In this document: piece after piece, positions 1 to 64,000 of the stretch
How positions within the stretch are numbered: the stretch's first letter is position 1
How the letters are laid out: every line of letters begins with the position of its first letter
DNA from: Candidatus Obscuribacterium magneticum
Lineage (GTDB): Bacteria > Elusimicrobiota > Elusimicrobia > F11
Assembly: GCA_020523905.1 (NCBI GenBank)
Contig: JAJAPZ010000002.1
Span: 1 to 64,000, forward strand
Reading direction: 5' to 3'
Length of the DNA: 64,000 nt
Notes under the pieces: generated by a model
The model's database searches: none
Told to the model about the DNA's origin: nothing
Seen by the model: the letters and a program-made list of their open reading frames with translations, nothing else
Program-made: the position numbers and the translations under genes

Positions 1-59
1 CAATCGATTCGCCGTTGGCCTTCGTCGGCCAGTTTTATGGATTTGATGTCATATTTCAT
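1..59 (-). CDS. ahcY: Adenosylhomocysteinase, N-terminal fragment (runs off window)
   Basis: Only the first 19 codons are in the window, read from an ATG at 59-57. They translate to MKYDIKSIKLADEGQRRID and stay open at base 1. This matches the usual start of S-adenosyl-L-homocysteine hydrolase (MKYDIKD-hL-EGK-RI-W). The enzyme splits SAH into adenosine and homocysteine and so relieves product inhibition of methyltransferases. An AAAGGA ribosome-binding site lies upstream. The gene begins 13 bases after the metK stop, the common metK-ahcY arrangement of the activated methyl cycle. The call rests on a short peptide plus context, but both agree. Confidence 0.78.
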   Translation of the reverse strand, partial: MKYDIKSIKLADEGQRRID

Positions 60-72
60 GAGAGAGATCCTT

Positions 73-1236
<1,164 letters not shown>

Positions 1237-1246
1237 CTAAGTCTTT

Positions 1247-1254
1247 CCTCCTTT
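1247..1254 (-). promoter_or_regulatory. Strong Shine-Dalgarno for metK (GTG start)
   Basis: On the minus strand this reads AAAGGAGG, a full anti-16S match about 10 bases before the metK GTG. It decides the start and is stronger than most ribosome-binding sites in this window, which fits a highly expressed housekeeping gene. Confidence 0.75.
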
Positions 1255-1272
1255 GATTAATCTGAAAAAAGG

Positions 1273-2748
1273 CTAGCGGGACGCCCGGATTTTGACCTTC
1301 CGCCCGCGCCGTTTCAATGATTTTGCTTCTGCCGGGGGACGGGGCGGCGGCAAATGAACGAGTCGATCAGCCTCTTTCAAGAGATGGTTCACAATATCTA
1401 TTTTTGGCCCTTCGGCATAGGTGCGGACCAATGGTTCGGTCCCGCTGGGCCGCATCAGGACCCAGGCCTCATCCTGTTGAATGATTTTAACGCCGTCGAT
1501 CAGCCGGACCTCCTTGATGGGAAGACCGGTCCAGCCGTTCATGAGATGGGTTTTGATGTTTTCGGTCCAGGCGTTTTTATCAACAGGGTGGGAGAGGGCG
1601 AAATCCACCCGTTTAAAAGTAGACGCGCCAAACCTTTTTTCCAGATCCGTCACAAGTTCCGAGAGCGACTTTTTCGTCAACGACATCAATTCCAATATGA
1701 GCAAAGCGCAGAGGACGCCGTCGCGCTCCGGAAACCAAAGGCCGACGCCGAATCCACCGGATTCCTCCCCCCCTAAAAGGACTTTTTCGCGCATCATTTT
1801 TTGGGAGATGTGTTTGAAACCGACGGCGACCTCTTCAAAGGGCAGGTTGTGATGGCGAGCAATGCGTTCAGGCAGGTAGCCCATGGAGACAGTTTGAATG
1901 ACTTTTCCCCGAAGTTTCTTGTTTTCGATGAGATGGAGGAGAAGCAAGGGCATCACCGTATGGGGCGGGAGAAATCGCCCTTTTTCATCGATGAGACCGA
2001 TCCGGTCAGCATCGCCGTCGACGGCGATGCCGACGGCGGCTTTCTTTTGAATGACGTTTTTTTTCAGGTCACTGAGGTTGACCTCGATCGGCTCGGGATT
2101 GACGCCTCCGAAGAGAGGGTCGATTTCGTTGTGGAGGATGATGACGGAACCGTTTTTGGGAACGACCTTGGCGAACAAATCGCCTCCCGGTCCATGCATG
2201 GCGTCGAAGATGACGGGTCCGGAAAGATGGGAGAGTCGAATGTTGTGGGCCTGTTTTTTAAGAAAGGCGACGTGGGCGATGGAAAAATCCTTTTTTGTGG
2301 TCGGCACCTCTCCAAATCGGATGTCGCCCATGTCGAGCCGGTCCTCAATGCTGGTGGTGAGGGTTTCATCAGCGGAGCCTCCGTGAGGCCCTTTCAGCTT
2401 GAATCCGTTGAAATGGGGCGGGTTGTGGCTGGCGGTGATCATAAATCCCATGGCGGCTTTTCTTTCTTTGACGTTAAGGGCCAGGGTGGGGGAACCAATG
2501 GGAGCCGCAGAAAATTCGACTTTAAAGCCGTTTCCCGAAGCGACTCGGGCGGCCATCTCGGCAAAGAGTTGAGAAGAAAAGCGGCGGTCGTAACCGATCA
2601 AAATCAATCGGCTTTTTGACGTCTTCCGAATAACGTCGCACGCCGCCTGGGCGACCCGCCGAACGTTGTGCATGGTAAACCCCTCGGCGATGACCGCCCG
2701 CCAGCCGTCGGTGCCGAATTTAATCGTGTTGTTACCATTGTTGATCAT
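1273..2748 (-). CDS. Phosphomannomutase/phosphoglucomutase family protein
   Basis: An alpha-D-phosphohexomutase that interconverts hexose-6-phosphate and hexose-1-phosphate (Man, Glc or GlcN; the substrate cannot be read from sequence). The active-site serine loop TASHNPP is at residues 105-111, the Mg loop DGDADR at 244-249, the sugar-specificity loop EESGGFG at 328-334 and the phosphate-binding loop RPSGTEP at 433-439. All four domains are present in 491 residues. EESGG is typical of the PMM/PGM type rather than GlmM. The last ~25 residues are a basic proline-rich tail beyond the usual domain end. It sits 5 bases after an NDP-sugar pyrophosphorylase gene, so the pair plausibly makes an NDP-hexose (for example GDP-Man for Gmd/Fcl) from hexose-6-phosphate. 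Confidence 0.93.
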   Translation of the reverse strand: MINNGNNTIKFGTDGWRAVIAEGFTMHNVRRVAQAACDVIRKTSKSRLILIGYDRRFSSQLFAEMAARVASGNGFKVEFSAAPIGSPTLALNVKERKAAMGFMITASHNPPHFNGFKLKGPHGGSADETLTTSIEDRLDMGDIRFGEVPTTKKDFSIAHVAFLKKQAHNIRLSHLSGPVIFDAMHGPGGDLFAKVVPKNGSVIILHNEIDPLFGGVNPEPIEVNLSDLKKNVIQKKAAVGIAVDGDADRIGLIDEKGRFLPPHTVMPLLLLHLIENKKLRGKVIQTVSMGYLPERIARHHNLPFEEVAVGFKHISQKMMREKVLLGGEESGGFGVGLWFPERDGVLCALLILELMSLTKKSLSELVTDLEKRFGASTFKRVDFALSHPVDKNAWTENIKTHLMNGWTGLPIKEVRLIDGVKIIQQDEAWVLMRPSGTEPLVRTYAEGPKIDIVNHLLKEADRLVHLPPPRPPAEAKSLKRRGRKVKIRASR

Positions 2749-2753
2749 AAAAA

Positions 2754-3827
2754 TTAGACCTTGGAGTAGGCTGTGATATGCGACCCGTCGCCGATGACAG
2801 AGCCCGCCTGAAGTTCAACCTTGGGACCCAATCGAGCGTTGTGCCCGACAATCGAGCCTGAGATTTTCGAGCCCCTCCCGATCGTCGCATGATCCAGAAT
2901 CACCGCGTCTTTAATCATGCAAGAATCACCAATCGAGACATGAGATCCGACGGAAACCATTCCCTCCAAATGAACCTTCTTACCGATTCCTGATTTTTCT
3001 TCAACAAGAATTTGTTGCCGGCGGGATAGGAACTTTTTCCCGTAAATTTCTCCCCCCCGTGGGAGGCCCCTTTTACGCAATAATGACATTTCTGTCCAGT
3101 ATTTTTTGTCACGGCAGAGATCGAGGTGAGCTTTCAGATAGCTGGCGGGCGTTCCGATGTCATTCCAATAACCTTTGAAAGAATAGCCATAGAGTCGCTT
3201 CCCTTCTTTCAGCCAGCGTGGATATAAATCATTCTCGATTGAAAGGGTTCGTCCGGGAAGAATATCCTCCAGCAGATGAGGTTGAAGAAGATAAGCGCCG
3301 GCGTTGATAAAACTTTTCTTCGGATGGCTTTTCGGTTTTTCAATAAACCGTCTTATCCGGCTTTTTGGATCCCGAATGACCAAACCGAAGCGGGACGGAT
3401 CCTTGACGGCCGTTAGAGCAACGGACCCCTCGGCCCCCCTTTTTTTATGGAATCGGATGAACTTCCGCACGTCGAGATCAAAGAGGATGTCGCCGTTAAA
3501 AATAATGATTGGTTCGTCGGCCGACTCTTGATATTTTTTTAGGTGATCGTAGGCAAAGCGGATGGCGCCGCCGGTTCCGCGGGGGGTTGGTTCCTTGATG
3601 ACATTAATCGTCATCTTGCCAAAGGGATGACGCCGAAAATGGTCCTTGAATTTTTCGGCCAGATGACCCCCGGCGAGGACCGCCTTTTTGACGCCGGCTT
3701 TTTCAAGGCGATGGAGTTGAAAATAGAGAAAAGGAATATTGAGAATCGGCAAAAGGCCCTTGGGACGATGAAGGGTCAGAGGACGAAGGCGTGTGGCGAG
3801 TCCGCCGACAAGAAGGATGGCTTTCAT
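2754..3827 (-). CDS. NDP-sugar pyrophosphorylase with left-handed beta-helix tail (mannose-1-phosphate guanylyltransferase-like)
   Basis: A nucleotidyltransferase that couples a hexose-1-phosphate to an NTP. The Rossmann-type N-terminal domain opens with GGLATRLRPLT (residues 8-18), the G-x-x-R-L-x-P-L-T signature, and carries FNGDILFD around residue 110 and EKPKS around residue 164. The C-terminal ~90 residues hold imperfect hexapeptide repeats (IGRGSKI, LGPKVEL), a beta-helix used for oligomerisation or regulation. The architecture matches bacterial GDP-mannose or Glc-1-P pyrophosphorylases of the GCD1 type. Base specificity is not readable, but Gmd and Fcl in this block need GDP-mannose. 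It has a 4-base ATGA overlap with the upstream epimerase gene and lies just before the phosphohexomutase gene. Confidence 0.88.
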   Translation of the reverse strand: MKAILLVGGLATRLRPLTLHRPKGLLPILNIPFLYFQLHRLEKAGVKKAVLAGGHLAEKFKDHFRRHPFGKMTINVIKEPTPRGTGGAIRFAYDHLKKYQESADEPIIIFNGDILFDLDVRKFIRFHKKRGAEGSVALTAVKDPSRFGLVIRDPKSRIRRFIEKPKSHPKKSFINAGAYLLQPHLLEDILPGRTLSIENDLYPRWLKEGKRLYGYSFKGYWNDIGTPASYLKAHLDLCRDKKYWTEMSLLRKRGLPRGGEIYGKKFLSRRQQILVEEKSGIGKKVHLEGMVSVGSHVSIGDSCMIKDAVILDHATIGRGSKISGSIVGHNARLGPKVELQAGSVIGDGSHITAYSKV

Positions 3828-4762
3828 CGGGGGTGTCCGGTTTTGAGTTTTTCTTTGAAGTAAATCAGGGTCCGCTCAAGGCCGTCCCTGAGATCGGTTT
3901 GCGGAGCCCAGCCCAGGTCCCGCTTCGCTTTTTGGCAATTGAGAAAGCTGCGGCTCAATTCGCCCGAACGAGCTCTCTTATAAATGGGTTGAAGGTCGGA
4001 GTGACTCAAGGAGGCCGTGGTCCTCCAAAGTTTTACAACAGAGGTCTCGAGGCCCGTTCCAATGTTGAGGATTTTATTGTGGCCTTTAAACAGCGCCAAT
4101 GTGTTGGCCCTCACGACATCGCCGACGTAGACGAAATCCCGGGTCTGTTTTCCCGTTCCAAAAATAAAAGGACGCTCACCCGACAAAATTTTGTTGGAGA
4201 AAATGGCAACCACTCCCGCTTCACCAAAAGGATCTTGACGGGGTCCGTAGACGTTGGCGTATCGGAGGATGGTGTATTTGAGGCCATAGAGAACAGCGTA
4301 GGCGTGGATGTATTTTTCCGACGATAGTTTGGCAATGCCGTAGGGCGCCAGAGGAATCTCAGGGTCGCCTTCTCGTGCGGGCCGGCGGCATTCGCCGTAG
4401 ATCGTTCCTCCCGACGAAGAAAAAATGAATTTTTTCACTTTGCAATTCTTGGCAGCCTCCAATAGATTTAGGGTTCCGATAATATTGACGTTGGCGTCGA
4501 ATTGAGGGTCGGCCACCGAATGGCGGACGTCCATTTGCGCGGCGTGATGGTTGACGACGTCGAACCGGGCCTTTTTGAAAAGGGAGAGAAGCCGGCTCTT
4601 GTTACGAATATTGAGGTGGAACAAGACGGCCGCCTTAGGAACGTAACGGCGGTGGCCGGTGGAGAGGTCGTCGACCACCCAGACGCGATGGCCCTGCCGG
4701 ATGTATTCGTCGACAATGTTGGATCCGATGAATCCAGCCCCTCCCGTCACAAGAATCTTCAT
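3824..4762 (-). CDS. NAD-dependent epimerase/dehydratase (UDP-glucose 4-epimerase-like)
   Basis: An extended short-chain dehydrogenase acting on an NDP-sugar. The NAD-binding GGAGFIGS is at residues 7-14, the Ser-Thr region SSSGGTIYG around 116-124 and the catalytic Y-x-x-x-K (YGIAK) around 141-145. The 312-residue length and DDLSTGHR after the first beta-alpha-beta unit are typical of GalE-like or Gne-like enzymes. It lies 2 bases after the priming glycosylphosphotransferase gene and overlaps the pyrophosphorylase start by 4 bases, so it probably makes the sugar (often Gal, GalNAc or QuiNAc type) used by that transferase. The exact substrate is not determined. Confidence 0.88.
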   Translation of the reverse strand: MKILVTGGAGFIGSNIVDEYIRQGHRVWVVDDLSTGHRRYVPKAAVLFHLNIRNKSRLLSLFKKARFDVVNHHAAQMDVRHSVADPQFDANVNIIGTLNLLEAAKNCKVKKFIFSSSGGTIYGECRRPAREGDPEIPLAPYGIAKLSSEKYIHAYAVLYGLKYTILRYANVYGPRQDPFGEAGVVAIFSNKILSGERPFIFGTGKQTRDFVYVGDVVRANTLALFKGHNKILNIGTGLETSVVKLWRTTASLSHSDLQPIYKRARSGELSRSFLNCQKAKRDLGWAPQTDLRDGLERTLIYFKEKLKTGHPR

Positions 4763-4764
4763 TA

Positions 4765-6177
4765 TCAGTAAGCTCCTTTTCCGGTTAATATCGCGGGCAG
4801 TGTTTTGGCCAATATTTTAAAGTCAAGCCCCGGCGACCAGTGTTCGATGTAAAAAATGTCCATGTCAATCATTTCCTCATAGGTGAGCTCCGCCCGCCCG
4901 CTGACCTGCCAAAGCCCCGTGATGCCCGGCAGGATGTTCAAGCGCTTTTTGGCCCACTCATCGTAGACTTCGGCTTCCCACAAGACTTGGGGGCGAGGTC
5001 CAATGAGGCTCATTTCACCCCGCAAGACGTTGATGAGCTGCGGCAGCTCATCGATGCTGAAGCGCCGCAAGAATTTGCCAACGGCCGTGATTCTCGGGTC
5101 GTCTTTCATTTTAAAAACGGGGCCCGGTCGGTCGCTGCTTTCCTTCAGTTGATCCAAAAGCTGGTCGGCGTTTTTAACCATGGTGCGGAACTTGAGAAAT
5201 TGAAACGTTCGCCCCTTGTAACCCATGCGGGGCTGCTGAAAAAAAGTCGGGCCGCGGGACGTGCTTTTGATCAGAAAAGCCACCAAACTCAAGGGAATGA
5301 AAAAGATTCCCAGGATGAAGCTGGCAAAGGTGACATCCATGACCCGTTTGGTGAGAAACGCGGTTCCGTGCAGAGAAGTGGGTTTGAGCTGGAAGGTGGG
5401 AATCCCGAGAGAATCGTCCACCAGGACTTCTCCCATGCGCAACTCCAGGATGTCCGGCAGAAGCCGGAAGGAGACTCCCTTTTCTTCGCAATAGGTCGCA
5501 ATCCGGATGGCATCCTTGTGATGGAGGGCAGGATGAGCGAGGAGGACTTCGTTGATGCGGGAGCGGGCGATTGTCCGTTTGATGGACTCGGTATCCCCCC
5601 CTTTTTTTTTGAGGATGGCCCGGTCTCCATGCTGTTCAAGGATTTTTTTCAAAGCATTCGAAAGATAGCCGTCGCCCAAAATTAGAACACGGTACGGCCG
5701 CCCCTGCCGCCGGATCCAAACGAGATACCCCGTTTTGATCAATTCACGGACGACAAAAAGAAGAAATCCGCTGAACAACCCCCCAAGAAAAAAGACGATT
5801 CTGGAATAAGAATCTTCGCGGTAGAGAAACATGGCCGACATGGACAACAACGTGGCAATGATCGACCCCCGGGTGATCCGGAGGGCATCATCGATAGCCG
5901 GAAGATTAATGCGCCGGTACGCTCCCTGCCAGGACAAAGCCAGCGGCCACAAGGCCAAAACAAGGGGGCTGGCTTTAAGATAAATGCTTAAAGGAGGAAC
6001 CCCTTTGACGGCAGGAAATACGTCGGTGAAAGGTTGAAAATAAAAACGGAAGCCATACGCCAAAAAATAAGCCATGGCGACAACGAATACGTCCCCCATT
6101 AAAATAACCGCTCGGCTGAATATGAATTTCAGCGTTTGTGTGTTGGAGAGGCCCAATCGATAGGGGATCATTGTCAT
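4765..6177 (-). CDS. Polyprenyl glycosylphosphotransferase (priming sugar transferase)
   Basis: Starts glycan assembly by moving a sugar-1-phosphate from an NDP-sugar onto undecaprenyl phosphate at the inner membrane. The layout is the long WbaP/WcaJ form: four or five membrane segments in residues 20-130, a nucleotide-binding-like central domain (RVLILGDGYLSNAL near 164), then a membrane hairpin and the bacterial sugar transferase domain from about residue 265. That domain shows KFRTM, DDPRITAVGKFLRR, SIDELPQL, GEMSLIGPRP and LPGITGLWQVSGR, all catalytic landmarks. The 470 residues are normal. An A9-G7 tract (5595-5610) encodes LKKKGGD in the central domain and is a possible slippage site. 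It follows the first GT9 gene by 32 bases. Confidence 0.95.
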   Translation of the reverse strand: MTMIPYRLGLSNTQTLKFIFSRAVILMGDVFVVAMAYFLAYGFRFYFQPFTDVFPAVKGVPPLSIYLKASPLVLALWPLALSWQGAYRRINLPAIDDALRITRGSIIATLLSMSAMFLYREDSYSRIVFFLGGLFSGFLLFVVRELIKTGYLVWIRRQGRPYRVLILGDGYLSNALKKILEQHGDRAILKKKGGDTESIKRTIARSRINEVLLAHPALHHKDAIRIATYCEEKGVSFRLLPDILELRMGEVLVDDSLGIPTFQLKPTSLHGTAFLTKRVMDVTFASFILGIFFIPLSLVAFLIKSTSRGPTFFQQPRMGYKGRTFQFLKFRTMVKNADQLLDQLKESSDRPGPVFKMKDDPRITAVGKFLRRFSIDELPQLINVLRGEMSLIGPRPQVLWEAEVYDEWAKKRLNILPGITGLWQVSGRAELTYEEMIDMDIFYIEHWSPGLDFKILAKTLPAILTGKGAY

Positions 6178-6209
6178 GGCAGATCAACTTTTCGTTTTCG
6201 GGACTTCTA

Positions 6210-7325
6210 CTAAATATGACTTGAATTGTCGAATAAGCTTGAGACGGCGCTTTTGACCCCATCAATGTCAATGAGTTTCATGCAGGTTCGATCCTTTTTG
6301 TGGTACTCAAAACCCAGGCGCAGACAAGGGCAGTGGGGGCATTTTGATTTAAGGACGATCGCTTTTAAGTTAAGAGGACCCCACAAAAGAGAATTGGTGG
6401 GTCCATGCAAGGCAATTTGAGGTTTTTTAAACGCCGCGGCGATGTGCATGACGCCGGTGTTGCCGGAAATAATGAGATCCATCTCCTTGACAAGAGAAAC
6501 CATGCCGGGCCAGGAGAGTTGCCCCCCCAAGTCCGTGGCAAGTCCATTGAGGAGCCGGGAGAGGTGGGCCGTCTTTTGCCTCTCTTCAGGCCCTGAGGAT
6601 AAAATGAGATGGGCGTCATATTTTTTCTTGAGCCAGTGGCCGATCACCCCGTAATTGACCAGCGGCCACTCTCGCGGAAAGCCATCCCTCCCGCAGCCGG
6701 GGTGGATTAATATTTTCTTCGTGTTTTCAGGCGGCTTTTTCCAAATCCTGTTAAGTTCCGACTGTCCCTCTTCTGTTTCCCATAGTTCAAGATTTGTATC
6801 CAAGGGTAGAGATATGAATTTTTCCACCAAATCGTAAAAATCGTAAATCTCGTGATGGCGATATTGTTTTTTAAGCGTGTGGGTAAACAGGCTGGCACGA
6901 TATTGGCAGGGGGTATCGAAGCCAATCCTTATTTTTGAACCCGTTAAATAAGCCATGAGAGGCGATCCTCGTGACCACTGCTCGCCGTCAATGACAAGGT
7001 CATATTTTTCACGTCGCAGGGCGGCGATCAATTTGACGAGTGTGAAATTAAGCCCCCCTTCCCACGCATAAATCTTGTCCACATACGGAACCGTTTGGGC
7101 AATGGATTGATTAATCGAGGAAACAAGCCAATGAATCTGTACCCGCGGGAGGGCCTTCCGAAGCTGGCGAAGGACAGGGACCAGAAGGATGGTGTCCCCC
7201 ATGGCGGCGAATTTGATGAGAAGAAGTTTTTTGATCCCTTGAGGAATCGGGCGGCCTTTGCGCGTCAATAAACCCAGTGTATTGACGAGGGGAACACCGA
7301 CCAGAAAATCAAGTTGGCGGATCAT
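6210..7325 (-). CDS. Glycosyltransferase family 9 (heptosyltransferase-like), copy 1
   Basis: GT-B fold enzyme of the ADP-heptose:LPS heptosyltransferase family (GT9), expected to add a sugar to a lipid-linked or LPS acceptor on the cytoplasmic side. Landmarks are LLIKFAAMGD near residue 36 (acceptor loop), HPGCGRDGFPREWP near 214 and SGNTGVMHIAAA near 289 followed by ALHGPTN, the donor site. A Cys cluster CPHCPC near residue 327 with a further Cys (RTCMK) is common in this family. It abuts a GT4 gene (stop and start adjacent) and is the first half of a duplicated GT9-GT4 unit with 7326-10679. The donor need not be heptose, because GT9 members in O-antigen loci use other sugars. Confidence 0.88.
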   Translation of the reverse strand: MIRQLDFLVGVPLVNTLGLLTRKGRPIPQGIKKLLLIKFAAMGDTILLVPVLRQLRKALPRVQIHWLVSSINQSIAQTVPYVDKIYAWEGGLNFTLVKLIAALRREKYDLVIDGEQWSRGSPLMAYLTGSKIRIGFDTPCQYRASLFTHTLKKQYRHHEIYDFYDLVEKFISLPLDTNLELWETEEGQSELNRIWKKPPENTKKILIHPGCGRDGFPREWPLVNYGVIGHWLKKKYDAHLILSSGPEERQKTAHLSRLLNGLATDLGGQLSWPGMVSLVKEMDLIISGNTGVMHIAAAFKKPQIALHGPTNSLLWGPLNLKAIVLKSKCPHCPCLRLGFEYHKKDRTCMKLIDIDGVKSAVSSLFDNSSHI

Positions 7326-8405
7326 TCAAAGACCTTTTTGGACGGCATCTTCATAAAGCTTCCAGGTCGAAGAGGCAAACTGGTGCCACGAAAACCGCTT
7401 AACGTTTTCAAATCCCTTTTGCCGAAGGGCCTCTCTTTTCTCGGCATGATGAAGCAGGTCGATGATCGCTTCCGATATGTTCAAGGGAGTTGACGGGTCA
7501 ATATAAGAGGCGGCTTCTCCGCACACGTCAGGTAGGGAGGCGACCTTTGAAGCAATGACCGGCAAACCGCAGGCCATGGCTTCAAGCGGTGGAAGTCCGA
7601 ATCCTTCGTAGAAGGAAGGAAAGACGAAAAGAGAGGCGCCTGAATAGAGCGCCGGCAGGTCATTCCTCTCGACCGCTTCAATTTGATGGACACCGGGAGG
7701 AAATCCATTCCGGCGGAATTGCGGGTAAGAGTTTCGTCCCACCAGAACGAGGGGCGAACAATTATTGATGTTTTTTCTAACGGTTTCGTAAGCGGAAAGA
7801 AGGCCCATTGTGTTTTTACTTCCCCGAAGATTACCAACGGAGAGAAGATAACCGGGTTCGAGGTTGTGTTTTCTGAGAGTCGCGCTTAAAAGATTTCCAC
7901 TAACGGGCTGAAATGTTTGATCGACGGCCGGATGTATCACCTGAACTTTATTTTGCGCGTCTGGAAAGTAATGCAAGTAATCCTTTTTGGTGTTTTCGGA
8001 TACAGCGATGATTTTCGCAGCGTGTTTTGCGATATGACGCATGCAAACATAGGCGTACCACCGGGAAAAAGGCTTTGTGGAGTATTGCGGAAAAAGAACA
8101 TGGATCAAATCATGAATCGTGACAACGAACGGACCCCGATAGAAGAGAGGAACGTCAAAGTGCGGCATATGAAAGAGAGAAAGGTTGAGTTTCTTTAATA
8201 GTGGGGGATAGCGCCAGTGTTGGGAAAGACTGTAGATGGGGTAGGGCACAGTGACCGTCGACATTCCGTCGGCTTTTTGCCAGCCGGGAGAGCTGAGGAG
8301 AACAAGGTGTTTTTTTTGATCGCTTGTGAAATGGTTGAGAAGGCCCTGGATGGTGATGCCGATTCCCGAGCTGTCAACCATTCTGATGTCCAGGCCGATT
8401 TTCAT
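7326..8405 (-). CDS. Glycosyltransferase family 4, copy 1
   Basis: GT-B retaining glycosyltransferase. The N-terminal acceptor domain starts [16 protein letters not shown] (GIG loop). The C-terminal donor domain shows [10 protein letters not shown] near 192, the E-x7-E element [16 protein letters not shown] near 275 and D at [10 protein letters not shown]. Length 359 is typical. It strongly resembles the GT4 at 9540-10679 in the same layout ([22 protein letters not shown] versus LNVHDLVHYVFP), so the two are probably paralogues. It lies between the two GT9 genes with no gap to the first and 3 bases to the second. Donor and linkage are unknown. Confidence 0.9.
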
Positions 8406-8408
8406 AGG

Positions 8409-9530
8409 TTATCCAACCTTGGTGGAGGTGACGGTCGTGGCGAGAAGGGTGTCGTACACTTTATCCGTGGTTATCCCACCGAGGCAGGGGTGGCCTTCGA
8501 CCGGACATGTAGCTTGGGAACAGTAAGAACAGGAGACGGGGTTTTCAATAATGTGGACATTTCCTCTAGGAGCCCAGATTTTTGGGTCGGCTGTCCCGCT
8601 CCAGAGGGTCCAAACCGGTTTCCCAAGAGCGGCCATCAGATGGGCGGGGCCTGAGTCGTTGGTGAGAAGGCCATCGCATTGTTGAAGGATGTCTAACAGT
8701 TGGGGAAGAGTCGTTTTTCCCATGTGGTTTGTGACAGATGGGCCCACCATTTGAGTCAACGTTGATCCCATCGACTCGTTAAGTCCAATGAGGCAGATGT
8801 CCCAATTGCCTTCGTTATGAAGCTTTATGATAAGTTCTCGAAACCGTTCCAAGGGCCACCGTTTGGCGGGTGTGCCGGCGTCCGGATGAATAGCCAATCG
8901 AAATCGACGATCAGAGTGTGATGTGGTGCTTAAATGGGAGATGCTTTTTTCGATTAACGTCATATGTGGTGTGGCGGAAACGCTTTTAGCGCCTATGGCC
9001 TCGGCTAAGCGAAGATTCTTTTCTACAGCCGGCAGGTTCGGGTCCCAAGGCACGTTGACATCCAAAAGGAATCCTCCGCCTGTCGCTCCATAACCGACCA
9101 CGTTTTTAAGTCCCAACCGCTTTAAAAACCATATCAAACGAATGTCTCCCCGAAGTTCCAGAACACAATCGTAGCCCTCTTTTTTAAGTTGTTTCCCCAA
9201 TTCTATCGTCGTGTTGGTGGGATGGCGTCGTGAATCGAACCAGGGGCAGTCCCAGGTAAAATAGTCGTCCGCTGTGCGGCACAATCGAAAAAGTTCGACT
9301 CCTGCGGTTGTGCTTAAAACATGTATTTTCGCTCCAGGGTATGACGATCGAAGAGATTCAAAGAGAGGAAGAGTTTGAACGATGTCCCCCAGTTGATCCA
9401 AGCGAATGACGAGGATTTTGTTGGGTCTAAGATGTTTCGATGGGGGCGGGCGGCGGAATTGGTAACCGATGGTGTCTGCCAGTTTCGCCAGCGTGAGGAG
9501 GGTCTTATTCTTAAATGCGTAAGTTCTCAT
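8409..9530 (-). CDS. Glycosyltransferase family 9 (heptosyltransferase-like), copy 2
   Basis: GT9 enzyme like the gene at 6210-7325. It shows ILVIRLDQLGDIVQTLP near residue 38, IHPDAGTPAKRWP near 222 and TNDSGPAHLMAALGKPVWTLW near 292, the canonical heptosyltransferase donor loop, which is better conserved here than in copy 1. A Cys cluster near residue 335 (SCSYCSQATC) again follows the donor site. It is 373 residues long. It sits 9 bases after the second GT4 gene and 3 bases before the first. The role is inferred as addition of a core or repeat-unit sugar. The exact donor is not known. Confidence 0.9.
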   Translation of the reverse strand: MRTYAFKNKTLLTLAKLADTIGYQFRRPPPSKHLRPNKILVIRLDQLGDIVQTLPLFESLRSSYPGAKIHVLSTTAGVELFRLCRTADDYFTWDCPWFDSRRHPTNTTIELGKQLKKEGYDCVLELRGDIRLIWFLKRLGLKNVVGYGATGGGFLLDVNVPWDPNLPAVEKNLRLAEAIGAKSVSATPHMTLIEKSISHLSTTSHSDRRFRLAIHPDAGTPAKRWPLERFRELIIKLHNEGNWDICLIGLNESMGSTLTQMVGPSVTNHMGKTTLPQLLDILQQCDGLLTNDSGPAHLMAALGKPVWTLWSGTADPKIWAPRGNVHIIENPVSCSYCSQATCPVEGHPCLGGITTDKVYDTLLATTVTSTKVG

Positions 9531-9539
9531 GATGACGAT

Positions 9540-10679
9540 CTATTTATTGACTTCAAAATAGCTGGTGTGCGAATCAAATGTATTGAATATGTCAAGCATC
9601 TGTTTCGCTGTTTTTTCCCAGGTAAAGTTTGCGGCTTGCTTCAATCCTTTCTCGATCAACCGTTGGCGCAAAGCGGGCTCGCGAATGATGCGAAGAATTC
9701 CATTGGCAATGTCTCGCGGATCCTGGGGGTTCACTAAAAGCGCCGCGTCCCCTGTGATTTCCGGCAGGCATGAGACATTGGAAGCCACGACGGGTAAGGC
9801 GCACGCCATGGCTTCCAGGGGCGGCAGCCCGAACCCTTCATAGAGGGATGGAAAGATAAAGGCGTCAGCGGCCGAGTACATTTCCGGCAGAAGTTCATCC
9901 TCAACATAGCCGGGCATATGGATGCGGTGGATGAGATTGCTCCTTTGAATTTCTTCTAGGACATTGTCATTTTTCCACCCTTTTTGGCCGACCAAAACAA
10001 GATGGTGTGGAATTTGATGGGCGATAAGGGAAAAAGCCCGAAAGATCCCCACAACATTTTTCCGGGGTTCGAACGTTCCGACGGTCAAGAGATATGGATC
10101 GTCAGAATTGTAAAGGTGTTTTATTTTTTGACGCGCGGCGATGGCATCCCGGGGATAAAACTGCTTTCCGACACCCAAATGAGTCACCCGCATGATTTTG
10201 TTCACTGGTTTCAGGTATGTTCGGACATCGTTAAGGGTCCAGCCGGAGATCGCCGCAATGGCGTCGGCGCGGCGGATCGACGGAGGAATGATGAGTTTGT
10301 TGATGATGAAGTTGAGCATTTTCATGGTTTTGGGGAAGACGTAGTGAACGAGATCATGAACGTTCAAGACAGCCTTGATGACTTTCGGCATCATGAGGGG
10401 CAACAGGTGTTGCGTTCCCCAAAAGACGTCAATTCTGTCTTCTTTCAGCCAGCGGGGCAACTCCAGCTGCAACCATAAACTGCCGTATCTCGTTTTGGCG
10501 CCGACCCGTTTGGACCATCGGCCGTTGGGCAAGGGAAAATTGAAATCCTTGTGAGCATAGAGGATATACTCATTCTTCATATCAAGGGTGGTCAAATTGA
10601 GCAGGATGTTGCGGATTGTCATCGGAATTCCGCTCGTTTGGGTTTCTCTTAAAGGCCGACTATCAACGCCGATACGCAT
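9540..10679 (-). CDS. Glycosyltransferase family 4, copy 2
   Basis: GT-B retaining transferase of 379 residues. It starts MRIGVDSRPLRETQTSGI, has LTVGTFEPRKNVVGI near 196 (start of the donor domain) and [21 protein letters not shown] near 281 with the E-x7-E catalytic pair. The WbaZ/mannosyltransferase B-like subgroup is the nearest match I recognise, based on FWGTQHLLPL and VHDLVHYVFPKTM. It follows a small methyltransferase gene by 1 base and precedes GT9 copy 2, giving the order GT4-GT9-GT4-GT9 in transcription. It probably adds one residue of the repeat unit or core. Confidence 0.9.
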   Translation of the reverse strand: MRIGVDSRPLRETQTSGIPMTIRNILLNLTTLDMKNEYILYAHKDFNFPLPNGRWSKRVGAKTRYGSLWLQLELPRWLKEDRIDVFWGTQHLLPLMMPKVIKAVLNVHDLVHYVFPKTMKMLNFIINKLIIPPSIRRADAIAAISGWTLNDVRTYLKPVNKIMRVTHLGVGKQFYPRDAIAARQKIKHLYNSDDPYLLTVGTFEPRKNVVGIFRAFSLIAHQIPHHLVLVGQKGWKNDNVLEEIQRSNLIHRIHMPGYVEDELLPEMYSAADAFIFPSLYEGFGLPPLEAMACALPVVASNVSCLPEITGDAALLVNPQDPRDIANGILRIIREPALRQRLIEKGLKQAANFTWEKTAKQMLDIFNTFDSHTSYFEVNK

Positions 10680-10680
10680 C

Positions 10681-11220
10681 TTATTTCAGGATTTCCAATT
10701 CGACGTGAAATTCTTTTAAGGGAAAAAGGAAGGCGAGAAAGCGCTCGTAAAAGTGTGGATGGCGTTCAATGAACCATTTTAATCCCAAGAAGTGATAGGG
10801 AATAAACCTGGGTTTTTCCACGAGAGGCCAGAATTCTACGGTGCGCTTCTTCAAACGATACAGAGCCCCCAGGTTGTAACCGTGGTCGGTGTTCCCGCAG
10901 AAAATATCAAAGGCAAAGAGAGAAAAATGGTGGCGGTGGGCCGGGTCGATGTAGGAATTGAGAGACGTGTAATGGGGCGTGTGGATTTCGACTGTCGCCC
11001 CTCGTTTTCCGATACGGTGAACTTCCTGCATTAATCCGACCACATTGTTAATATGTTCGATGACATGCCGGATCACGATGCGATCATAAACATTGTCGGC
11101 GATGGGGTAAGGGGTCACCTCCAGATCGTGAACGATGTCGACGCCCTGTTGAGGTGTTAAATCAATCCCCGTTGCCCCGGGGGTCTTTTTTGCGCCGCAT
11201 CCCAAATCCAGTATTTTCAT
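10681..11220 (-). CDS. Small class I SAM-dependent methyltransferase
   Basis: 179 residues starting directly at motif I (MKILDLGCGAKKTPG), with GIDLTPQQGVDIVHDLE as motif II, YDRIVIRHVIEHI as motif IV and the loop GKRGATVEIHTPHYTSLNSYIDPAHRHHFS. This compact form, with the HTPH and HRHHF histidine cluster, occurs in polysaccharide loci and is presumed to methylate a sugar. Target and position are unknown. A 93-base gap holding a palindromic repeat separates it from the methyltransferase-like gene upstream. Its stop is 1 base from the GT4 start. The start is at the usual place for the family, though the ribosome-binding site is weak. Confidence 0.82.
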   Translation of the reverse strand: MKILDLGCGAKKTPGATGIDLTPQQGVDIVHDLEVTPYPIADNVYDRIVIRHVIEHINNVVGLMQEVHRIGKRGATVEIHTPHYTSLNSYIDPAHRHHFSLFAFDIFCGNTDHGYNLGALYRLKKRTVEFWPLVEKPRFIPYHFLGLKWFIERHPHFYERFLAFLFPLKEFHVELEILK

Positions 11221-11233
11221 ATGTTTGTACCCA

Positions 11234-11309
11234 GGTCGTCATTCCGGCAAAAGTCGGAATCCAGGAAAATACTGACGACCTAGACCCCGGCTTCCGCCGG
11301 GGTGACGAG
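11234..11309. repeat. Imperfect palindromic repeat element with two hairpins
   Basis: The 93-base gap between two methyltransferase genes holds nested palindromes. Arm GGTCGTC (11234-11240) pairs with GACGACC (11274-11280). Inside it ATTCCGGC (11241-11248) folds on GTCGGAAT (11253-11260) around AAAA. ACCCCGGC (11284-11291) folds exactly on GCCGGGGT (11296-11303) around TTCC. The outer end GTCGTCATTCCGG also pairs imperfectly with CCGGGGTGACGAG. The pattern is that of the dispersed GTCATTCC...GGAATCC-type intergenic repeats found in many bacterial genomes. As RNA it would form stable hairpins and could act as a partial terminator or an mRNA-stability element. No second copy was noticed in this window. 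Confidence 0.72.
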
Positions 11310-11313
11310 CTCC

Positions 11314-12048
11314 TTATATACTCCTTTTATCCTTTTTGTAATGGAAACCAATCACCAACCCATTCGCCGCCGGGAATGGATGCCCATATTGACATTTCCA
11401 AGCGGTCGGACCGTCCACTTCGACCCAATCATTCATCGCCGATATTCGTTTCATGTAGCAGAGCTTGTCAAAGGGGTGGTCCTGGCTTTGGAGATAGGTG
11501 TCAAGCAGGGAATTGTGTCCGGGAGGCATCGTAAAAACGAAAACACCCTGAGGACTGAGGAGCCGCAGCAGTTTATCCAGGGCGATAAACACCTTTTCCG
11601 GCTGACGCGGGGATTCATCCCAGCCCACGTGTTCCAACGTCGAGATGCTAAAGATGAGGTCGTAGGGCTGGGACGGATGGAAATCAATAATATCTTGATT
11701 AATGACGCCTTTAATCGTTTCAAATTTGTCGACTATATCGTGGCGAACGGGAAAATAATGGGACAAGACATTTCCGAATTCAAGTGTTCGCCGGTCTCCG
11801 TACTCCTGAACAATTTCCCGAAGAATCGGAATTTCAACGGCTCTCTCGTTTTTCCAAGTCCGGTTGTAGTTGTGCCAAAAATAGGGGTAGGAATGGCCGT
11901 CAAAATTAAAGGTTCGAAGTGATTCCCCGAGATTTGTGATTTTCCATTGGATCCATCGGAGGTGATCTTTGATCACCTGAATTTTATTTCGGGGCCAGAG
12001 CGGCGATTCCGGATAAGATTCCTTGATGCCGGGTTCATTCGTATTCAT
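11314..12048 (-). CDS. Methyltransferase-like protein with degenerate SAM motif
   Basis: 244 residues with a class I methyltransferase outline: TLEFGNVLSHYFP near 88 in place of the usual GxGxG motif I, GVINQDIIDFHP near 113 as the acidic loop and YDLIFSISTLEHVGWDE near 129 as motif IV. The poor motif I leaves activity uncertain, but the rest is well kept and the protein has no frame damage. It probably methylates a glycan or lipid-linked sugar. The gene overlaps the end of the flippase gene by 14 bases and is followed by the palindromic repeat. A non-enzymatic or altered cofactor role cannot be excluded. Confidence 0.65.
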   Translation of the reverse strand: MNTNEPGIKESYPESPLWPRNKIQVIKDHLRWIQWKITNLGESLRTFNFDGHSYPYFWHNYNRTWKNERAVEIPILREIVQEYGDRRTLEFGNVLSHYFPVRHDIVDKFETIKGVINQDIIDFHPSQPYDLIFSISTLEHVGWDESPRQPEKVFIALDKLLRLLSPQGVFVFTMPPGHNSLLDTYLQSQDHPFDKLCYMKRISAMNDWVEVDGPTAWKCQYGHPFPAANGLVIGFHYKKDKRSI

Positions 12049-13336
12049 AGGTGGCGGGGACCTTCTCCAATGATGTCAGTTCCTCGTCTTTTAGGGTGAG
12101 AATATTAAATTTCCTTAACAGAAAGCTGGCGGTAAAGATAAAGAGAAGAATTTCGGTGGCCAGGAGAGCGGAGGCCGCTCCCACGGGGCCGCGGAGGTTG
12201 ATGCCGACGATATGACACACCGTGCTCACCATAAAGATCGCAGCGACCATGATAGCCAGAGTCTTTTGCCGGTTGAGGACCACCATGAGATGCGTTAAAA
12301 CGTAGTTGACAAAGACGAGTCCCCCGTTGATCCCCAAAATTTTAAGGACCGGAATAGCCGAGGCATATTTTTGTCCAAAAAGAGAAAGGACGATGAAGGG
12401 GCTAAAGAGGTAGAGGAAGCTTCCCCAGAGAAGGCCGATGAAGAACATCCCCGATAAGATTTTGAAAAGCCCTTGGCGAAATTCGGGCAGGCCTTTTTTG
12501 AGGGATTCCGAAAGATAAGGTACCGACAGCGCCATCACGCTGGCCGGGATGATGTAGGTGATTTCAAAGACACGAAAAGCCGCCGAATAATTTCCCACGG
12601 CTTCGCTGTCCCGAATCCAGGCTAGAAATAAGGGGCCGATCCTCAGCCACCAGGCTCCCAGGGCTCCTCCGATCGCCATCGGCACAGAGGCCGCCAGGAT
12701 TTTTTTCCACTGATTCAGATTCCGAGAGAAGGTGTAGGGGCTTTGAGTCGCTCTTTGGAAATAAATATTGGAAAGAAGGGCTCCCGTCACACTTCCGATG
12801 GCAAGGCCGATGAGGGTACCATAGAGGTTGGGGACCAGAAAGAGTCCCCCCAGTATACCGACCAGCATCAGTGACCGTTGTATGAGCATCTGCGCCCGGG
12901 CGAGATCCATCCGCCCGAGGCCATTGCACACGAATTGATTGAAGTCGAGAATGGAGTTTGAAAACATCCAAAGAAGCGCCAAAAGAAGCAGCCACGGAGC
13001 GTCCCATTTCCATAGGAAAGCGAAAAGGAAAAGAAAAACAACGGAGATGGCGGACATAAAAAGGATTTTCAAGTCCAGGTAAGGTTTCCATACAGCATCG
13101 TTTTGTCCGCGTTTTTCTCCCAGTTCTTTAATAAGTTGCAAGTGAGTCCCCATGTCCGTAAAGACATAAAAGATTTGCACCAGAGAAAGGGCGTAGACGA
13201 ATTTCCCGAAATCATTCACTTGGAGTTTGCGGGCAACGAGGATGTTGATGAGAAAAAAGGATCCGCGGGAAAAAAGGTCGAGAACAACGCGCCACCCAAT
13301 TTGGTGAAGCAGTTTGGGGAAGGTGGTGGTTTTCAC
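12035..13336 (-). CDS. Polysaccharide flippase, Wzx/MATE-like (first)
   Basis: 433-residue multi-spanning membrane protein of the polysaccharide transport (PST)/MVF-MOP superfamily, with roughly 12 to 14 hydrophobic segments. It opens with GWRVVLDLFSRGSFFLINILVARKL, where the reentrant first helix and the L-ARKL end are typical of Wzx proteins. It would flip an undecaprenyl-linked repeat unit to the periplasm. The start is GTG at 13336, overlapping the stop of the upstream methyltransferase gene by 4 bases (GTGA). A second, different flippase lies at 53345-54598, so two lipid-linked intermediates may be exported. Confidence 0.88.
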   Translation of the reverse strand: MKTTTFPKLLHQIGWRVVLDLFSRGSFFLINILVARKLQVNDFGKFVYALSLVQIFYVFTDMGTHLQLIKELGEKRGQNDAVWKPYLDLKILFMSAISVVFLFLFAFLWKWDAPWLLLLALLWMFSNSILDFNQFVCNGLGRMDLARAQMLIQRSLMLVGILGGLFLVPNLYGTLIGLAIGSVTGALLSNIYFQRATQSPYTFSRNLNQWKKILAASVPMAIGGALGAWWLRIGPLFLAWIRDSEAVGNYSAAFRVFEITYIIPASVMALSVPYLSESLKKGLPEFRQGLFKILSGMFFIGLLWGSFLYLFSPFIVLSLFGQKYASAIPVLKILGINGGLVFVNYVLTHLMVVLNRQKTLAIMVAAIFMVSTVCHIVGINLRGPVGAASALLATEILLFIFTASFLLRKFNILTLKDEELTSLEKVPATYEYE

Positions 13337-14199
13337 TTGGAACCCGTGGCCAGGAGGGTAAAACCCCCGGACGTGGGAAAGGATCGAATGAAAAGATAGA
13401 AAGGAACCATGATTATTTTTAGACTCCCCCTCAAAAGTTTAAAGAAAGGCCCGGGGTGTTGAAACCCGGGGATCCATCGGACCATATGATACATGAGATC
13501 TCCGAGAAGAAGAGGTTTTCTCTCGACCTTGACGTTTTTAAAACCATTTTGGCTGAAGAGAATTTCCAATGACGCCGATGACCACAATGTGAAGTGATGG
13601 GGTGGGGCATCAACCTCCTTATTAAACCACAGGGGAAAGCGATGAAAGCCGGGGATGCTGAGGATTAAACGGCCGCCGGGTTTCAAGTGGTTGAAACAGG
13701 CCTTAATGAAGTATTGGGGCGAGGGCAGATGTTCCAGGAGCTCAAAGGCTGTGATGACATCAAATTGTTCCTGCGGATGGTTTTTTGAGAAGTTTTCAAG
13801 AGAGGTCAGTTCGACGTCGTTGAGACGAAAGTGTTTTTGGGCCACTTGAATAAGATGTTTGTTCAGGTCAATGCCTTTTATTCGGTGGCCGTGGGAATCC
13901 GCCAATTTTAAGAAGTCCCCCCGCCCGCATCCGATGTCCAGGATGGTCGCCGGAGGGGGGCCGATGATCCTCAAGGCTTCGGCGAACTCCCAACGGCCCC
14001 CCAGTTTCTCCGTCGATGGAATATTCCACTCCACTTCCTGATAGATATCCGAGTCTTCATACCACTGTTGCCCCGGGTGTTCCATCGGGTGAGAAAAGCG
14101 GAGCCCGCAAGCACCGCAAAAATAGAGATCGAACCCTTCATGCTTTTTCACGGCGGTGATCTCGGTGGCCGCACAAACAGGGCACATTAAGTTGTTCAC
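13333..14199 (-). CDS. Class I SAM-dependent methyltransferase with N-terminal zinc ribbon
   Basis: 288 residues. Residues 1-40 form a probable zinc ribbon, with CPVC at 6-9 and CGAC at 33-36. The methyltransferase core follows: ILDIGCGRGDFL near 95 (motif I), GIDLNKHLI (motif II), FDVITAFELLEHLP (motif IV) and LKPGGRLILSIPG (motif VI). This architecture is frequent among sugar methyltransferases in O-antigen and secondary-metabolite loci. It sits 9 bases after the Wzy/ligase gene and overlaps the flippase start by 4 bases, so it is probably dedicated to the same glycan. Acceptor unknown. Confidence 0.87.
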   Translation of the reverse strand: MNNLMCPVCAATEITAVKKHEGFDLYFCGACGLRFSHPMEHPGQQWYEDSDIYQEVEWNIPSTEKLGGRWEFAEALRIIGPPPATILDIGCGRGDFLKLADSHGHRIKGIDLNKHLIQVAQKHFRLNDVELTSLENFSKNHPQEQFDVITAFELLEHLPSPQYFIKACFNHLKPGGRLILSIPGFHRFPLWFNKEVDAPPHHFTLWSSASLEILFSQNGFKNVKVERKPLLLGDLMYHMVRWIPGFQHPGPFFKLLRGSLKIIMVPFYLFIRSFPTSGGFTLLATGSK

Positions 14200-14208
14200 G
14201 GTTAAAGA

Positions 14209-15735
14209 TTATCGTTTTTGAACATGACTGATGAGATAAAGGAGAAACCAGAAAACAAGATTAATCTCAAAGCTGAGGAGATTGGCCCCAAAAAAGAAGG
14301 AGATCGTGAGGGCCAGGACGGCAGCGAAGGCCCCTTTTTCTAATAAGGAGGCCTCGTGGATTCTCGACAGATACGCCTTGATTTGGGAGATAAGAATCAA
14401 TAGGAAGAGGATTAATCCGACACTTCCTTGTTCGGCCGCCGTGTGTAAATACATATTGCCGCAATTGTCATTGACGAGATGTGACAGTTCATTTTTATAA
14501 TTCGGCAATTTAATAAGGTAGTTTCCTAACCCGACCCCCAGTATGGGGTGGTGACGAAAAACAACCCACCCCGATTCCCAAAGGTGAGCCCGGTCCCCTA
14601 ATAAAGATTTCGGGGGCATGTCCCCTCGGCTCACTTGGACGACCTGATGAATAAAACGCCCGATGCGCGCTTGTGATTTTAGGTTTTTATTCTTCATCAG
14701 TAAGAAGGAGCCAGCGAGAATAACCAGGATGAGAGCCGAGAGGATATAAATGCGAGCTTTTTTAGTGGCGAGAAGAGATAACAATAGAAAAGAGATTCCT
14801 GTAATGAGGATGGCTGATCGGCTGTTGGAAAGGATCATCAAAAAAAGGAGGATGGGCCCCATGAGCCACGGTATCAACCGTCTTGGAGGGGTCATCGCCC
14901 ACCCTGGCCAGAGAGGCAAAAGAAGGGCCGTGACGAATCCCAGGGTGTTAGGGTGGCTGAACGTGGCATTAAACCGAGCGTAACCTCTATTAAGAAAAGG
15001 ATAAACACCGGCCAGCTCATCGTGCCCGCTCCATTGTAAAATCCCAACAATCGAAGAGAGGGCGACTCCCGCCATTAAACTTCCCAAAAGTGAATATATG
15101 AATTTATTCGATATTTTGTTGTTGGCGAGCCATCCGTAGAAAAAAATCCCGCTCGTCGAGCCTAGAAAAGCCAAGAGGATCCAACCCAAGGCATTTTTCA
15201 GGGGGAGTTCTCCCCAGGGAGCCCGTGAGACAATGGCGTTCAAATGTGGATAATAAGGGAGAAAAGATATTAAAGACATCGCCATGCTGAAGAATAAATA
15301 GAAAATAAAAAGCCAAATGGGAAAAGGGAGTGCAATAGTGATCTTTTTGTTCCATATGTCGGAGACGTTGTATTTTCGGTGGTGGTGGGAATGGTCGAGC
15401 AATGTGGCCAATCCCTGACCAAACAGTCCCCATAAAAAGACGGGTGCGATCAAAGGAAGCGGGGACATTTTATACGCCGGCGATAAAAATCCGAACAAAG
15501 GGAGGAGAAAGAAAACGAGGTGGGGAATGTAGTTAGGAAAAAGCAAACCAAATAGGATGGGAGTTCCGGAAATAATGGGAAGCCAAACCAAATGGTGCAT
15601 ATACGGATAGAGGGTGAGAATGGTCGCAAAGCTGGCCAAAACCAGAACGCTCAAGACGGCAAAGAAGAGCCGCCATGTGAGATGTTGAATCCCCATCCAT
15701 TTTTTAATGAATGTTTTCGAGCTCGTTATTTTCAT
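14209..15735 (-). CDS. O-antigen ligase/polymerase (Wzy/WaaL-like), first
   Basis: 508-residue inner-membrane protein with about ten to twelve membrane spans. Landmarks of the Wzy_C family are FSHPNTLG at 259-266, SNSRSA at 303-308, and the large periplasmic loop with RAHLWESGW after 382 and HHPILGVGLGNY at 395-406. Arginines and histidines in this loop are the functional residues in WaaL and Wzy proteins. Either polymerisation of repeat units or ligation to lipid A-core is possible, and sequence alone does not separate the two. It overlaps the pdxA-like gene start by 4 bases. Confidence 0.88.
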   Translation of the reverse strand: MKITSSKTFIKKWMGIQHLTWRLFFAVLSVLVLASFATILTLYPYMHHLVWLPIISGTPILFGLLFPNYIPHLVFFLLPLFGFLSPAYKMSPLPLIAPVFLWGLFGQGLATLLDHSHHHRKYNVSDIWNKKITIALPFPIWLFIFYLFFSMAMSLISFLPYYPHLNAIVSRAPWGELPLKNALGWILLAFLGSTSGIFFYGWLANNKISNKFIYSLLGSLMAGVALSSIVGILQWSGHDELAGVYPFLNRGYARFNATFSHPNTLGFVTALLLPLWPGWAMTPPRRLIPWLMGPILLFLMILSNSRSAILITGISFLLLSLLATKKARIYILSALILVILAGSFLLMKNKNLKSQARIGRFIHQVVQVSRGDMPPKSLLGDRAHLWESGWVVFRHHPILGVGLGNYLIKLPNYKNELSHLVNDNCGNMYLHTAAEQGSVGLILFLLILISQIKAYLSRIHEASLLEKGAFAAVLALTISFFFGANLLSFEINLVFWFLLYLISHVQKR

Positions 15736-16793
15736 ACCGCTTTAAAAGAAATCATTTTAACAGCGAGTTGAACGGCCTCAAATAAGCTGGTTTCATCGGC
15801 TCTCCCTTTTCCGGCGATATCGTAGGCTGTTCCGTGAGCCACCGACGTGCGAATGATGGGGATTCCCAGGGTGACGTTGACGCCGTGAACGTTAAAGCGG
15901 CCATTGCTTTTATCGGATTGAAAACTTGCTAGCTTGAAGGGAATTTGTCCCTGATCGTGATACATGGCAATACCCGCATCATAGTTTTTAGAGAGAACGT
16001 GGGGCCATAAGACATCGGAGGAAAATGGGCCGTCGACGTTGATATGCTTTTTTCGGCAGAGTAAAATCGCCGGTATTATTTTTGTTTTTTCCTCCGTTCC
16101 CAACAGACCGTTTTCTCCCGCATGGGGATTAAGGCCGCAAACACCGATAAGCGGCCGGCGAATCCCCATTTTTTTTAGGCCCTCGTGTGCCAGACGGATC
16201 GTGTCAACTATTCTTTCTTTTGTCAGTATGCGAGGAACATCTTTTAAAGCCACGTGGGAAGTTGCATGAACCGCGCGGAAGTTATGGTAGACGAGCATGA
16301 GGGCGACTGATTTTGAATGGGTTAGGGCTTTTAGCATTTCGGTGTGACCGGTGTATTTCACTCCCCATCCGCCCATCCGGAAAGCTTCCTTGTTGATCGG
16401 AGCGGTGACGACAGCATCTATCTTTTTATCCAGAGCCGCTTTGACGGCGGCTTGGATATATTCGCCACTGGCCTTTCCCCCCGCGGCCGTGGCCCGACCG
16501 AGACTGTAAGGTTTTAGGGGGACATTCTTGAAATCAATGATGACATGTCGATGAGATGAAAAGGCACGGGGATTCAGGGTGAGGAAATCGTGAAATGTAA
16601 TTTGGTCGAAGCGCTTTTGAAGTGGTTGGGGATCCTTCAGAAGGAGCTTTTGGGTGAATTGAAGAAGGTCGACGTCACCAAAAATAAAAAGTTGACACGT
16701 GCGGTCGCCTAAGAGGCGTCGGGATGCCTTTAAAACAATTTCCGGACCGATTCCGGCGGGATCCCCCATTGTGAGGGCGATTCTGGACTTCAT
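15732..16793 (-). CDS. pdxA: 4-hydroxythreonine-4-phosphate dehydrogenase family
   Basis: PdxA family enzyme, an NAD-dependent oxidative decarboxylase acting in pyridoxal 5'-phosphate synthesis. It is 353 residues long. It opens with the family signature IALTMGDPAGIGPEI (residues 5-19) and keeps the three metal-binding histidine regions: TGHTEML, LNPHAGENG and MYHDQGQIP. It lies between KdsD (4-base overlap) and the Wzy/ligase gene (4-base overlap), so it is co-translated with glycan genes. It could simply supply PLP, which the three aminotransferases of this block need. PdxA2-type paralogues act on other phospho-sugar acids, and that alternative is not excluded. Confidence 0.9.
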   Translation of the reverse strand: MKSRIALTMGDPAGIGPEIVLKASRRLLGDRTCQLFIFGDVDLLQFTQKLLLKDPQPLQKRFDQITFHDFLTLNPRAFSSHRHVIIDFKNVPLKPYSLGRATAAGGKASGEYIQAAVKAALDKKIDAVVTAPINKEAFRMGGWGVKYTGHTEMLKALTHSKSVALMLVYHNFRAVHATSHVALKDVPRILTKERIVDTIRLAHEGLKKMGIRRPLIGVCGLNPHAGENGLLGTEEKTKIIPAILLCRKKHINVDGPFSSDVLWPHVLSKNYDAGIAMYHDQGQIPFKLASFQSDKSNGRFNVHGVNVTLGIPIIRTSVAHGTAYDIAGKGRADETSLFEAVQLAVKMISFKAV

Positions 16794-17776
16794 TGTTGGG
16801 AGGCGTTGGAAACGAGGCCCTTTTGGACGAAATCGTGAAGGTGGAGCATACCGACGGCCCTCTTTTTACGGTCAATGACGGGAAGCACGGTCAATGGCTT
16901 AGGGCGCCTTTCCATTGTTTGGAGAGCTTTCATGACTGTGTCATCGGAAAAAACGGCCGTTGGATGCGGATTCATGATGTCCTTTATTTTTAAACTGGAA
17001 ATAAGCTCCCCTTTGGCGAAGGCGTTCCGTATGTCATAGTCCGTGACCAGGCCCACCAAGTGCCCCTTGTGGTCCACAATGGAGGCGGCACCGGTCCATT
17101 TTTGAGTAATTTCGACGAGAAGTTGGTCCATCGATGCGTGAAGGGAAACGACAGGATTCCGCTTGCCGCTTCGCATGATGTCCGATACTTTAAGGAGAAG
17201 CTTTTTCCCCAGCAATCCTCCCGGATGATAGAGAGCGAAGGAATCCGCATCGAAGCCCCTCATTTTCATGAGGGTCAGGGCGATCGCATCGCCGACAACG
17301 AGGGCCAGCGTGGAGCTGGTGGTGGGAGCCAGGTTCAGGGGGCAGGCCTCTTTTTTAAGGGGCACATGGAGCACAATCGAGGATTGTTGAGCCAGGGAGG
17401 AGTCCCGGGTCGCCGTCAAACTGATGACTTTTGCCCCGATTTTTCGAATGGCCGGAAGGAGGCTGAGCAATTCTTCGCTCTCTCCGGATTTGCCGATGGC
17501 CAGGACGATGTCGCTTTTTTGGATGACGCCCAGATTTCCGTGCAACCCCTCGATGGGATGCAAATAGATGGCGGGCGTTCCGGTGGAAGTCAGGGTGGAC
17601 GCCACCTTTTGAGCCACCAAGCCTGATTTTCCGATGCCGGTGACCACGATTTTGCCCGGACAGCGGAAAATGGCTTCAACGGCGAGCTTAAAGGAATTGT
17701 TAATCGATCCGCGCGCTTTCAGCAAACTTCGCGCTTGGAACGCCAGAATCCTCTTTATTTCATTGGTGATCTTCAA
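16790..17776 (-). CDS. kdsD: Arabinose-5-phosphate isomerase (KdsD/KpsF/GutQ family)
   Basis: Converts ribulose-5-phosphate to arabinose-5-phosphate, the first step to Kdo. It is 328 residues long: an SIS sugar-phosphate isomerase domain (about 30-170) with GIGKSG at 47-52, EGLHGNLG at 76-83 and GKSGESEE at 95-102, then two CBS domains from about residue 205 to the end. The length and SIS-CBS-CBS order are those of KdsD/KpsF. It supports a Kdo-containing LPS or capsule and so a Gram-negative envelope. It overlaps the PdxA gene by 4 bases and lies 11 bases after a WecG/TagA-type transferase gene. No kdsA, kdsB or kdsC is in this window. Confidence 0.94.
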   Translation of the reverse strand: MKITNEIKRILAFQARSLLKARGSINNSFKLAVEAIFRCPGKIVVTGIGKSGLVAQKVASTLTSTGTPAIYLHPIEGLHGNLGVIQKSDIVLAIGKSGESEELLSLLPAIRKIGAKVISLTATRDSSLAQQSSIVLHVPLKKEACPLNLAPTTSSTLALVVGDAIALTLMKMRGFDADSFALYHPGGLLGKKLLLKVSDIMRSGKRNPVVSLHASMDQLLVEITQKWTGAASIVDHKGHLVGLVTDYDIRNAFAKGELISSLKIKDIMNPHPTAVFSDDTVMKALQTMERRPKPLTVLPVIDRKKRAVGMLHLHDFVQKGLVSNASQQ

Positions 17777-17787
17777 ATCAGCGGGAT

Positions 17788-18639
17788 TTATCGCGGTTTT
17801 TTGAATGTCTTATGAACTTTAAATTTTATTTTTTCTCTTGCGAGCAAAGAAAGAAAGATGAGGTTCCCGAGCAGATAACGCTTCCACAAACGACGCGGTT
17901 CGCGGGAAAGTCGAAAAAGCCATTCCAATCCCCGCCGCCTGAGCCATTCCGGCGCACGGGGGATGCGGCCGGAAAGAAAATCAAAAGCCGCGCCGACGCC
18001 AAGACAAACAGGGACATTAAGTTGTTGTAGATTTTCGGCGATCCAATACTCTTGTTTTGGGCAGGAAATGCCGGCAAAGAGAATGTCGGGACGGGCGGCT
18101 TGCACGCAATGGATAATCTGTTCATTTTCATTCCCATTGAATCGGTCGCGGATGGGAGGGCTATACATTCCAGCAAGGGGCAAGGAAGGCCACCGTTTCA
18201 TTAAGACGTCTTTGAGGTTAAGCAAATTAGACGGCGTGCTACCCAAAAGAAAGATTCGGTAGTTTTTCTCAGTCGCACATTGACAGAGGGCGTTCATAAG
18301 ATCAGGACCAGCAACGCGTTCGGGGAGTTTAAGGCCTAACATTTGGGCTCCCCATACGATGGACATGCCATCCGCCAAATTGAGATGGGATTGGTTGATG
18401 ATGCGTTGGAGTTCCGGATCTTTTTGACATAAGGCGATCGTTTGGGCATTGCTGAAGCTGATTTGGTGAGGCGTTCTTTCAGCGATGAAGTGATCGATGA
18501 TGTCCAGGGCTTGATTTAATTGAAGAGAATGAAATCGAATACCGAGAATATAGTGGGTGGGAATCTCCGGTTGCTTTGGGGCAACCGCTCCTATGTTCGG
18601 AGAAGCCTCAAGCGTCGCAGAAGTCAGGGGAGGGGTCAT
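17788..18639 (-). CDS. WecG/TagA/CpsF family glycosyltransferase
   Basis: GT26 family, 283 residues. These enzymes transfer ManNAc, ManNAcA or related sugars to an undecaprenyl-diphosphate-sugar. Landmarks are LNLADGMSIVWGAQMLG near 87-103 with ERVAGPDLM, the Rossmann-like FLLGSTP near 130, and GVGAAFDFLSGRIPRAPEWLRRRGLEW near 222 with the conserved Arg-rich end RLSREPRRLWKRYL that contacts membrane or acceptor. A ManNAc(A)-type donor preference fits the UDP-ManNAc(3NAc)A pathway elsewhere in the block, but this is inference. The first ~28 residues are a poorly ordered extension of uncertain start. Confidence 0.9.
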   Translation of the reverse strand: MTPPLTSATLEASPNIGAVAPKQPEIPTHYILGIRFHSLQLNQALDIIDHFIAERTPHQISFSNAQTIALCQKDPELQRIINQSHLNLADGMSIVWGAQMLGLKLPERVAGPDLMNALCQCATEKNYRIFLLGSTPSNLLNLKDVLMKRWPSLPLAGMYSPPIRDRFNGNENEQIIHCVQAARPDILFAGISCPKQEYWIAENLQQLNVPVCLGVGAAFDFLSGRIPRAPEWLRRRGLEWLFRLSREPRRLWKRYLLGNLIFLSLLAREKIKFKVHKTFKKPR

Positions 18640-18647
18640 ATTGTTGA

Positions 18648-19826
18648 CTAACGGAGAATGGTCCGGTAAATATTATTCAAGCCGAGATAAAATTTGTCTA
18701 TTTGATGATTGTTTTCAAAGGTCGACATTATCGTTGGCTCCATCGTTTGACGTTTTTCAAGCGACAAGGACTGAACCAATTGGATGAGTGATTTGGCGTC
18801 CCCCGGGTCAAAAAGAAATCCCGTCATATTTTCTTTTATGGCCTCCGCCATTCCCCCCAGGCGAGACGCAATCACAGGCAAACCGTAAAACCATGCCTCC
18901 ATCATCACCATCGGGAGATTTTCGTAGCATTCCGATGGAAGAACGAGAAATGTCGCTTCCTGTAACAGGGGTGGGATCTTATCATATTCCAGTCGGCCGA
19001 AGAACCGGACGTTTGCCATCCCGTTTTGTCGTACAAAACCCTCTAATTCGGTTCGCAAGGGACCATCCCCCGCGATATGAAAGGACCACTCCGGAAGGTG
19101 GCGGGCGGCCGTAAGAAGTGTCCGGAGGCCTTTCTCTGGCGATAGACGGCCCACATAAAGAATGATGTTGGGTTTTGGGGATTGCATTCGTGGAGGCAGG
19201 GATTCTAAGCCGGAGGGAAGGTGATGGATTCGGTCGCTTGGGTAACCCGCTGCAATAAGTTTTTCCTTTAAAAATTGGGATGGAGCGATAAGGGCGTCGA
19301 TTCGCCTTTGAAATGTTTTCAGCTGTCGGTGAAGTGCCAGGGTTGCAGCCATGGCCATGGATCCCAATGGTCGACGCCCGTAACAGCGGAACCAAAACCC
19401 GTTGAAATGGGTGTGATGAAGGCACGTTTCGCAGATTTGCCCGTTGGGGCGCAAGAAGAGCCCGTTGGCGCAGAGAAATCGGTAGTTGTGAAGGGATTGA
19501 ACGACAGGAACCCTTTCGTGATTGGCGGCAAAGGTGATCGATGGGGTGAGCAAGGGGAAAACGTTGTGAACATGGACGATCTTTGGACGTTTCTCTCGAA
19601 TTGTTTTTCGTAGGCGCCAATAGTGTGGAAGCGAGAAGGGGGTTTGCAGGCCGATGAGGATTTTTGAAAGAGGAGATTCTTGAGCGAAAAGTGCACTGTC
19701 GACGGTGTAGAGAAAGACCTCATGTCCCTTTTTCCGAAGGAGACGGATTTGTTGGTCGACAAACCGTTCTTCTCCTCCCGGGTGGGCGTATCGATTATGG
19801 ACAATGAGGACGGAGGGCGGTGTCAA
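18648..19826 (-). CDS. Glycosyltransferase family 4
   Basis: GT-B retaining enzyme, 392 residues. It has VLIVHNRYAHPGGEERFV near residue 6, VHVHNVFPLLTPS near 85, LYVGRLSPEKGL near 224 and the catalytic region PSECYENLPMVMMEAWFYGLPVIAS near 300-325. A C-x-x-C pair (CETC) near 140 is common in this subgroup. The start appears to be TTG at 19826 with a weak ribosome-binding site. No better start lies inside, because the conserved VLIVHN begins at once. It stands 21 bases after the GDP-fucose synthase gene. The fucosyl neighbours make a fucosyl or mannosyl acceptor context possible, but the donor is unknown. Confidence 0.88.
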   Translation of the reverse strand: MTPPSVLIVHNRYAHPGGEERFVDQQIRLLRKKGHEVFLYTVDSALFAQESPLSKILIGLQTPFSLPHYWRLRKTIREKRPKIVHVHNVFPLLTPSITFAANHERVPVVQSLHNYRFLCANGLFLRPNGQICETCLHHTHFNGFWFRCYGRRPLGSMAMAATLALHRQLKTFQRRIDALIAPSQFLKEKLIAAGYPSDRIHHLPSGLESLPPRMQSPKPNIILYVGRLSPEKGLRTLLTAARHLPEWSFHIAGDGPLRTELEGFVRQNGMANVRFFGRLEYDKIPPLLQEATFLVLPSECYENLPMVMMEAWFYGLPVIASRLGGMAEAIKENMTGFLFDPGDAKSLIQLVQSLSLEKRQTMEPTIMSTFENNHQIDKFYLGLNNIYRTILR

Positions 19827-19847
19827 TGGAACGTCAGGCCGGGTCCC

Positions 19848-20828
19848 CTACGTACAGGAGGCCGTTGCGGCCACGGCTTGAGGGGCCCGGTTTTGAAGGT
19901 ACCAATCAATAGTTTTTTTGAGGCCGTCGTTCAGTTTAACGTTGGCGGTAAATCCGAAATATTCTTTGGCTTTGGAGGTATCGAGGCGGCGGCGCGGCTG
20001 GCCGTCTGTACGGCTTGTATCCCAGCGAATGCCCCCTTTAAAACCAACCGTGTCCCGGATTTTTTCCGCCAATTCAAGGATGGTGATTTCCTCCCCGGAA
20101 CCCAGATTGACGGGATCGGGCTTGTTGTATTTTTCTGTGGCCAGGAGAATGGCTTCAGCTGCGTCTTCCACAAAGAAAAATTCTCGGGAGACGCGGCCGG
20201 TTCCCCAGGCGATGATGTCTTTTCCCCCCCTCTCCTTGGCTTCCACAAATTTTCTTATAAGAGCGGGAATCACATGGCCGGTTTCTAAATCGAAATTGTC
20301 CCCCGGACCGTAGAGGTTAACGGGCAATAAATAAATGGCATTAAATCCATACTGTTGACGGTAGGTCTGCGCTTGAACGAGAAGCATCTTTTTCGCCAGT
20401 CCATAGGGGGCGTTGGTTTCTTCGGGATAGCCGTTCCATAAATCTTCTTCCTTGAAAGGGACCGGCGTAAATTTGGGATAGGCGCAGATGGTCCCGATGG
20501 CGACGAACTTTTCAATTCTCCGTTGATGCGCTTCTTCCATAAGCTGGATGCCCATGAGTAGGTTTTTATAGAAGAAGTCGGCCGGCCGAGCCATGTTCGC
20601 GCCGATTCCCCCGCAAATGGCCGCCAGGTGGATGACAATATCCGGCCGCATGGCCTCGTACATGCGTTTTATGTGGGACGCTTGAGTCAAATCATAATGA
20701 TCGATCAGAGGGATGCCGATTTTTTGACAGCCCCGCTCTTGGAGCTTTCGTACGACGAAACGCCCAAGAAAGCCGGCGCCTCCCGTCACGACAATGGATT
20801 TGTTATGGAAAAAAGTCGAGGTCGACAT
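19848..20828 (-). CDS. fcl: GDP-L-fucose synthase
   Basis: NADPH-dependent epimerase-reductase that converts GDP-4-keto-6-deoxy-D-mannose to GDP-L-fucose. The 326 residues match the family. [16 protein letters not shown] is near 13, [16 protein letters not shown] near 67 (the H-AA-GGI-AN signature of Fcl/WcaG), SSTCAYP is represented here by GTICAYP near 112, and YGLAKKMLL near 142 gives the Y-x-x-x-K pair. It overlaps the gmd stop by one base (TAATG), the standard gmd-fcl order. The last ~15 residues are an Ala/Thr-rich tail. Together with Gmd it supplies GDP-L-fucose. Confidence 0.95.
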
Positions 20829-21904
20829 TAATTCGTGATTTCCACCAGTTCTTCCGGGGGCGTCCCCATAATATCCCGAACGTCCTTATCTTCTGTTTTT
20901 TTGTGTTGAATTTTTACTTTTTCCCGCTGCGCCAACTTCAGGTCAGATTCGACCATCATTCTGACGAGTTGTTTGAAATTGACTTTCGGCTTCCAATTTA
21001 AAACGCGCCGTGCTTTGCCGCTATCGCCCACGAGGAGATCGACTTCGGACGGACGGTAATAGCGGGGATCCACTTCCACGTGTTTTTTCCAGTCAAGGCC
21101 GAGCAATCCGAACGCTTCTTGGAGAAATTCCCGAATGGAATGGCATTCGCCGGTGGCAATGACGTAATCATCGGCTTTTTCCTGTTGCAGCATCAGCCAC
21201 ATGGCTTCCACATAGTCCCCGGCGAAGCCCCAGTCACGTTGGGCGTCGAGGTTCCCTAAAAATAGTTTTTTCTGAAGCCCCAATTTAATGTGGGTGGCGC
21301 CGCGTGTGATTTTGCGCGTCACGAAAGTTTCCCCCCGGCGGGGTGATTCGTGATTAAAGAGGATACCGTTACAGGCAAATAGCCCGTATGCTTCACGGTA
21401 ATTGAGGGTTTGATAAAACGCGTACAGTTTTGCGCAGGCGTAAGGGGAGCGAGGATGAAAGGGCGTCTTTTCATTCTGTGGGGTTTCCTCCACCCGTCCG
21501 TACATTTCACTGGACGAGGCTTGATAAAAGCGCACCGGCTTTTTCATCGCCCGGATGGCCTCCAAGATGCGGAGGGCGCCCAAACCAACGACATCCGCCG
21601 TATAGACGGGTTGGTCAAAGCTCACTTTGACGTGGCTTTGGGCGCCGAGGTTGTAAATTTCGTCCGGTTCAATTTCAGCGAACAAACGAGCCATGTTGCT
21701 GCCGTCCGTCAAATCGCCAAAGGCGAGTTTCAAGTGACCGGTGGGATCGTGCGGGTCGGCATAAATGTGATTGATCCGGCCGGTGTTAAAAGAAGAGGAA
21801 CGACGGATGAGTCCATAAACGTCGTACCCTTTTTCGATGAGAAATTCGGTGAGATAGGCCCCGTCCTGGCCTGTGATACCTGTAATGAGGGCTTTTTTGT
21901 TCAT
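20828..21904 (-). CDS. gmd: GDP-mannose 4,6-dehydratase
   Basis: First step from GDP-D-mannose to GDP-4-keto-6-deoxymannose. It is 358 residues long and strongly conserved: [18 protein letters not shown] at 5-22, [14 protein letters not shown] (the RRSS loop), SSSEMYG near 130, YACAKLYAF near 155 (catalytic Tyr-Lys), [17 protein letters not shown] near 183 and [19 protein letters not shown] near 218. A GCGAGG ribosome-binding site precedes the ATG. A 71-base gap upstream is one of the larger ones in the block but shows no clear promoter. It pairs with fcl immediately downstream, and with the phosphomannomutase/pyrophosphorylase pair at 1273-3827 for GDP-mannose. Confidence 0.97.
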
Positions 21905-21975
21905 TTTAACCTCGCTTCTTTGGTCTCAAATGACCGAGGGATTGTGCGTGAGAGGGCCAAATCCAATATGAAGAA

Positions 21976-22938
21976 TTACTGTCGACCCGGTATCTTATAA
22001 TACTCTTTGTACCAGGTGATAAACTTTTTTATCCCCTCCTCAATTTTCACCTTTGGTTCATAATCAAGCATTTTCCTCGACTTTTCAATGTCCGCAAAGG
22101 TTTCAGGGACGTCCCCGGGCTGCAAGGGAAGAAGATTTTTCTGAGCCTTTCGTCCCAGTTCTTTTTCAATGACCTCGACGAAACGATTCAATTCGATAGG
22201 CGTCGAATTTCCAAGGTTGAATATTTCGCAGGGGTAATTTTTTTCCATAGCGCTGAGAACACCATCCACGACATCGGTGATGTAGGTGAAGTCCCTCTTC
22301 ATTTTTCCGTGATTGTAAAGATCGATGGAGCGTCCTTCAAAAATGGCTTTCGTGAATTTAAAAAGGGCCATGTCCGGCCGACCCCAGGGCCCGTAGACGG
22401 TAAAAAATCGCAGGCCGATGCATTGGAGTCCGAAGAGATGATGATAGGTATACGCGATGAGCTCGTTGTATCGCTTGGTGGCGGCATAGAGGGAAATCGT
22501 TTTGTCGATGTTGTCTTCGACAGAGAAGGGGACTTTTTTATTGGCTCCATAGACAGATGAAGACGAAGCGTACACGAAAGAGGGAACTTTATTTTGCCGA
22601 CACAACTCTAAAAGATTGAGTGTTCCCATATTGTTCGATATTTCATAAGCAAACGGATTTTTTAGGGAATAACTGACACCCGCTTGGGCCGCCAAGTGGC
22701 AGACTTGATCGATGGGCTCCTCAACAAAGACCTGCTCCAATTTCTGATAGTTAGAGATGTCAATTTCATGAATTATGCATTTATTAACGAATTTATTGAC
22801 CCGATTTCTCTTTAATGAAACATCATAATAGTCGTTGAAGTTGTCAACGCCGATAACGGTATCGCCACGGCGCAATAAAGCGTCGGCTATCCACGAGCCG
22901 ATAAACCCGGCAATTCCGGTGACCAGGATTCTTTTCAT
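21976..22938 (-). CDS. UDP-glucuronate 4-epimerase-like SDR
   Basis: Extended SDR of 320 residues. It shows RILVTGIAGFIGSWIADALLRRGDTVIGVDNFNDYYDVSLKR, the characteristic start of CapI/LpsL UDP-GlcA 4-epimerases (DN-NDYYD--LK). It also has SSSSVYG near 130, YAATKRYNEL near 152 (catalytic Tyr-Lys) and RFFTVYGPWGRPDMALFKF near 179. It would interconvert UDP-GlcA and UDP-GalA in the cytoplasm. It sits 4 bases after the nucleotide-sugar dehydrogenase gene. No separate UDP-glucose dehydrogenase was seen in the window, so its UDP-GlcA would come from elsewhere, or it may use the UDP-GlcNAcA made by its neighbour. Confidence 0.88.
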   Translation of the reverse strand: MKRILVTGIAGFIGSWIADALLRRGDTVIGVDNFNDYYDVSLKRNRVNKFVNKCIIHEIDISNYQKLEQVFVEEPIDQVCHLAAQAGVSYSLKNPFAYEISNNMGTLNLLELCRQNKVPSFVYASSSSVYGANKKVPFSVEDNIDKTISLYAATKRYNELIAYTYHHLFGLQCIGLRFFTVYGPWGRPDMALFKFTKAIFEGRSIDLYNHGKMKRDFTYITDVVDGVLSAMEKNYPCEIFNLGNSTPIELNRFVEVIEKELGRKAQKNLLPLQPGDVPETFADIEKSRKMLDYEPKVKIEEGIKKFITWYKEYYKIPGRQ

Positions 22939-22942
22939 GGGG

Positions 22943-24241
22943 TCATAGTTTTACAATGTTTTTACTGTGGAAACCCTTTGTTGCATTTCTGGAATCAACG
23001 ACAAGTCTGGAGGAGTCGACAATTTGTTGGATATTCAAACAGCTGTGATTGGTGGTGATGACGACGCAGTCCCGCGTTTTTAATAGTTCATTGGATAATG
23101 GAACAGATTTTAACGCGGTTCCTTCAACTTTTATTTGGGCCACATAGGGATCATGATAGCTAAGCTTAGCCCCTTTTTTATGGATCAGTTCGATTACATC
23201 CAATGCCGGCGATTCCCTCACGTCCTCAATATCTTTTTTGTATGCGACGCCGACAATGAGAATTTTTGCCCCCTTAATAGACTTGCCTTGATCGTTGAGA
23301 GCGTCTCCAATTTTCGAAACCAAATACTCGGGCATTTTGGAGTTGATTTCCCCTGCCAGCTCAATGAAGCGGGAATAAAAATTAAGCGATTTTAATTTCC
23401 ACGAGAGGTAATGCGGGTCAAGCGGGATACAATGCCCTCCAATGCCGGGGCCAGGATAGAAAGGCATAAACCCAAACGGTTTTGTCGCCGCCGCGTCGAT
23501 GACTTCCCAACAGTTCAATTTTAACCGGTCGCACATGAGGGCCACTTCATTGACCAGGCCGATATTGACGGCGCGGAACGTATTTTCCAGTAGCTTTACC
23601 ATCTCGGCCGATTCCGTCGATGAAACGGGGACAACCTTTTCAGCGATGCGGGCATAGAGGATTTTCGCAAGCTCTGTGCAGCGGGAGGTGATACCCCCGA
23701 CAATCTTGGGTGTGTTTTTTATTCCATAGTTGGCGTTGCCGGGATCGACCCGTTCGGGTGAGAAGGCCAGAAAGAAATCTCTACCGACCTTAAGTTTCCC
23801 CTTTTCTAAGACAGGAAGGAGAATTTCCCGGGTTGTTCCCGGATAGGTCGTACTTTCAAGGATGATGAGCTGACCTTTTCTGAGGTTTTTTTCTACCTTT
23901 TCAAGAGCGGATACGATATAGCTGATGTCGGGGTCCTTGGTCTTTCTTAAGGGGGTGGGGACGCAAATGATAACCGCATCCATTTTATGGAGAAGGTCAA
24001 AATTTGAAATGGCCGTTAATTTTTTACTTTTGATGAGAGTTTGGAGAGATTCCGAAGGAACATCTTTGATGTAGGAATCTCCCCGCTTAAGGGAACTGAC
24101 TTTGTGACCATCCACCTCAAAGCCAGTGACAGGAAAGTTGGCCTTGGCGAATTCGACGGCGAGAGGCAACCCCACGTATCCAAGTCCGACGATCCCAATA
24201 CGTGCCTCGTTCGTGTTAATACGTCTTGTAAGGTTTTGCAT
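22943..24241 (-). CDS. wbpA: UDP-N-acetylglucosamine 6-dehydrogenase-like (WbpA type)
   Basis: NAD-dependent four-electron oxidation of UDP-GlcNAc to UDP-GlcNAcA. It is 432 residues long: IGIVGLGYVGLPLAVEFA near 16, SPERVDPG near 168, and the catalytic Cys in PFYPGPGIGGHCIPLDPHYLSWK near 265-287. FIELAGEIN and MPEYLV follow, as in WbpA and TviB. The GGHCIPLDP--L-WK form distinguishes this group from UDP-glucose dehydrogenases of the Ugd type. It provides the first step for the WbpB-WbpE-WbpD-WbpI homologues at 37649-45241. It lies 41 bases after the Pro-rich O-antigen ligase gene and 4 bases before the epimerase gene. The symbol is given by homology, with medium certainty. Confidence 0.87.
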   Translation of the reverse strand: MQNLTRRINTNEARIGIVGLGYVGLPLAVEFAKANFPVTGFEVDGHKVSSLKRGDSYIKDVPSESLQTLIKSKKLTAISNFDLLHKMDAVIICVPTPLRKTKDPDISYIVSALEKVEKNLRKGQLIILESTTYPGTTREILLPVLEKGKLKVGRDFFLAFSPERVDPGNANYGIKNTPKIVGGITSRCTELAKILYARIAEKVVPVSSTESAEMVKLLENTFRAVNIGLVNEVALMCDRLKLNCWEVIDAAATKPFGFMPFYPGPGIGGHCIPLDPHYLSWKLKSLNFYSRFIELAGEINSKMPEYLVSKIGDALNDQGKSIKGAKILIVGVAYKKDIEDVRESPALDVIELIHKKGAKLSYHDPYVAQIKVEGTALKSVPLSNELLKTRDCVVITTNHSCLNIQQIVDSSRLVVDSRNATKGFHSKNIVKL

Positions 24242-24282
24242 GGTGTTATCCCCGATAATTTACAGTCGTTAGAAAAAGGGAT

Positions 24283-26133
24283 TTATTCTGAGCGCGATTC
24301 GGTATTCTTGAACGAGCGAACGACAATAAGAAGTCCCAACAATAGCCAAAAAACGCCCCCTTTAAAAGGATTTTCTAGCGTTACATCCGTCATGGAATGG
24401 AAAACATGATAGGAGAAAGCGCAGAGCAAGCCGAGAATAATTTCTTTTTGTTCCCTCCATTGAGTTTTTTGGGCGACACGGAAGGAGAGGACCATTTCTC
24501 TGCCGACCATCCAAAAAAATAAGACGATACCAGCGAGCCCCGTTCTGTAAAGAATCGCAATTAACGAATTGTGAGAGTCATATCGGTCTATGTTGTGGTA
24601 TCCAATAATTCGTCCAGGGATGAATCGCACGCCGAAAGGAACGCCGATAAATAACTTGGTCAGTTGGTGGTTAGAACACTTGTCGAATGGGGCCATCAAT
24701 TTTATCGATTCGACTAATGCTGGTTTCACGGGTTCAAATGCCGGTTTGGGTTCAGCGGGTTTTTCTGAAGTTTCTGGAGGTTTGGCTGTGACCGGTTGAG
24801 TTGGCGGGGCCGATGGGGCGGCCGCTTCAACCTTGGGTGGTTGTGAAATAGGTGTTGGAGATGGTTTCACGGGTTCAACGGCTGGTTTGGACTCGGCAGA
24901 TTTCTCTGGGACCACCAGAGGTTTGGGTTCAGCGGGTTTTTCTGGGACCACTGATGGTTTGGCTGAAACCGTCTGGGTGGGAGGAGCCGATGAAGCGGCT
25001 GCATCCAAATTTTCTTTCAGATGAGGGCTAGCCATCGGGGTTTTCCCTGAGGCTTTCGACTCGAATTTTTCAAGCATTTGCGTGACAGATGAAGCATTAT
25101 GTTGGGCGGCGTAGTGAAAAGCATTTAATTTGTCACCTGTTGGTATTTTCGCGAGCCGTTCTTTTGATCTAAAAAGATACGGATTGATTGTTATGCGATC
25201 CAGGGTATCAAATAAGGGTTTTGTCGCGGGGATCACCGCTTGGATTGAATCCTCCCACATCGCGATACGGGTGATGACATTGGGGGATTGAATGCCCCAA
25301 AAAAATGAGAGAAATTTGGTCTTAATGAGTTGGTAATTTTGCCTATTTGCCGATCGTTGAATAACGATTGTTCCAGTCAATGAAATAATTGTTATTAAGC
25401 ATAAGAACCAAAAGGGACGAAGTGACATCTTTAATATTCTTAAAGAAAACGCCATGACAAAATACGCCAGGAAAACAGAGACCCAAACTGTTCTGAATCC
25501 CGAGGTAACGATTGTGTACAGGAAAAAGGAGGTCAATGAAAGTAATATCAATCTGTGCTTTTTCTGAGAAAACCAGACATAAAATCCCCCCAGAACCACG
25601 ACCGACGCATACATAGCCCATGCGATCGTTGATGGTGAAAAAAATTCAAAGCGAAAATGAAGCGCATATCGAACTAGGAGTCCCAAAAGAACGGTAAAAT
25701 AAATCCTTTTTACTTGATTTGGGGTTTTGACATAGGTGATAACGATTTGAGTTATGAGACCGTAGAATACCAGCATTGCATCTCTCAGGGCGAGGATCCA
25801 ATGATCGACAAGAAGTCCGCGAAAAATGTTTAAAAGACCAATAGCATAGAACCAAAGCCATGGGCTCTTCCAATCCAGCATCCATTTGCTGAAGGTTTTT
25901 TCTCTTGCCGTTGTTATAGCTCCCCGAAGCAATAGGATGAACAATACGGGTTCGGTAATAAAAATCGGCAGTCCCGTAAATTGAGATAGGTTGAGAACGG
26001 CAAAGGATCGGTCTCCCAAGGCGTATCCAAGGAGGAGAATCAATCCTCCCACGGATGGTGTGATGGCCGTTGTTATAATTTGAAATAAGAATAGGGAAAA
26101 AATAAGCATGTTCTTCAGTAAATCAATTACCAA
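24283..26133 (-). CDS. O-antigen ligase/polymerase-like protein with Pro/Lys/Glu-rich insert, second
   Basis: 616-residue membrane protein, longer than the usual 400-500 because of an insert. Residues 10-260 hold about nine membrane spans. Residues 270-330 begin the periplasmic loop (VITRIAMWEDSIQAV). Residues 335-357 (LNAFHYAAQHNASSVTQMLEK) look like a single ankyrin-type repeat. Residues 361-475 are low complexity with repeated SAPPTQ, AKP and KPAEPKP units. The Wzy_C-like part returns with FIPGRIIGYHNID and DSHNSLIAILYRTGLAGIVLFF at 519-540, then two more spans. The start is TTG at 26133 with a weak site; ATG at 26109 is an alternative. It follows a GT4 gene by 3 bases. Ligase or polymerase activity is inferred from the loop. 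Confidence 0.78.
   Translation of the reverse strand: MVIDLLKNMLIFSLFLFQIITTAITPSVGGLILLLGYALGDRSFAVLNLSQFTGLPIFITEPVLFILLLRGAITTAREKTFSKWMLDWKSPWLWFYAIGLLNIFRGLLVDHWILALRDAMLVFYGLITQIVITYVKTPNQVKRIYFTVLLGLLVRYALHFRFEFFSPSTIAWAMYASVVVLGGFYVWFSQKKHRLILLSLTSFFLYTIVTSGFRTVWVSVFLAYFVMAFSLRILKMSLRPFWFLCLITIISLTGTIVIQRSANRQNYQLIKTKFLSFFWGIQSPNVITRIAMWEDSIQAVIPATKPLFDTLDRITINPYLFRSKERLAKIPTGDKLNAFHYAAQHNASSVTQMLEKFESKASGKTPMASPHLKENLDAAASSAPPTQTVSAKPSVVPEKPAEPKPLVVPEKSAESKPAVEPVKPSPTPISQPPKVEAAAPSAPPTQPVTAKPPETSEKPAEPKPAFEPVKPALVESIKLMAPFDKCSNHQLTKLFIGVPFGVRFIPGRIIGYHNIDRYDSHNSLIAILYRTGLAGIVLFFWMVGREMVLSFRVAQKTQWREQKEIILGLLCAFSYHVFHSMTDVTLENPFKGGVFWLLLGLLIVVRSFKNTESRSE
24709..25053 (-). repeat. Proline-rich low-complexity coding repeat
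   Basis: Encodes residues 361-475 of the O-antigen ligase-like protein. SAPPTQTVSAKPSVVPEKPAEPKP recurs as SAPPTQPVTAKPPETSEKPAEPKP, and PAVEPVKPSP recurs as PAFEPVKPAL, showing an internal duplication at DNA level. The segment is charged and proline-rich and, by topology of neighbouring parts, should lie in the periplasm. It could be a flexible spacer that crosses peptidoglycan, as in TonB-type linkers; that is inference. Confidence 0.75.
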
Positions 26134-26136
26134 AGT

Positions 26137-27216
26137 TCAGCATAATTTGTCACCGGCTGTTGTGTGAAAGATGTGCGAATAGCATCGGGCTGTGGTCTCG
26201 ATTAAAAAGCGGTTCCTCTCTTTTTTAATTTCACTGATAATGTCATCGTACCGTAAGATCAAGTTCTCCAACGCCGTTGTCATGCGTTCTTCCTGAAGTT
26301 TAGCATTGTTTTCGATAGACTCCCCAAAGCGTTGTTCCTCAACAATCTCGGGCGTTCCCCCCGAATGCTTGTACAGTACTGGAAGGCCTGTGGCCAGGGC
26401 TTCGACGACAATGTTGGGTGATGTGTCCCGGTCTGAAAAATGAGCAAAGATATGAAATCGGGTCATCAAATTCGCCAAATCTTGTTGTGGGATAGGCGAT
26501 AAAATACGGATATTACCGGGGTTTAAATCCATTGGCCATCGACCGACATATGTGACTTCGACCGACGGAAGAGACGACAGCTTTTTTAACTCCCCGTGAC
26601 CTTTTCTAAGATTGCTGGACCAGGAAGCTGCCAAGACCGCAATCTTTCCGCGTGGCTTACGGCGATCTACCCATTTAAATATGTTCCCATCCGTTCCATT
26701 GAAGAGGACGGCGGAAGGAGTGGATGGATTGATAAAAGGGCTGAAAAGATTTTTGCAAAATTGGCTCTGGAAAACCGTGGCGCTGGCCAAACGGTTGAGT
26801 CGAATTTGAAGCTGGTCGTAGCGAGCGCCGTCCTTTCGACCGTAATACGAGGTAAACCCATCCAAGCGATGAACAATAGGAATCTTTGGGGCCTGTCCCC
26901 AACTCAGGAGACCTCGGGGATGCCGGAAGAAGCGCCCGCGGGAAAGGTTTCGAACGTGCCAAGGGCGCAACATTGGATCTTTAATAGCACGGACGAATCG
27001 GAGTCGCCTGAAAGAAAAGGAGAATGTTCGGTGAGGTCCCCGACTCGCGGCGTTAACGAGGAGAAGGTCCGCTTGTTTGGGATCGGATACACATTGGACG
27101 TGAAATTCAGGATGATTTTGAAAGCATGTTTTTAAGAGGTGTTGAAAAGAGTTTGCCCCTCCGTACGGAGCGTCAATGGTTTGGTACACAAAGTAAACCC
27201 GGAGAGCACGATTCAT
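26137..27216 (-). CDS. Glycosyltransferase family 4 (start corrected to 27216)
   Basis: GT-B retaining transferase. The open frame extends to 27276, but the ATG at 27216 is preferred. It overlaps the upstream stop as ATGA, has a run of six G ten bases upstream, and gives MNRALRVYFVYQTIDAPYGGANSF, a proper acceptor-domain start with a GGA loop. The resulting protein has 359 residues. The donor domain shows TSPNIVVEALATGLPVLYKHSGGTPEIVE near 275-303 with the E-x7-E pair. It resembles the next gene upstream (27213-28304), which has [25 protein letters not shown], so the two look like a tandem duplication. Donor unknown. Confidence 0.87.
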   Translation of the reverse strand: MNRALRVYFVYQTIDAPYGGANSFQHLLKTCFQNHPEFHVQCVSDPKQADLLLVNAASRGPHRTFSFSFRRLRFVRAIKDPMLRPWHVRNLSRGRFFRHPRGLLSWGQAPKIPIVHRLDGFTSYYGRKDGARYDQLQIRLNRLASATVFQSQFCKNLFSPFINPSTPSAVLFNGTDGNIFKWVDRRKPRGKIAVLAASWSSNLRKGHGELKKLSSLPSVEVTYVGRWPMDLNPGNIRILSPIPQQDLANLMTRFHIFAHFSDRDTSPNIVVEALATGLPVLYKHSGGTPEIVEEQRFGESIENNAKLQEERMTTALENLILRYDDIISEIKKERNRFLIETTARCYSHIFHTTAGDKLC

Positions 27217-28304
27217 ATGTTGAACCCCCCGTTGTTTATTAAATGTTGCATGATTTCCCGTTGGCGTTGTTGCCACATTACCATCGAAAAATGGTTGTCC
27301 GCCCTTTCACGGGCTTGGTGGCGTAGCTGGTCATAGTGAGTAATGATGGAGTAGACAGCTTGGGCGACTTTGTTCGGTTCGGGAAGATACCAGCGTTCGA
27401 AGGATTGGGGTACATCCAGCCCGATGCCGGCATCACCCACCAATTCCGGAGTTCCCCCCGATTGGCTAAAGACGACAGGAAGACCACACGCCATGGCTTC
27501 CAATATGCCATTGGGACAGGCGTCGTTGTGGCGAAGATGGATGAAGATGTCGGATTGACGAAGGAGATCGGGCAATTCTGACGTCGTATAAGGACCCATG
27601 TAATGGATGGCGTTTTCCACGCCAATATTTTTAGCCATTTTTCCCAACCATTGTTGGGCGCTACTTCCACTCCTGCAATCCTCATGAATTTCACCCGCGA
27701 TGTAAAGTTGGCTTTCCAAACCCTTCTCCTTTAACGCAGCCAACGTTCTCATAAGAGTGTTTAAGATGGGTTCTGCTGTAAAATGATTAAAGTACGAGGT
27801 CGTCATAAGGCGAAGGGGTTTCCCCAGGGTCTTTTTGTCCGCCGGCGTAAAATGGTCCGTGTCAACGGCGTTATAAAGAATTTCATGGGGTCGTTCAGGA
27901 GGATGAACAAATTGCCTCGTTGTTTCGAAACAGAAATGACTTTGATAAAAAACATAATCGGCCAATTCATGATATTTTCTGAGGCGACCGTTTTCCTTTT
28001 CACAATCACCGTGGAACCAGGCAGGATAATAAACGCCATTTTGGTTGAGAATAATTTTACAGCCCCTCTTTTTAGACATCCGGACATAAGGAAGGGGCAG
28101 AGGCTTTCCACTGACGATGTAGAGCGTGTTATGATTGAACCAGTTGATTCCAAGATCTTCCCGAAGCTTCGTTATTTTGAGATCCGGCCCTCCGGCTTTT
28201 TTGGGGAAAAATCCAAGAAACACCCGCGGCACGAATCGGGGTACCGGAAGGAACGTTGTGTGCCAGGGAAGGAGTAATTGCTTAAATAATTTATTACCTA
28301 TCAT
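27213..28304 (-). CDS. Glycosyltransferase family 4
   Basis: GT-B enzyme of 363 residues with NTLYIVSGKPLPLPYVRMSKKRGCKIILNQNGVYYPAW in the acceptor domain, ADYVFYQSHFCFETT near 135, and the donor-site sequence [38 protein letters not shown] near 272-309. The catalytic E-x7-E is intact. It lies 24 bases after the GT2 gene and is coupled by ATGA to the following GT4. The HNDACPNG and SGGTPE elements are shared with that neighbour. It likely adds one sugar to the repeat unit. Donor and linkage are not readable. Confidence 0.88.
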   Translation of the reverse strand: MIGNKLFKQLLLPWHTTFLPVPRFVPRVFLGFFPKKAGGPDLKITKLREDLGINWFNHNTLYIVSGKPLPLPYVRMSKKRGCKIILNQNGVYYPAWFHGDCEKENGRLRKYHELADYVFYQSHFCFETTRQFVHPPERPHEILYNAVDTDHFTPADKKTLGKPLRLMTTSYFNHFTAEPILNTLMRTLAALKEKGLESQLYIAGEIHEDCRSGSSAQQWLGKMAKNIGVENAIHYMGPYTTSELPDLLRQSDIFIHLRHNDACPNGILEAMACGLPVVFSQSGGTPELVGDAGIGLDVPQSFERWYLPEPNKVAQAVYSIITHYDQLRHQARERADNHFSMVMWQQRQREIMQHLINNGGFNI

Positions 28305-28328
28305 AAGGTGGTTGTGTCTATGACATGC

Positions 28329-29267
28329 TTATTGGTATACGCCCTTGTAGCCGCTCAGGTCCAGATAAACATGGCGCGGAAAAACCATCGAGAACATTAA
28401 CATGACGGCACGAAGGGGGCGCACTCTATTTGCCAAGGCGTTTAATAAATATTTTAGTGCGATTCCCCTTTTTCCAGCAAGCCATGCCGCGAATCCCAGT
28501 TTGTAGGCGTATAACCCATTGACCATTCGTTTATTGGCGGTATCTCGTGGAGAGGACGGACAGCAAACCGGTGAGAGTGGCCCCGATTTTGAAAAGACCG
28601 CCTTCCGTTCCCGGTCCTGCTCGGGATGGCGGAGGACGGAGAGGGATTGTTTCCGAACCCGGTATTTAACGAGAACCTCAGGGGTGTGTTTCCATTCCCC
28701 CTTTTTTAATAATCTTTTCCATAAATCGATATCTTGAGCGTTTTTTAAACTCTCGTTGTATCCCCCCGCCTGCAGGGCCTCGATTCGTTTAAACAGGGCG
28801 GTCGGGTGACAGAAGGGGTTGTTCCTTCTGTCAAAATAGCGCATCACGCATTCCGGGTGTGCGGCATCAAGGCGGATTGGGGCGACGGGCGTTAATTGTT
28901 CATCGCAAATCAGATAGTCCGAACTGATAAAAACAACCGTTGGATTGGTGCTTGCCACGTGCCATTGTTTTTCAAGACGATCGGGGTAGCTCCAATCGTC
29001 TCCATCCATGCGGGCGATCCACTCTGCGCGCGCCATCCGAAGGCCTTGATTTAAACCGGCCGTTTGACCGACTCCCGCGTTTTTTTCCAGCAAAAGCCGT
29101 TTGTCCTTTAAAGATCGTAAGTATTCCAAGGTTCCGTCAGAGCTTGAGTCGTCGGTGACGATGAATTCAAAATCAGCAAAGGATTGGTTGAGAATACTCT
29201 CCACGGCCAAGGAGAGATGGGGCATTTCGTTTTTGACAGCCATGATGACGGAAATGGGGGGCGCCAT
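28329..29267 (-). CDS. Glycosyltransferase family 2
   Basis: Inverting GT-A transferase, 312 residues. PISVIMAVKNEMPHLSLAVESILNQSFADFEFIVTDDSSSDGT (residues 4-46) is the classic GT2 start. WIARMDGDDWSYPDRLEKQ near 85-103 carries the D-x-D metal site, and QDIDLWKRLLKKG near 192 carries the catalytic Asp region (ED/QD--LW-R). The C-terminal 60 residues are hydrophobic-basic and may associate with the membrane. It lies 10 bases after the GT-C-like gene. It probably transfers a hexose or HexNAc to the lipid-linked chain. Confidence 0.9.
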   Translation of the reverse strand: MAPPISVIMAVKNEMPHLSLAVESILNQSFADFEFIVTDDSSSDGTLEYLRSLKDKRLLLEKNAGVGQTAGLNQGLRMARAEWIARMDGDDWSYPDRLEKQWHVASTNPTVVFISSDYLICDEQLTPVAPIRLDAAHPECVMRYFDRRNNPFCHPTALFKRIEALQAGGYNESLKNAQDIDLWKRLLKKGEWKHTPEVLVKYRVRKQSLSVLRHPEQDRERKAVFSKSGPLSPVCCPSSPRDTANKRMVNGLYAYKLGFAAWLAGKRGIALKYLLNALANRVRPLRAVMLMFSMVFPRHVYLDLSGYKGVYQ

Positions 29268-29277
29268 ATTGAAGGGA

Positions 29278-30705
29278 TTAACTCTGTTGGGCCGCGTCCG
29301 GTGTGAATAGGGCCTTCCGAAATCGAGGTATTACAAGACTCCAGCCAAGCCAGCTCATCATGATGCAAAGGGGGGCCACAACAAATGAATAGCGGATGAC
29401 GGTTGTGGCCGACGAATAAATGACGAGGAAACTCAGGTAGGGAATCATGAGTACGAGTATCCCATTGACGAACGATTGGTTGAAGTGTCGACGGGCAAGC
29501 ATTGCGGCATTGAAGATAAGAATTCCCAACCCTATTAAATAAAAAATTGAAAGGCCGATATGCGCCAGACCTCTGGCCAACTGACTTTGGTGAATTGAAT
29601 TCAAATAGGCGTTTGTGAATGAGTTGGCACCCGTTCCCATTGTTTCAAAAAATACCAGTTGGATAAATTCGAACCATCCAAAGAGGGCAAATCGAATCGG
29701 GTGCTGTGAAATAATATTTTTTACCGTATCTTTAAAGGCCAATTGATTGGCCTTTATATAGTTCACTTGATGTTCGGAGGCCATTTGTTGCACCCGATAA
29801 AATCCTTTGACGTTCGCGTATTCCCACCCATAGCGGTAACAGTTTTTAAAGACGGATTTGCATGCCGATTCGCTGATGGAATTTAAGGACCCGGCAAGAA
29901 AATCTTTGACGGTGTAGTTTTCCTTCGCCTTTTCATAACGTCCGGCAAAGACAATGCCGGAGTGGTCCGCCATCGTGAATACGCCATAGGCAAAACTGTT
30001 TCTTGTCATCCAAAGAGCCGGCAGGGAGATAAGGATGACGGCATGAAGGAAAAGAATTCTCATCCGGTTTTTTAAGTGAAAGAAAGGATGGTAGAGATAG
30101 CTCAAGACAGGCAAAATAGAAATCGCCAGAAGAAGTATATAAAGATAGGCCCCACGGCTGATCATGAGGAGGCTGCCTGAGATGCCGCTTAAAACAAGAT
30201 CCCGTATGATATGGTCTTCTCTCATAAGTGCGCGCCAGAGAAAATAAATCCAAACTGAAAAGAAAAACATCGCCAGGATTTCCGTGTACAGAGAGAGAGA
30301 AGAAGTTAACAGAGATGGAGAAAGGGCGACGTTTAAAAAAACGGCAAGGGAAATTCCCTTTACGTGCTTTAAGGATAGAGATGAGGCAAGGGTTGAGAAA
30401 AGAACGGCTGTAACCAACAACATCCCGAGTTGTAAAAACGTCGTTGCCTTCGGAAGAAGGGGTTGGGGGACGATAAGAGACAAGGCGTAAATGGTCAATG
30501 GATAGGCGGGTTCGCGCGCAGGGAAGGAGTGGATCAAAGCGGCCCAAAAACCGCTCATGAAGGCTTCACTCCCCATGTAAAAATTTTTCGCGTCGGCCTC
30601 CAATTTTGGAGCGGACCCGAAAAAATAGATGGTATAAATCGCCGCGACCAAGCAGAGGGCCCAAGCGGGAACGCCGATGAACTTTTTAAAAAGCCAATTT
30701 TTCAT
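29278..30705 (-). CDS. Polytopic membrane protein, GT-C/GT39-like glycosyltransferase candidate
   Basis: 475 residues with about eleven hydrophobic segments. The first loop after the first span contains EADAKNFYMGSEAFMSG, with an Asp-rich element. This resembles the D/E loop of GT-C (ArnT/PMT-type) transferases that take sugars from polyprenyl phosphate. Further outline matches are FPAREPAYPLTIYALSLI and a C-terminal periplasmic stretch between spans. I do not see a definite family signature, so the function is a guess from topology. The start overlaps the methyltransferase stop by 20 bases. It would accept a polyprenyl-phosphate sugar made by the GT2 half of the 31381-32883 fusion, which is DPM1-like; that link is inference. 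Confidence 0.6.
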   Translation of the reverse strand: MKNWLFKKFIGVPAWALCLVAAIYTIYFFGSAPKLEADAKNFYMGSEAFMSGFWAALIHSFPAREPAYPLTIYALSLIVPQPLLPKATTFLQLGMLLVTAVLFSTLASSLSLKHVKGISLAVFLNVALSPSLLTSSLSLYTEILAMFFFSVWIYFLWRALMREDHIIRDLVLSGISGSLLMISRGAYLYILLLAISILPVLSYLYHPFFHLKNRMRILFLHAVILISLPALWMTRNSFAYGVFTMADHSGIVFAGRYEKAKENYTVKDFLAGSLNSISESACKSVFKNCYRYGWEYANVKGFYRVQQMASEHQVNYIKANQLAFKDTVKNIISQHPIRFALFGWFEFIQLVFFETMGTGANSFTNAYLNSIHQSQLARGLAHIGLSIFYLIGLGILIFNAAMLARRHFNQSFVNGILVLMIPYLSFLVIYSSATTVIRYSFVVAPLCIMMSWLGWSLVIPRFRKALFTPDAAQQS

Positions 30706-31384
30706 TTTTCTTAAAAACGACGAGTTGAATCAGCGACAACGACGCCAGGAATCCTCTATTGGGAAAGAGACGGTTGATTTTATCGGACACAAATGGGATA
30801 TGTTTGGGGATGACCATGTGCCGATAAACGTCAAGGACGCGAAAGCCCGCCTTTTCCATGACTTTTTTTAGCTCATTGACGGAAGGCCAGCGGTGGTCCC
30901 CCTCGGGCATTTTCATCTTCAGTTTTTCCGCCGCGTGAAGCACAGGCGCCCAAAGGGGATTGGCGGAAGAGGAGATGAGGGTCGTATGCGGCGGGATTGT
31001 TTCGGCTAATTTGTTGAAGGATGTTTCCAGGTTGCTTAAATGCTCCACCAGATCCACCATCACAACAAAATCAAATGTTTCTTTGAGGATCAGATTATCG
31101 ATATCTCCGACCCGAAACTGCAGATGCGGATAATTGCGCCTTGCCGTCTCGATCATCTTGGGGCTGATGTCGATTCCCAAGCCGAAACGGGGTTGAAGTT
31201 TGTTTAAAATGGTTCCTGTCCCGCAGCCCAGCTCAAGAACTCGTTTGTTTGGTGGGATAAAACGGTGCAGACCCTCAATGACTGTTTGATAATAGTACTG
31301 GGCTTTTATTTTGTAGTTATCATATTCGCTTGAAAGGAAATCGAAATGGGAAGCGACCTTTTTGTTGTCAATCAGCATGGTCAT
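30686..31384 (-). CDS. Class I SAM-dependent methyltransferase (start corrected to 31384)
   Basis: The frame is open to 31483, but the ATG at 31384 makes an ATGA overlap with the upstream stop and has GGAAG about 12 bases before it, giving MTMLIDNKKVASHFDFLSSEYDN and 232 residues. Motif I is RVLELGCGTGTIL near 68, motif II GIDISPKMI, motif IV FDFVVMVDLVEHLS. The second half (VNELKKVMEKAGFRVLDVYRHMVIPKHIPF) matches the same part of the methyltransferase half of the fusion gene immediately upstream, so this is a paralogue of that domain. It probably modifies a lipid carrier, sugar or small acceptor; the exact target is unknown. Confidence 0.86.
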   Translation of the reverse strand: MTMLIDNKKVASHFDFLSSEYDNYKIKAQYYYQTVIEGLHRFIPPNKRVLELGCGTGTILNKLQPRFGLGIDISPKMIETARRNYPHLQFRVGDIDNLILKETFDFVVMVDLVEHLSNLETSFNKLAETIPPHTTLISSSANPLWAPVLHAAEKLKMKMPEGDHRWPSVNELKKVMEKAGFRVLDVYRHMVIPKHIPFVSDKINRLFPNRGFLASLSLIQLVVFKKNEKLAF

Positions 31385-32883
31385 GCCAGTTTCAACTTCC
31401 AGAGGGCGATGCCACACATTTTCAATAGCAGCCATCCATGACGGAATCGGCTGATTTTGGTTTGTCCGTACGTTCGGGCGCAATAACGAACAGGGATTTC
31501 AATGATTTTGAGATTTTGCTTGGCCGCCCCAAATAACAGGTCGAAGTCGCCGAAGGGGTCGAATTCCCCGAAAAACGTTCGTCCACGGGCGATTTTTTCA
31601 TAGTTCCGTTTGGCTATGACTTTGGTCCCGCAGAGGGTGTCTTTGATTCTTTGATCTAGGAGCCAGGTAAAAATGAGGCTAAAGATCTTATTAGCGAGAA
31701 GATTGAGGGATCGCATCGCCTCGTGCTGCATCGGATAAACCAGACGAGTGCCGTTAATCATCTCGCCCTGGCCTTCCGCCAGAGCCATATAAAATTTAGG
31801 CAAATCCTCCGGAGGAACCGTCATATCAGCGTCCAGAATGAAAAGAAAGTCTCCTTGAGCGGCATCAAAACCAAGCCGGACGGCGTGCCCTTTTCCTTTT
31901 CCTGATCCTTGGGGAATCAGTTTGATGTCTTTTTGGTCCTTATATTTACCCATCATTTTTTCGATGAACTGAGGAGTGCCGTCCGTCGAACTCCCGTCGA
32001 CGAAAATCATTTCGGTATGCGAGCCCATGTGCGGGGTCCTGCGGATGATGTCTTCGATATTACCGGCTTCGTTTTTGCAGGGAATAATAACGGAGCAGGA
32101 ATAAGAATTCAGTTTGCCGGCTTCGACATTCCCCTTTTCCCGGGCGATGACATATTCCAGAAGGCAGAGCTTTCTAATGCCCGGCAGCGGCGCAATAAAC
32201 CTGTTCACGATATATGAAAGCAAAGGAATGTAAACGGGGACCAGTAAACGGTAGCCTTCACGAATGACTTCATATCCGTTTAAATCAAGTACATTTTCAA
32301 TGTCATCCAAAGAAAGCCAGTTTTGCCGGTTTTGCGGGGTTTTGAGGCCCAGTTTTTGCCCCATTCTTAAAATAGGTTCCCACAAGGAGTTGTAATATGT
32401 GATGACAACTCTCGTGTCCGGACGGGTGAGTTGGCGCAATGACCGGAAGGCACTCCAGCAATCAAAGAGATATCCAATCAAATCCGACATGATGACGTAG
32501 TCGAACTTTTCGCGGATCTGGAGGTTTTCCGCATCTTCCGCAAAAAAATTGAGATGGGGATAGCGCCCTTGGGCGATGCGGACGAGGTTTTGGCTAAGGT
32601 CGATGCCGACTCCGGAGGCGGGTTTGACGGCCGCCAGCAGATCCCCCGTCCCGCAGCCGATTTCAACAACATTCCGGCCCGGCGGAATATGAAAGGCACA
32701 GAATCGTTCGATGTCGGTGTGATAATAGCGGTTCCGTTTTTTCCAATAGAGGCGTTTTTCTGCCGCCTGATCCATTTCGTAAATCAGTTTTTGTTTTTCT
32801 ATGCTTATGGCACCATCAAGTTGTCCTAAGGTACCCGATTTGTTTTTATCGTCTCTCATGGCTAACGTTGCGTTATTCAACAT
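31381..32883 (-). CDS. Methyltransferase-glycosyltransferase (GT2) fusion
   Basis: 500 residues in two domains. Residues ~45-250 are a class I methyltransferase (motif I VVEIGCGTGDLL at 72-83, GIDLSQNLV at 93-101, FDYVIMSDLIGYLF at 127-140). Residues ~262-500 are a GT2 domain of the dolichyl-phosphate-mannose synthase/DPM1-like group: CSVIIPCKNEAGNIED at 263-278, VDGSSTDGT at 295-303, LDADMTVPPEDLP at 350-362 with the D-x-D at 351-353, and TLCGTKVIAKR. No stop or frame change separates the halves. The fusion suggests methylation and polyprenyl-phosphate glycosylation in one pathway. A free paralogue of the methyltransferase half follows directly. The start at 32883 gives an N-terminal extension of uncertain reality. 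Confidence 0.86.
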   Translation of the reverse strand: MLNNATLAMRDDKNKSGTLGQLDGAISIEKQKLIYEMDQAAEKRLYWKKRNRYYHTDIERFCAFHIPPGRNVVEIGCGTGDLLAAVKPASGVGIDLSQNLVRIAQGRYPHLNFFAEDAENLQIREKFDYVIMSDLIGYLFDCWSAFRSLRQLTRPDTRVVITYYNSLWEPILRMGQKLGLKTPQNRQNWLSLDDIENVLDLNGYEVIREGYRLLVPVYIPLLSYIVNRFIAPLPGIRKLCLLEYVIAREKGNVEAGKLNSYSCSVIIPCKNEAGNIEDIIRRTPHMGSHTEMIFVDGSSTDGTPQFIEKMMGKYKDQKDIKLIPQGSGKGKGHAVRLGFDAAQGDFLFILDADMTVPPEDLPKFYMALAEGQGEMINGTRLVYPMQHEAMRSLNLLANKIFSLIFTWLLDQRIKDTLCGTKVIAKRNYEKIARGRTFFGEFDPFGDFDLLFGAAKQNLKIIEIPVRYCARTYGQTKISRFRHGWLLLKMCGIALWKLKLA

Positions 32884-32886
32884 ATC

Positions 32887-33963
32887 TTAGACGAGTGTCA
32901 GTTGGTCTAAATGGAATCGGTGTTTTTCAATACATCGATTAATAAGGGGCCTCTTTTGTTTTGTCCATTCAATGGTTTTATGGATGCCTATTTCAAGGGG
33001 GATGGACGAAGAAAAACCAAGATCCTGTTTTGATTTATGGGGGCACCCAAACCGTTTGCCGGAATGGTCCCAGGGGCGCTTGGGAAGTTGTTGGAAACCC
33101 GCCTTATTGCCGGTCAATTTATTAATCATGGTAGCCAAGTTTAAAATGCTTGTTTCTTCTCCGGTAGCAAGATTGTAGGCCTCCCCTGGCCGTCCTTTTA
33201 AAGCGCATGTCAATAAACCCCGAGCGATGTCATCGACATGGATGAAATCGCGCGTGGCGATCCCATTGTTTTCTATGGGGAGAGGTTCCCCTTTTAGCGC
33301 TTTGTAAATGAACGTGGGGGTGACGTTGCGCCAAATCGTAGCGGGGGTGCCGCGCCATTGTCCGGCCCCTAAAATTTCACCCGGGCCATACACGTTCTGA
33401 AATCGAGCCCGGACCGTTGGGAGCCCATACTGACGAAAGAAATAGACAGAATAAAACTCTCCGATCACCTTTGAGATCGAGTAAGGACTGTCCTGAATCA
33501 AAGAAATCGGAGCACTTTCGGGCGTCGGCTTGGCGTCATCGAAGGTTTTCTCCGCGACAGAGCAGCCCGCCGACGAATACACGACCTTTTTCAATCGTTT
33601 GAAGTTTTGAAGGCGGTTCATCAACTTAAGCGTCGTCAGTGTATTGTTTTCATGGTCGGCAAGAGGGTCATGAATGGAACTCTGGTTTCCATGATAGGTG
33701 GCCAGATGAAATACATAGTCGAATTCATCCTCCAATTGTTCGAGGAGTTCATCCGATGTGATGGAAGCTTCCTTGAATTCAACCCGGTCATCCTCGGGAA
33801 TATTTTCCCGCTCACTCGACAACAAGTTGTCGACGATGGTAATGGAAACGGCTTCGTTGGATCTTAGAAGAAGTCGTGCGAGGTTGCTTCCCACAAACCC
33901 GGCCCCTCCCGTGATTAATATTCGGGTTTGGTCGAACTGGTTTTTAAGTTCGTCCAAATTCAT
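32887..33963 (-). CDS. NAD-dependent epimerase/dehydratase
   Basis: Extended SDR of 358 residues. ILITGGAGFVGSNLARLL is near 15, YSSAGCSVAE near 130, DSPYSISKVIGEFY near 160 (catalytic Tyr-Lys) and RARFQNVYGPGEILG near 184. The WRGTPATIWRNVTPTFIYKAL loop and 40 extra C-terminal residues are unusual relative to GalE. It overlaps the next epimerase gene by 4 bases. Two consecutive SDR epimerases next to an AsnB and a WbpI-like 2-epimerase recall the SDR epimerases of Bordetella O-antigen loci (WbmF/G/H) that act on diacetamido-uronic acids. This comparison is by context, and the substrate is unproven. Confidence 0.85.
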   Translation of the reverse strand: MNLDELKNQFDQTRILITGGAGFVGSNLARLLLRSNEAVSITIVDNLLSSERENIPEDDRVEFKEASITSDELLEQLEDEFDYVFHLATYHGNQSSIHDPLADHENNTLTTLKLMNRLQNFKRLKKVVYSSAGCSVAEKTFDDAKPTPESAPISLIQDSPYSISKVIGEFYSVYFFRQYGLPTVRARFQNVYGPGEILGAGQWRGTPATIWRNVTPTFIYKALKGEPLPIENNGIATRDFIHVDDIARGLLTCALKGRPGEAYNLATGEETSILNLATMINKLTGNKAGFQQLPKRPWDHSGKRFGCPHKSKQDLGFSSSIPLEIGIHKTIEWTKQKRPLINRCIEKHRFHLDQLTLV

Positions 33964-34904
33964 TTAACCTTCTCAAGGGCTTTGAGGTGGGTGAAGGTTT
34001 GGGTGATCCCGTGCGTTTTGTACCAATCAATCGCCTTTTGAATCCCAGACTCGAGCGGCGTTGAGGCTTTCCAGTCGAAATCCTTGTTTGTTTTGGAAGG
34101 ATCAATGAGGATGGTGTAGGTGTCGTCGGGATTTCGGGGACGGACGTCCACGGGCTTTTCAAGCGTTACGCCGAGCGCTTTAACGGCAGCATCAAACAAC
34201 TCTTTGATCGCGTAGTCTTTTCCCGTGGAGATGTGGTAATACCCTCTGGTTCCCTGCCCAGCGAGAGCCTTCATGACCACTTCGATGAGGTCGTCAATAT
34301 AGATGAAGTCCCGACGGGTATCCATGACAAAGCATGGCTTGCCGGTTGTCAAGCGTTGAAAGAAAGTGGGTAGGGGACCGCTTAAATTTCGGGGCCCGTA
34401 GGCGTTGGCGAGCCGAAAGGAAAGAAAGTCCATGCCGCTGAGCTCAATATACTGTTCCCCGGCCGTTTTGCTGATGGCATAGCTACTTCCGTTCGACCGG
34501 ATCGGATGATTCAGGCGAATGGGTTGTTCGAGGGGGTGAAGTCCGTAACAAAGAGAGGTTTGGAAATATATGAAACGATTGATGTTAAGCTTTTTTGACG
34601 ACTTTACGACATTGACCGTTCCCATGACATTGGTGGCGGCATCTTCGAGCCAATTATCGGGGTCTTTGTAAGAAGCCGCGGCATGCACAACATGCGAGGG
34701 TCTGAAGGCCCTGAATTGTTCGTCTACGAGAGAAGATTCAGCAACGGTGCCTTCAATAATTGTGAGTTTCGGATGGGGCGTTAAATTGTCCCGCCGTCCT
34801 GTTTGGAAATTGTCGATGACAAGAACCTCATGGTTGGCCGCTAGGAGGCGGTCGGCCAAATGGGAACCGATAAAACCAGCACCTCCCGTGATAAGAACTT
34901 TCAT
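33960..34904 (-). CDS. NAD-dependent epimerase/dehydratase
   Basis: Extended SDR of 314 residues. VLITGGAGFIGSHLADRL is at 3-20, HAAASYKDPDNW near 73, FQTSLCYGLHP near 119, SSYAISKTAGEQY near 140 (Tyr-Lys) and RLANAYGPRNLSGPLPTFF near 162. It resembles the WbmG/UDP-sugar epimerase group of O-antigen clusters (HAAASYKDP and the PLPTF loop). It is coupled to the AsnB gene before it and to the 32887-33963 epimerase gene after it by ATGA overlaps. It probably epimerises C4 or C5 of an amino-uronic acid or makes a galacto-configured sugar. Substrate not determined. Confidence 0.86.
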   Translation of the reverse strand: MKVLITGGAGFIGSHLADRLLAANHEVLVIDNFQTGRRDNLTPHPKLTIIEGTVAESSLVDEQFRAFRPSHVVHAAASYKDPDNWLEDAATNVMGTVNVVKSSKKLNINRFIYFQTSLCYGLHPLEQPIRLNHPIRSNGSSYAISKTAGEQYIELSGMDFLSFRLANAYGPRNLSGPLPTFFQRLTTGKPCFVMDTRRDFIYIDDLIEVVMKALAGQGTRGYYHISTGKDYAIKELFDAAVKALGVTLEKPVDVRPRNPDDTYTILIDPSKTNKDFDWKASTPLESGIQKAIDWYKTHGITQTFTHLKALEKVK

Positions 34905-36826
34905 GTCAGTACGCTCCTTTCTTTGATCATGTTTTTAAAATGGCTTTGTTTGTCGTGAAATTCTTGCTGCCATAGCTCCAATGAGAGCAGTCCCCATAGT
35001 TTCCGCCCAAACTTTAATTCCCGATGAAGATTGTTCAGCACCTCTCGATTGTTGATAAAGGGTCTTTCTTTTGCTTTTTGAGAAGTGAATATATCGTAGA
35101 TATAATCCTTGAGATCACTCCCCACCCATTCATTGAGAGGCACGGGAAAGCCCATCTTATCTTTTCGTTGACGGATGGATAAGGGAAGACGATGCCCCAT
35201 GGCATTTATAAGGGACATTTTAAGAGTTCCATTTTTAAACTTGATGTTGGAGGGCATCGTTGCAGCAAATTCAACGAGAGGATGATCCAAAAAGGGCACA
35301 CGGGACTCCAGCCCATGGGCCATACCCATCCGATCCTCGACTTGCAAAAGAGCCGGCAGAAGCGTTTTAAAGTCAAAGTGGGTCATGCTGTCGAAGTAGG
35401 ATTCTTTTTTGACGTTGTCACCATGGAAGATTTTCTTGAATGTTTCAAACGGAGAATACCGCCCGAGTTCACCCCATCGGATTTCTTTCTCCAATGTGGG
35501 AGCGCGATTGATCAGCCGGTAATAGCGTTTATCAAGGTCTTCAAAGAGCCCCTCCCGCCAAAACTCTTGTATCAACGGCCTGTAATTGCGCAACGCCTGT
35601 AAATTCGGGATGATGGATTCGTAGGTAACGATGAAGTTTCCGTTGTTCATGGTCCCATCGATCGCGGCTTTGATGCATTGCTCAAAATAGGCCAAAAGAT
35701 AGCGTGTATAACCGCCAAAGATTTCATCTCCCCCCTGCCCTCCCAAGACAACTTTTCTAAATTGCGAAGCGAGTTTTGAGACATGATATTGAGGGAAAGA
35801 ACCGGGTCCGGCGACGGGATAGTCGAGGTGATAGATGACTTTACTGATCGTATCAATGAAATTTTGGCTGGTTATTGTGATTTCATGAAGAGCGAAGTGG
35901 TACATTTCTGCCAGCTCCCGCGCGTAATGGCTCTCATCGTACATGTCGCCCAGGTCAAACTTTCCAATGAAACCCATAAATTCGCCTTCCGTTATCACCC
36001 GCGAGGCCTGGCCGGCGACAAGACTGGAATCGATCCCCCCGCTCAGTGAAGACCCGATGGGAACGTCGCTGCGCGTGTGGATTTTGACGGAGTCATCAAA
36101 AAGGGAAACGAGTTTTTCGTGAAAGTAAGATTCAGGGTGTTCAAAATCCAAGTGGTAATATACGTCCCAATAACGTTCCGTTTTCATTTGCTGATTCTTA
36201 ATGATTAACCGATGAGCGGGTAGAAGCTCGCGGATTCCCTTAAACAATGTCTTGCCGTCCAAGCAGATTTGAAAGACGAGGTAGTCTTTTAATGCGTCGA
36301 CATCGGTTTCGATTGCGGGGAGAAAGGGAAGGAGAGCCTTCGCCTCTGAAGCAAAATAGAACGTATCGTTAATTTGCGTAAAATAAAAGGGTTTGATTCC
36401 AAATCGATCCCGAGCGCAGAACAAGGCTTGTTTTGACTCATCCCAGAGGGCAAACGCAAACATTCCCCGAAAGTGATTGACGCATTCGACCCCCCATTTT
36501 CGGTAGCTGGCCAAGATGACTTCGGTGTCCGATGTGGTCTGATAAGGATAGTCATTCAACTCCGCTTTTAATTCGAGGTAGTTATATATCTCCCCGTTAT
36601 AACAAATGGTGTTTCCGTAGCTGTCCGACATCGGTTGTGACCCTGTTTGGAGATCGATGATGCTAAGCCGGCGATGACCGAATCCGGCAAATCCTCTTTT
36701 ATGAACCCACATTCCTTCGCCATCGGGCCCGCGATGGGCCTGTAAGTCGTTCATCACCGACAGATGCGAAGAAAGGTTGGAATAAGATTTTTTCTGAAAA
36801 TTCAAGATGCCGGCGATTCCGCACAT
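34901..36826 (-). CDS. asnB: Glutamine-dependent asparagine synthase-like amidotransferase, first
   Basis: 641 residues. The N-terminal glutaminase domain starts with the nucleophile Cys2 (MCGIAGIL) and has HRGPDGEG near 32. The C-terminal ATP-pyrophosphatase domain carries SLSGGIDSSLVAG near 260. Full length and intact motifs indicate an active amidotransferase. In O-antigen loci, AsnB-like enzymes convert hexuronic acids to uronamides, using Gln and ATP. The coupling to two SDR epimerases and the nearby WbpI homologue favours amidation of a diacetamido-hexuronate here. A housekeeping Asn synthesis role is possible, but the presence of a second copy at 49385-51262 argues for glycan use. Confidence 0.88.
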   Translation of the reverse strand: MCGIAGILNFQKKSYSNLSSHLSVMNDLQAHRGPDGEGMWVHKRGFAGFGHRRLSIIDLQTGSQPMSDSYGNTICYNGEIYNYLELKAELNDYPYQTTSDTEVILASYRKWGVECVNHFRGMFAFALWDESKQALFCARDRFGIKPFYFTQINDTFYFASEAKALLPFLPAIETDVDALKDYLVFQICLDGKTLFKGIRELLPAHRLIIKNQQMKTERYWDVYYHLDFEHPESYFHEKLVSLFDDSVKIHTRSDVPIGSSLSGGIDSSLVAGQASRVITEGEFMGFIGKFDLGDMYDESHYARELAEMYHFALHEITITSQNFIDTISKVIYHLDYPVAGPGSFPQYHVSKLASQFRKVVLGGQGGDEIFGGYTRYLLAYFEQCIKAAIDGTMNNGNFIVTYESIIPNLQALRNYRPLIQEFWREGLFEDLDKRYYRLINRAPTLEKEIRWGELGRYSPFETFKKIFHGDNVKKESYFDSMTHFDFKTLLPALLQVEDRMGMAHGLESRVPFLDHPLVEFAATMPSNIKFKNGTLKMSLINAMGHRLPLSIRQRKDKMGFPVPLNEWVGSDLKDYIYDIFTSQKAKERPFINNREVLNNLHRELKFGRKLWGLLSLELWQQEFHDKQSHFKNMIKERSVLT

Positions 36827-36830
36827 AACG

Positions 36831-37652
36831 TTATTTCTTGTTTCCTTTTACGTATAAGTTCCAGCCCCACTTTCTGGCGAAAAAGCTTTCCGACGGAGTG
36901 GGAAGCAACCGCGCCATATAATAACCCAATGTGGGATGTATAAATAGCTCTTCGTAAGGAAGTTTGTTGATAAGAAATGACAGATTTTGAAAGCCGTCTT
37001 TAAGCAGCCTTTCGATTTCCCGTTTGCCGTAAACCATAGCCAGCGGACAGTCCGGCCCATCGTTCATATTTCGAATTTGTTGCATGTCCTTTCCTCGATA
37101 GATTTTTGGCCCGATGTATTTCCGGATTCGAAAGGTAATGTGGTTACGGAAGCTAGCCCTGTTATAGACCATGAATATAGCTTGGCCGTTTGATTTTAAG
37201 ACGCGGTTTATTTCGTTAATCATCGGGCGTGGATTGGCAATATGATGCAACACCCCCATGCAGCAAATCACGTCGAAAGCGTTATCGGTATAGGGGATTA
37301 TTTTCCCGTCCGTCAATTTAAATTCCGCTTTGAACTGAGATAATTGGAATCGACGTTGACTCAGCTGGAGAGCTTTTTCAGTGAGATCGATCCCAAATAC
37401 GCGTGCTCCATAACGTGCATATTGGGCAAGTACGTAGCCATTCCCACATCCGACATCGAGAACCATTTTCCCCTCGGAACGATCGTATTCGTGGATCTTG
37501 TTTGAAAAGGAGGAAGGCTCGCAATTTTCCGCTTCCCTTTTCATGTCGAACGTCTTAAAAAAATCGGGGGACCCCAATTCTGCATCAATAAACTTGGCGC
37601 CGACGGGATTATTCTCCCAAAAGTTTTTAACGATCGAATTTTCAGCTTTCAT
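36831..37652 (-). CDS. Class I SAM-dependent methyltransferase
   Basis: 273 residues: an N-terminal ~60-residue cap (FWENNPVGAKF), then motif I MVLDVGCGNGYVL near 63, motif II VFGIDLTEKAL, and motif IV FDVICCMGVLHHI near 126 followed by RPMINEINRVLKSNG. The C-terminal ~100 residues are a helical region typical of methyltransferases that act on sugar-linked or lipid acceptors. It sits 4 bases upstream of AsnB and overlaps the WbpI-like gene by 4 bases. It may O- or N-methylate the uronic-acid sugar. Acceptor unknown. Confidence 0.86.
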   Translation of the reverse strand: MKAENSIVKNFWENNPVGAKFIDAELGSPDFFKTFDMKREAENCEPSSFSNKIHEYDRSEGKMVLDVGCGNGYVLAQYARYGARVFGIDLTEKALQLSQRRFQLSQFKAEFKLTDGKIIPYTDNAFDVICCMGVLHHIANPRPMINEINRVLKSNGQAIFMVYNRASFRNHITFRIRKYIGPKIYRGKDMQQIRNMNDGPDCPLAMVYGKREIERLLKDGFQNLSFLINKLPYEELFIHPTLGYYMARLLPTPSESFFARKWGWNLYVKGNKK

Positions 37653-38713
37653 TTGGTAAAGGATCCGATAATTTGGGCGATTTTATGGGCCGCGTTTCCC
37701 TGGCCGAAATAATTGGGATGCTTACGAATCCGATTGTTTAATGTTCGGATGATCCCTAAAAGGGACCGGGGACGCGATCCAACCAGCGTGTTCCATCCAT
37801 AGGACAGGGTTTCCGTCCATTCGGTGTTGTCACGCAGTGTCAAACAAGGAACATGGCAAAAATAGGCTTCCTTTTGAACACCGCCGGAGTCCGTCAAGAT
37901 CAATGTTGCTCCTTTTTCGAGGGCCAGCATATCCAGATAACCCTTCGGTTTTTTGATTCGAATATTCTTCGGGATTTGGATTCTTAATTTTTTAATGGCT
38001 TTTAAAGTGCGCGGGTGAATTAAAAAATAAATGGGCATGGGGATTTGCCCAAAGGCTCGAAGAATATGCTTCAGGACGATTTTGGAGTCTGTATTGCCAG
38101 CTCTGTGAATCGTGGCTAAGGCATACGGTTTTGGCGGGATATATGTTTCTCTGCCCCGTGATTTAATTTTCCTTATGTAATCTAAAAAGGCGTCGCACAT
38201 AACATCGCCGACGTTATAAACGCCCTTGGCGATTCCCTCTTTTTTAAGGTTATTGGTGGCGGTTTTCGTCGGACAAAACAGCAATGTGGACACATGATCG
38301 GTGATAATCCGATTGACTTCTTCCGGCATCGACATGTCATGGCTACGAAGCCCTGCTTCAACATGAATCAGGGGGATCCGAAGCTTGGCTGCCGCCAGGG
38401 CTCCGGCCAGAGTAGAGTTCGTGTCGCCGTAAACAAGAACCCAGTCCGGTTTTTCACGAAGGAGCACCTTTTCAATTCGTGTCAGCAGAGCGCCGGTTTG
38501 CCAAGCGTGGCTACCCGAGCCGACCCCAAGGTTATAGTCTGGCTTGGGGATGGCCAGTTGATCAAAAAATATTTGCGACATGTAAAAATCATAGTGTTGC
38601 CCCGTGTTAACAAGAACTTCCCGAAACCGTGTCCGTAGGATTTTGGACAAAGAGGCGGCTTTGACAAATTGAGGTCGGGCGCCAACGATTGTGACGATTT
38701 TAAGCTTGCTCAT
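37649..38713 (-). CDS. wbpI: UDP-N-acetylglucosamine 2-epimerase, non-hydrolysing (WbpI-like)
   Basis: 354 residues of the WecB/WbpI fold. KIVTIVGARPQFVKAASLSK is near 5-24, TGQHYD near 38, VYGDTNSTLAGALAAAKL near 94, HVEAGLRSHDMSMPEE near 115, and LTDSGGVQKEAYFCHVPC near 271, covering both catalytic acid regions. GDTNSTLAGALAAAKL and MPEE-NR are closest to WbpI, which inverts C2 of UDP-GlcNAc(3NAc)A to the manno form, but WecB (UDP-GlcNAc to UDP-ManNAc) is the alternative. The wbpA, wbpB-D and wbpE homologues in this block support the first. It lies 47 bases after the displaced end of the SGNH gene. Confidence 0.87.
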   Translation of the reverse strand: MSKLKIVTIVGARPQFVKAASLSKILRTRFREVLVNTGQHYDFYMSQIFFDQLAIPKPDYNLGVGSGSHAWQTGALLTRIEKVLLREKPDWVLVYGDTNSTLAGALAAAKLRIPLIHVEAGLRSHDMSMPEEVNRIITDHVSTLLFCPTKTATNNLKKEGIAKGVYNVGDVMCDAFLDYIRKIKSRGRETYIPPKPYALATIHRAGNTDSKIVLKHILRAFGQIPMPIYFLIHPRTLKAIKKLRIQIPKNIRIKKPKGYLDMLALEKGATLILTDSGGVQKEAYFCHVPCLTLRDNTEWTETLSYGWNTLVGSRPRSLLGIIRTLNNRIRKHPNYFGQGNAAHKIAQIIGSFTK

Positions 38714-38760
38714 TAAACCATTCCAATGGAGGCCAAAGATTAATTTGATATCGCTTCATC
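38714..38760. other. Short gap between the displaced SGNH tail and wbpI-like gene
   Basis: 47 bases with the wbpI ribosome-binding region (GGAATGG on the coding strand). I see no hairpin or promoter here. The bases from here to the IS (38761-38948) are not truly intergenic, but the detached 3' end of the SGNH hydrolase gene. Confidence 0.6.
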
Positions 38761-38948
38761 TCAGATTTGGTTGTGCAACCAGGTCGACAATAATTCTGCT
38801 ACAAATTGATGCCCCTTCCAGTTTAAGTGGCCATGCCCCAGGTTGAAGTGAAGAGGTCGGCGACTTTCAGATATTTCGTTTTTCATGGGTTCTAACAAGT
38901 CATGATATTCGATTGATCTATTGTTAAAGATGTTTCTTAAATCGTTAA
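38761..38948 (-). pseudogene. Detached 3' end of the SGNH hydrolase gene
   Basis: Joining base 39866 to 38945, which removes the IS and one copy of the TAA duplication, restores one open frame. This fragment then gives 62 more codons after residue 355: LNDLRNIFNNRSIEYHD... and FNLGHGHLNWKGHQFVAELL..., ending at TGA (38763-38761). The GHGHLNWKGH part (residues 393-402 of the restored protein) corresponds to the last conserved block of SGNH esterases, with the probable catalytic His. By itself it has no start and cannot be expressed as such. It shows that the upstream ORF is truncated, not naturally short. Confidence 0.88.
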
Positions 38949-38967
38949 GAGCCTATCCGAATAACCC
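38949..38967. repeat. IS left terminal inverted repeat (19 bp)
   Basis: GAGCCTATCCGAATAACCC, exact match to the complement of 39847-39865. The next bases (TGAG versus CTGATG) differ by a one-base offset, so the perfect part ends here. Confidence 0.93.
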
Positions 38968-39793
38968 TGAGCAGCGATAGGTTATGAAGGCACAAACAAA
39001 ATGAAGCAAGGCCAAATAATTCATCGGTTTCTTCTCCCAGCGGATCAGAATCCGCCTGAAGCGATTCATCCAGCTATGGGTACGCTCGACCACCCATCGC
39101 CTGGCTTTAAATCTCGCGCTGCGCTTGATGGCTTGAGCCTCCTCTCCGCGAGCACGGATATGCGCCGTATATCCAAACTCGTTGACCAGATCTCGCACGT
39201 CATCGTAGTCGTAGCCTTTATCCAAGCACAAACCTTGGGGCGTACGATTCGTCGGCTTTGGGCGCGTAATCGGAATGCTTTTCAGGGTTTCTTCCACCAT
39301 CCTCATGTCATGGCGGTTGGCCCCATCAACAGCCAGACCCACAGGAACACCGGCGGCTTCACACAACACGCTTCGTTTTACGCCGCCTTTGGCTCTGTCC
39401 GTCGGATTTGGCCCGGTTTTTTTCCCCGCCCAGCGGGGCTTTGGTCATGGCGCCATCCATCGACTGTCACGACCAGTTCAGGCCTTTCAGTTCATCGTAC
39501 GCCTGCAACCCCTGTTTCCATAATTTCCGAAACACGCCCTTGTTTGTCCACTCCTGAAAACGGGAATGAGCCGTTGAGCTGCTGCAAATTCCCGTATCGT
39601 TCAATGCGTTCCACTGGCTTCCCGTCCGTAAAACGAAAAAGATTCCGTTCATTGCCTCTCGATCACTCACGCGCGGCCGTCCGCCCCCAAACCGGTGCGT
39701 ATTCTTATGTTTCGGCAGCAGCCTCTCGATTTTCTCCCACATTTTGTCTGAAACCAAATACCGAGCCCCTGATGTTTTTTTCATCGGTGTCAT
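38953..39793 (-). pseudogene. IS5-family DDE transposase, interrupted
   Basis: Two overlapping readings. The first (39793-39467, 108 residues) is the N-terminal part (SDKMWEKIERLLP near residue 15, GGGRPRVSDREAMNGIFFVLRTGSQW near 37-61) ending in LNWS then TGA at 39469-39467. The frame continues after that stop as QSMDGAMTKAPLGGEK, whose Asp is the first DDE acid, where this family normally has WQS-DGA, so TGA stands in for Trp. A run of seven A on the coding strand (39423-39417) then shifts the frame by one. The C-terminal part reads TGPNPTDRAKGG, LCLDKGYD (second D) and RWVVERTHSWMNRFRR (E). Either two inactivating changes or an unusual recoding is needed; inactivation is the simpler reading. 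Confidence 0.85.
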
Positions 39794-39842
39794 TGAACCT
39801 CCTGGTGGTTGAATTCACTCGGATGTTCATATCATACACCCA

Positions 39843-40934
39843 TCAGGGGTTATTCGGATAGGCTCTAAGCCAAAGGGATGGATCAAAATTATTCCTGAAT
39901 TGATCCGTATAAATTTCTTCGGGAAAGGGGATCCGCACTACAATCAAATGCCCGCCATCTTTGTTGACTGCTTTATTTAAATCATCGATGACAGCCGCCA
40001 TTATTTTAATGCAACCATCGTAGAATCTTTTATAAGAAAGATAAAAAGGGATGTTACCGACGAGTGAGGCGTCCAAATATATGCCGGGATTTATCGGGAT
40101 GTTCTCATTACCAAATGGGAAGAGAATATCTTGGCTATGGTCAACCGTTGGTTCATTCGATGGCGCGGTCTTTTGGGTAAGATTTTGTTTTTTTACCATA
40201 TGAAATTGAGGAGGGTTCGCATTGGCCGCATGAGCATTCGTTGAAGGGGAAATCCTAACGGTACCGTAAAATTTATACAGGGTGGTCGATAGAAGCCGCA
40301 GATATTCATGATAATGTTTTTTGAGGATTTTCGGGATGACAAGCCGATGGGATGTGTCTTCCCTCAGTTCAAAACCTACCCCTGACGGCAGATAATTGAC
40401 GCCGTTGCCATTCCACACGGCCCTGTGCCCGCCGGATCCGCTAACATTGTCGAGATAATCATTGAACCCCATGAATGAAATCACGATGTGCGGTTGATAT
40501 TTTCTAACAATATTTTCATAAGCGATCTTTTGTGCTGTTGTTCCCCAGCCGGACAACCCAAACGTCAATACTCCAGCCTTTTTTCCTTGCGCAATTAATT
40601 TTTTTTCAAGGAGTGCAGGAAATGCTCGGTCCAAAGGAATCCCCAAACATTCGACGTAAGAATCACCAAGGATGGCGATGCGTGTGATCTCTTTTTGTTT
40701 TTCAATTTGATGGTCATAATCACGAAATCCCTCGCTGTTGAACCATCCTTTAGATCGCCCCTCTCCAGCGGTCAGCATGTAAAAACTATGGGGGACATAT
40801 CGCCATCCAATCGCCGGACAAGGCTCTCGTTGGTAGCAGTTCAGGGGAAGGGTAAAAATCAACAGTTGATGAAGGGCTTCGATCAGACCCGCACCCACCA
40901 GAATACCGATTGAGAGAAAAAGGGCTTTTCGCAT
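39843..40934 (-). pseudogene. SGNH-fold acetyltransferase/esterase partner of MBOAT, truncated by IS insertion
   Basis: The open frame codes 363 residues, of which the last eight come from the IS end (LRAYPNNP region). Residues 5-25 are an N-terminal membrane anchor. GDSYVE at 90-95 holds the nucleophile Ser92, GLSGWG near 126 is block II, and MGFND at 155-159 is block III. Block V, with the catalytic His, lies beyond the IS. Without the IS the protein would be 417 residues. It begins 1 base after the MBOAT gene, as AlgI-AlgJ/AlgX-type pairs do: the MBOAT passes acetyl across the membrane and the SGNH protein transfers it to the glycan. Loss of the C-terminus should abolish this function. The restored last block has His where the usual Asp of D-x-x-H stands. 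Confidence 0.87.
39847..39865. repeat. IS right terminal inverted repeat (19 bp)
   Basis: Complement of the left terminal repeat, 19 of 19 bases. It is followed by the TAA target-site duplication at 39866-39868, matching TAA at 38946-38948 before the left end. Confidence 0.93.
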
Positions 40935-40935
40935 A

Positions 40936-42366
40936 TCAAAACTGAAAATATATAAAGGGATTGAGCCGTTCCTGTGGTGTCAGTGTCAGGAGGGCCGCGA
41001 TCAACATGCCGGATTCAAAACAGATCCAATTATGCGGTTGACTTTTAATGCGGTTGATAACGTTTATTTTCCATTCGTGGAGCCCTGATAATTTGAGCAG
41101 ATGCCATAAGACGACGCCCCCAAAGATAAACCGCAGGTTGAGAGTAAAGTAGTCTGGGAGAAGGGAAAAACCATTGCCCTGGGTAAAAAGGGCTTTCGAG
41201 ACATCGATTGCGTGTAAAAATGAGGTGCACCGGAAAAGGACCCAACCAAAGCATACCGCCAAAAAGGTGAACGCTTGTCCAAATATATTGTCAAAGGTTT
41301 TCAGTTTTTCAGGCCAATGTTTGTTGGCTATGTGCCAGCCGACCAGTAAAAGCCCATGATAGAAACCCCATAAGACGAACGTCCATTTTGCTCCGTGCCA
41401 AAGACCCCCAAGAAGCATCGTGATCAGCAGATTGGTATACATTCGCCTTTCTCCGCAACGCGAGCCCCCAAGGGAAATGTATAAGTAATCGCGGAGCCAG
41501 CTTGATAACGACATGTGCCACCGATGCCAAAATTCGCTGACGTTTCTCGCCAAATAAGGCCAGTAAAAATTTTCAGCCAGGGTGAAGCCCAACATGCGAG
41601 CGCATCCAATCGCCATATCCGAATACCCAGAGAAATCGAAGTAAATCTGGAAGGCGTAGCAAAGCACCCCCACCCACGCACTCATCATGTCGGTATTGGG
41701 GTTGGCAAAAAAGGCATCTGCGTATACAGCCAAGTTATCGGCGATTACCATTTTTTTAAAGGCCCCAATGAGCACACGGCGACCTGCCGTCAAAAGGGTG
41801 CCAATGTCCATAGCCTTGGAGAGGGAGAGTTGGGGAAGGAAGTCGGCCGCACGTACAATAGGGCCGGAGACAAGGTGTGGAAAGAAAAAAATGAATCCCA
41901 AATAATCGAAGTAGCTCCGATGTGGTTTTATTTTCCCCCGGTAGACATCGATGGCGTAACTCATCCCCTCAAACGTGTAAAACGATATCCCCAAGGGAAG
42001 GATAAGGTTGGCCATTCGAAATCCGTGGTGGCCGAGGAGACCTTGTGGAAAGAGTCCATCATAGATGTCCGCGAAAAAATGCAAATATTTAAAAAAGCCC
42101 AATATGGAAAGATTCGTGCCGATCATGATTGTCAGTAATAGGCGGCGAAGAGCGGTTTTATTCGTCTTATTAATCAGATGCGCCAGGAAAAAATCAACGG
42201 ACGTTTGTAGGAATATGAGGGGAATGAAAGCGTAGTTCCAACTTCCATAAAACACCATACTGGCTGTTAAAAGGAACCAAAGCTTGGGCTTGAGGGGCTG
42301 GATGGAATGAAAAACAACCAACGTTAAAGTGAAAAATAAGAAATATTCCTTTGTTGTAAACAGCAT
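40936..42366 (-). CDS. MBOAT family O-acyltransferase (AlgI-like)
   Basis: 476-residue membrane protein with about ten spans. It transfers acetyl groups, from a cytoplasmic donor, for O-acetylation of exported glycan. Landmarks are SFYTFEGMSYAIDVYRG near 133, FFPHLVSGPIVRAADFLPQ near 165, NVSEFWHRWHMSLSSWLRDYLYISLGG near 286 and GGLWHGAKWTFVLWGFYHG near 325, including the catalytic His of the family (LWHG). The WHxWH and GLWHG signatures are those of AlgI, PatA and DltB-type proteins. It abuts the SGNH partner gene, now broken by the IS. It stands 56 bases downstream of the aminotransferase gene. The MBOAT itself appears intact. Confidence 0.93.
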   Translation of the reverse strand: MLFTTKEYFLFFTLTLVVFHSIQPLKPKLWFLLTASMVFYGSWNYAFIPLIFLQTSVDFFLAHLINKTNKTALRRLLLTIMIGTNLSILGFFKYLHFFADIYDGLFPQGLLGHHGFRMANLILPLGISFYTFEGMSYAIDVYRGKIKPHRSYFDYLGFIFFFPHLVSGPIVRAADFLPQLSLSKAMDIGTLLTAGRRVLIGAFKKMVIADNLAVYADAFFANPNTDMMSAWVGVLCYAFQIYFDFSGYSDMAIGCARMLGFTLAENFYWPYLARNVSEFWHRWHMSLSSWLRDYLYISLGGSRCGERRMYTNLLITMLLGGLWHGAKWTFVLWGFYHGLLLVGWHIANKHWPEKLKTFDNIFGQAFTFLAVCFGWVLFRCTSFLHAIDVSKALFTQGNGFSLLPDYFTLNLRFIFGGVVLWHLLKLSGLHEWKINVINRIKSQPHNWICFESGMLIAALLTLTPQERLNPFIYFQF

Positions 42367-42422
42367 AATTATTTAGCCATCAGGAGCTGATTTAACATGG
42401 GTAGCGCTGGAGAACGGCATCC

Positions 42423-43598
42423 TTATAAGGGAACAGAAGCGGGTGTCTGTCGGATAAAGGACATTACCGCGCCAATGACATATTCAATCTGGTCGGAGGT
42501 AAGTTCCGGGTAAATGGGCAGAGCAAGAATTTTTCCCGCTGCCTTCTCAGAATGAGGAAAATCCCCTTTGGCATAGCCGAGGTCTTGAAAGCATTCTTGT
42601 AAGTGTAAGGGAAGAGGATAGTAGACTTCGGTCCCAATTCCCCTCTCGGTTAGGTAATGACGTAATTCGTCCCTGTTTTCAACTCGGATGCAATATTGAT
42701 TAAATACGTGTGTGGATCGAGGATATCTTTGGGGAGTGGTTATTTCATTAATTCCATGAAAGGCGTTGTCGTAAATTTCCGCGTTTTTTTGGCGAGTTTT
42801 TGTCCACTGATTAAGATGTTTCAATTTTATCGTTAGAATGGCCGCTTGGAGGGTGTCCAAACGGCTATTGATTCCGACCACCTTGTGATAATACTTCGGT
42901 TCGCTTCCGTGAACCCGAAGGACCTTAACCTTATGAGCTAGTTCGGAGTCTTGAGCCAACACCATTCCTCCGTCACCCAAACCTCCCAGGTTTTTACTGG
43001 GGAAAAAGGAGAGGGCGCCGAAGTCACCCATCGTTCCGGAGGGCCGGTTGTCAAGGCAGGATCCGATGGATTGACAGGCATCTTCAATGATTCGAAGCCC
43101 CCACTCTCGGGAGATTTCTCCAATCGCAACCATGTCAGCGCATTGTCCGTACAAATGGACGGGAAGGATGGCTTTAATGATTCGGCGGGTGGGTTTATGA
43201 ATCACGCCCTCTTTTTCCCGTGAGCATTCCGTTTTTAGAAAGTTTGACACGGCCTTGGGATCGATGTTGAAGGTGTCCGGTTCAATATCAACGAAAAAGG
43301 GGCGTGCTCCAAGACGAGAAATGGATCCAGCGGTGGCGAAAAAAGTGAACGGGGTGGTAATGACGCCATCATTGGAGCCTGTGCCGAGAGCCATGAGGGA
43401 CAATAAAAGGGCATCTGTGCCAGAGGCGACAGCGATGGCGTGGTTGGAGTGGCAATAGGCAGCGACTTGTTTTTCGAGTTCGGCAACCTCGGGCCCGAGA
43501 ATTCCTTTTTGGCTTTCAAGAACCCGTAAAACGGCCTGGTCGATTTCAACCTTGATTGACTTATATTGGGCTTGTAAATCCAGAAGGGGTACTTTCAT
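42423..43598 (-). CDS. wbpE: DegT/DnrJ/EryC1 aminotransferase (WbpE-like)
   Basis: PLP-dependent sugar aminotransferase, 391 residues. VPLLDLQAQYKSIKVEIDQAV is the usual start, GTDALLLSLMALG near 61 holds cofactor contacts, EDACQSIG near 173 gives the PLP-binding Asp, and SFFPSKNLGGLGDGGM near 196 carries the Schiff-base Lys in the form found in WbpE/WlbC and FdtB. The role proposed is C3 transamination of UDP-3-keto-GlcNAcA to UDP-GlcNAc(3N)A with Glu as donor, using the keto-sugar from the WbpB half of the next gene upstream. FdtB/QdtB-type C3 amination of TDP-sugars is an alternative. It follows the fused WbpB-WbpD gene by 5 bases. Confidence 0.88.
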   Translation of the reverse strand: MKVPLLDLQAQYKSIKVEIDQAVLRVLESQKGILGPEVAELEKQVAAYCHSNHAIAVASGTDALLLSLMALGTGSNDGVITTPFTFFATAGSISRLGARPFFVDIEPDTFNIDPKAVSNFLKTECSREKEGVIHKPTRRIIKAILPVHLYGQCADMVAIGEISREWGLRIIEDACQSIGSCLDNRPSGTMGDFGALSFFPSKNLGGLGDGGMVLAQDSELAHKVKVLRVHGSEPKYYHKVVGINSRLDTLQAAILTIKLKHLNQWTKTRQKNAEIYDNAFHGINEITTPQRYPRSTHVFNQYCIRVENRDELRHYLTERGIGTEVYYPLPLHLQECFQDLGYAKGDFPHSEKAAGKILALPIYPELTSDQIEYVIGAVMSFIRQTPASVPL

Positions 43599-43603
43599 CG
43601 ATG

Positions 43604-45241
43604 TTAACTTACCTTTATCGGCTCATCGCAAACAGCTTGGGGCGTGCATTTCCATTCATTGGCGTCGTCTTTGCAGATTTGATAGCTGGCTTCACAGCGG
43701 GAGCAAACGACCTTTTTGGGTGATGAATTCTGTGCTTCCTGGATTGGCAGTTTTTCTCCGCACTGGCACATCCAGCCATGGTGTTGGGCGGGGGATCCAT
43801 AAACCAATGAATAAGGTTTCACGTTGTGCGTTACGACGGCTCCAGCGCCAACGAAAGCATAATCTCCGATGGTCACGCCACAAACAATTGTTGCATTGGC
43901 GCCGACCGTCGCTCCTTTACCGACCTTTGTGACGCGATATTCATTTTTTCTCTCCACTTCGGACCGCGGATTAAATACGTTGGTAAAAACGGCGGAGGGA
44001 CCCAGAAAAGCGAAATCGGCGATTTCAACGCGCTCATAGACGGATACGTTATTTTGGATTTTTACACCGTTTCCTATCTTTACGTTCTTAGCAATGAAAA
44101 CATTCTGTCCAATGCGGCAGTTTTTGCCAATAACGGCTCCCGGCATGATGTTGCAGAAGTGCCAAATGTTTGTCCCTTTCCCGATTTGGGCCGTGCGGTC
44201 GGCAAAAGAACTCGGGTGGATATAAAAGGGGAGCGTCTTTTCAGAACTTCCCTTAGGTTCCGTAACGATGATCTCCCCTTTTTCAAGCGATTGTTGGCTA
44301 TGGTTAAGTAACTTCAAGGTTAACAGCCCTTCTTGACCGTTGGTGATAGGGGGAGTTCGTTTTTCGATCGACTCCAGAAACGCCTTCGCTTCACGAAGAA
44401 GCGGCTCTTCCCAATCCACACGAATGTATTCGGGTTCGTTTTTTTTCGGGTTTGGAAGGCCGTCAATCCAGACCACCTGGTGGCGGTAAATGGCCAGTTT
44501 TTTGTCGGGCTCAACCGTGTCATCGAAAACGAGCATTCCGTTGGATCCGACCACGATCAGTTTTTGCTCTTTTGTCGGATGTAACCAGGACACGAAAATA
44601 TGGGCTTTGGTCCCGGAATTAAAGTTGTACGTGCAAAGTGTGATGTCAGCAATTTTCTGGTGGAGGTAATTGCCCCCGGTGCAATACACTTCCAGGGGGT
44701 ATTCTTTGAGGATCGAGAGAATGAGGGAGATGTCGTGCGGTGCGAAGCTCCAGAGAATGTTTTCTTCATTCCGGAACTTTCCGAGATTGAGTCGATTCGA
44801 GTAGATATAGTTGACCTTGCCAATGTCCCCTCGTCGAATCATCTCTTTCATTTTAACGATGCAGGGGTGGTAGTGAAGGACATGGCCGACAAACAGAATC
44901 CGCCCGTTTTTCTCTGCGATGTCAACCAGTTCTTCTCCGTTTGAGACACTCATCGCGAGAGGCTTTTCAATAAAAACGTCTTTCCCAGACAATAAGGCTT
45001 GTTTCCCGATTTCGTAATGGGACGTGGCGGGTGTCGCTATCACAACGGCCTTTATGTCAGAATTTTTAAGGATTGCATCCAGCGAGGGGACGATGTCGAC
45101 TCCTTTATATGTTGCCTGGAGATCACGACGCCGCTGCGAGTCCGCATCGCATACAGCCGCCAGTTGGCCGAGGTCGTTCATCACGCGGACGAGGTTTTTC
45201 CCCCAATATCCGGCTCCGATGACCGCTATTTTTTTCATCAT
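43604..45241 (-). CDS. Gfo/Idh/MocA oxidoreductase fused to left-handed beta-helix N-acetyltransferase (WbpB-WbpD-like)
   Basis: 545 residues from ATG 45241, chosen because AAGAAAGG lies 8 bases upstream and MMKKIAVIGAGYWGKN is the proper Rossmann start; the frame runs to 45280 inside the previous gene. Residues 1-320 are the oxidoreductase (GAGYWGKN at 9-16, EKPLA at 92-96, PHDIS at 168-172). Residues 341-490 are a hexapeptide beta-helix with IQNNVSVYERV, GPSAVFTNVFNPRSEVERK and VGANATIVCGVTIGDYAFVGAGAVV, the WbpD/WlbB signature. Residues 491-545 end in a zinc ribbon (Cys492, 494, 513, 516). The fusion would oxidise UDP-GlcNAcA at C3 and later acetylate the 3-amino product. It is followed 5 bases later by the WbpE-like gene. 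Confidence 0.88.
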   Translation of the reverse strand: MMKKIAVIGAGYWGKNLVRVMNDLGQLAAVCDADSQRRRDLQATYKGVDIVPSLDAILKNSDIKAVVIATPATSHYEIGKQALLSGKDVFIEKPLAMSVSNGEELVDIAEKNGRILFVGHVLHYHPCIVKMKEMIRRGDIGKVNYIYSNRLNLGKFRNEENILWSFAPHDISLILSILKEYPLEVYCTGGNYLHQKIADITLCTYNFNSGTKAHIFVSWLHPTKEQKLIVVGSNGMLVFDDTVEPDKKLAIYRHQVVWIDGLPNPKKNEPEYIRVDWEEPLLREAKAFLESIEKRTPPITNGQEGLLTLKLLNHSQQSLEKGEIIVTEPKGSSEKTLPFYIHPSSFADRTAQIGKGTNIWHFCNIMPGAVIGKNCRIGQNVFIAKNVKIGNGVKIQNNVSVYERVEIADFAFLGPSAVFTNVFNPRSEVERKNEYRVTKVGKGATVGANATIVCGVTIGDYAFVGAGAVVTHNVKPYSLVYGSPAQHHGWMCQCGEKLPIQEAQNSSPKKVVCSRCEASYQICKDDANEWKCTPQAVCDEPIKVS

Positions 45242-45249
45242 TATTGATA

Positions 45250-45257
45250 CCTTTCTT
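45250..45257 (-). promoter_or_regulatory. Ribosome-binding site of the WbpB-WbpD fusion
   Basis: Coding-strand AAGAAAGG with 8 bases to the ATG at 45241. It supports that start over the longer one at 45280, which would overlap the upstream gene by 20 bases. Confidence 0.6.
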
Positions 45258-45260
45258 GAA

Positions 45261-45992
45261 TCAAACGCCAACCGTTTCATTCATTAGCGTTGAAAACCGC
45301 TGAATTCCATTTTCATTGCCCAAATCGAACTTGGCAAATGTTGTGGTTGGATAAACAATACCACCCGAGTCAATTAAATAATTCATGGCAGGGCCGACAA
45401 AATATTCGCCATTCAATGGTTTCCCAGAATCAAGCTGCCACTCCAGCGCTCGAAGCAGCCACTCACCGCTTCCGAATCCATAGACGCCGCTACTGGCATA
45501 ATGGGAAACCGGGTCTTTTTCAACGATCCTTTTGACCCGTCCGCCCTCAATTATGGCATAACTTGACGACGGTGATAACCCAAAGTATAGGGGGAGATAC
45601 CCCCCCTTCTCGTCGAGCTCTCGTTTGATATCGAAGATGATGTATTGATCACAATTGATAACCGTGCACGGATCTTTTGTCATTAAGGCATCTTTGGCTG
45701 TGTAGACACTGGCGGCCGGCCCAGGAGGGGTGTCGGGGGCCAAAAATACCCGATATTTATTCATTATCACTTCTTTTGAAAGAATGCCTTCGATCGCCTT
45801 TTTCACGTAAAACTCATTTTCGAAGGCTTTTGTCGTTATGAAAATCAGGGAGTCTTCCTTTTGTATTTCATGGCGGATTCCGTGCAGGGCCCATTGGAGA
45901 AGGGGTTTTCCCGACACGATTATTAAGGGTTTGAAGCGACCCCGGTTTAAGGTTCTTTTTCCGAGGCCTGCGATCGGTAGAATCCAAATCAT
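45261..45992 (-). CDS. Sugar nucleotidyltransferase-like protein (start corrected to 45992)
   Basis: The frame extends to 46025, but ATG 45992 forms ATGA with the upstream stop, follows AAGGA by about 10 bases, and gives MIWILPIAGLGKRTLNRGRFKP, the true family start (G-x-G-x-R with the K-P at 21-22). The resulting 243 residues form a single Rossmann-type nucleotidyltransferase domain without a beta-helix tail. INCDQYIIFDIK near 118 carries the metal-binding Asp, and IVEKDPVSHYASSGVYGF the sugar-binding E-K. The substrate is unknown. It immediately follows a glucuronate-isomerase-like gene, so it may activate the product of that group. Similar short enzymes occur near unusual-sugar loci (Cj1416-type). 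Confidence 0.83.
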   Translation of the reverse strand: MIWILPIAGLGKRTLNRGRFKPLIIVSGKPLLQWALHGIRHEIQKEDSLIFITTKAFENEFYVKKAIEGILSKEVIMNKYRVFLAPDTPPGPAASVYTAKDALMTKDPCTVINCDQYIIFDIKRELDEKGGYLPLYFGLSPSSSYAIIEGGRVKRIVEKDPVSHYASSGVYGFGSGEWLLRALEWQLDSGKPLNGEYFVGPAMNYLIDSGGIVYPTTTFAKFDLGNENGIQRFSTLMNETVGV

Positions 45993-47239
45993 CGTTTCTG
46001 TTCCTTCGAATTTATGTTTAGCCATTTTTCAGCGTTGCCGCGAAGAATGTTATAAACGTCTTGTCGAATCCCTTCGCGCGTCAACGGCCAATTCACCTGG
46101 CATAGTTTCGCGTAATGCTCGATCAAAACGTCTTTGAGAATCTTTTTAAAATGAATCCACTTGTAAATCAAGTGCTCAAGAACGCGGGCATCCGAGTGCT
46201 GCCCGATAAAACTGGACCCCAGCAGTTCCAAACGCATGGTGAGCGTTTCCCTGATGATGGATGGAATGTTTAAAAACCACCAAAATCCGAATATTCGCAT
46301 GTTCTGAAAGTTTTTCGCCAGAACGAGGAGGGGATATTGAGAACTGCGAGAAAGCGTCGTAATGAGGAATTTATTTTCGGCATACTGGGAGAGTAAATCT
46401 TCAAGGACACGAAGGTCATCGCCCACCAGCCCATCTCCTCCTAAACCGTAGAGGGGATTTACTTGACGTTTCACTCCAAGCATCAGAGCCAAGGGGATTT
46501 GCCGCTCGGCAAGGAAAGGGAGCAACGACGTGCAGAAAAATTTATCACGTTTCAACGCGTGCAATTGATCCCACGTGGCGGACAAGGCGAAGTAAAGAGG
46601 CTGAACGGAGGAGGTTGTTTTGGATAAATATTCCATTAAACCTTTATCCGTTCTTTTCTTCTTTTTCAATGCAGAATTCACGGGTTGAGAAGTTAAAAAG
46701 ACGTCATCCAAGCGGATGGAGGGTCGAAAATGTTTTTTATCCCACGTCGTTTTATTAAAGAGGGACCATTCATCGTTATCAAAGGGATTGTTTGTCATCG
46801 AGACCCATTCTACGCCGGCCAAACGAAAAACGTCGTTCATGTAGGATGATGTCGAATTCATCCTGTCCCGGAATTGACGTTGAAGAAATTCGTAATTTTG
46901 GCCGTTAATGGGAAGCCCCAATTGGGTGAGTATCGTTACCACTCCTTGACACGCTTCCGATAGGGGTGAGCGCTCCTCAAACAAGTGCGTCCATATGCGT
47001 TCGGCTTGTTGTTGACGCGTAAACGACCGATATAATTTTGGAGAGAAGCCACTGGAGGAAAGAAATTCGGAAGATAAATAATGGTACGTTAGAATAGAGT
47101 CAAGGCCTGCTTGAAAATAGGATGTGTGTTCCGGCGGAAAAAGGTGCGTATGGATATCGATGAGGGGAGTTTGATCAACCGCTTCTTGAATGCTCGATTC
47201 CAACTGCGCCCGATCAATTTTCTTCAAAGATGTTGACAT
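45989..47239 (-). CDS. Glucuronate isomerase-like amidohydrolase
   Basis: 416 residues of the metal-dependent amidohydrolase superfamily. LIDIHTHLFPPEH at 26-38 gives the D-x-H-x-H metal site and, with the ~120-residue all-helical region after it, resembles UxaC (uronate isomerase, aldo-keto interconversion of GlcA/GalA). FGFWWFLNIPSIIRETLTMRLELLG near 320-344 and QHSDARVLEH near 348 match the UxaC family end (GRHWWFND and SDSR), although with substitutions. Full UxaC is about 470 residues, so this is shorter. It precedes the nucleotidyltransferase gene (ATGA) and follows a GT gene by 3 bases. I infer isomerisation of a uronic acid or phospho-sugar for the glycan. Catabolic use is less likely in this setting. 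Confidence 0.75.
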   Translation of the reverse strand: MSTSLKKIDRAQLESSIQEAVDQTPLIDIHTHLFPPEHTSYFQAGLDSILTYHYLSSEFLSSSGFSPKLYRSFTRQQQAERIWTHLFEERSPLSEACQGVVTILTQLGLPINGQNYEFLQRQFRDRMNSTSSYMNDVFRLAGVEWVSMTNNPFDNDEWSLFNKTTWDKKHFRPSIRLDDVFLTSQPVNSALKKKKRTDKGLMEYLSKTTSSVQPLYFALSATWDQLHALKRDKFFCTSLLPFLAERQIPLALMLGVKRQVNPLYGLGGDGLVGDDLRVLEDLLSQYAENKFLITTLSRSSQYPLLVLAKNFQNMRIFGFWWFLNIPSIIRETLTMRLELLGSSFIGQHSDARVLEHLIYKWIHFKKILKDVLIEHYAKLCQVNWPLTREGIRQDVYNILRGNAEKWLNINSKEQKR

Positions 47240-47242
47240 TGA

Positions 47243-48133
47243 TTAAACGACCTGGGTTAACTTCACCATCACTTTTCGAGAGTGGACGCTGAGGTAGCTA
47301 TCAATTTGCGCTTCGACCTCCAAGTTGAACGATATGGTGTTGCTTAAGGTGATGTTCGGATGATGGGCGTCTTTAAAGGAGTCGTCAATGTCGAAGGCGT
47401 CCGTTTGAATGGAATGAACGCCGGTTCCGTCAAAACCGATGTTTTTAATAAGCGTTCGCGACGGAAAAATGGCGAAGCTGTTCGTCAGATAATGGACAAG
47501 AGACCAACTGATACTCCAGATGTCGGCATTGCCGTTGAGGAAGTAATCTTCGCTGCAGAATTTCTTGAGATCCTGTGACAATCGATCGAAAAGACCCCGG
47601 GCGTTAATCTCGAGCGCGAGTTTTCGAGCGTCGTTTGTATAGTCCGCCCAACGATCTTTCCATGTGGCCCATCCCCATGGATTGAAGCGATAAAGAGGGA
47701 TGCCGTGAATATCCTTGGATTTGTGATCAACGAACGGATATTGATAGCCACAAACGCTTCGGACCTTATGATGGGTGCGGTATTTCGTTAGGCTTTCATT
47801 CATAAACTTAAAAAAGCCGGGCAAGGGGCAACAGTCATCTTCCAAAAGGATGACGCTATCATGGTGTTTTAATTGTTCCGAAACGCACTCTGTAATCGAC
47901 GTGGCCAAACCCGTATTTTTTCCCCTTCGAATGAGTTTGATCTTTGCCCAATCAATGCTTTCATAAATTTTTACCAATTCTTTTTGAAGGGCATGGTCCT
48001 TCTTATTCAAAGGCGCATCCATGTAGATAACGAAATTCGTGACGCCTTCGGTGCGCATGGAATCGAGGACTTGGGCTGTGTGATGGGGTCTGTTGTACGT
48101 TATAAGAACAATGGCAGTATTTAGTTTGTGCAT
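47243..48133 (-). CDS. GT-A type glycosyltransferase (start uncertain)
   Basis: 296 residues from ATG 48133; the frame also has ATG 48148. 48133 is preferred because it gives MHKLNTAIVLITYNRPHHTAQVLDSM, the family start. Neither has a strong ribosome-binding site, and both overlap the PFK-like stop. AIVLITYNRP is GT-A/GT2-like, and the metal motif is VILLEDDCCPLPGFF near 95 (E-D-D). YRFNPWGWATWKDRWADY near 161 is a signature of bacterial GT-A proteins resembling GnT-I-type transferases in O-antigen loci. It lies between PFK-like and glucuronate-isomerase-like genes, so it may transfer the sugar they make. Donor unknown. Confidence 0.82.
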   Translation of the reverse strand: MHKLNTAIVLITYNRPHHTAQVLDSMRTEGVTNFVIYMDAPLNKKDHALQKELVKIYESIDWAKIKLIRRGKNTGLATSITECVSEQLKHHDSVILLEDDCCPLPGFFKFMNESLTKYRTHHKVRSVCGYQYPFVDHKSKDIHGIPLYRFNPWGWATWKDRWADYTNDARKLALEINARGLFDRLSQDLKKFCSEDYFLNGNADIWSISWSLVHYLTNSFAIFPSRTLIKNIGFDGTGVHSIQTDAFDIDDSFKDAHHPNITLSNTISFNLEVEAQIDSYLSVHSRKVMVKLTQVV

Positions 48134-49374
48134 AGACTGGTTTCCCATTTGTCTAGTATTTTTCGTTTAACCGGCTCGACCGGTTCGATAAAACGCGGGA
48201 TACATTCATCAATTGGGATATGCGTCGAAGGGCCTTTAAGGAAAGGCCTGAGATAGTCGACATAATCGTTCGACACATCGAAGGCCCCGCGCCAGATCCA
48301 GCGTTTCGGCATCACTCGGGAAAAATTGTTAATGGACGCAAGGGGAAGAGCGTCCATTTGTGGTTGTTCGCTGTGATAACGGGAGACAGACGCCAGAAAA
48401 TGAGTTTTACCTTCGTCAAAGGATCGAATAATAAATTCACCGAGTTGATAAGAAAAGTTCATGTCCATCTCCGACGTAAACATAATTTCAAGGCGTTGAT
48501 CAACCGTCGGGATATACGCCCGCGTTTGGATCCCATTTTTCATTAAGTGATTGACAAGAAGCTGAGCGGCGGTCGTTCCGCTTGACCCATACATGATTTG
48601 GCCGGAGGGGTCATAAACCTGGCCGAGATCACCGACTTGATATCCCTCGGATAATATCACAATCACCCGTTTCTGTTGAGAAAGTGTTTTTTCAATAGCA
48701 GAAATAACGGCGTCCAAATTCTGTTGATCTTCAGGAAGGAGAAGTAGTAAGGGGAATCGGCGTTCCGTGTCCCCCACTCGCGGCGCCCCGGATAAAAATC
48801 CGGTTTCTCGGCCAAATGTCTGTGCCACGAGGACCCGATCGTGGGAACAGGCGCCCAAACTTTCTTGGTTTAAAAGATGCAGTTTGTGGACCCAGTAGCG
48901 GACACAACTTGGGAAACCGGGTGTAAAATAAACTTTCTGAAATTCGGCATCCCCCAAATCGTTGTCAACTGTTTTCGGAGCGGCGGCAATTTTTAAATCG
49001 ACAGGCCCCATTTTATCGGCAATGCTTTTTGTCTGCTTGATGGTTCCGTTTCCGCCAATGTTGATGAAATAACCGATCTTGTAGGCATCGATGACCTCGA
49101 AGAGACGTTGAATTTCCCGATCCGACAAGGGGGTGATTCGAGTCGTCCCTAAAAAACCAGAGCCGGGGGTTGTTTTTAGAAGGGCCAGCGCTTTATCGTC
49201 CAAGTTCGTTAAATCCACGAGGTCTTCATTTAACGCCCCTAAGATTCCCGGAAATCCCGCATAGATTTTCCCGAAGCGAGGCGACTTCTTAACTTGTGAA
49301 AGGATACCCGCCAGCGTCGCATTGATGACCGTCGTTGTTCCCCCCGACATGGTGATGAGAAGATTATTATTCAT
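48121..49374 (-). CDS. Phosphofructokinase-family protein, divergent
   Basis: 417 residues, with landmarks of the PFK superfamily: MSGGTTTVINATLAG at 9-23 (PFK SGGD-PG-NA), INIGGNGTI at 105-112 (usually GGDGS or GGDDS), APKTVDNDLGDAEF at 132-145 (PKT-D-D of PPi-PFK and Mg site), AQTFGRETGFLSGAPRV at 184-200 (GR-AG) and ILSEGY at 240-245. GGNGT changes the catalytic Mg Asp to Asn, so either the metal site is altered or the enzyme has another phosphate acceptor. PKT with Lys suggests PPi rather than ATP use, but Asn makes this unclear. It lies 10 bases after an AsnB gene and overlaps the GT start. Central glycolytic PFK is unlikely here. I infer a sugar-phosphate kinase for glycan synthesis. 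Confidence 0.8.
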   Translation of the reverse strand: MNNNLLITMSGGTTTVINATLAGILSQVKKSPRFGKIYAGFPGILGALNEDLVDLTNLDDKALALLKTTPGSGFLGTTRITPLSDREIQRLFEVIDAYKIGYFINIGGNGTIKQTKSIADKMGPVDLKIAAAPKTVDNDLGDAEFQKVYFTPGFPSCVRYWVHKLHLLNQESLGACSHDRVLVAQTFGRETGFLSGAPRVGDTERRFPLLLLLPEDQQNLDAVISAIEKTLSQQKRVIVILSEGYQVGDLGQVYDPSGQIMYGSSGTTAAQLLVNHLMKNGIQTRAYIPTVDQRLEIMFTSEMDMNFSYQLGEFIIRSFDEGKTHFLASVSRYHSEQPQMDALPLASINNFSRVMPKRWIWRGAFDVSNDYVDYLRPFLKGPSTHIPIDECIPRFIEPVEPVKRKILDKWETSLCTN

Positions 49375-49384
49375 CTATGACATC

Positions 49385-51262
49385 TCACCTCGTTACCAAG
49401 GCTTCTGGAACGTGATCAATGAGGACACGAAACCACATCTCAACAATAAGCATCTGAAAAATTCCCAGGCTATTGACGGAGAGATCGGCCTTTCGAAAAT
49501 CCTCATAGCTTTCCAACGCCCTTTGCGATTTGATAAGCCCTCTATCAGCGAAGATTTTCGAATTGAATATGTCTTTGACCCATTCCACAAGCGGTCCTTT
49601 TAACCAGGCCTTTTGGGGGTCGGCCACACTTCTTTTATTGGCGTTCAAGAGAGACGGCGGCAAAAGGCTAAGGACGGCTTCTTTCATAAATCGTCGAAGA
49701 TGGCCATCGGAAATCTTCGCCGAGTTTTCAAATGAAAACCCCAGCTCCACCAACCGATGGTCCAGAAGCGGAAGGCGTGCCTCCCGGCCCGTCGCCATCG
49801 AAGCACGTTCGATGTATCTTAATCCTCTTGGTAGTTTGGCGTACAGGAGGTCGATAAACTGGGAATTTCTCAAGTTGCTTCGAAAAGGTTTGGGGTAAAC
49901 AGGTTTTCTCTGGCCGTAATGGTCGACAAAATCCGGTTCTAATACATCAGGGTCAAGGTAGGGAATGCCATCGGACGTGCATAAACCCGCTTGTTCGTAG
50001 TTGGCGGCGGAACCAAGCAGAAAGTTTATTAATTGGGGGCCTTTCATACCGATGCTCTCACTGAAAGACAGCAACTCTTTTGCCGCCTTTGAGGGCCCGC
50101 GTTCCTTTAAATTATCCAGATACCAGCTCCATAAGTAACTCGAATATCCCGCTCCAATTTCATCCCCGCCGGAAGCTTCTAAAATGACGGTGCTCCCCTT
50201 TTTTTCAAAGTCGGCGTACAATTTGTGGTGCGAAAGCTGGCGGAATGATGTGAAGGGCTCATCCTCTTCGGAGAGAGCGCGCGGAAGCCAGTCGGGGATA
50301 TCCTTGTCGCTTAACATCGATGTGTCATTGGAGACGCCGAGTGTCTGGGCAACGTTTTTTGCAAATGGGCGTTCGTCAAATAGAGTTTCTTCGTATCCGA
50401 AGGTGTAGGTGGAAATCGTATCGGGGTAAAGATGAGAAACCATCGCGGTGACCACGGTGGAGTCGACTCCGCCGGACAGATGAACGCCGACTTTTCGGTC
50501 GGATTGCAGTTGCAGACGAAGGGAATCGCTGAGAAGCTCGCGGAACCGGTCGATGCCTTCCTTCATTCCGACTGGGTTGTTTTCGTCGATTTGGTCCGGG
50601 AGCCAGTAGTATTTATCCTTCCGAAATTCATTTTTACGGAGGAAGATGTATTCTCCCGGCATAAGGCTTTGAATCCCTTGAAACCACGTGTCTTCCGAAT
50701 AGTCCAGGGCTCCCCAACGAAGAAATTCGCCGATCTTAAAGTAGTTGGGTTCCCGCGGAACGCCGGCAGCCAATATCCCCTTTATTTCAGAAGCGAAAAT
50801 AAAGCGGCCGTTTTTTAAAGAATAATAAAAAGGTTTGATCCCATAACGATCGCGCGCCGCAAAAAGCGTTTTTTCTTTTATATTCCATATGGCAAAAGCG
50901 AACATGCCGTTCAATTTCGACAGGCAGGCGGCCCCCCATTTTTCAAAAGCTCGCAGGAGAACTTCGGAATCACCGGTTGAGCGCCACGACGGGGATTCCC
51001 CCAACTGTGTGCGGAGATCCTTGAAATTGTAGATTTCCCCGTTGAAGATCATGATGAGATTTTTATCTCGGCTCACCATGGGTTGGGCTGCATGATCGGT
51101 CAAATCCAGGATTTTTAACCGGCGATGTCCCAGAGCTGCATTCTCGTCCGCCCACAGGCCTTCCCCATCGGGGCCCCGATGAGACAAGACCGAGTTCATT
51201 CGAGCCACGAGCTTTGAATCCACCGCTTGTTTAAAATCGATGATTCCAGAAATCCCGCACAT
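49385..51262 (-). CDS. asnB: Glutamine-dependent asparagine synthase-like amidotransferase, second
   Basis: 625 residues. Cys2 nucleophile in MCGISGII, SHRGPDGEG near 30, and ATP-pyrophosphatase signature LSGGVDSTVVTAM near 257; GDEIGAGYS near 370 and the tail ARLPLLDHRLVELGFSF near 505 are as in AsnB. It is distinct from the copy at 34901-36826 but of the same type. It sits 5 bases after the GlpX-like gene and 10 before the PFK-like gene, so it belongs to the unusual group. Amidation of a uronic or phospho-sugar acid is inferred. An Asn-forming role is less likely. Confidence 0.88.
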   Translation of the reverse strand: MCGISGIIDFKQAVDSKLVARMNSVLSHRGPDGEGLWADENAALGHRRLKILDLTDHAAQPMVSRDKNLIMIFNGEIYNFKDLRTQLGESPSWRSTGDSEVLLRAFEKWGAACLSKLNGMFAFAIWNIKEKTLFAARDRYGIKPFYYSLKNGRFIFASEIKGILAAGVPREPNYFKIGEFLRWGALDYSEDTWFQGIQSLMPGEYIFLRKNEFRKDKYYWLPDQIDENNPVGMKEGIDRFRELLSDSLRLQLQSDRKVGVHLSGGVDSTVVTAMVSHLYPDTISTYTFGYEETLFDERPFAKNVAQTLGVSNDTSMLSDKDIPDWLPRALSEEDEPFTSFRQLSHHKLYADFEKKGSTVILEASGGDEIGAGYSSYLWSWYLDNLKERGPSKAAKELLSFSESIGMKGPQLINFLLGSAANYEQAGLCTSDGIPYLDPDVLEPDFVDHYGQRKPVYPKPFRSNLRNSQFIDLLYAKLPRGLRYIERASMATGREARLPLLDHRLVELGFSFENSAKISDGHLRRFMKEAVLSLLPPSLLNANKRSVADPQKAWLKGPLVEWVKDIFNSKIFADRGLIKSQRALESYEDFRKADLSVNSLGIFQMLIVEMWFRVLIDHVPEALVTR

Positions 51263-51267
51263 AAGGG

Positions 51268-52251
51268 TTAACCTTTTGCCCGACGAGACACCCTGGGGCG
51301 ATCGTGTTCGGTATCGATATAGTTGATGGCTCGATCGTGAGAACTCATCACGACGGAATGGGTCACGATTTTAGTGGGATAGTGCTCGACACCTTTCAAG
51401 AAGGGTCCCGACGTAACACCCGTGGCGCAGAAAATGACGGGCCCCCTTGCCAACTCTTCGTGTTTATATATTTTTTTGAGATCTTTGATACCGGCGTTTC
51501 GAGCTCGGCGGATTTCGTCTGGATTCCGATACCAGAGTTTTCCCTGAATTTCTCCACCGAGACAATGGAGCGCCGTTGCCGCCAGCACGCCTTCGGGAGC
51601 CCCCCCAATGCCGAAGAGACAGTCGTTTCGGTTGTTCAGATGCCAGCTTGTGGAAATGGCCCCGATGACATCCCCGTCATCGACGACCTTTATCAGGACT
51701 CCCATCCGATGCAACACTTCAATAAACTCTTGATTATAAGGCCGGTTAAGGATAGTAAAACGCAAGTCTTTAATACGGCATTTTTTTGCCTTTGATATAA
51801 AAGCGACGTTTCGGGACAAGGGTTGGTTCAGATCAATGACTCCTTTGGCTTCGGGGCCAACGGCTATTTTCAACATGAACATATCGGGCGCGTGGAGGAG
51901 TTGCCCCTTTTGCGCGAGAGCCATAATCGATAAGGAACCCGGCTTTCCGTTCGCGCAAATCCGCGTTCCTTCAAGCGGATCGACGGCGATATCGACGCTT
52001 GGCCCGCATCCGTTTCCCGTCTTTTCATGAAACCGCAGTGCAGGCGCGGCGTCTCTTAAGCCTTCGCCGATAGCGATACGCCCTTGGAATGGGCACTTTT
52101 TAAGGTGTTTCCTCATCGCGGCGACGGCACTCCGATCGGCCCCCATGCGATTGCCGGACCCGGCGTATCGGGATGCGGCGATAGCGCCCGCTTCAGTGAC
52201 GGAAACGACGTCGATTGAAAGAGAAGGGGCAAAGCAGTGAATTGCCTTCAC
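51268..52251 (-). CDS. glpX: Class II fructose-1,6-bisphosphatase-like phosphatase (GlpX family)
   Basis: 327 residues of the GlpX family, Li-sensitive Mg-dependent sugar bisphosphatases. IAIGEGLRDAAPAL at 59-72 and VDIAVDPLEGTRICANGKPGSLSIMALA at 86-113 form the metal site (D-P-L-E-G-T). GIGGAPEGVLAATAL at 213-227 and VIFCATGVTSGPFLKGV near 270 complete the family pattern, so the enzyme looks active. The start is GTG at 52251, overlapping the previous stop by 4 bases. It lies beside AsnB and a PFK-like gene. The combination of a kinase-like and a bisphosphatase-like gene suggests handling of a sugar bisphosphate dedicated to glycan synthesis. It could also be a misplaced housekeeping FBPase, for which the location is odd. 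Confidence 0.9.
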   Translation of the reverse strand: MKAIHCFAPSLSIDVVSVTEAGAIAASRYAGSGNRMGADRSAVAAMRKHLKKCPFQGRIAIGEGLRDAAPALRFHEKTGNGCGPSVDIAVDPLEGTRICANGKPGSLSIMALAQKGQLLHAPDMFMLKIAVGPEAKGVIDLNQPLSRNVAFISKAKKCRIKDLRFTILNRPYNQEFIEVLHRMGVLIKVVDDGDVIGAISTSWHLNNRNDCLFGIGGAPEGVLAATALHCLGGEIQGKLWYRNPDEIRRARNAGIKDLKKIYKHEELARGPVIFCATGVTSGPFLKGVEHYPTKIVTHSVVMSSHDRAINYIDTEHDRPRVSRRAKG

Positions 52252-53312
52252 TTTGAAAACCAGAAGGAATTTCTGTCCTTAAACTTTGAATAATCAAGGA
52301 AAGAGCGATAAAAATCATCGATTTTTAGTGGATACGCCTGGCCAAAATGGGATTGAATTTTCTTCAAAACCTTCTTCTTTTGACTGTTCGTGAGGATGGG
52401 GCCGAGTATCCGATCAATAAAACTCTTGTTGTTTTTCATCCACCAGTTTTTTAAGTCCGCCAAAATTCTTTTGTCACCGGAGTGTTTCTGCAAATGATAT
52501 TCGATGGCCGGACCCCTCATAAGATTGTTTTCAGTGAGATAAAAGGACTGAAGCCGATGCCCCATATTACCGGGGAAATCAGCGGTGTGTATATGAATAA
52601 ATTTACGAGCGGGGTCCAGGGAAGCGGGGCGCACAGGCCGTATTGGAAATGCCACGGGATCCCCCCCCGGCCATCGAAGGGTGTCTGTCCAATCGGAATA
52701 CTCGAGAATCCTGGCCCGCGGCAGTTTTGCCATGAACTGTAAAGCGAGAATCCCATGGATTGTTAATAAATGAGGCAGTTGGTCCATCACATCAAAATCA
52801 AATACTTTGTACTCTGACATCTTCTTGGCATTAAAGAAAAAGAAGTGGTCGTCCAGGGTTCCCACCGGATTGTCCGGCATGAAATAACCCATATTTGATC
52901 GCATGGCGAGCCAATATTGTTCCTCATCCAATATGTCAAATAAATCCAACAGTTTTTGTTCCGAAAGAGGCCAAGCATCGCAATGAATATGCATAACGTA
53001 ATCGCATCCGTCCCGCATAGCGAGCTGACATGACCTTTGCAGAGACGTTGTTGATCGAGCCGTGATCAAAAATCGACGATCCTGGAACCGTTGTGTTTTC
53101 GAGGGATCGTACTCAATGTTTTCTCCTTGGACGAAACCAGCAAACTCCAAGCGCCTCTTTGTCATTTCTTTTGTTGCGTCGTCATAATTTGAGCAAACGT
53201 AAAGGAAATATCTATTTTTAAAGTTGTAGCGGAAAATGTCGTGGAGAATGGCCAAGTCATCGAACTTGTCATAAAGAGTGATGGCAATGCCCAGTTTTTT
53301 ATTGTTTTTCAT
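52248..53312 (-). CDS. Uncharacterised GT-A-like protein
   Basis: 354 residues, not a family I recognise. It begins LGIAITLYDKFDDLAILHDIFRYNF, like a nucleotide-sugar-binding Rossmann start, and contains YVMHIHCDAWPLSEQKL near 106-122. There H-x-H-x-D could be a metal motif in place of D-x-D, followed by FFFFNAKKM and LEYSDWTDTLRWPGGDPVAFPIRPV. The C-terminal 110 residues are basic and helical. A run of eight G in the coding strand encodes WPGGD. It lies 32 bases after a flippase gene and is coupled to the GlpX-like gene. Its position and outline suggest a glycosyltransferase, but this is inference. No signal peptide or membrane segment is evident. Confidence 0.6.
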   Translation of the reverse strand: MKNNKKLGIAITLYDKFDDLAILHDIFRYNFKNRYFLYVCSNYDDATKEMTKRRLEFAGFVQGENIEYDPSKTQRFQDRRFLITARSTTSLQRSCQLAMRDGCDYVMHIHCDAWPLSEQKLLDLFDILDEEQYWLAMRSNMGYFMPDNPVGTLDDHFFFFNAKKMSEYKVFDFDVMDQLPHLLTIHGILALQFMAKLPRARILEYSDWTDTLRWPGGDPVAFPIRPVRPASLDPARKFIHIHTADFPGNMGHRLQSFYLTENNLMRGPAIEYHLQKHSGDKRILADLKNWWMKNNKSFIDRILGPILTNSQKKKVLKKIQSHFGQAYPLKIDDFYRSFLDYSKFKDRNSFWFSK

Positions 53313-53344
53313 ATGAACGATAAGGAAAGGAAATGAGAGTTAAC

Positions 53345-54598
53345 CTACATGCCTTTCGCTTCATGACGGAGAAAATATTTTAGCGATAGTATGGGATAAA
53401 TCCCTGCGATAAATCCGGATATAAGATTGGCTAGGATTGCGCCCCATAAACCATATCGAGGGATGAGTAAAATATAAAGAGTCCCTATAATCAGTGGATA
53501 GCCGACCGAATGAATAAGCAAGTATAGTCGTTTTTGTTGGGAAACCATTATTGCATGGATAAAACCCAACGGGCTCGTCAATCCCCACCATAACCAGAGC
53601 CAACGGGCATAGGGGACGGATTCTACATATAATCTGGAAAACAACAAAGGAATGAGGACGGGGATGACAAAAAACCCGAAAAGTCCAAGGGATGAAAAAA
53701 CCGGAACAATGGTATGAAACCGAGGTTTTAAATAGTGCCAACTTTCCGTGACACTTTTTGCCCTGTAGATGCCGGGGAGTAGCAGTTTATTGAAAACAGA
53801 GAATATAAGTTTAAATTGAGTCGGGAAAAAGAGGGCAATGGTGTAAACGGCCACCGCTTCTGATGAGAGAAAACGATAGATGATGATCTTATCTGTGGCG
53901 ACGATCCATCCCAATAGATTTATGGCCGATACATGCAGGCCGTATTTGACGATACCCCAATCTGCAAGAGAATTGGATAACGACTTCTTTAATCGCATCA
54001 AAACGAAAAGACTAAATAAGCTTGTGCCGCCCATTAATGCGAAAAGGAATAGAGGAGTTGACTGGGTCTGATGAGAAAGAATCAGGCTGCTTAGGATAGC
54101 AAGAGACAGCAAAGGTTCCAGGACTTGAAATTTAGCTATTTTTTTAATGGCTCCCTGCCCGTTCAACCAGGGAAGCCAAATGTTTTGAAGATAAAGGAAT
54201 GGAAAAAAGAGAGCTGCAATATAGAGACCGTGCGAAAAAATGGGGTTGGTTTTGGAATACCATCCACCAATCCCGAATAAGACGAGGCTTCCAATGAGAT
54301 CCGTGGATAGTTTTATTTTGAATATTTTTTGAAAATTTCCACAAAAACCCTTCGCGGAGGAGATGGATAAACTCTCGGCGAGTCCATTTAGGCTAAAACT
54401 GGCGATAATGCCGACCAGGGAATAGATTGTTTGGTACTGGCCAAAATTCAATTGTGACACGTGCCGGGCCCAGAGACTGTTGCTCATAATCCCGATGGCG
54501 AGTATTCCCAGCTGCGAAATCCCTAGAGTGATGAAATTTCTCCAAGACGCTTTTGAAAAGCGGTTAAAAGGGAGAAGATCGAATATGATGTTTTTCAT
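53345..54598 (-). CDS. Polysaccharide flippase, Wzx-like (second)
   Basis: Multi-spanning MOP-superfamily protein with about 12 to 14 spans. The frame has a TTG at 54670 (441 residues) and an ATG at 54598 (417 residues). The ATG is preferred because the region before it reads into the upstream gene and the flippase N-terminus (FSKASWRNFITLGISQLGILAIGIMSNSLWARHV) follows it directly; the ribosome-binding site is weak in both. It would translocate lipid-linked repeat units. It is unlike the flippase at 12035-13336 in sequence, so it is probably tied to a different glycan or an alternative unit. It stands 29 bases after the GT gene stop. Confidence 0.85.
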   Translation of the reverse strand: MKNIIFDLLPFNRFSKASWRNFITLGISQLGILAIGIMSNSLWARHVSQLNFGQYQTIYSLVGIIASFSLNGLAESLSISSAKGFCGNFQKIFKIKLSTDLIGSLVLFGIGGWYSKTNPIFSHGLYIAALFFPFLYLQNIWLPWLNGQGAIKKIAKFQVLEPLLSLAILSSLILSHQTQSTPLFLFALMGGTSLFSLFVLMRLKKSLSNSLADWGIVKYGLHVSAINLLGWIVATDKIIIYRFLSSEAVAVYTIALFFPTQFKLIFSVFNKLLLPGIYRAKSVTESWHYLKPRFHTIVPVFSSLGLFGFFVIPVLIPLLFSRLYVESVPYARWLWLWWGLTSPLGFIHAIMVSQQKRLYLLIHSVGYPLIIGTLYILLIPRYGLWGAILANLISGFIAGIYPILSLKYFLRHEAKGM

Positions 54599-54627
54599 GG
54601 GCGAAGGAGAAGGGCCTTGTTGACCTA

Positions 54628-55704
54628 TTAAAGGAGATCCATGATGGTCGTGATTCGATGTTTCAGGCAATGATGGCCCAGAACATATTTCAGCGTCCTT
54701 TGCGCGAGGGATTCGAGATAACGAGTGTCTTCGATTTTTGAAATAACCGAATCGATATTTAAAAATTCTCGTTCAACAGAAATATAGTGTTCTTCTGACT
54801 TCAGAATGTCGTTGAAACGGCCTGGGAATGAAATCAAACACGTTCCGCAGCCGATCGCATCGAAATGGCGCGATGATATAGCTCTGCCGTTGCAAAATCT
54901 TATTTGATGTGTCAGAGGTTTGATTACATCCGTTTCGACCCGTTCAAATGTGGATTCCGGGTGGGTGTCAAGGTAAGCCCATGTCTGATACCGTAATTTG
55001 TCGGATAATGATAAATACTCAGATCCAGTTTCGGTGGCGATGGTACAGCGGCAAGAATTGAGAAAGCGGGCCCAGGCGTTTCGAGGCAATCGTATTCCCT
55101 TTCCCCGACCCGATGAAAAATCCAAACGCAGTTGATATTTTTCCTGGTTTTCGGAGAAGAAACCGAACAATTTTTCACGATCGTTGTGGCCAAGGTAGTA
55201 GGGGTATTTTTCTCCCCGGTATCCGATGTCGATCTGTCTTTGCGAGAGTGGAGTGATGATTTTGAAAACCTTCTCATTAAGAGCGTGAGGTATCGAAATA
55301 ATTCGCCCCGCAAAAGAGGGGCCATAGAGTTCCTGAGCGACATCGTCGGGCAGTTGGGAGATGAGAAAGGAGCATCCCATCTCATGAGCGAGAGCAATTT
55401 TAAGAGCAAGTTCTCGATATTCATTACCCATGAACATGAACTTGGGGCCCCTGATGGTTCTTAGTAACCGAGCGACTTCGTAACCGTAACCAAAATCATT
55501 GGAAACCGAATGCATCACAAAGATGCCATCGTAGGAAGAAGACAGAAGGAGGCGAAGTAGCTTTCTCCCCCACTTGAGTAACAGGGGATTCGAAACGAGG
55601 TCAATTTTTGCTTGGGCGTGATCTCGGAACGCGTCAATCCAATCATCCGAGTAGGAAACAGGATCGGACCGAAAACCGCGGTCAATGATAAGAAGTTTTT
55701 TCAT
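54628..55704 (-). CDS. GT-B-like glycosyltransferase (CgeB/DUF3880-like)
   Basis: ATG 55704 makes an ATGA overlap with the NeuA-like stop; the open frame runs a further 6 codons. It gives MKKLLIIDRGFRSDPVSYSDDW, 358 residues. The C-terminal part shows RAISSRHFDAIGCGTCLISFPGRFNDILKSEEHYISVE near 278-315, the S-R-F-E-A-G-C-LLS-P region of the CgeB/glycosyltransferase 1-2 group. It has no clear E-x7-E. As neighbour of the CMP transferase it is a candidate for using the CMP-nonulosonate or another CMP-sugar, but the fold is not that of known sialyltransferases. Function inferred. Confidence 0.75.
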   Translation of the reverse strand: MKKLLIIDRGFRSDPVSYSDDWIDAFRDHAQAKIDLVSNPLLLKWGRKLLRLLLSSSYDGIFVMHSVSNDFGYGYEVARLLRTIRGPKFMFMGNEYRELALKIALAHEMGCSFLISQLPDDVAQELYGPSFAGRIISIPHALNEKVFKIITPLSQRQIDIGYRGEKYPYYLGHNDREKLFGFFSENQEKYQLRLDFSSGRGKGIRLPRNAWARFLNSCRCTIATETGSEYLSLSDKLRYQTWAYLDTHPESTFERVETDVIKPLTHQIRFCNGRAISSRHFDAIGCGTCLISFPGRFNDILKSEEHYISVEREFLNIDSVISKIEDTRYLESLAQRTLKYVLGHHCLKHRITTIMDLL

Positions 55705-56408
55705 GATATCTTGGCGACCCATTCCTGTGCTTTTTTAAGATCATCTGGCGTGTCAATGTCCAAATTATGGGACTTCAGCAAAACGGCTCCGAATTTATTG
55801 CCATAAAGGCATTTTTGTCGTTGCAGGGATTCACGACGGTTAATGAAAAAGGCCCCACAGGGGTAATACGTCGGCGTTAAGTTCTGCGAAACATTGTATT
55901 TGCCATTCATGGGATTTTTCAGGACGGTCTGGTAAAGTCCCGTTGTCTCGTCCTTCCAGATCATCCATTCCGGATGTTCGGTGGCCTTTCGAAGGGTGAC
56001 GACGCTGTCCCATTCGATGTGATCCATCAGCATCCTGATGCCTTGATCCAGATCGTCGACACGTGTAAAAGGGGTGGTCGGCGTGAGAGTCACCACGAAT
56101 TCGGGGCGATATCCTTCTTTTTTATCCAAAAATTCCATGGCATGAAGAGTGACGAGTTCGGAGGGGACATCTTCGGAGATGTCGGCCGGGCGCCGGAAAG
56201 GGATCTCGGCTCCGAATTGGCGCGCCTCTTCCATGATTTTGTCATGATCCGTTGACACCACAATGCGTGTGATGAACGAGGACGACTTCGCCAATTGAAT
56301 TGGATAAGCGATAAGAGGCTTTCCGTTAAGGATGGCCAGGTTTTTCAAGGGGATGCGTTTTGAACCACCACGGGCATGGATCACGGCAAGAATTTCGTTT
56401 TTTTTCAT
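55701..56408 (-). CDS. CMP-nonulosonate cytidylyltransferase (NeuA/LegF/PseF-like)
   Basis: 235 residues. AVIHARGGSKRIPLKNLAILNGKPLIAYPIQLA (9-41) is the CTP-binding signature of CMP-sialic/legionaminic/pseudaminic acid synthetases, with ARGGSKRIP-KN intact. STDHDKIMEEARQFGAEIPFRRP near 53-75, TLTPTTPFT near 107 and HNLDIDTPDDLKKAQ near 215 follow, the last carrying the Mg Asp residues. It activates a nonulosonic acid made by the NeuB-type synthase encoded 6 kb upstream. It is ATGA-coupled to the aminotransferase gene before it. The exact acid (Neu5Ac, Leg, Pse) is not readable from this sequence. Confidence 0.9.
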   Translation of the reverse strand: MKKNEILAVIHARGGSKRIPLKNLAILNGKPLIAYPIQLAKSSSFITRIVVSTDHDKIMEEARQFGAEIPFRRPADISEDVPSELVTLHAMEFLDKKEGYRPEFVVTLTPTTPFTRVDDLDQGIRMLMDHIEWDSVVTLRKATEHPEWMIWKDETTGLYQTVLKNPMNGKYNVSQNLTPTYYPCGAFFINRRESLQRQKCLYGNKFGAVLLKSHNLDIDTPDDLKKAQEWVAKIS

Positions 56409-57811
56409 CGGCGTCCTGATATGAAATCGACTTTCACATGACGAAAATGTTCATTTTCTTTCCGCAGACGATTCGTGTTGGCCATTATTTTTTCAAACGC
56501 CGAGACGATATCTTCCATGTCTTCTTCCGTGTTTGGCCAGCCAACCTGAAAAAACCCAAGATATTCAAAATATTGAAGGCGAGTGGCATTGGGCCATTCC
56601 TTTCTCCCATCGCCATAGGACAGGGAGAATCGGTGATGATTAATGAAAGGCCACCCATTTGAACCGAAGGCAATTTTGCGGGTGAAAAGAGGATTCTCCG
56701 ATAAAAGCCGCGGATAACCTGTGGCGACAGGGATCCCTTCCGATCGCAATGTTTCGGCGATCAGGTCGCGGGAAAGACCAGAGGCTTCAGGATTCCACCG
56801 GAAACCGGCGCAATAGGGTGCAAACGACTCGGGATTGGTTAATTTTTGCGGCGTTATGAAATCTCCGGCGACCTCTGTCAGCCGGTTTCTTAGATATAAG
56901 CCATTCTTTCTGCGAATTTTGTTTAAAAAAGGCAGCTTATTCGTTTGAATCCAGCCCAAAGCGGCGGTCAACTCCGTCATACGGAAGTTATATCCGATGA
57001 CGTTTTTAAGATAGTCAGCCGGGTCATCGTTTGTGGGAATGGATTCACCGTGATTTCTGATCAAGCGGCATTTTTCAGCCACTCGGGGGTCTGATGTCGT
57101 AATCATTCCCCCTTCCCCGGTCATGACATTTTTCGTTTCCTGGAAAGAAAATACGCCCGCATCGCCGAACGAACCCAAGGGTTTCCCTTTATAGGTTCCC
57201 CCCGGCGACTGGGCACTATCCTCAATAAGAAGGAGATTCTTTTTTTGAGCCGTTTTTAAAATTTGATCAAAATATCCCGCATTGCCAAGGATATGGACCG
57301 GCATGACGGCGGCCGTCTTCTGATGGATTTTTTCCTCTACTGACGACGGATCCAGGCAAAATGTTTCGATGTCAATATCGGCGAATACGGGAATGGCTTG
57401 AGCAAGAACGATGCTCGTCGCCGTTGCCGTAAAAGTAAAGGGGGTGGTGATGACTTCCTCTCCTGGCTGGATGCCGGCAGCCAAGAGGGCCGTTGTCAGG
57501 CCGGAGGTGGCCGAATTGACGCTGATGGCGTAGCGAGCGTCGTGCATTTTAGCCCAGAGTCCTTCAAATTTACGGACATTGGGTCCCCCCAAGAATGACC
57601 AAAAGTCTTTTAGATGCATCACTTGGTCGCTGGTCATCCTCAGTTCACGGCGCACATTTTTTGTTGGGGAACCGATGAATCGCGAGAACATCCTTTCTTT
57701 CAAACACCGTGAAATGGCCTTTTCTTCATTTGTGGATATGTGGGGTCGGCTTGCGAATACTTTGGAACGTACGGGTTTCCCCCCAAAAATGGCCAAGACT
57801 CTATTTTTCAT
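56405..57811 (-). CDS. DegT/DnrJ/EryC1 aminotransferase
   Basis: 468 residues, longer than the usual ~390 because of about 55 extra residues (RFIGSPTKNVRRELRM and DFWSFLGG) before the PLP domain and a long C-terminus. NSATSGLTTALLAAGI near 98 is the cofactor contact, EDSAQSPGGTY near 197 gives the PLP Asp, and FSFQETKNVMTGEGGM near 221 holds the Schiff-base Lys in the common SF---K---TGEGG form. It probably aminates a keto-sugar in the nonulosonate or a related branch. The Gfo/Idh gene before it would supply the keto-intermediate. A run of G at its start (FGGKP, six G) is noted. ATGA-coupled on both sides. Confidence 0.88.
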   Translation of the reverse strand: MKNRVLAIFGGKPVRSKVFASRPHISTNEEKAISRCLKERMFSRFIGSPTKNVRRELRMTSDQVMHLKDFWSFLGGPNVRKFEGLWAKMHDARYAISVNSATSGLTTALLAAGIQPGEEVITTPFTFTATATSIVLAQAIPVFADIDIETFCLDPSSVEEKIHQKTAAVMPVHILGNAGYFDQILKTAQKKNLLLIEDSAQSPGGTYKGKPLGSFGDAGVFSFQETKNVMTGEGGMITTSDPRVAEKCRLIRNHGESIPTNDDPADYLKNVIGYNFRMTELTAALGWIQTNKLPFLNKIRRKNGLYLRNRLTEVAGDFITPQKLTNPESFAPYCAGFRWNPEASGLSRDLIAETLRSEGIPVATGYPRLLSENPLFTRKIAFGSNGWPFINHHRFSLSYGDGRKEWPNATRLQYFEYLGFFQVGWPNTEEDMEDIVSAFEKIMANTNRLRKENEHFRHVKVDFISGRR

Positions 57812-58788
57812 GACGATTTCCCATGAGTGGCCTTATTTGTAATCGATGAAATTAGTTCTTGTGTTTTCAAGGCTTCCTCGCCATCACAGGTAAAGGGGGT
57901 TTTATCTCCGCTTAATTTACCGGCCACTTCTGAAAAAAGAGGAAGGAAGCGCTCCTTCTTAGGAAGCCGAGGCGAGGGACAAACCGTCAACTCGCGATAT
58001 CCGCTGTATCTTTTACTCCTCTCAAAATAACCCCATTGAATTTCTCCGCAATTGTTCACAACGCGGCAACGTCCTTTTCGACCAACGATATCGATCTCAA
58101 ATATCAAATCCTCTCTTTTTCCTGTCGGTATTAAGTGAAAAAGCGTCCGTCCCCTGTTTTTCATTAGGGCGCCAAAACTTTTATCTTCTTTTGATGAGAC
58201 ATAGGCACGGATAACTTCCAATTCACCAAGCAGATATCGTGCCAGATCTACCATGTGGGATCCAACGGCTTCAAATGGGCCGGAGTAATACCCCAATGCC
58301 TGGGTGATTCGCCCCAGACGGTTTTTATTTAAGAGTTGTTTCTTCAGGTATTCAATGGTTCCTTCGAATCGCTTGTAGTAGTTAACAGCTAATAGGGTAT
58401 TTTGTTTACGGCAACGATAAACGGCTTGTCGACAGGAACGGAGATCTGTCCCCAAGGGTTTTTCACAGATGATGGCGCGAACTTTACCGGCGCACTCCAT
58501 GGCATGTTGTGCGTGAAGTTGGGGAGGTGTGCATAGGCTCACGATGTCCAAGGATTCTCTTTCCAGCATCGTTGGGAGGTTTTTATACGCCCTCACATTT
58601 TTCCTTTTGAGTGCTTTTTTAATTTTCTCGGGGTCCAATTCGCAGACGGCAACCAAATCGAATCGGTTATTTAATCTTTCGTAGGCTGTAAAATGTGTCC
58701 ACACCCCTTCCCGACGTTTGTCATCGTCAAAAAGGAGTCCCACTTGGCCGAGACCTACAATGGCCGCCCGAAAACGTTTGTTAGTCAT
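57808..58788 (-). CDS. Gfo/Idh/MocA family oxidoreductase
   Basis: 326 residues, NAD(P)-dependent. The N-terminal Rossmann fold opens AAIVGLGQVGLLFDDD (8-23), ICEKPLGTDLRSC near 109 gives the E-K-P-L signature with catalytic Lys, and GSHMVDLARYLLGE near 177 is the substrate H-D region. The family oxidises or reduces sugar hydroxyls, often NDP-sugars. It sits between two DegT aminotransferase genes (8-base overlap and 4-base ATGA), an arrangement that suggests oxidation then transamination of one sugar. Comparable to PtmF-like oxidoreductases of legionaminic acid loci, but that match is by context only. Confidence 0.87.
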   Translation of the reverse strand: MTNKRFRAAIVGLGQVGLLFDDDKRREGVWTHFTAYERLNNRFDLVAVCELDPEKIKKALKRKNVRAYKNLPTMLERESLDIVSLCTPPQLHAQHAMECAGKVRAIICEKPLGTDLRSCRQAVYRCRKQNTLLAVNYYKRFEGTIEYLKKQLLNKNRLGRITQALGYYSGPFEAVGSHMVDLARYLLGELEVIRAYVSSKEDKSFGALMKNRGRTLFHLIPTGKREDLIFEIDIVGRKGRCRVVNNCGEIQWGYFERSKRYSGYRELTVCPSPRLPKKERFLPLFSEVAGKLSGDKTPFTCDGEEALKTQELISSITNKATHGKSS

Positions 58789-60262
58789 AGGTTAAGACCC
58801 GGGTCAGTTCTTTAATTTGCTGAATCTTTTGGAAGGCTTGCGAAATGCGTTCGATTTCCTCAGCCCTTAAGGAAACAGCCGAGGGAAGACTTAATCCGGT
58901 TTGAGAAATTCGGTTGGTGATGGGAAACTCGTCATGTTTAACGTAAGGGGTATAGGGGGGCATCGTATGAAGAGGGTGAAAAGCGGGCCGGGTCTCGATA
59001 CCATTTTGCAGCAGCTTATGCATGAGCTCGTCGCGATGAAACCCTGAGTTCGTATTAACCAGAATGGTATAAAGCCAGTAGCTACTTTTTGCCCACGTCA
59101 CGGTGAGGGGCAACGTGATTCCCGGGAAATTTTTTAGGATGGTTTCATATTGGCTAGCCAGAGACCGTTTTTTAACGATAAAAGAATTGGCTCTCTCCAT
59201 TTGCGCTACCCCGATGGCGGCTTGAAGGTTCGTCAGCCGGTAGTTGTAACCGGCTTCCAAATGCCAGTATCGCCGTTGGGGCGTCATGCCATGGTCGCGC
59301 AGAAGTCTTGCCCGGTTGTAATGTTCTTCGTTGTTGAAGAGGATCATCCCCCCCTCTCCGGTCGTAATGAGTTTGTTGCCGAAAAAGCTGAAACACCCCG
59401 CCTCTGCGAATGTCCCCACGAGCCGGCTTTTATATGTTGCGCCAAAGGCCTCCGCACAGTCTTCAATAATGCGGAGGTCATGTTTTTTGGCGATTTCCAT
59501 GAGAGGGTCCATATCGCATGGTTGGCCGTACAAATGGACAGGCATGATGGCCTTTGTCTTAGGGGTTATCGCCTTCTCGACGAGCTCCGGATTGAGCGTC
59601 CACGTTTCTTCGGTAACGTCGACAAAAACGGGTGTGGCGCCGGCGTGAATCACGGCGTTGGCGGAGGCGGCAAAAGTGAGATCGGGGACGATGACTTCGT
59701 CCCCCCGTCCGATCCCCAGCGTGACCAAAGCCAGATGAAGGGCCACCGTTCCGTTTGAGACGGCCAGAGCTTTTTGGCCCGCATGGAATTCGCTGAACAC
59801 TTTTTCGAATTGATTGACAAAGCGGCCCTGCGAAGAGATCCAGTTCGTTTGCAGACATTCCATAACGTAAGACACCTCATTGCCGTCCAGAAGGGGTTCC
59901 ATGATGGGAATTTGATGGAGCCGGTGGTGGGAGGCGAAATCGATGGGGCGTCCGTCCTCATCAAGCAGTGGGATGATGGCAATTCGTTCTGAAAGGTGTT
60001 GGAGAACGATCTCGTGAGGCGTGGTGACGGCTAACGCCACATAATTTCGCTGCATGATTTCATTGAGAGATGTTTCCAGCGTGATCCCTTTGATGAGAGC
60101 GCGACGAACGTCCCCGTCTGTCACCGTCCCCGTCAGTTTCCCATTGCCGTCAACAATAAAAGAGATGCCCAGTGCCGTCCGGTTAATCAACTCCAGGACA
60201 GAGCGGATGGATGATTTCTCATTTATTGTTAGATCATGAATGGTTATAGTTGGGGAACTCAT
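58781..60262 (-). CDS. CBS-domain pair fused to DegT-type aminotransferase (start corrected to 60262)
   Basis: The frame extends to 60379, but the ATG at 60262 forms ATGA with the upstream stop and begins MSSPTITIHDLTINEKSSIRSVLELIN. The result is 493 residues. Residues ~5-120 are a tandem CBS pair (GISFIVDGNGKLTGTVTDGDVRRALIKG and IIPLLDEDGRPIDFAS). The rest is a full DegT aminotransferase: SNGTVALHLALVTLGIG near 175, EDCAEAFGATYKSR near 264, and CFSFFGNKLITTGEGGM near 289 with the PLP Lys. CBS pairs often bind adenine nucleotides and gate activity, so this may be an allosterically regulated aminotransferase. In Campylobacter PtmE a CBS pair is instead fused to a nucleotidyltransferase, so the present pairing is unusual. 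It overlaps the Gfo/Idh gene by 8 bases. Confidence 0.88.
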   Translation of the reverse strand: MSSPTITIHDLTINEKSSIRSVLELINRTALGISFIVDGNGKLTGTVTDGDVRRALIKGITLETSLNEIMQRNYVALAVTTPHEIVLQHLSERIAIIPLLDEDGRPIDFASHHRLHQIPIMEPLLDGNEVSYVMECLQTNWISSQGRFVNQFEKVFSEFHAGQKALAVSNGTVALHLALVTLGIGRGDEVIVPDLTFAASANAVIHAGATPVFVDVTEETWTLNPELVEKAITPKTKAIMPVHLYGQPCDMDPLMEIAKKHDLRIIEDCAEAFGATYKSRLVGTFAEAGCFSFFGNKLITTGEGGMILFNNEEHYNRARLLRDHGMTPQRRYWHLEAGYNYRLTNLQAAIGVAQMERANSFIVKKRSLASQYETILKNFPGITLPLTVTWAKSSYWLYTILVNTNSGFHRDELMHKLLQNGIETRPAFHPLHTMPPYTPYVKHDEFPITNRISQTGLSLPSAVSLRAEEIERISQAFQKIQQIKELTRVLTYD

Positions 60263-61122
60263 TTTTCCATGGCCTTTTTCAAGAGTCCGATTTGGCGACG
60301 AAGATCCTCCGGGGTCGAAGGACCGACTTCCAATACGTGAAAAGCCTGCCGAAATCGATTCATATGGGGAAGGAACCAATAGTCGTTGGACAGCGTCTGG
60401 TTATTGTCCCTCAAGCCATCATTATCGCTGTGGTGAATGGCGACCACGCGGTCAGCCACCTTTTCGACAAATAAATGGGGGTCTTTGCCCCGTGTGAGGG
60501 ATGAGATTTTTACATGAGCGGTGTCCAGGAGGAGACCCAGTAAGGGATGAGACAATTCCTTAAACAACGTTATGATTTCATCGGCGTCGATGAACAGCAA
60601 AGGGTAGGTGCCGGATGAAGAGAGGTTTTCTTTAATCAAAAGATTGTTTTCAATGAGAAGCTTCACTTTATGACGTTCCGCTTCCATAAGAAGTATTTTT
60701 ATGGCCTTCACAAACGCGTTCCAGTGATCCATTCGATTGTCCGGGGAGGTGGAAGAGTTGAATTTATTACCCAATTCTTGCGGGGCCGGGTTCGCGCAAA
60801 AGCCGGCATGTATGGAATAAAAGGGGCTGCCGATAAGACGGGTCAGATTCAATCCTTGTTTGCCGTGGCCAACGGATTTTTCCCAAACGGCTTGATCCAG
60901 GCTGGCCAGGTTGAGAACAAAGGGTGTTTCGGGAGGTGGAAAATAGTTGTGGATGTAGCGTTTGCATCTAATCCCCAAAAATTTATCTTCCAGATGGGGT
61001 TCGTGTTGGAAACTGGATGAAAATTCGATGGGGAGACTGTTATCCAGGGCCAATTTTTCAATTTCAGCCACCGTTTTATTGGGGAAGGCCGTCGTGCTGA
61101 TGGCAAATTTAATTTCGTTCAT
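60259..61122 (-). CDS. TIM-barrel sugar isomerase/epimerase-like protein
   Basis: 287 residues of the xylose isomerase-like/AP-endonuclease-2 superfamily. LLIENNLLIKE near 155 provides a metal-binding Glu, LLDTAHVKISS near 198 an Asp-His pair, and VAIHHSDNDG near 227 the later metal site, so the divalent-metal centre looks intact. The exact reaction is not readable. Its position between the NeuD-like and CBS-aminotransferase genes suggests epimerisation or isomerisation of a sugar intermediate of the nonulosonate route. ATGA-coupled on both sides. No NeuC/LegG-type hydrolysing epimerase is in the window, so this enzyme may fill part of that gap; that is inference. Confidence 0.8.
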   Translation of the reverse strand: MNEIKFAISTTAFPNKTVAEIEKLALDNSLPIEFSSSFQHEPHLEDKFLGIRCKRYIHNYFPPPETPFVLNLASLDQAVWEKSVGHGKQGLNLTRLIGSPFYSIHAGFCANPAPQELGNKFNSSTSPDNRMDHWNAFVKAIKILLMEAERHKVKLLIENNLLIKENLSSSGTYPLLFIDADEIITLFKELSHPLLGLLLDTAHVKISSLTRGKDPHLFVEKVADRVVAIHHSDNDGLRDNNQTLSNDYWFLPHMNRFRQAFHVLEVGPSTPEDLRRQIGLLKKAMEK

Positions 61123-61772
61123 TTTTTTAATCTCGCCGGCGCACCGTAGACAGTGACTTTATTGGGAATATCGTTTACGACGACGGAACCAGCCCCGACA
61201 ACGGCCCCTTCGCCGATGGAAATTCGATCGATGACACTGGATCCGATCCCAATAAATGTCCCCTGACCAATTTTCACTCGACCGGCAATCGAACAGCCCG
61301 GCGCAATGTGAACGAAGGGCCCAACGATGGTTTCATGATCAATGATGGAGCCGGTGTTGATAATCGATCCTTCGCCGATCCTGCCGGCTGAAGTGATGAT
61401 GGCGCCGTCGCAAATCAGGGCCCCCTCTCCAATCATCACGTTTTGTTCAATATGAGCCCCGGGATGGATCAAAGGAGGCATATCGAATCCGACCTGTTTC
61501 AGTTTGGTGAATAATTGGCGACGTTCGTCGTTGTCACCGATCGCCAGGGCCGCCAACCGGACCCCTTTTTTATAGAGCGCCGGGAGGTCCCCAAATTCTC
61601 CGATGACGGGAACCCCCAGTATCTTTTCATTCGCCCTCGGTTCGTTCCGATCCAGTAAACCAACCACTTGATAGTGGCCCATCCTTGAAAGGACGGATAC
61701 AACGACGCGGGAATGGCCTCCCGTGCCGACAATAATGATTTTTCGCTTCGAACGTTTTTTATCGGCAGTCAT
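61119..61772 (-). CDS. neuD: NeuD-type sialic acid O-acetyltransferase-like protein (start corrected to 61772)
   Basis: ATG 61772 makes ATGA with the NeuB stop; the frame runs to 61820 but that start lies in the upstream gene. 217 residues. A Rossmann-like N-terminal domain (KIIIVGTGGHSRVVVSVL near 12-29) and a left-handed beta-helix from about 95 (IGEGALICDGAIIT, IGEGSIINTGSIIDHETIVGPFVHIAPGCSIAGRVKIGQGTFIGIGSSVIDRI) ending VVVNDIPNKVTVYGAPARLK. The architecture matches PglD/NeuD/LegH-like acetyltransferases. The catalytic His of PglD/NeuD is probably the H in HETIVG. Acetyl-CoA dependent acetylation of an amino or hydroxyl group on a nonulosonate or its precursor is proposed. Confidence 0.88.
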   Translation of the reverse strand: MTADKKRSKRKIIIVGTGGHSRVVVSVLSRMGHYQVVGLLDRNEPRANEKILGVPVIGEFGDLPALYKKGVRLAALAIGDNDERRQLFTKLKQVGFDMPPLIHPGAHIEQNVMIGEGALICDGAIITSAGRIGEGSIINTGSIIDHETIVGPFVHIAPGCSIAGRVKIGQGTFIGIGSSVIDRISIGEGAVVGAGSVVVNDIPNKVTVYGAPARLKK

Positions 61773-62821
61773 CTTTTCACCATTTCGTAGGTGACAATCG
61801 TGTCCGGGGGAATGTCGCACAACGCTTCCTTTCCAATTATTTTTTCCATGTGCTGGGGAGAAATCCCCGTGGCGGGTCTTTTAAAAGTCAGCATGGGGAG
61901 GGCGAATCTTGTTCCTCGGGCAATGAATTGCGCTGAAACCAAGCTTCGCTTCATGGCGGCGGCGTTTTTGATCTCTATTGGAGAAAGCATTTTATCCCGG
62001 TTCCCTAAGGCTTTTTCTAGGTCCCTGATTTGCTGGACAAGTTGGCTCAGCTCTTTCGGTTCGATTGAAGAGGAATGATCCGGTCCGGGCATGTGACGGT
62101 CAAGGGTAAAGTGTTTTTCTATAACGCTGGCTCCCAGAGCGACGGCGCCCAAGATGGCCAGAGAACCAACCGTGTGGTCTGAATAACCAACGGGGACGTG
62201 AAATTCGTTTTTTAACGTTTCTATCACCCGAAGGTGGGCGTCTTCGAGTTGAGAAGGATAATTGGTGGTGCATTGAAGCAGGATGAATTCCTCGTTACCC
62301 CCCTGGCGAACGGCCTGAACGGCACCCCTCACATCTTCGAGGGTCGACATGCCGGTGGATATAATCATCGGTTTCCCTTTGCGGGCCATGTACGTCAAAA
62401 AGGGCCATTCCGTTAGCTGTCCCGAAGCCACTTTAAAGGCTTCCACCCCAAGTTCGTCCAAAAGATCGATGTCATGGAAACTATAAGGGGTGGATAAAAA
62501 TTGAATCTCCATGGCCTTGCAATGACGAATGAGCTTGCTAAAGGCCTCTTTCGGCAATTCCAATTTTTTCAGCATGTTTAATTGCGATACGGTGGGGTCT
62601 GTGGAGCGAAGTTGATAGTTTGCCTTGGGCGCTCCGTGCGTTACAATCTCCTCGGCCTTGAAGGTTTGAAATTTGACGCAATCAGCGCCCGCTCTCTTGG
62701 CTTCTTCAACCAATCGTTTGGCCAAGGCGAGGTCTCCATTATGATTCACCCCGGCTTCGGCGATGATGAAAATGGGATCGTCAGCCGATAATTGACGCTT
62801 GCCGATCTTGACAGGTCGCAT
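61769..62821 (-). CDS. neuB: Nonulosonic acid synthase (NeuB/LegI/PseI family)
   Basis: 350 residues. Condenses phosphoenolpyruvate with an N-acetyl hexosamine derivative. FIIAEAGVNHNGDLALAKRL at 18-37, VKFQTFKAEEI at 49-59, STPYSFHDIDLLDELGVEAFKVASGQL near 105, YSDHTVGS near 227, EKHFTLDRHMPGPDHSSSIEP near 250-270, then the SAF antifreeze-like domain from about 290 (KRSLVSAQFIARGTRF). All core motifs are present. The start at 62821 is supported by AGGAG 7 bases upstream, even though it overlaps the upstream gene by 41 bases. NeuB, LegI and PseI cannot be separated reliably here; the His-Met-Pro-Gly-Pro-Asp-His element is common to the family. Confidence 0.95.
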   Translation of the reverse strand: MRPVKIGKRQLSADDPIFIIAEAGVNHNGDLALAKRLVEEAKRAGADCVKFQTFKAEEIVTHGAPKANYQLRSTDPTVSQLNMLKKLELPKEAFSKLIRHCKAMEIQFLSTPYSFHDIDLLDELGVEAFKVASGQLTEWPFLTYMARKGKPMIISTGMSTLEDVRGAVQAVRQGGNEEFILLQCTTNYPSQLEDAHLRVIETLKNEFHVPVGYSDHTVGSLAILGAVALGASVIEKHFTLDRHMPGPDHSSSIEPKELSQLVQQIRDLEKALGNRDKMLSPIEIKNAAAMKRSLVSAQFIARGTRFALPMLTFKRPATGISPQHMEKIIGKEALCDIPPDTIVTYEMVKR

Positions 62822-63767
62822 CCTTCAACTCCTCTTTTGGCTTTTGATCTCGTGCCCCATTTATCACGGCTTTATCAAAAATAGGGAAGACCTCATGTAG
62901 CAAAGACTTGGGATTATAAATCTCGACGGAAACTCCCCTTTCGTCTAAAAATGGCTTGATGAATCGAAAGTATTCGATCGTCCATTTGATTCCCGGATAA
63001 ATATCGTCAACAGATATGTCTTTCTCTTCACACTCCCGTCTTGTTCGGTCATAAGGGAGCCAAAAATACCGCTGGTCATACAAATCAACGCCCACCAGAA
63101 CCATTTTCTTGTAACCCATACAGCAGCCGAAATTCACACATTCCGCCAAGGTACAGGGACCGTGAGTCAGGCCATCCGACATTCTCTCCGACGGGTTCTG
63201 AAGTTTCCCGCGGCCAATGGAAAAGTAGGGGAAGATTTTTGAGCCGGGCGGGAGGAGATGAAATCCGGCGAAGAATTGAGAGGACACAGCCCTCCATTCC
63301 TTTTGGAGAAGGTATACCGTATTCTTATAAAAAGGCCTTTTAAAAAGATTCCCGTACCTTTTGAACTTCCTGTAAAAAGCGAACGGATTTCTGAATTCAT
63401 GAATGAATGTGATAATTTCCCGTACAAGGTAGTAATCGCACCGGACAAAATTTTGATAATTAAACCAATTGAAGCCCAACGTATCATGTTTCTCGAAAAA
63501 GGCCCATTCATTCGGCTCAATATCATTAAGGGAGTAACCGCAACCAAAAATAAAGAGGACGTCGCTTTTTCTGGTTTTTATCAGTTCCTCTTCAGACAAC
63601 CAGCGATAAACGCTCTGGCTCTTCTTTAAAAGGTTGCGTGCCTTCCATCGGAGGAAGAGGAGTTCGGGATATTGGGCAATCGCCTGACCCCGGGAGGATA
63701 GTAATTTCAACCATTTCCTCCGGTCAAAGACTTTCATTGATAAAAAAGCGTTCAGTAATCGAGTCAT
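62781..63767 (-). CDS. GT42 sialyltransferase-like/DUF115-like protein
   Basis: 328 residues. LFIFGCGYSLNDIEPNEWAF near 71-90 resembles the G-G-P-S-L-x-x-I start of Cst-II-type sialyltransferases and DUF115 proteins. HDTLGFNWF at 94-102 lines up with the N-F-Y/W-F segment after it, and MGYKKMVLVGVDLYDQRYFWLP near 217-238 with the GYKE-YLSGIDFY region of Cst-II. VEIYNPKSLL near 288 matches the -YCL-PNSLL end. Match is by eye and partial, but all elements are in order. It overlaps the NeuB gene by 41 bases, which makes transfer of the nonulosonate product a plausible role. An uncharacterised DUF115-type transferase is the alternative. N-terminal ~50 residues are basic and may contact membrane. 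Confidence 0.68.
   Translation of the reverse strand: MTRLLNAFLSMKVFDRRKWLKLLSSRGQAIAQYPELLFLRWKARNLLKKSQSVYRWLSEEELIKTRKSDVLFIFGCGYSLNDIEPNEWAFFEKHDTLGFNWFNYQNFVRCDYYLVREIITFIHEFRNPFAFYRKFKRYGNLFKRPFYKNTVYLLQKEWRAVSSQFFAGFHLLPPGSKIFPYFSIGRGKLQNPSERMSDGLTHGPCTLAECVNFGCCMGYKKMVLVGVDLYDQRYFWLPYDRTRRECEEKDISVDDIYPGIKWTIEYFRFIKPFLDERGVSVEIYNPKSLLHEVFPIFDKAVINGARDQKPKEELKDATCQDRQASIIG
62829..62833 (-). promoter_or_regulatory. Strong Shine-Dalgarno of the NeuB-type gene
   Basis: Coding-strand AGGAG with seven bases to the ATG at 62821, inside the 3' end of the GT42-like gene. This fixes the start in spite of a 41-base gene overlap. Confidence 0.65.
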
Positions 63768-63783
63768 AATAAAATGTGGAAAC

Positions 63784-64000
63784 CTATGATGTCAGTACGG
63801 GAGACAGCGGCGACGGATGTAAATCCCTGTATTTTTCCTTATAAGCGGTATAGTCTCTTCCCCATTGAATGCCGGTTTTGGCCACTCGTGCCGGATTTCC
63901 GACGATCAACAGATTTTCGCCAAAGGCTTGTTTCACCAAACCGTACGCACCGACCATCGAATTGGCTCCAATGGATCCGCCCGATAGCACACATGATCCC
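63784..64000 (-). CDS. Hexapeptide-repeat acyltransferase, C-terminal fragment (runs off window)
   Basis: The reading frame is open through base 64000. It encodes GSCVLSGGSIGANSMVGAYGLVKQAF then GNPARVAKTGIQWGRDYTAYKEKYRD, with a ragged Pro/Ser-rich tail. Left-handed beta-helix turns (SIGANS, MVGAYG) followed by VGNPAR are typical of O- or N-acyltransferase ends, where VGNPA is a CoA-contact element. The start is outside the window, and the GTG at 63990 is not a true start. It stands 16 bases before the GT42-like gene, so it belongs to the same block. Substrate unknown. Confidence 0.82.
   Translation of the reverse strand, partial: GSCVLSGGSIGANSMVGAYGLVKQAFGENLLIVGNPARVAKTGIQWGRDYTAYKEKYRDLHPSPLSPVLTS

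Follow-up and report, generated by a model that had tools for sequence, protein, structure and literature searches.

In the PatA/PatB and AlgI/AlgJ/AlgX systems, an MBOAT protein is followed by a membrane-anchored SGNH protein, the MBOAT carries a C-terminal FxYxxF motif, and the SGNH fold contains Ser and His blocks. PatA acetylates the Tyr of its own C-terminal FxYxxF hexapeptide and PatB takes the acetylated hexapeptide as donor, a shuttle mechanism that has been proposed for MBOAT-SGNH pairs in general (PMC12148441). Genes for the O-acetylation of surface glycans can be lost to mobile DNA: in natural isolates of Salmonella Typhimurium, oafA is affected by an IS4 insertion, nonsense mutations and deletions, and the loss of O-acetylation was measured (PMC9426603). 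Insertion sequences of the IS427 group make a short target duplication of 2-4 bp (PMC3281130). The stretch analyzed here (the window) covers the first 64 kb of C60, a contig of 180 kb. It contains the same MBOAT-then-SGNH arrangement as the pairs above, with an MBOAT ending in the FxYxxF motif and an SGNH gene encoding Ser and His blocks; unlike those systems, the SGNH has no Asp in the usual position ahead of the His and its gene is cut by an insertion sequence (IS). We consider it highly probable that an IS427-type element of the IS5 family inserted into, and thereby inactivated, the SGNH half of an MBOAT-SGNH pair for glycan acylation. The features of the locus are as follows.

37649..38713, minus strand: wecB-like UDP-GlcNAc 2-epimerase gene, the next gene downstream of the broken SGNH gene on the same strand
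38761..38945, minus strand: 3′ part of the SGNH gene, codons 357-417 and the TGA stop, including block V with His396 (HLNWKGH)
38946..38948: left copy of the TAA target-site duplication; the one copy kept is part of codons 356-357
38949..39865, minus strand: IS5-family element of the IS427-group type, 917 bp, single copy in the assembly
38949..38967: 19-bp terminal inverted repeat GAGCCTATCCGAATAACCC
39847..39865: 19-bp terminal inverted repeat GGGTTATTCGGATAGGCTC
39866..39868: right copy of the TAA target-site duplication
39869..40934, minus strand: 5′ part of the SGNH gene, covering codons 1-355 and some of 356, with the N-terminal anchor and the GDS block containing Ser92
39843..40934, minus strand: present-day truncated open reading frame of 363 aa, in which 356 native residues run on into RAYPNNP, encoded by the end of the IS
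40936..42366, minus strand: intact MBOAT gene, 476 aa, ending in FIYFQF, with its stop one base before the SGNH ATG

A sequence-only reading had placed the IS at 38949-39865 with a TAA duplication, which proved correct to the base: its terminal repeats, GAGCCTATCCGAATAACCC and GGGTTATTCGGATAGGCTC, match without exception over 19 bp (or 20 bp with the adjoining A/T counted), and TAA is present on both sides. The transposase matches the NCBIfam model NF033580 (transpos_IS5_3) at 1.7e-36 for orfB and 1.4e-27 for orfA, and the Pfam families DUF4096 (5.4e-25) and DDE_Tnp_1. Transposase homology, short terminal repeats and a duplication within 2-4 bp thus place the element in the IS5 family, and it agrees with the published description of the IS427 group (PMC3281130) in its length, its two-frame structure and its short duplication. 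It also shares with members such as ISAzo38 the combination of DUF4096 and DDE domains, an A-run frameshift site between the two frames and the conserved sequence around the first Asp. Unlike them, it has a TGA codon in orfA at a conserved Trp, and its best DNA matches, IS5-family elements including ISAzo38 on plasmids, are only ~64-72% identical. A relative of the IS is also present in a genome of the same class as the host, and the 72% identical relative occurs in only one other genome among those searched. No second copy was found in the assembled genome. The insertion in the SGNH gene is not a chance pattern, as the transposase is recognized and both halves of the gene match the SGNH profile described below.

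The draft assembly of the host genome spans 2.89 Mb on 137 contigs; its completeness is 71% and its estimated contamination 13%, which leaves some room for the junction being an assembly error or a minority allele instead of the population state. This is very improbable, however, because a misassembly would not be expected to produce perfect repeats at both ends together with a target duplication, and the IS, being single copy in the assembly, offers no repeat to confuse the assembler.

When the flanks are joined with one TAA, the SGNH gene becomes a frame of 1254 bases, 417 codons and TGA, open throughout. This reproduces the continuous 417-residue frame proposed earlier from the sequence, and the joined protein aligns to its relatives across the junction. 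Against a profile built from 12 SGNH genes, all of them from other MBOAT loci, the joined protein scored 113.1 bits, compared with 98.3 for the N fragment and 12.9 for the C fragment; the junction at residue 356/357 is spanned by the alignment's second domain. The part cut off comprises residues 357-417 (61 residues) and contains the HLNWKGH block (H396...G401 H402), in agreement with the earlier proposal that an HLN-x-x-GH block with the probable catalytic His was lost. Ser92 and His396 are invariant among 14 aligned proteins; both are present in the joined pre-insertion frame, while today's gene retains Ser92 and has lost His396. A functional 363-residue product was rejected, since neither the invariant His nor the final part of the fold is present in it. 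An Asp stands two or three residues before the His in several relatives, but Gly or His does in this protein, which makes the catalytic set less than fully canonical.

The best Pfam match of the SGNH protein is the generic Lipase_GDSL_2; the Pfam ALGX family model gave zero matches in the host genome, as did the control search, and a profile of the SGNH relatives matched AlgJ and AlgX chains weakly. No relative was found when the genome contigs were scanned with the joined SGNH protein. A structure model of an intact relative, L081 (mean pLDDT 78), adopts the SGNH fold; among its Foldseek hits, PatB structures take third and fourth place, whereas esterases and thioesterases make up most of the VIA-align list; the fold therefore does not decide between transferase and esterase. 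The same SGNH family was also found away from any MBOAT in related genomes, and some of its members may thus be esterases. A rival reading is that the broken protein removed acyl groups as an esterase, in which case its loss would raise the acylation of the glycan. The generic Pfam match, the many esterases among the structural matches and the relatives without an MBOAT would suit such a role, but the one-base gap to an MBOAT with a shuttle motif, the same arrangement in other phyla, and the PatB structures and AlgJ/AlgX sequences among the matches make it unlikely.

We then compared the MBOAT gene with its relatives. The protein matches PF03062 at 2.8e-31 and solved DltB structures at 3e-29, and its C-terminus, PFIYFQF, fits the FxYxxF acyl-shuttle motif of PatA and DltX. 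In a scan of genome contigs with the window MBOAT, the motif stood at the C-terminal end of 66 of 70 relatives, and 11 of the 70 had a strong homolog of the broken SGNH directly downstream (E 2.3e-34 or better), mostly 4-21 bases after the MBOAT stop. The hosts of these 11 intact pairs are mostly Obscuribacterales and Melainabacteria, with one alphaproteobacterium; other MBOAT relatives, for example in Rhodopirellula, have a more distant SGNH upstream. The shared motif and the SGNH neighbors indicate that the MBOAT-SGNH pair is a widespread unit. On these sequence grounds, the window holds such a pair with its second half broken. The earlier suggestion that the intact MBOAT now stands without its cognate partner is strengthened by the pairing in other phyla and by the FIYFQF tail.

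By analogy with the described pairs, the intact system would work in three steps. First, the Tyr in the C-terminal FIYFQF of the MBOAT would be charged by the MBOAT itself with an acyl group, probably acetyl derived from acetyl-CoA. Ser92 of the SGNH, a membrane-anchored protein of the periplasm, would then accept the group, with His396 acting as base, and the SGNH would finally hand it on to what is presumably a glycan. Today the SGNH consists of its first 356 residues and seven more encoded by the IS. As His396 and the last part of the fold are missing, acyl groups handled by this pair should get no further than the MBOAT.

Whether the glycan itself is altered depends on what else the genome encodes, and it contains at least two other MBOAT-SGNH pairs, one of them on the same contig.

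C60:80020-81531: second MBOAT gene, followed by an SGNH-like gene at 79012-80013, ~38 kb away on the same contig

This second MBOAT (L031 15012-17531 for the pair, equal to C60:79012-81531) is 38% identical to the window MBOAT and also ends in FIYFQF, and the SGNH-like gene beside it differs from the broken one, with a weak DUF1574/DltD match. A third MBOAT, cut by a contig end, is followed by a gene for a 361-aa SGNH-like protein (L033 6360-8256, contig C117). Two more GDSL proteins are encoded in the assembly, at C60:83438-84778 and on C104. With two other pairs present, a total loss of O-acylation does not follow. The sequence-only reading had expected glycan O-acetylation to be lost or changed; the broken SGNH and the partnerless MBOAT support this as far as acyl transfer by this pair is concerned, which should be lost, but the additional pairs limit it. 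That reading had also named two findings that together would remove the effect, namely reads with no IS-free allele in any relative and a second intact SGNH gene in the genome, and the two other pairs supply half of this. Glycan acylation may accordingly be little changed if another pair takes over or if the MBOAT uses another SGNH, a possibility that we take seriously but lean against. The two further MBOATs with SGNH-like neighbors and the two additional GDSL proteins provide candidates for such a substitution. However, the other SGNH partners are distant in sequence, with weak DUF1574, DltD or GDSL matches, and each already adjoins an MBOAT of its own, which suggests dedicated partners.

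Effects of the IS on its neighbors were also considered. The idea that a terminator within the IS exerts a polar effect on wecB was rejected, because the single terminator-like site of the IS lies on the opposite strand; such sites are fewer in the region than in its shuffles. An outward promoter was likewise rejected, as no promoter-like site lies inside the IS. Two minus-strand promoter-like sites lie downstream of the IS near the wecB start, and the total of promoter-like sites is no more than expected by chance.

The region around the IS is a long minus-strand glycan locus with sugar-nucleotide epimerases, glycosyltransferases, aminotransferases, two asparagine-synthase-like genes and the wecB-like gene; several of these names were read off the sequences, and not all come from searches. 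A 558-aa protein (43604-45280) is a Gfo/Idh/MocA oxidoreductase fused with a hexapeptide acyltransferase. Within the glycan locus, a 416-aa protein starting with IDIHTHLF (45989-47239) has no Pfam match at 1e-5 but resembles amidohydrolase or glucuronate isomerase proteins. Also within the locus, an asparagine-synthase-like gene is flanked by genes for a phosphofructokinase-like protein and a glpX-type fructose-1,6-bisphosphatase (48121-49374 and 51268-52251), which perhaps supply sugar phosphate for an unusual sugar. Elsewhere in the window, a 616-aa protein with multiple membrane spans (24283-26133) has a Pro/Lys/Glu-rich repeat insert (tandem repeat at 24883-24962) and no Pfam match at 1e-5; it is probably a polymerase or ligase of the glycan. 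At 58781-60379, an N-terminal CBS domain is fused to a DegT-type aminotransferase.

The state of the transposase bears on whether the IS can move. Its parts are as follows.

39467..39793, minus strand: transposase orfA (DUF4096), 108 aa, with TGA where relatives have Trp
39416..39423, minus strand: A7C run, which includes the heptamer A AAA AAC and is probably where the transposase frame shifts by -1
38953..39369, minus strand: transposase orfB (DDE_Tnp_1), the C-terminal half, in the other frame

Before the A-run, ISAzo38 and an Azotobacter copy read ...D-W-S-W-L-S-L/M-D-G-A-M-T-K and the L035 relative reads ...W-R-W-Q-S-M-D-G-A-M-T-K, whereas the window IS reads N-W-S-stop-Q-S-M-D-G-A-M-T-K. 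All three related transposases have Trp at the TGA position, and the orfA product ends just before the first catalytic Asp. An in-frame TGA therefore stands between the orfA start and the A7C run, so that frameshifting from orfA does not yield a fused, complete DDE transposase, and the IS is a defective descendant of the IS427 group. Recoding of TGA as Trp was rejected, because MBOAT, wecB and several other genes in the window use TGA as an ordinary stop. With the nonsense codon at the conserved Trp no full transposase is made, and the IS is not autonomous and cannot move by itself. Judging from its coding sequence, it could move only with help from another copy, none of which was found in the assembly. 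Self-driven on/off switching is thus unlikely, a point that the sequence-only reading had missed.

Neither half of the SGNH gene contains a stop or a frameshift. Under a neutral model with assumed rates (stops from ~4% of substitutions, indels as 5-10% of events), this lack of decay is compatible at 95% with at most about 2-3% divergence since the insertion. Calling the insertion recent, as had been done earlier, is therefore reasonable for undecayed halves, but only as an upper bound of roughly 2-3% neutral divergence on assumed rates. No empty-site sequence was found in the viral contigs. That the knock-out of the pair is a selected, population-variable surface change, for example for phage escape, with the MBOAT kept because IS-free cells are common, is in our view decidedly improbable.

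The inactivation of the SGNH half is an ordinary IS knock-out. Such inactivation of surface-glycan O-acetyltransferase genes is already established, with oafA as the direct precedent (PMC9426603): there, too, the gene was inactivated by an IS. Unlike the pair in the window, OafA is a single integral membrane trans-acylase, and its phenotype was measured in Salmonella. Existing knowledge of insertion sequences and O-acylation is unchanged by this case. New are the instance in an uncultured lineage with a different type of enzyme and the identification of the SGNH as half of an MBOAT-SGNH pair, which ties the gene to a partner with a recognizable acyl-shuttle tail. The locus would provide a clean example, outside the well-studied pathogens, of a surface-sugar modification switched off by mobile DNA.

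Follow-up and report, generated by a model that had tools for sequence, protein, structure and literature searches.

The window, a stretch of 64,000 nucleotides from “Candidatus Obscuribacterium magneticum,” carries within a glycan gene block a run of genes that resemble enzymes of central metabolism. The initial annotation had placed six genes here, all of which we found at the expected positions, on the minus strand, with gaps of only a few bases between neighbors or overlaps of some tens. Two of their families are clear from standard models: an AsnB-like glutamine amidotransferase (49385 to 51262; PF00733, TIGR01536) and a GlpX-like phosphatase (51268 to 52251; PF03320, 375 bits). A divergent kinase (48121 to 49374; PF00365, 106 bits) is clearly a member of the PFK family, and a uronate-isomerase-like (UxaC-like) amidohydrolase (45989 to 47239) matched no Pfam model and was assigned through its similarity to BH0493. 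The proposed families of the other two genes also held, but on weak or marginal matches. These are a GT-A type glycosyltransferase (47243 to 48148; marginal match to Glycos_transf_2 at 21 bits) and a short sugar-phosphate nucleotidyltransferase (45261 to 46025), which falls in a family like that of PDB 4evw, matches NTP_transferase marginally, keeps the GxGKR...KPL motif, and possibly starts at a later ATG near 45992. Because almost every gene in the window points the same way, tight co-directional packing does not single out these six and by itself proves little about a shared function.

Upstream of the set are genes that we take to form a nonulosonic acid pathway, including NeuB (61772 to 62821), a PglD/NeuD-like acetyltransferase, a TIM-barrel protein, a CBS-DegT protein, and a PseF-like cytidylyltransferase. 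The CBS domain-DegT aminotransferase fusion (58781 to 60379) near the NeuB, NeuD-like, and PseF-like genes could indicate a variant of that pathway. Downstream, a Gfo/Idh-acetyltransferase fusion accompanies a gene that is presumably a DegT-type aminotransferase (42423 to 43598), a pair that we assume to be arranged as in diacetamido-hexuronate pathways. Elsewhere in the window, reading by eye suggested an IS5-like transposase in two open reading frames (38953 to 39793) that adjoins an SGNH-type gene (39843 to 40934), which may be truncated by the transposase. The 180-kb contig looks chromosomal, since genes resembling trp, murA, polA, and tsaD lie further along it (also read by eye). The genome bin has a completeness of 71% and a contamination of 13%.

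The UxaC-like protein shares 37% identity over its full length with the solved uronate isomerase BH0493 (PDB 2q08, 3hk5). It is likely to have uronate isomerase activity: of 80 near-invariant columns, defined by conservation of at least 97% across 81 relatives, 70 are unchanged in it and ten differ. Those retained include the HxH pair H30/H32, R176, W320, W321, R336, H348, D350, and R352. Among the best matches read, its closest relatives are 40 to 43% identical and come mostly from single-cell alphaproteobacterial genomes, with one from a Neomarinimicrobiota genome. The gene was absent from the other 234 genomes of the class that we searched and has no second copy in its own genome. A plasmid collection yielded no UxaC and PFK matches only at 22 to 30% identity.

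The GlpX-like protein scores 304.6 bits against TIGR00330, above the curated cut-off of 259.3, and all catalytic and metal-binding residues tested are kept (D27, E51, D79, D/E82, T84, D181, D183, and E208). In the M. tuberculosis enzyme, Tyr114, Arg159, and Arg161 are assigned to the 6-phosphate, in an architecture said to set specificity for fructose 1,6-bisphosphate (FBP) (PMC5892879), and the R-P-R motif has likewise been tied to FBP specificity (PMC10289334). We compared the window protein in an alignment with the M. tuberculosis enzyme and with 31 homologues. Of these, 30 were the best among 80 matches from Pseudomonadota and one came from a class relative, so the comparison draws mainly on one phylum. 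The triad reads F/R/Y in the window protein (Y114F and R161Y in M. tuberculosis numbering), so it lacks the full FBP-specificity triad, whereas Y114 and R161 are retained in all 31 homologues; R159 is unchanged, as is the DGD (furanose) motif. Since two residues of the 6-phosphate triad are altered here and both are kept in the 31 homologues compared, fructose-bisphosphatase activity is improbable. Most simply, the protein would be a functional phosphatase acting on a substrate with no phosphate at the former 6-phosphate end.

Neither a second GlpX nor a class I FBPase was found in a search of the same genome. Among 60 relatives, one has a clear GlpX and one further match is marginal; the GlpX of genome G026 is an ordinary standalone-type gene. 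Of 235 genomes of the class, this is the sole one with the UxaC-like gene, and a clear GlpX occurs in just 1 of 60 relatives. The UxaC-, GlpX-, and PFK-like genes look acquired and foreign to the class.

The PFK-like protein matches the catalytic PKT[IV]DND motif (as PKTVDND), followed directly by a GDAEF insertion, and falls below the cut-off of the PPi-PFK model PRK14072 (241.6 versus 273 bits). Its donor site reads GGNG, and the protein combines a Gly that we take to be ATP-type with a Lys that we take to be PPi-type, a mixture that points to no single phosphoryl donor. A tree built from 26 PFKs places it in one clade with four other proteins (support, 100/99), all five sharing an NDxGD[SA]EF insertion. 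The clusters of these four sister PFKs, which come from Hydrogenedentota as well as from the window's phylum, encode a D-mannonate-oxidoreductase-type SDR, a HAD protein, a PdxB-like dehydrogenase, a LarA-superfamily protein, and 6-phosphogluconate dehydrogenase (Gnd). The LarA-superfamily neighbor best matches a model for a “putative hexonate epimerase,” with a score below the model's cut-off. Across 68 Hydrogenedentota genomes, most have the PFK clade (57 matches at E < 1e-70, some of them fragments); LarA is adjacent at 22 of 30 loci and Gnd at 18 of 30, with flanks of only 1.5 kb. Among the loci of this clade (L104-L106, L127, and L167-L195), the arrangement of a clade member between a LarA-type gene and Gnd occurs in many Hydrogenedentota, and the same cluster is present in three genomes of the window's phylum. 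Based on this placement, the sister proteins are most simply read as candidate hexonate/gluconate kinases. Transfer of that substrate to the window protein is uncertain because it sits on a long branch and shares only 35% identity with the sister clade. Neither a LarA epimerase nor Gnd was found among the scanned genes neighboring the window PFK.

Could the PFK- and GlpX-like proteins instead act on hexose or heptulose phosphates, as a local fructose 6-phosphate/FBP or sedoheptulose node feeding nucleotide sugars or as a replacement for a missing FBPase step? This is the normal role of both families, it would suit the kept R159 and DGD motif, and no class I FBPase or other GlpX was found in the genome, with relatives mostly lacking both. 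Yet Y114 and R161 are altered, two other PFK genes are present (contigs C93 and C94), and most of the class does without GlpX, so we regard this explanation as unlikely. On the possibility of housekeeping copies, raised at the outset, the genome has these two other PFKs and no other GlpX or UxaC-like gene. Judging by the altered 6-phosphate triad of one and the divergent clade, with its hexonate-metabolism neighbors, of the other, the GlpX- and PFK-like genes of the set do not look like ordinary glycolytic copies, in line with the initial annotation.

The relationships of the UxaC-like and PFK-like proteins also raise the prospect of a catabolic uronate operon that adjoins the glycan genes by chance, since in other settings both the UxaC family and the PFK sister clade seem to serve catabolism. 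We consider this very unlikely. No match to the LarA group 18 hexonate epimerase was detected in the same genome or in 60 relatives. Moreover, the set holds a nucleotidyltransferase and glycosyltransferases and lies between nonulosonate and diacetamido-hexuronate genes.

The nucleotidyltransferase does not match PF01128 and has homologues within the class at 24 to 32% identity. In one class genome (G021), such homologues directly precede a homologue (33% identity, 166 bits) of the protein encoded next to the six genes at 52248 to 53312 on the minus strand, a probable glycosyltransferase without a Pfam match. Because this adjacency ties together the two ends of the window's run, it suggests that the set extends to 53312. 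Besides the glycosyltransferase homologue, the G021 locus (L214:8070-11553) holds a HAD-like gene and a tandem pair of 4evw-type nucleotidyltransferases.

The AsnB-like gene is less readily attached to the set. The contig carries other genes of this kind, one in the window at 34901 to 36826 and another further along (L208:16006-17937). AsnB is therefore no special mark of the cassette, and its link to the other genes is weak. Amidation of a uronic acid by AsnB is possible on the basis of position, beyond which the amidation step of the original proposal finds no support.

Recurrence of the set elsewhere would have been strong support for a joint function. A search across 84,980 species recovered 429 relatives of the UxaC-like protein, and in the best 80 of these 429 loci, read with up to 10 kb of flank on each side, no PFK, GlpX, or nucleotidyltransferase homologue was nearby. 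The set occurs together nowhere else in the data searched, neither in a relative nor at any UxaC homologue locus read. A lack of conserved linkage had been named beforehand as counting against a shared pathway, and to that extent the initial proposal is weakened. As a separate candidate association, we considered UxaC (E < 1e-20) and the PFK clade in Hydrogenedentota; they co-occur in 35 of 68 genomes, which is not significant (Fisher p = 0.18), and linkage was not seen, so the association was rejected. Literature searches for the gene set also found nothing, in agreement with the earlier remark that no described pathway has it.

These results leave some room for a scenario in which a gene-rich glycan island took up unrelated genes one at a time, with no pathway in common: for example, the UxaC-like protein could turn over uronates, the nucleotidyltransferase and a glycosyltransferase could serve one sugar, and PFK and GlpX could balance carbon. 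The absence of the set from any second genome fits such a history, as do the single orientation of the whole block and the commonness of AsnB and glycosyltransferase genes within it. It accounts less well for three rare, foreign-looking genes with sugar-acid leanings inside 7 kb, or for a GlpX change and a PFK clade that indicate the same kind of substrate. On balance, we think it somewhat improbable.

The broader claim that the set is a dedicated module of the surface-glycan cluster, making a nucleotide-activated sugar acid, seems to us about as probable as its negation. Its joint function rests on chemistry and position rather than on recurrent linkage. The evidence from PFK, GlpX, and UxaC makes the sugar-acid pathway envisaged in the initial annotation plausible, although neither recurrence of the set nor amidation by AsnB adds to it. 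Because the GlpX triad change, the context of the PFK clade, and the identity of the UxaC-like protein agree, hexuronate or hexulosonate chemistry is indicated. We infer the substrates, the order of steps, the product, and the role of AsnB from the observed families, residue changes, clade membership, and gene contexts.

In the proposed scheme, the UxaC-like protein would interconvert a hexuronate and its 2-keto form (of the fructuronate or tagaturonate type), for example converting glucuronate to fructuronate. Fructuronate may be viewed as fructose 6-phosphate in which a carboxylate replaces the phosphate-bearing C6, and with that carboxylate at C6 and altered 6-phosphate grips, the PFK- and GlpX-like proteins would suit acids. 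The former would add a phosphate at the CH2OH end of the acid as a hexonate/hexulosonate kinase, and the latter would take phosphate off this end as a sugar acid phosphate phosphatase. The short nucleotidyltransferase would activate the resulting sugar phosphate, the glycosyltransferase at 52248 to 53312 would transfer the activated sugar, and AsnB may amidate the carboxylate. One objection is that, with no further step in between, a kinase would merely be undone by a phosphatase working on the same end, in a futile cycle; the two could coexist if they act at different positions or if there is such a step. In its most specific form, the proposal is a biosynthetic pathway, so far undescribed, that yields a hexulosonate or an uncommon hexuronate in nucleotide-activated form, with fructose 6-phosphate/FBP enzymes retooled for a carboxylate at the 6-phosphate site and mirrored by a widespread, apparently undescribed PFK-family hexonate kinase in uronate catabolism. 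We advance this version tentatively and think it clearly less probable than not.

Both GlpX and PFK are among the textbook enzymes of central metabolism, and annotation pipelines assign these names automatically; at least one of the two proteins here appears to have lost most of its grip on the textbook substrate. If the proposal is correct, the locus would yield an activated acid sugar not seen before, the PFK and GlpX folds would each gain a further class of substrates, and the PFK clade that accompanies hexonate genes in most Hydrogenedentota genomes would have to be renamed.

Parts of the scheme have precedents. In the GDP-heptose pathway, an isomerase, a kinase, a phosphatase, and a nucleotidyltransferase feed a surface glycan (PMC10680097). 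The window set shows the same division of labor, including a ketose/aldose isomerase, but its isomerase, kinase, and phosphatase are not of the GmhA, HddA, and GmhB types, and its substrate appears to be a sugar acid. Activation of a non-anomeric ketose phosphate for capsule by a nucleotidyltransferase is known from CDP-6-D-fructose and CDP-6-D-glucitol synthesis by C. jejuni HS5.18/HS5.17 and S. pneumoniae Mnp1/Mnp2 (PMC10918830); unlike that system, the set here lacks a PF01128-matching nucleotidyltransferase and the reductase pair and has an additional isomerase, kinase, and phosphatase. A hexulosonic acid is known in the capsule of E. coli K3, as the title of a work cited in PMC10433991 indicates. 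On the catabolic side, there is hexuronate degradation with the LarA-type epimerase GntE (PMC7583248), and the UxaC-like and PFK-like proteins are related to enzymes in that setting, but the epimerase, the mannonate oxidoreductase, and Gnd are missing from the window set, which has nucleotidyl- and glycosyltransferases instead. Finally, the UxaC-like protein resembles BH0493 in its 37% full-length identity and mostly kept family residues and differs from it in its ten changed near-invariant columns and its place in a glycan cluster.
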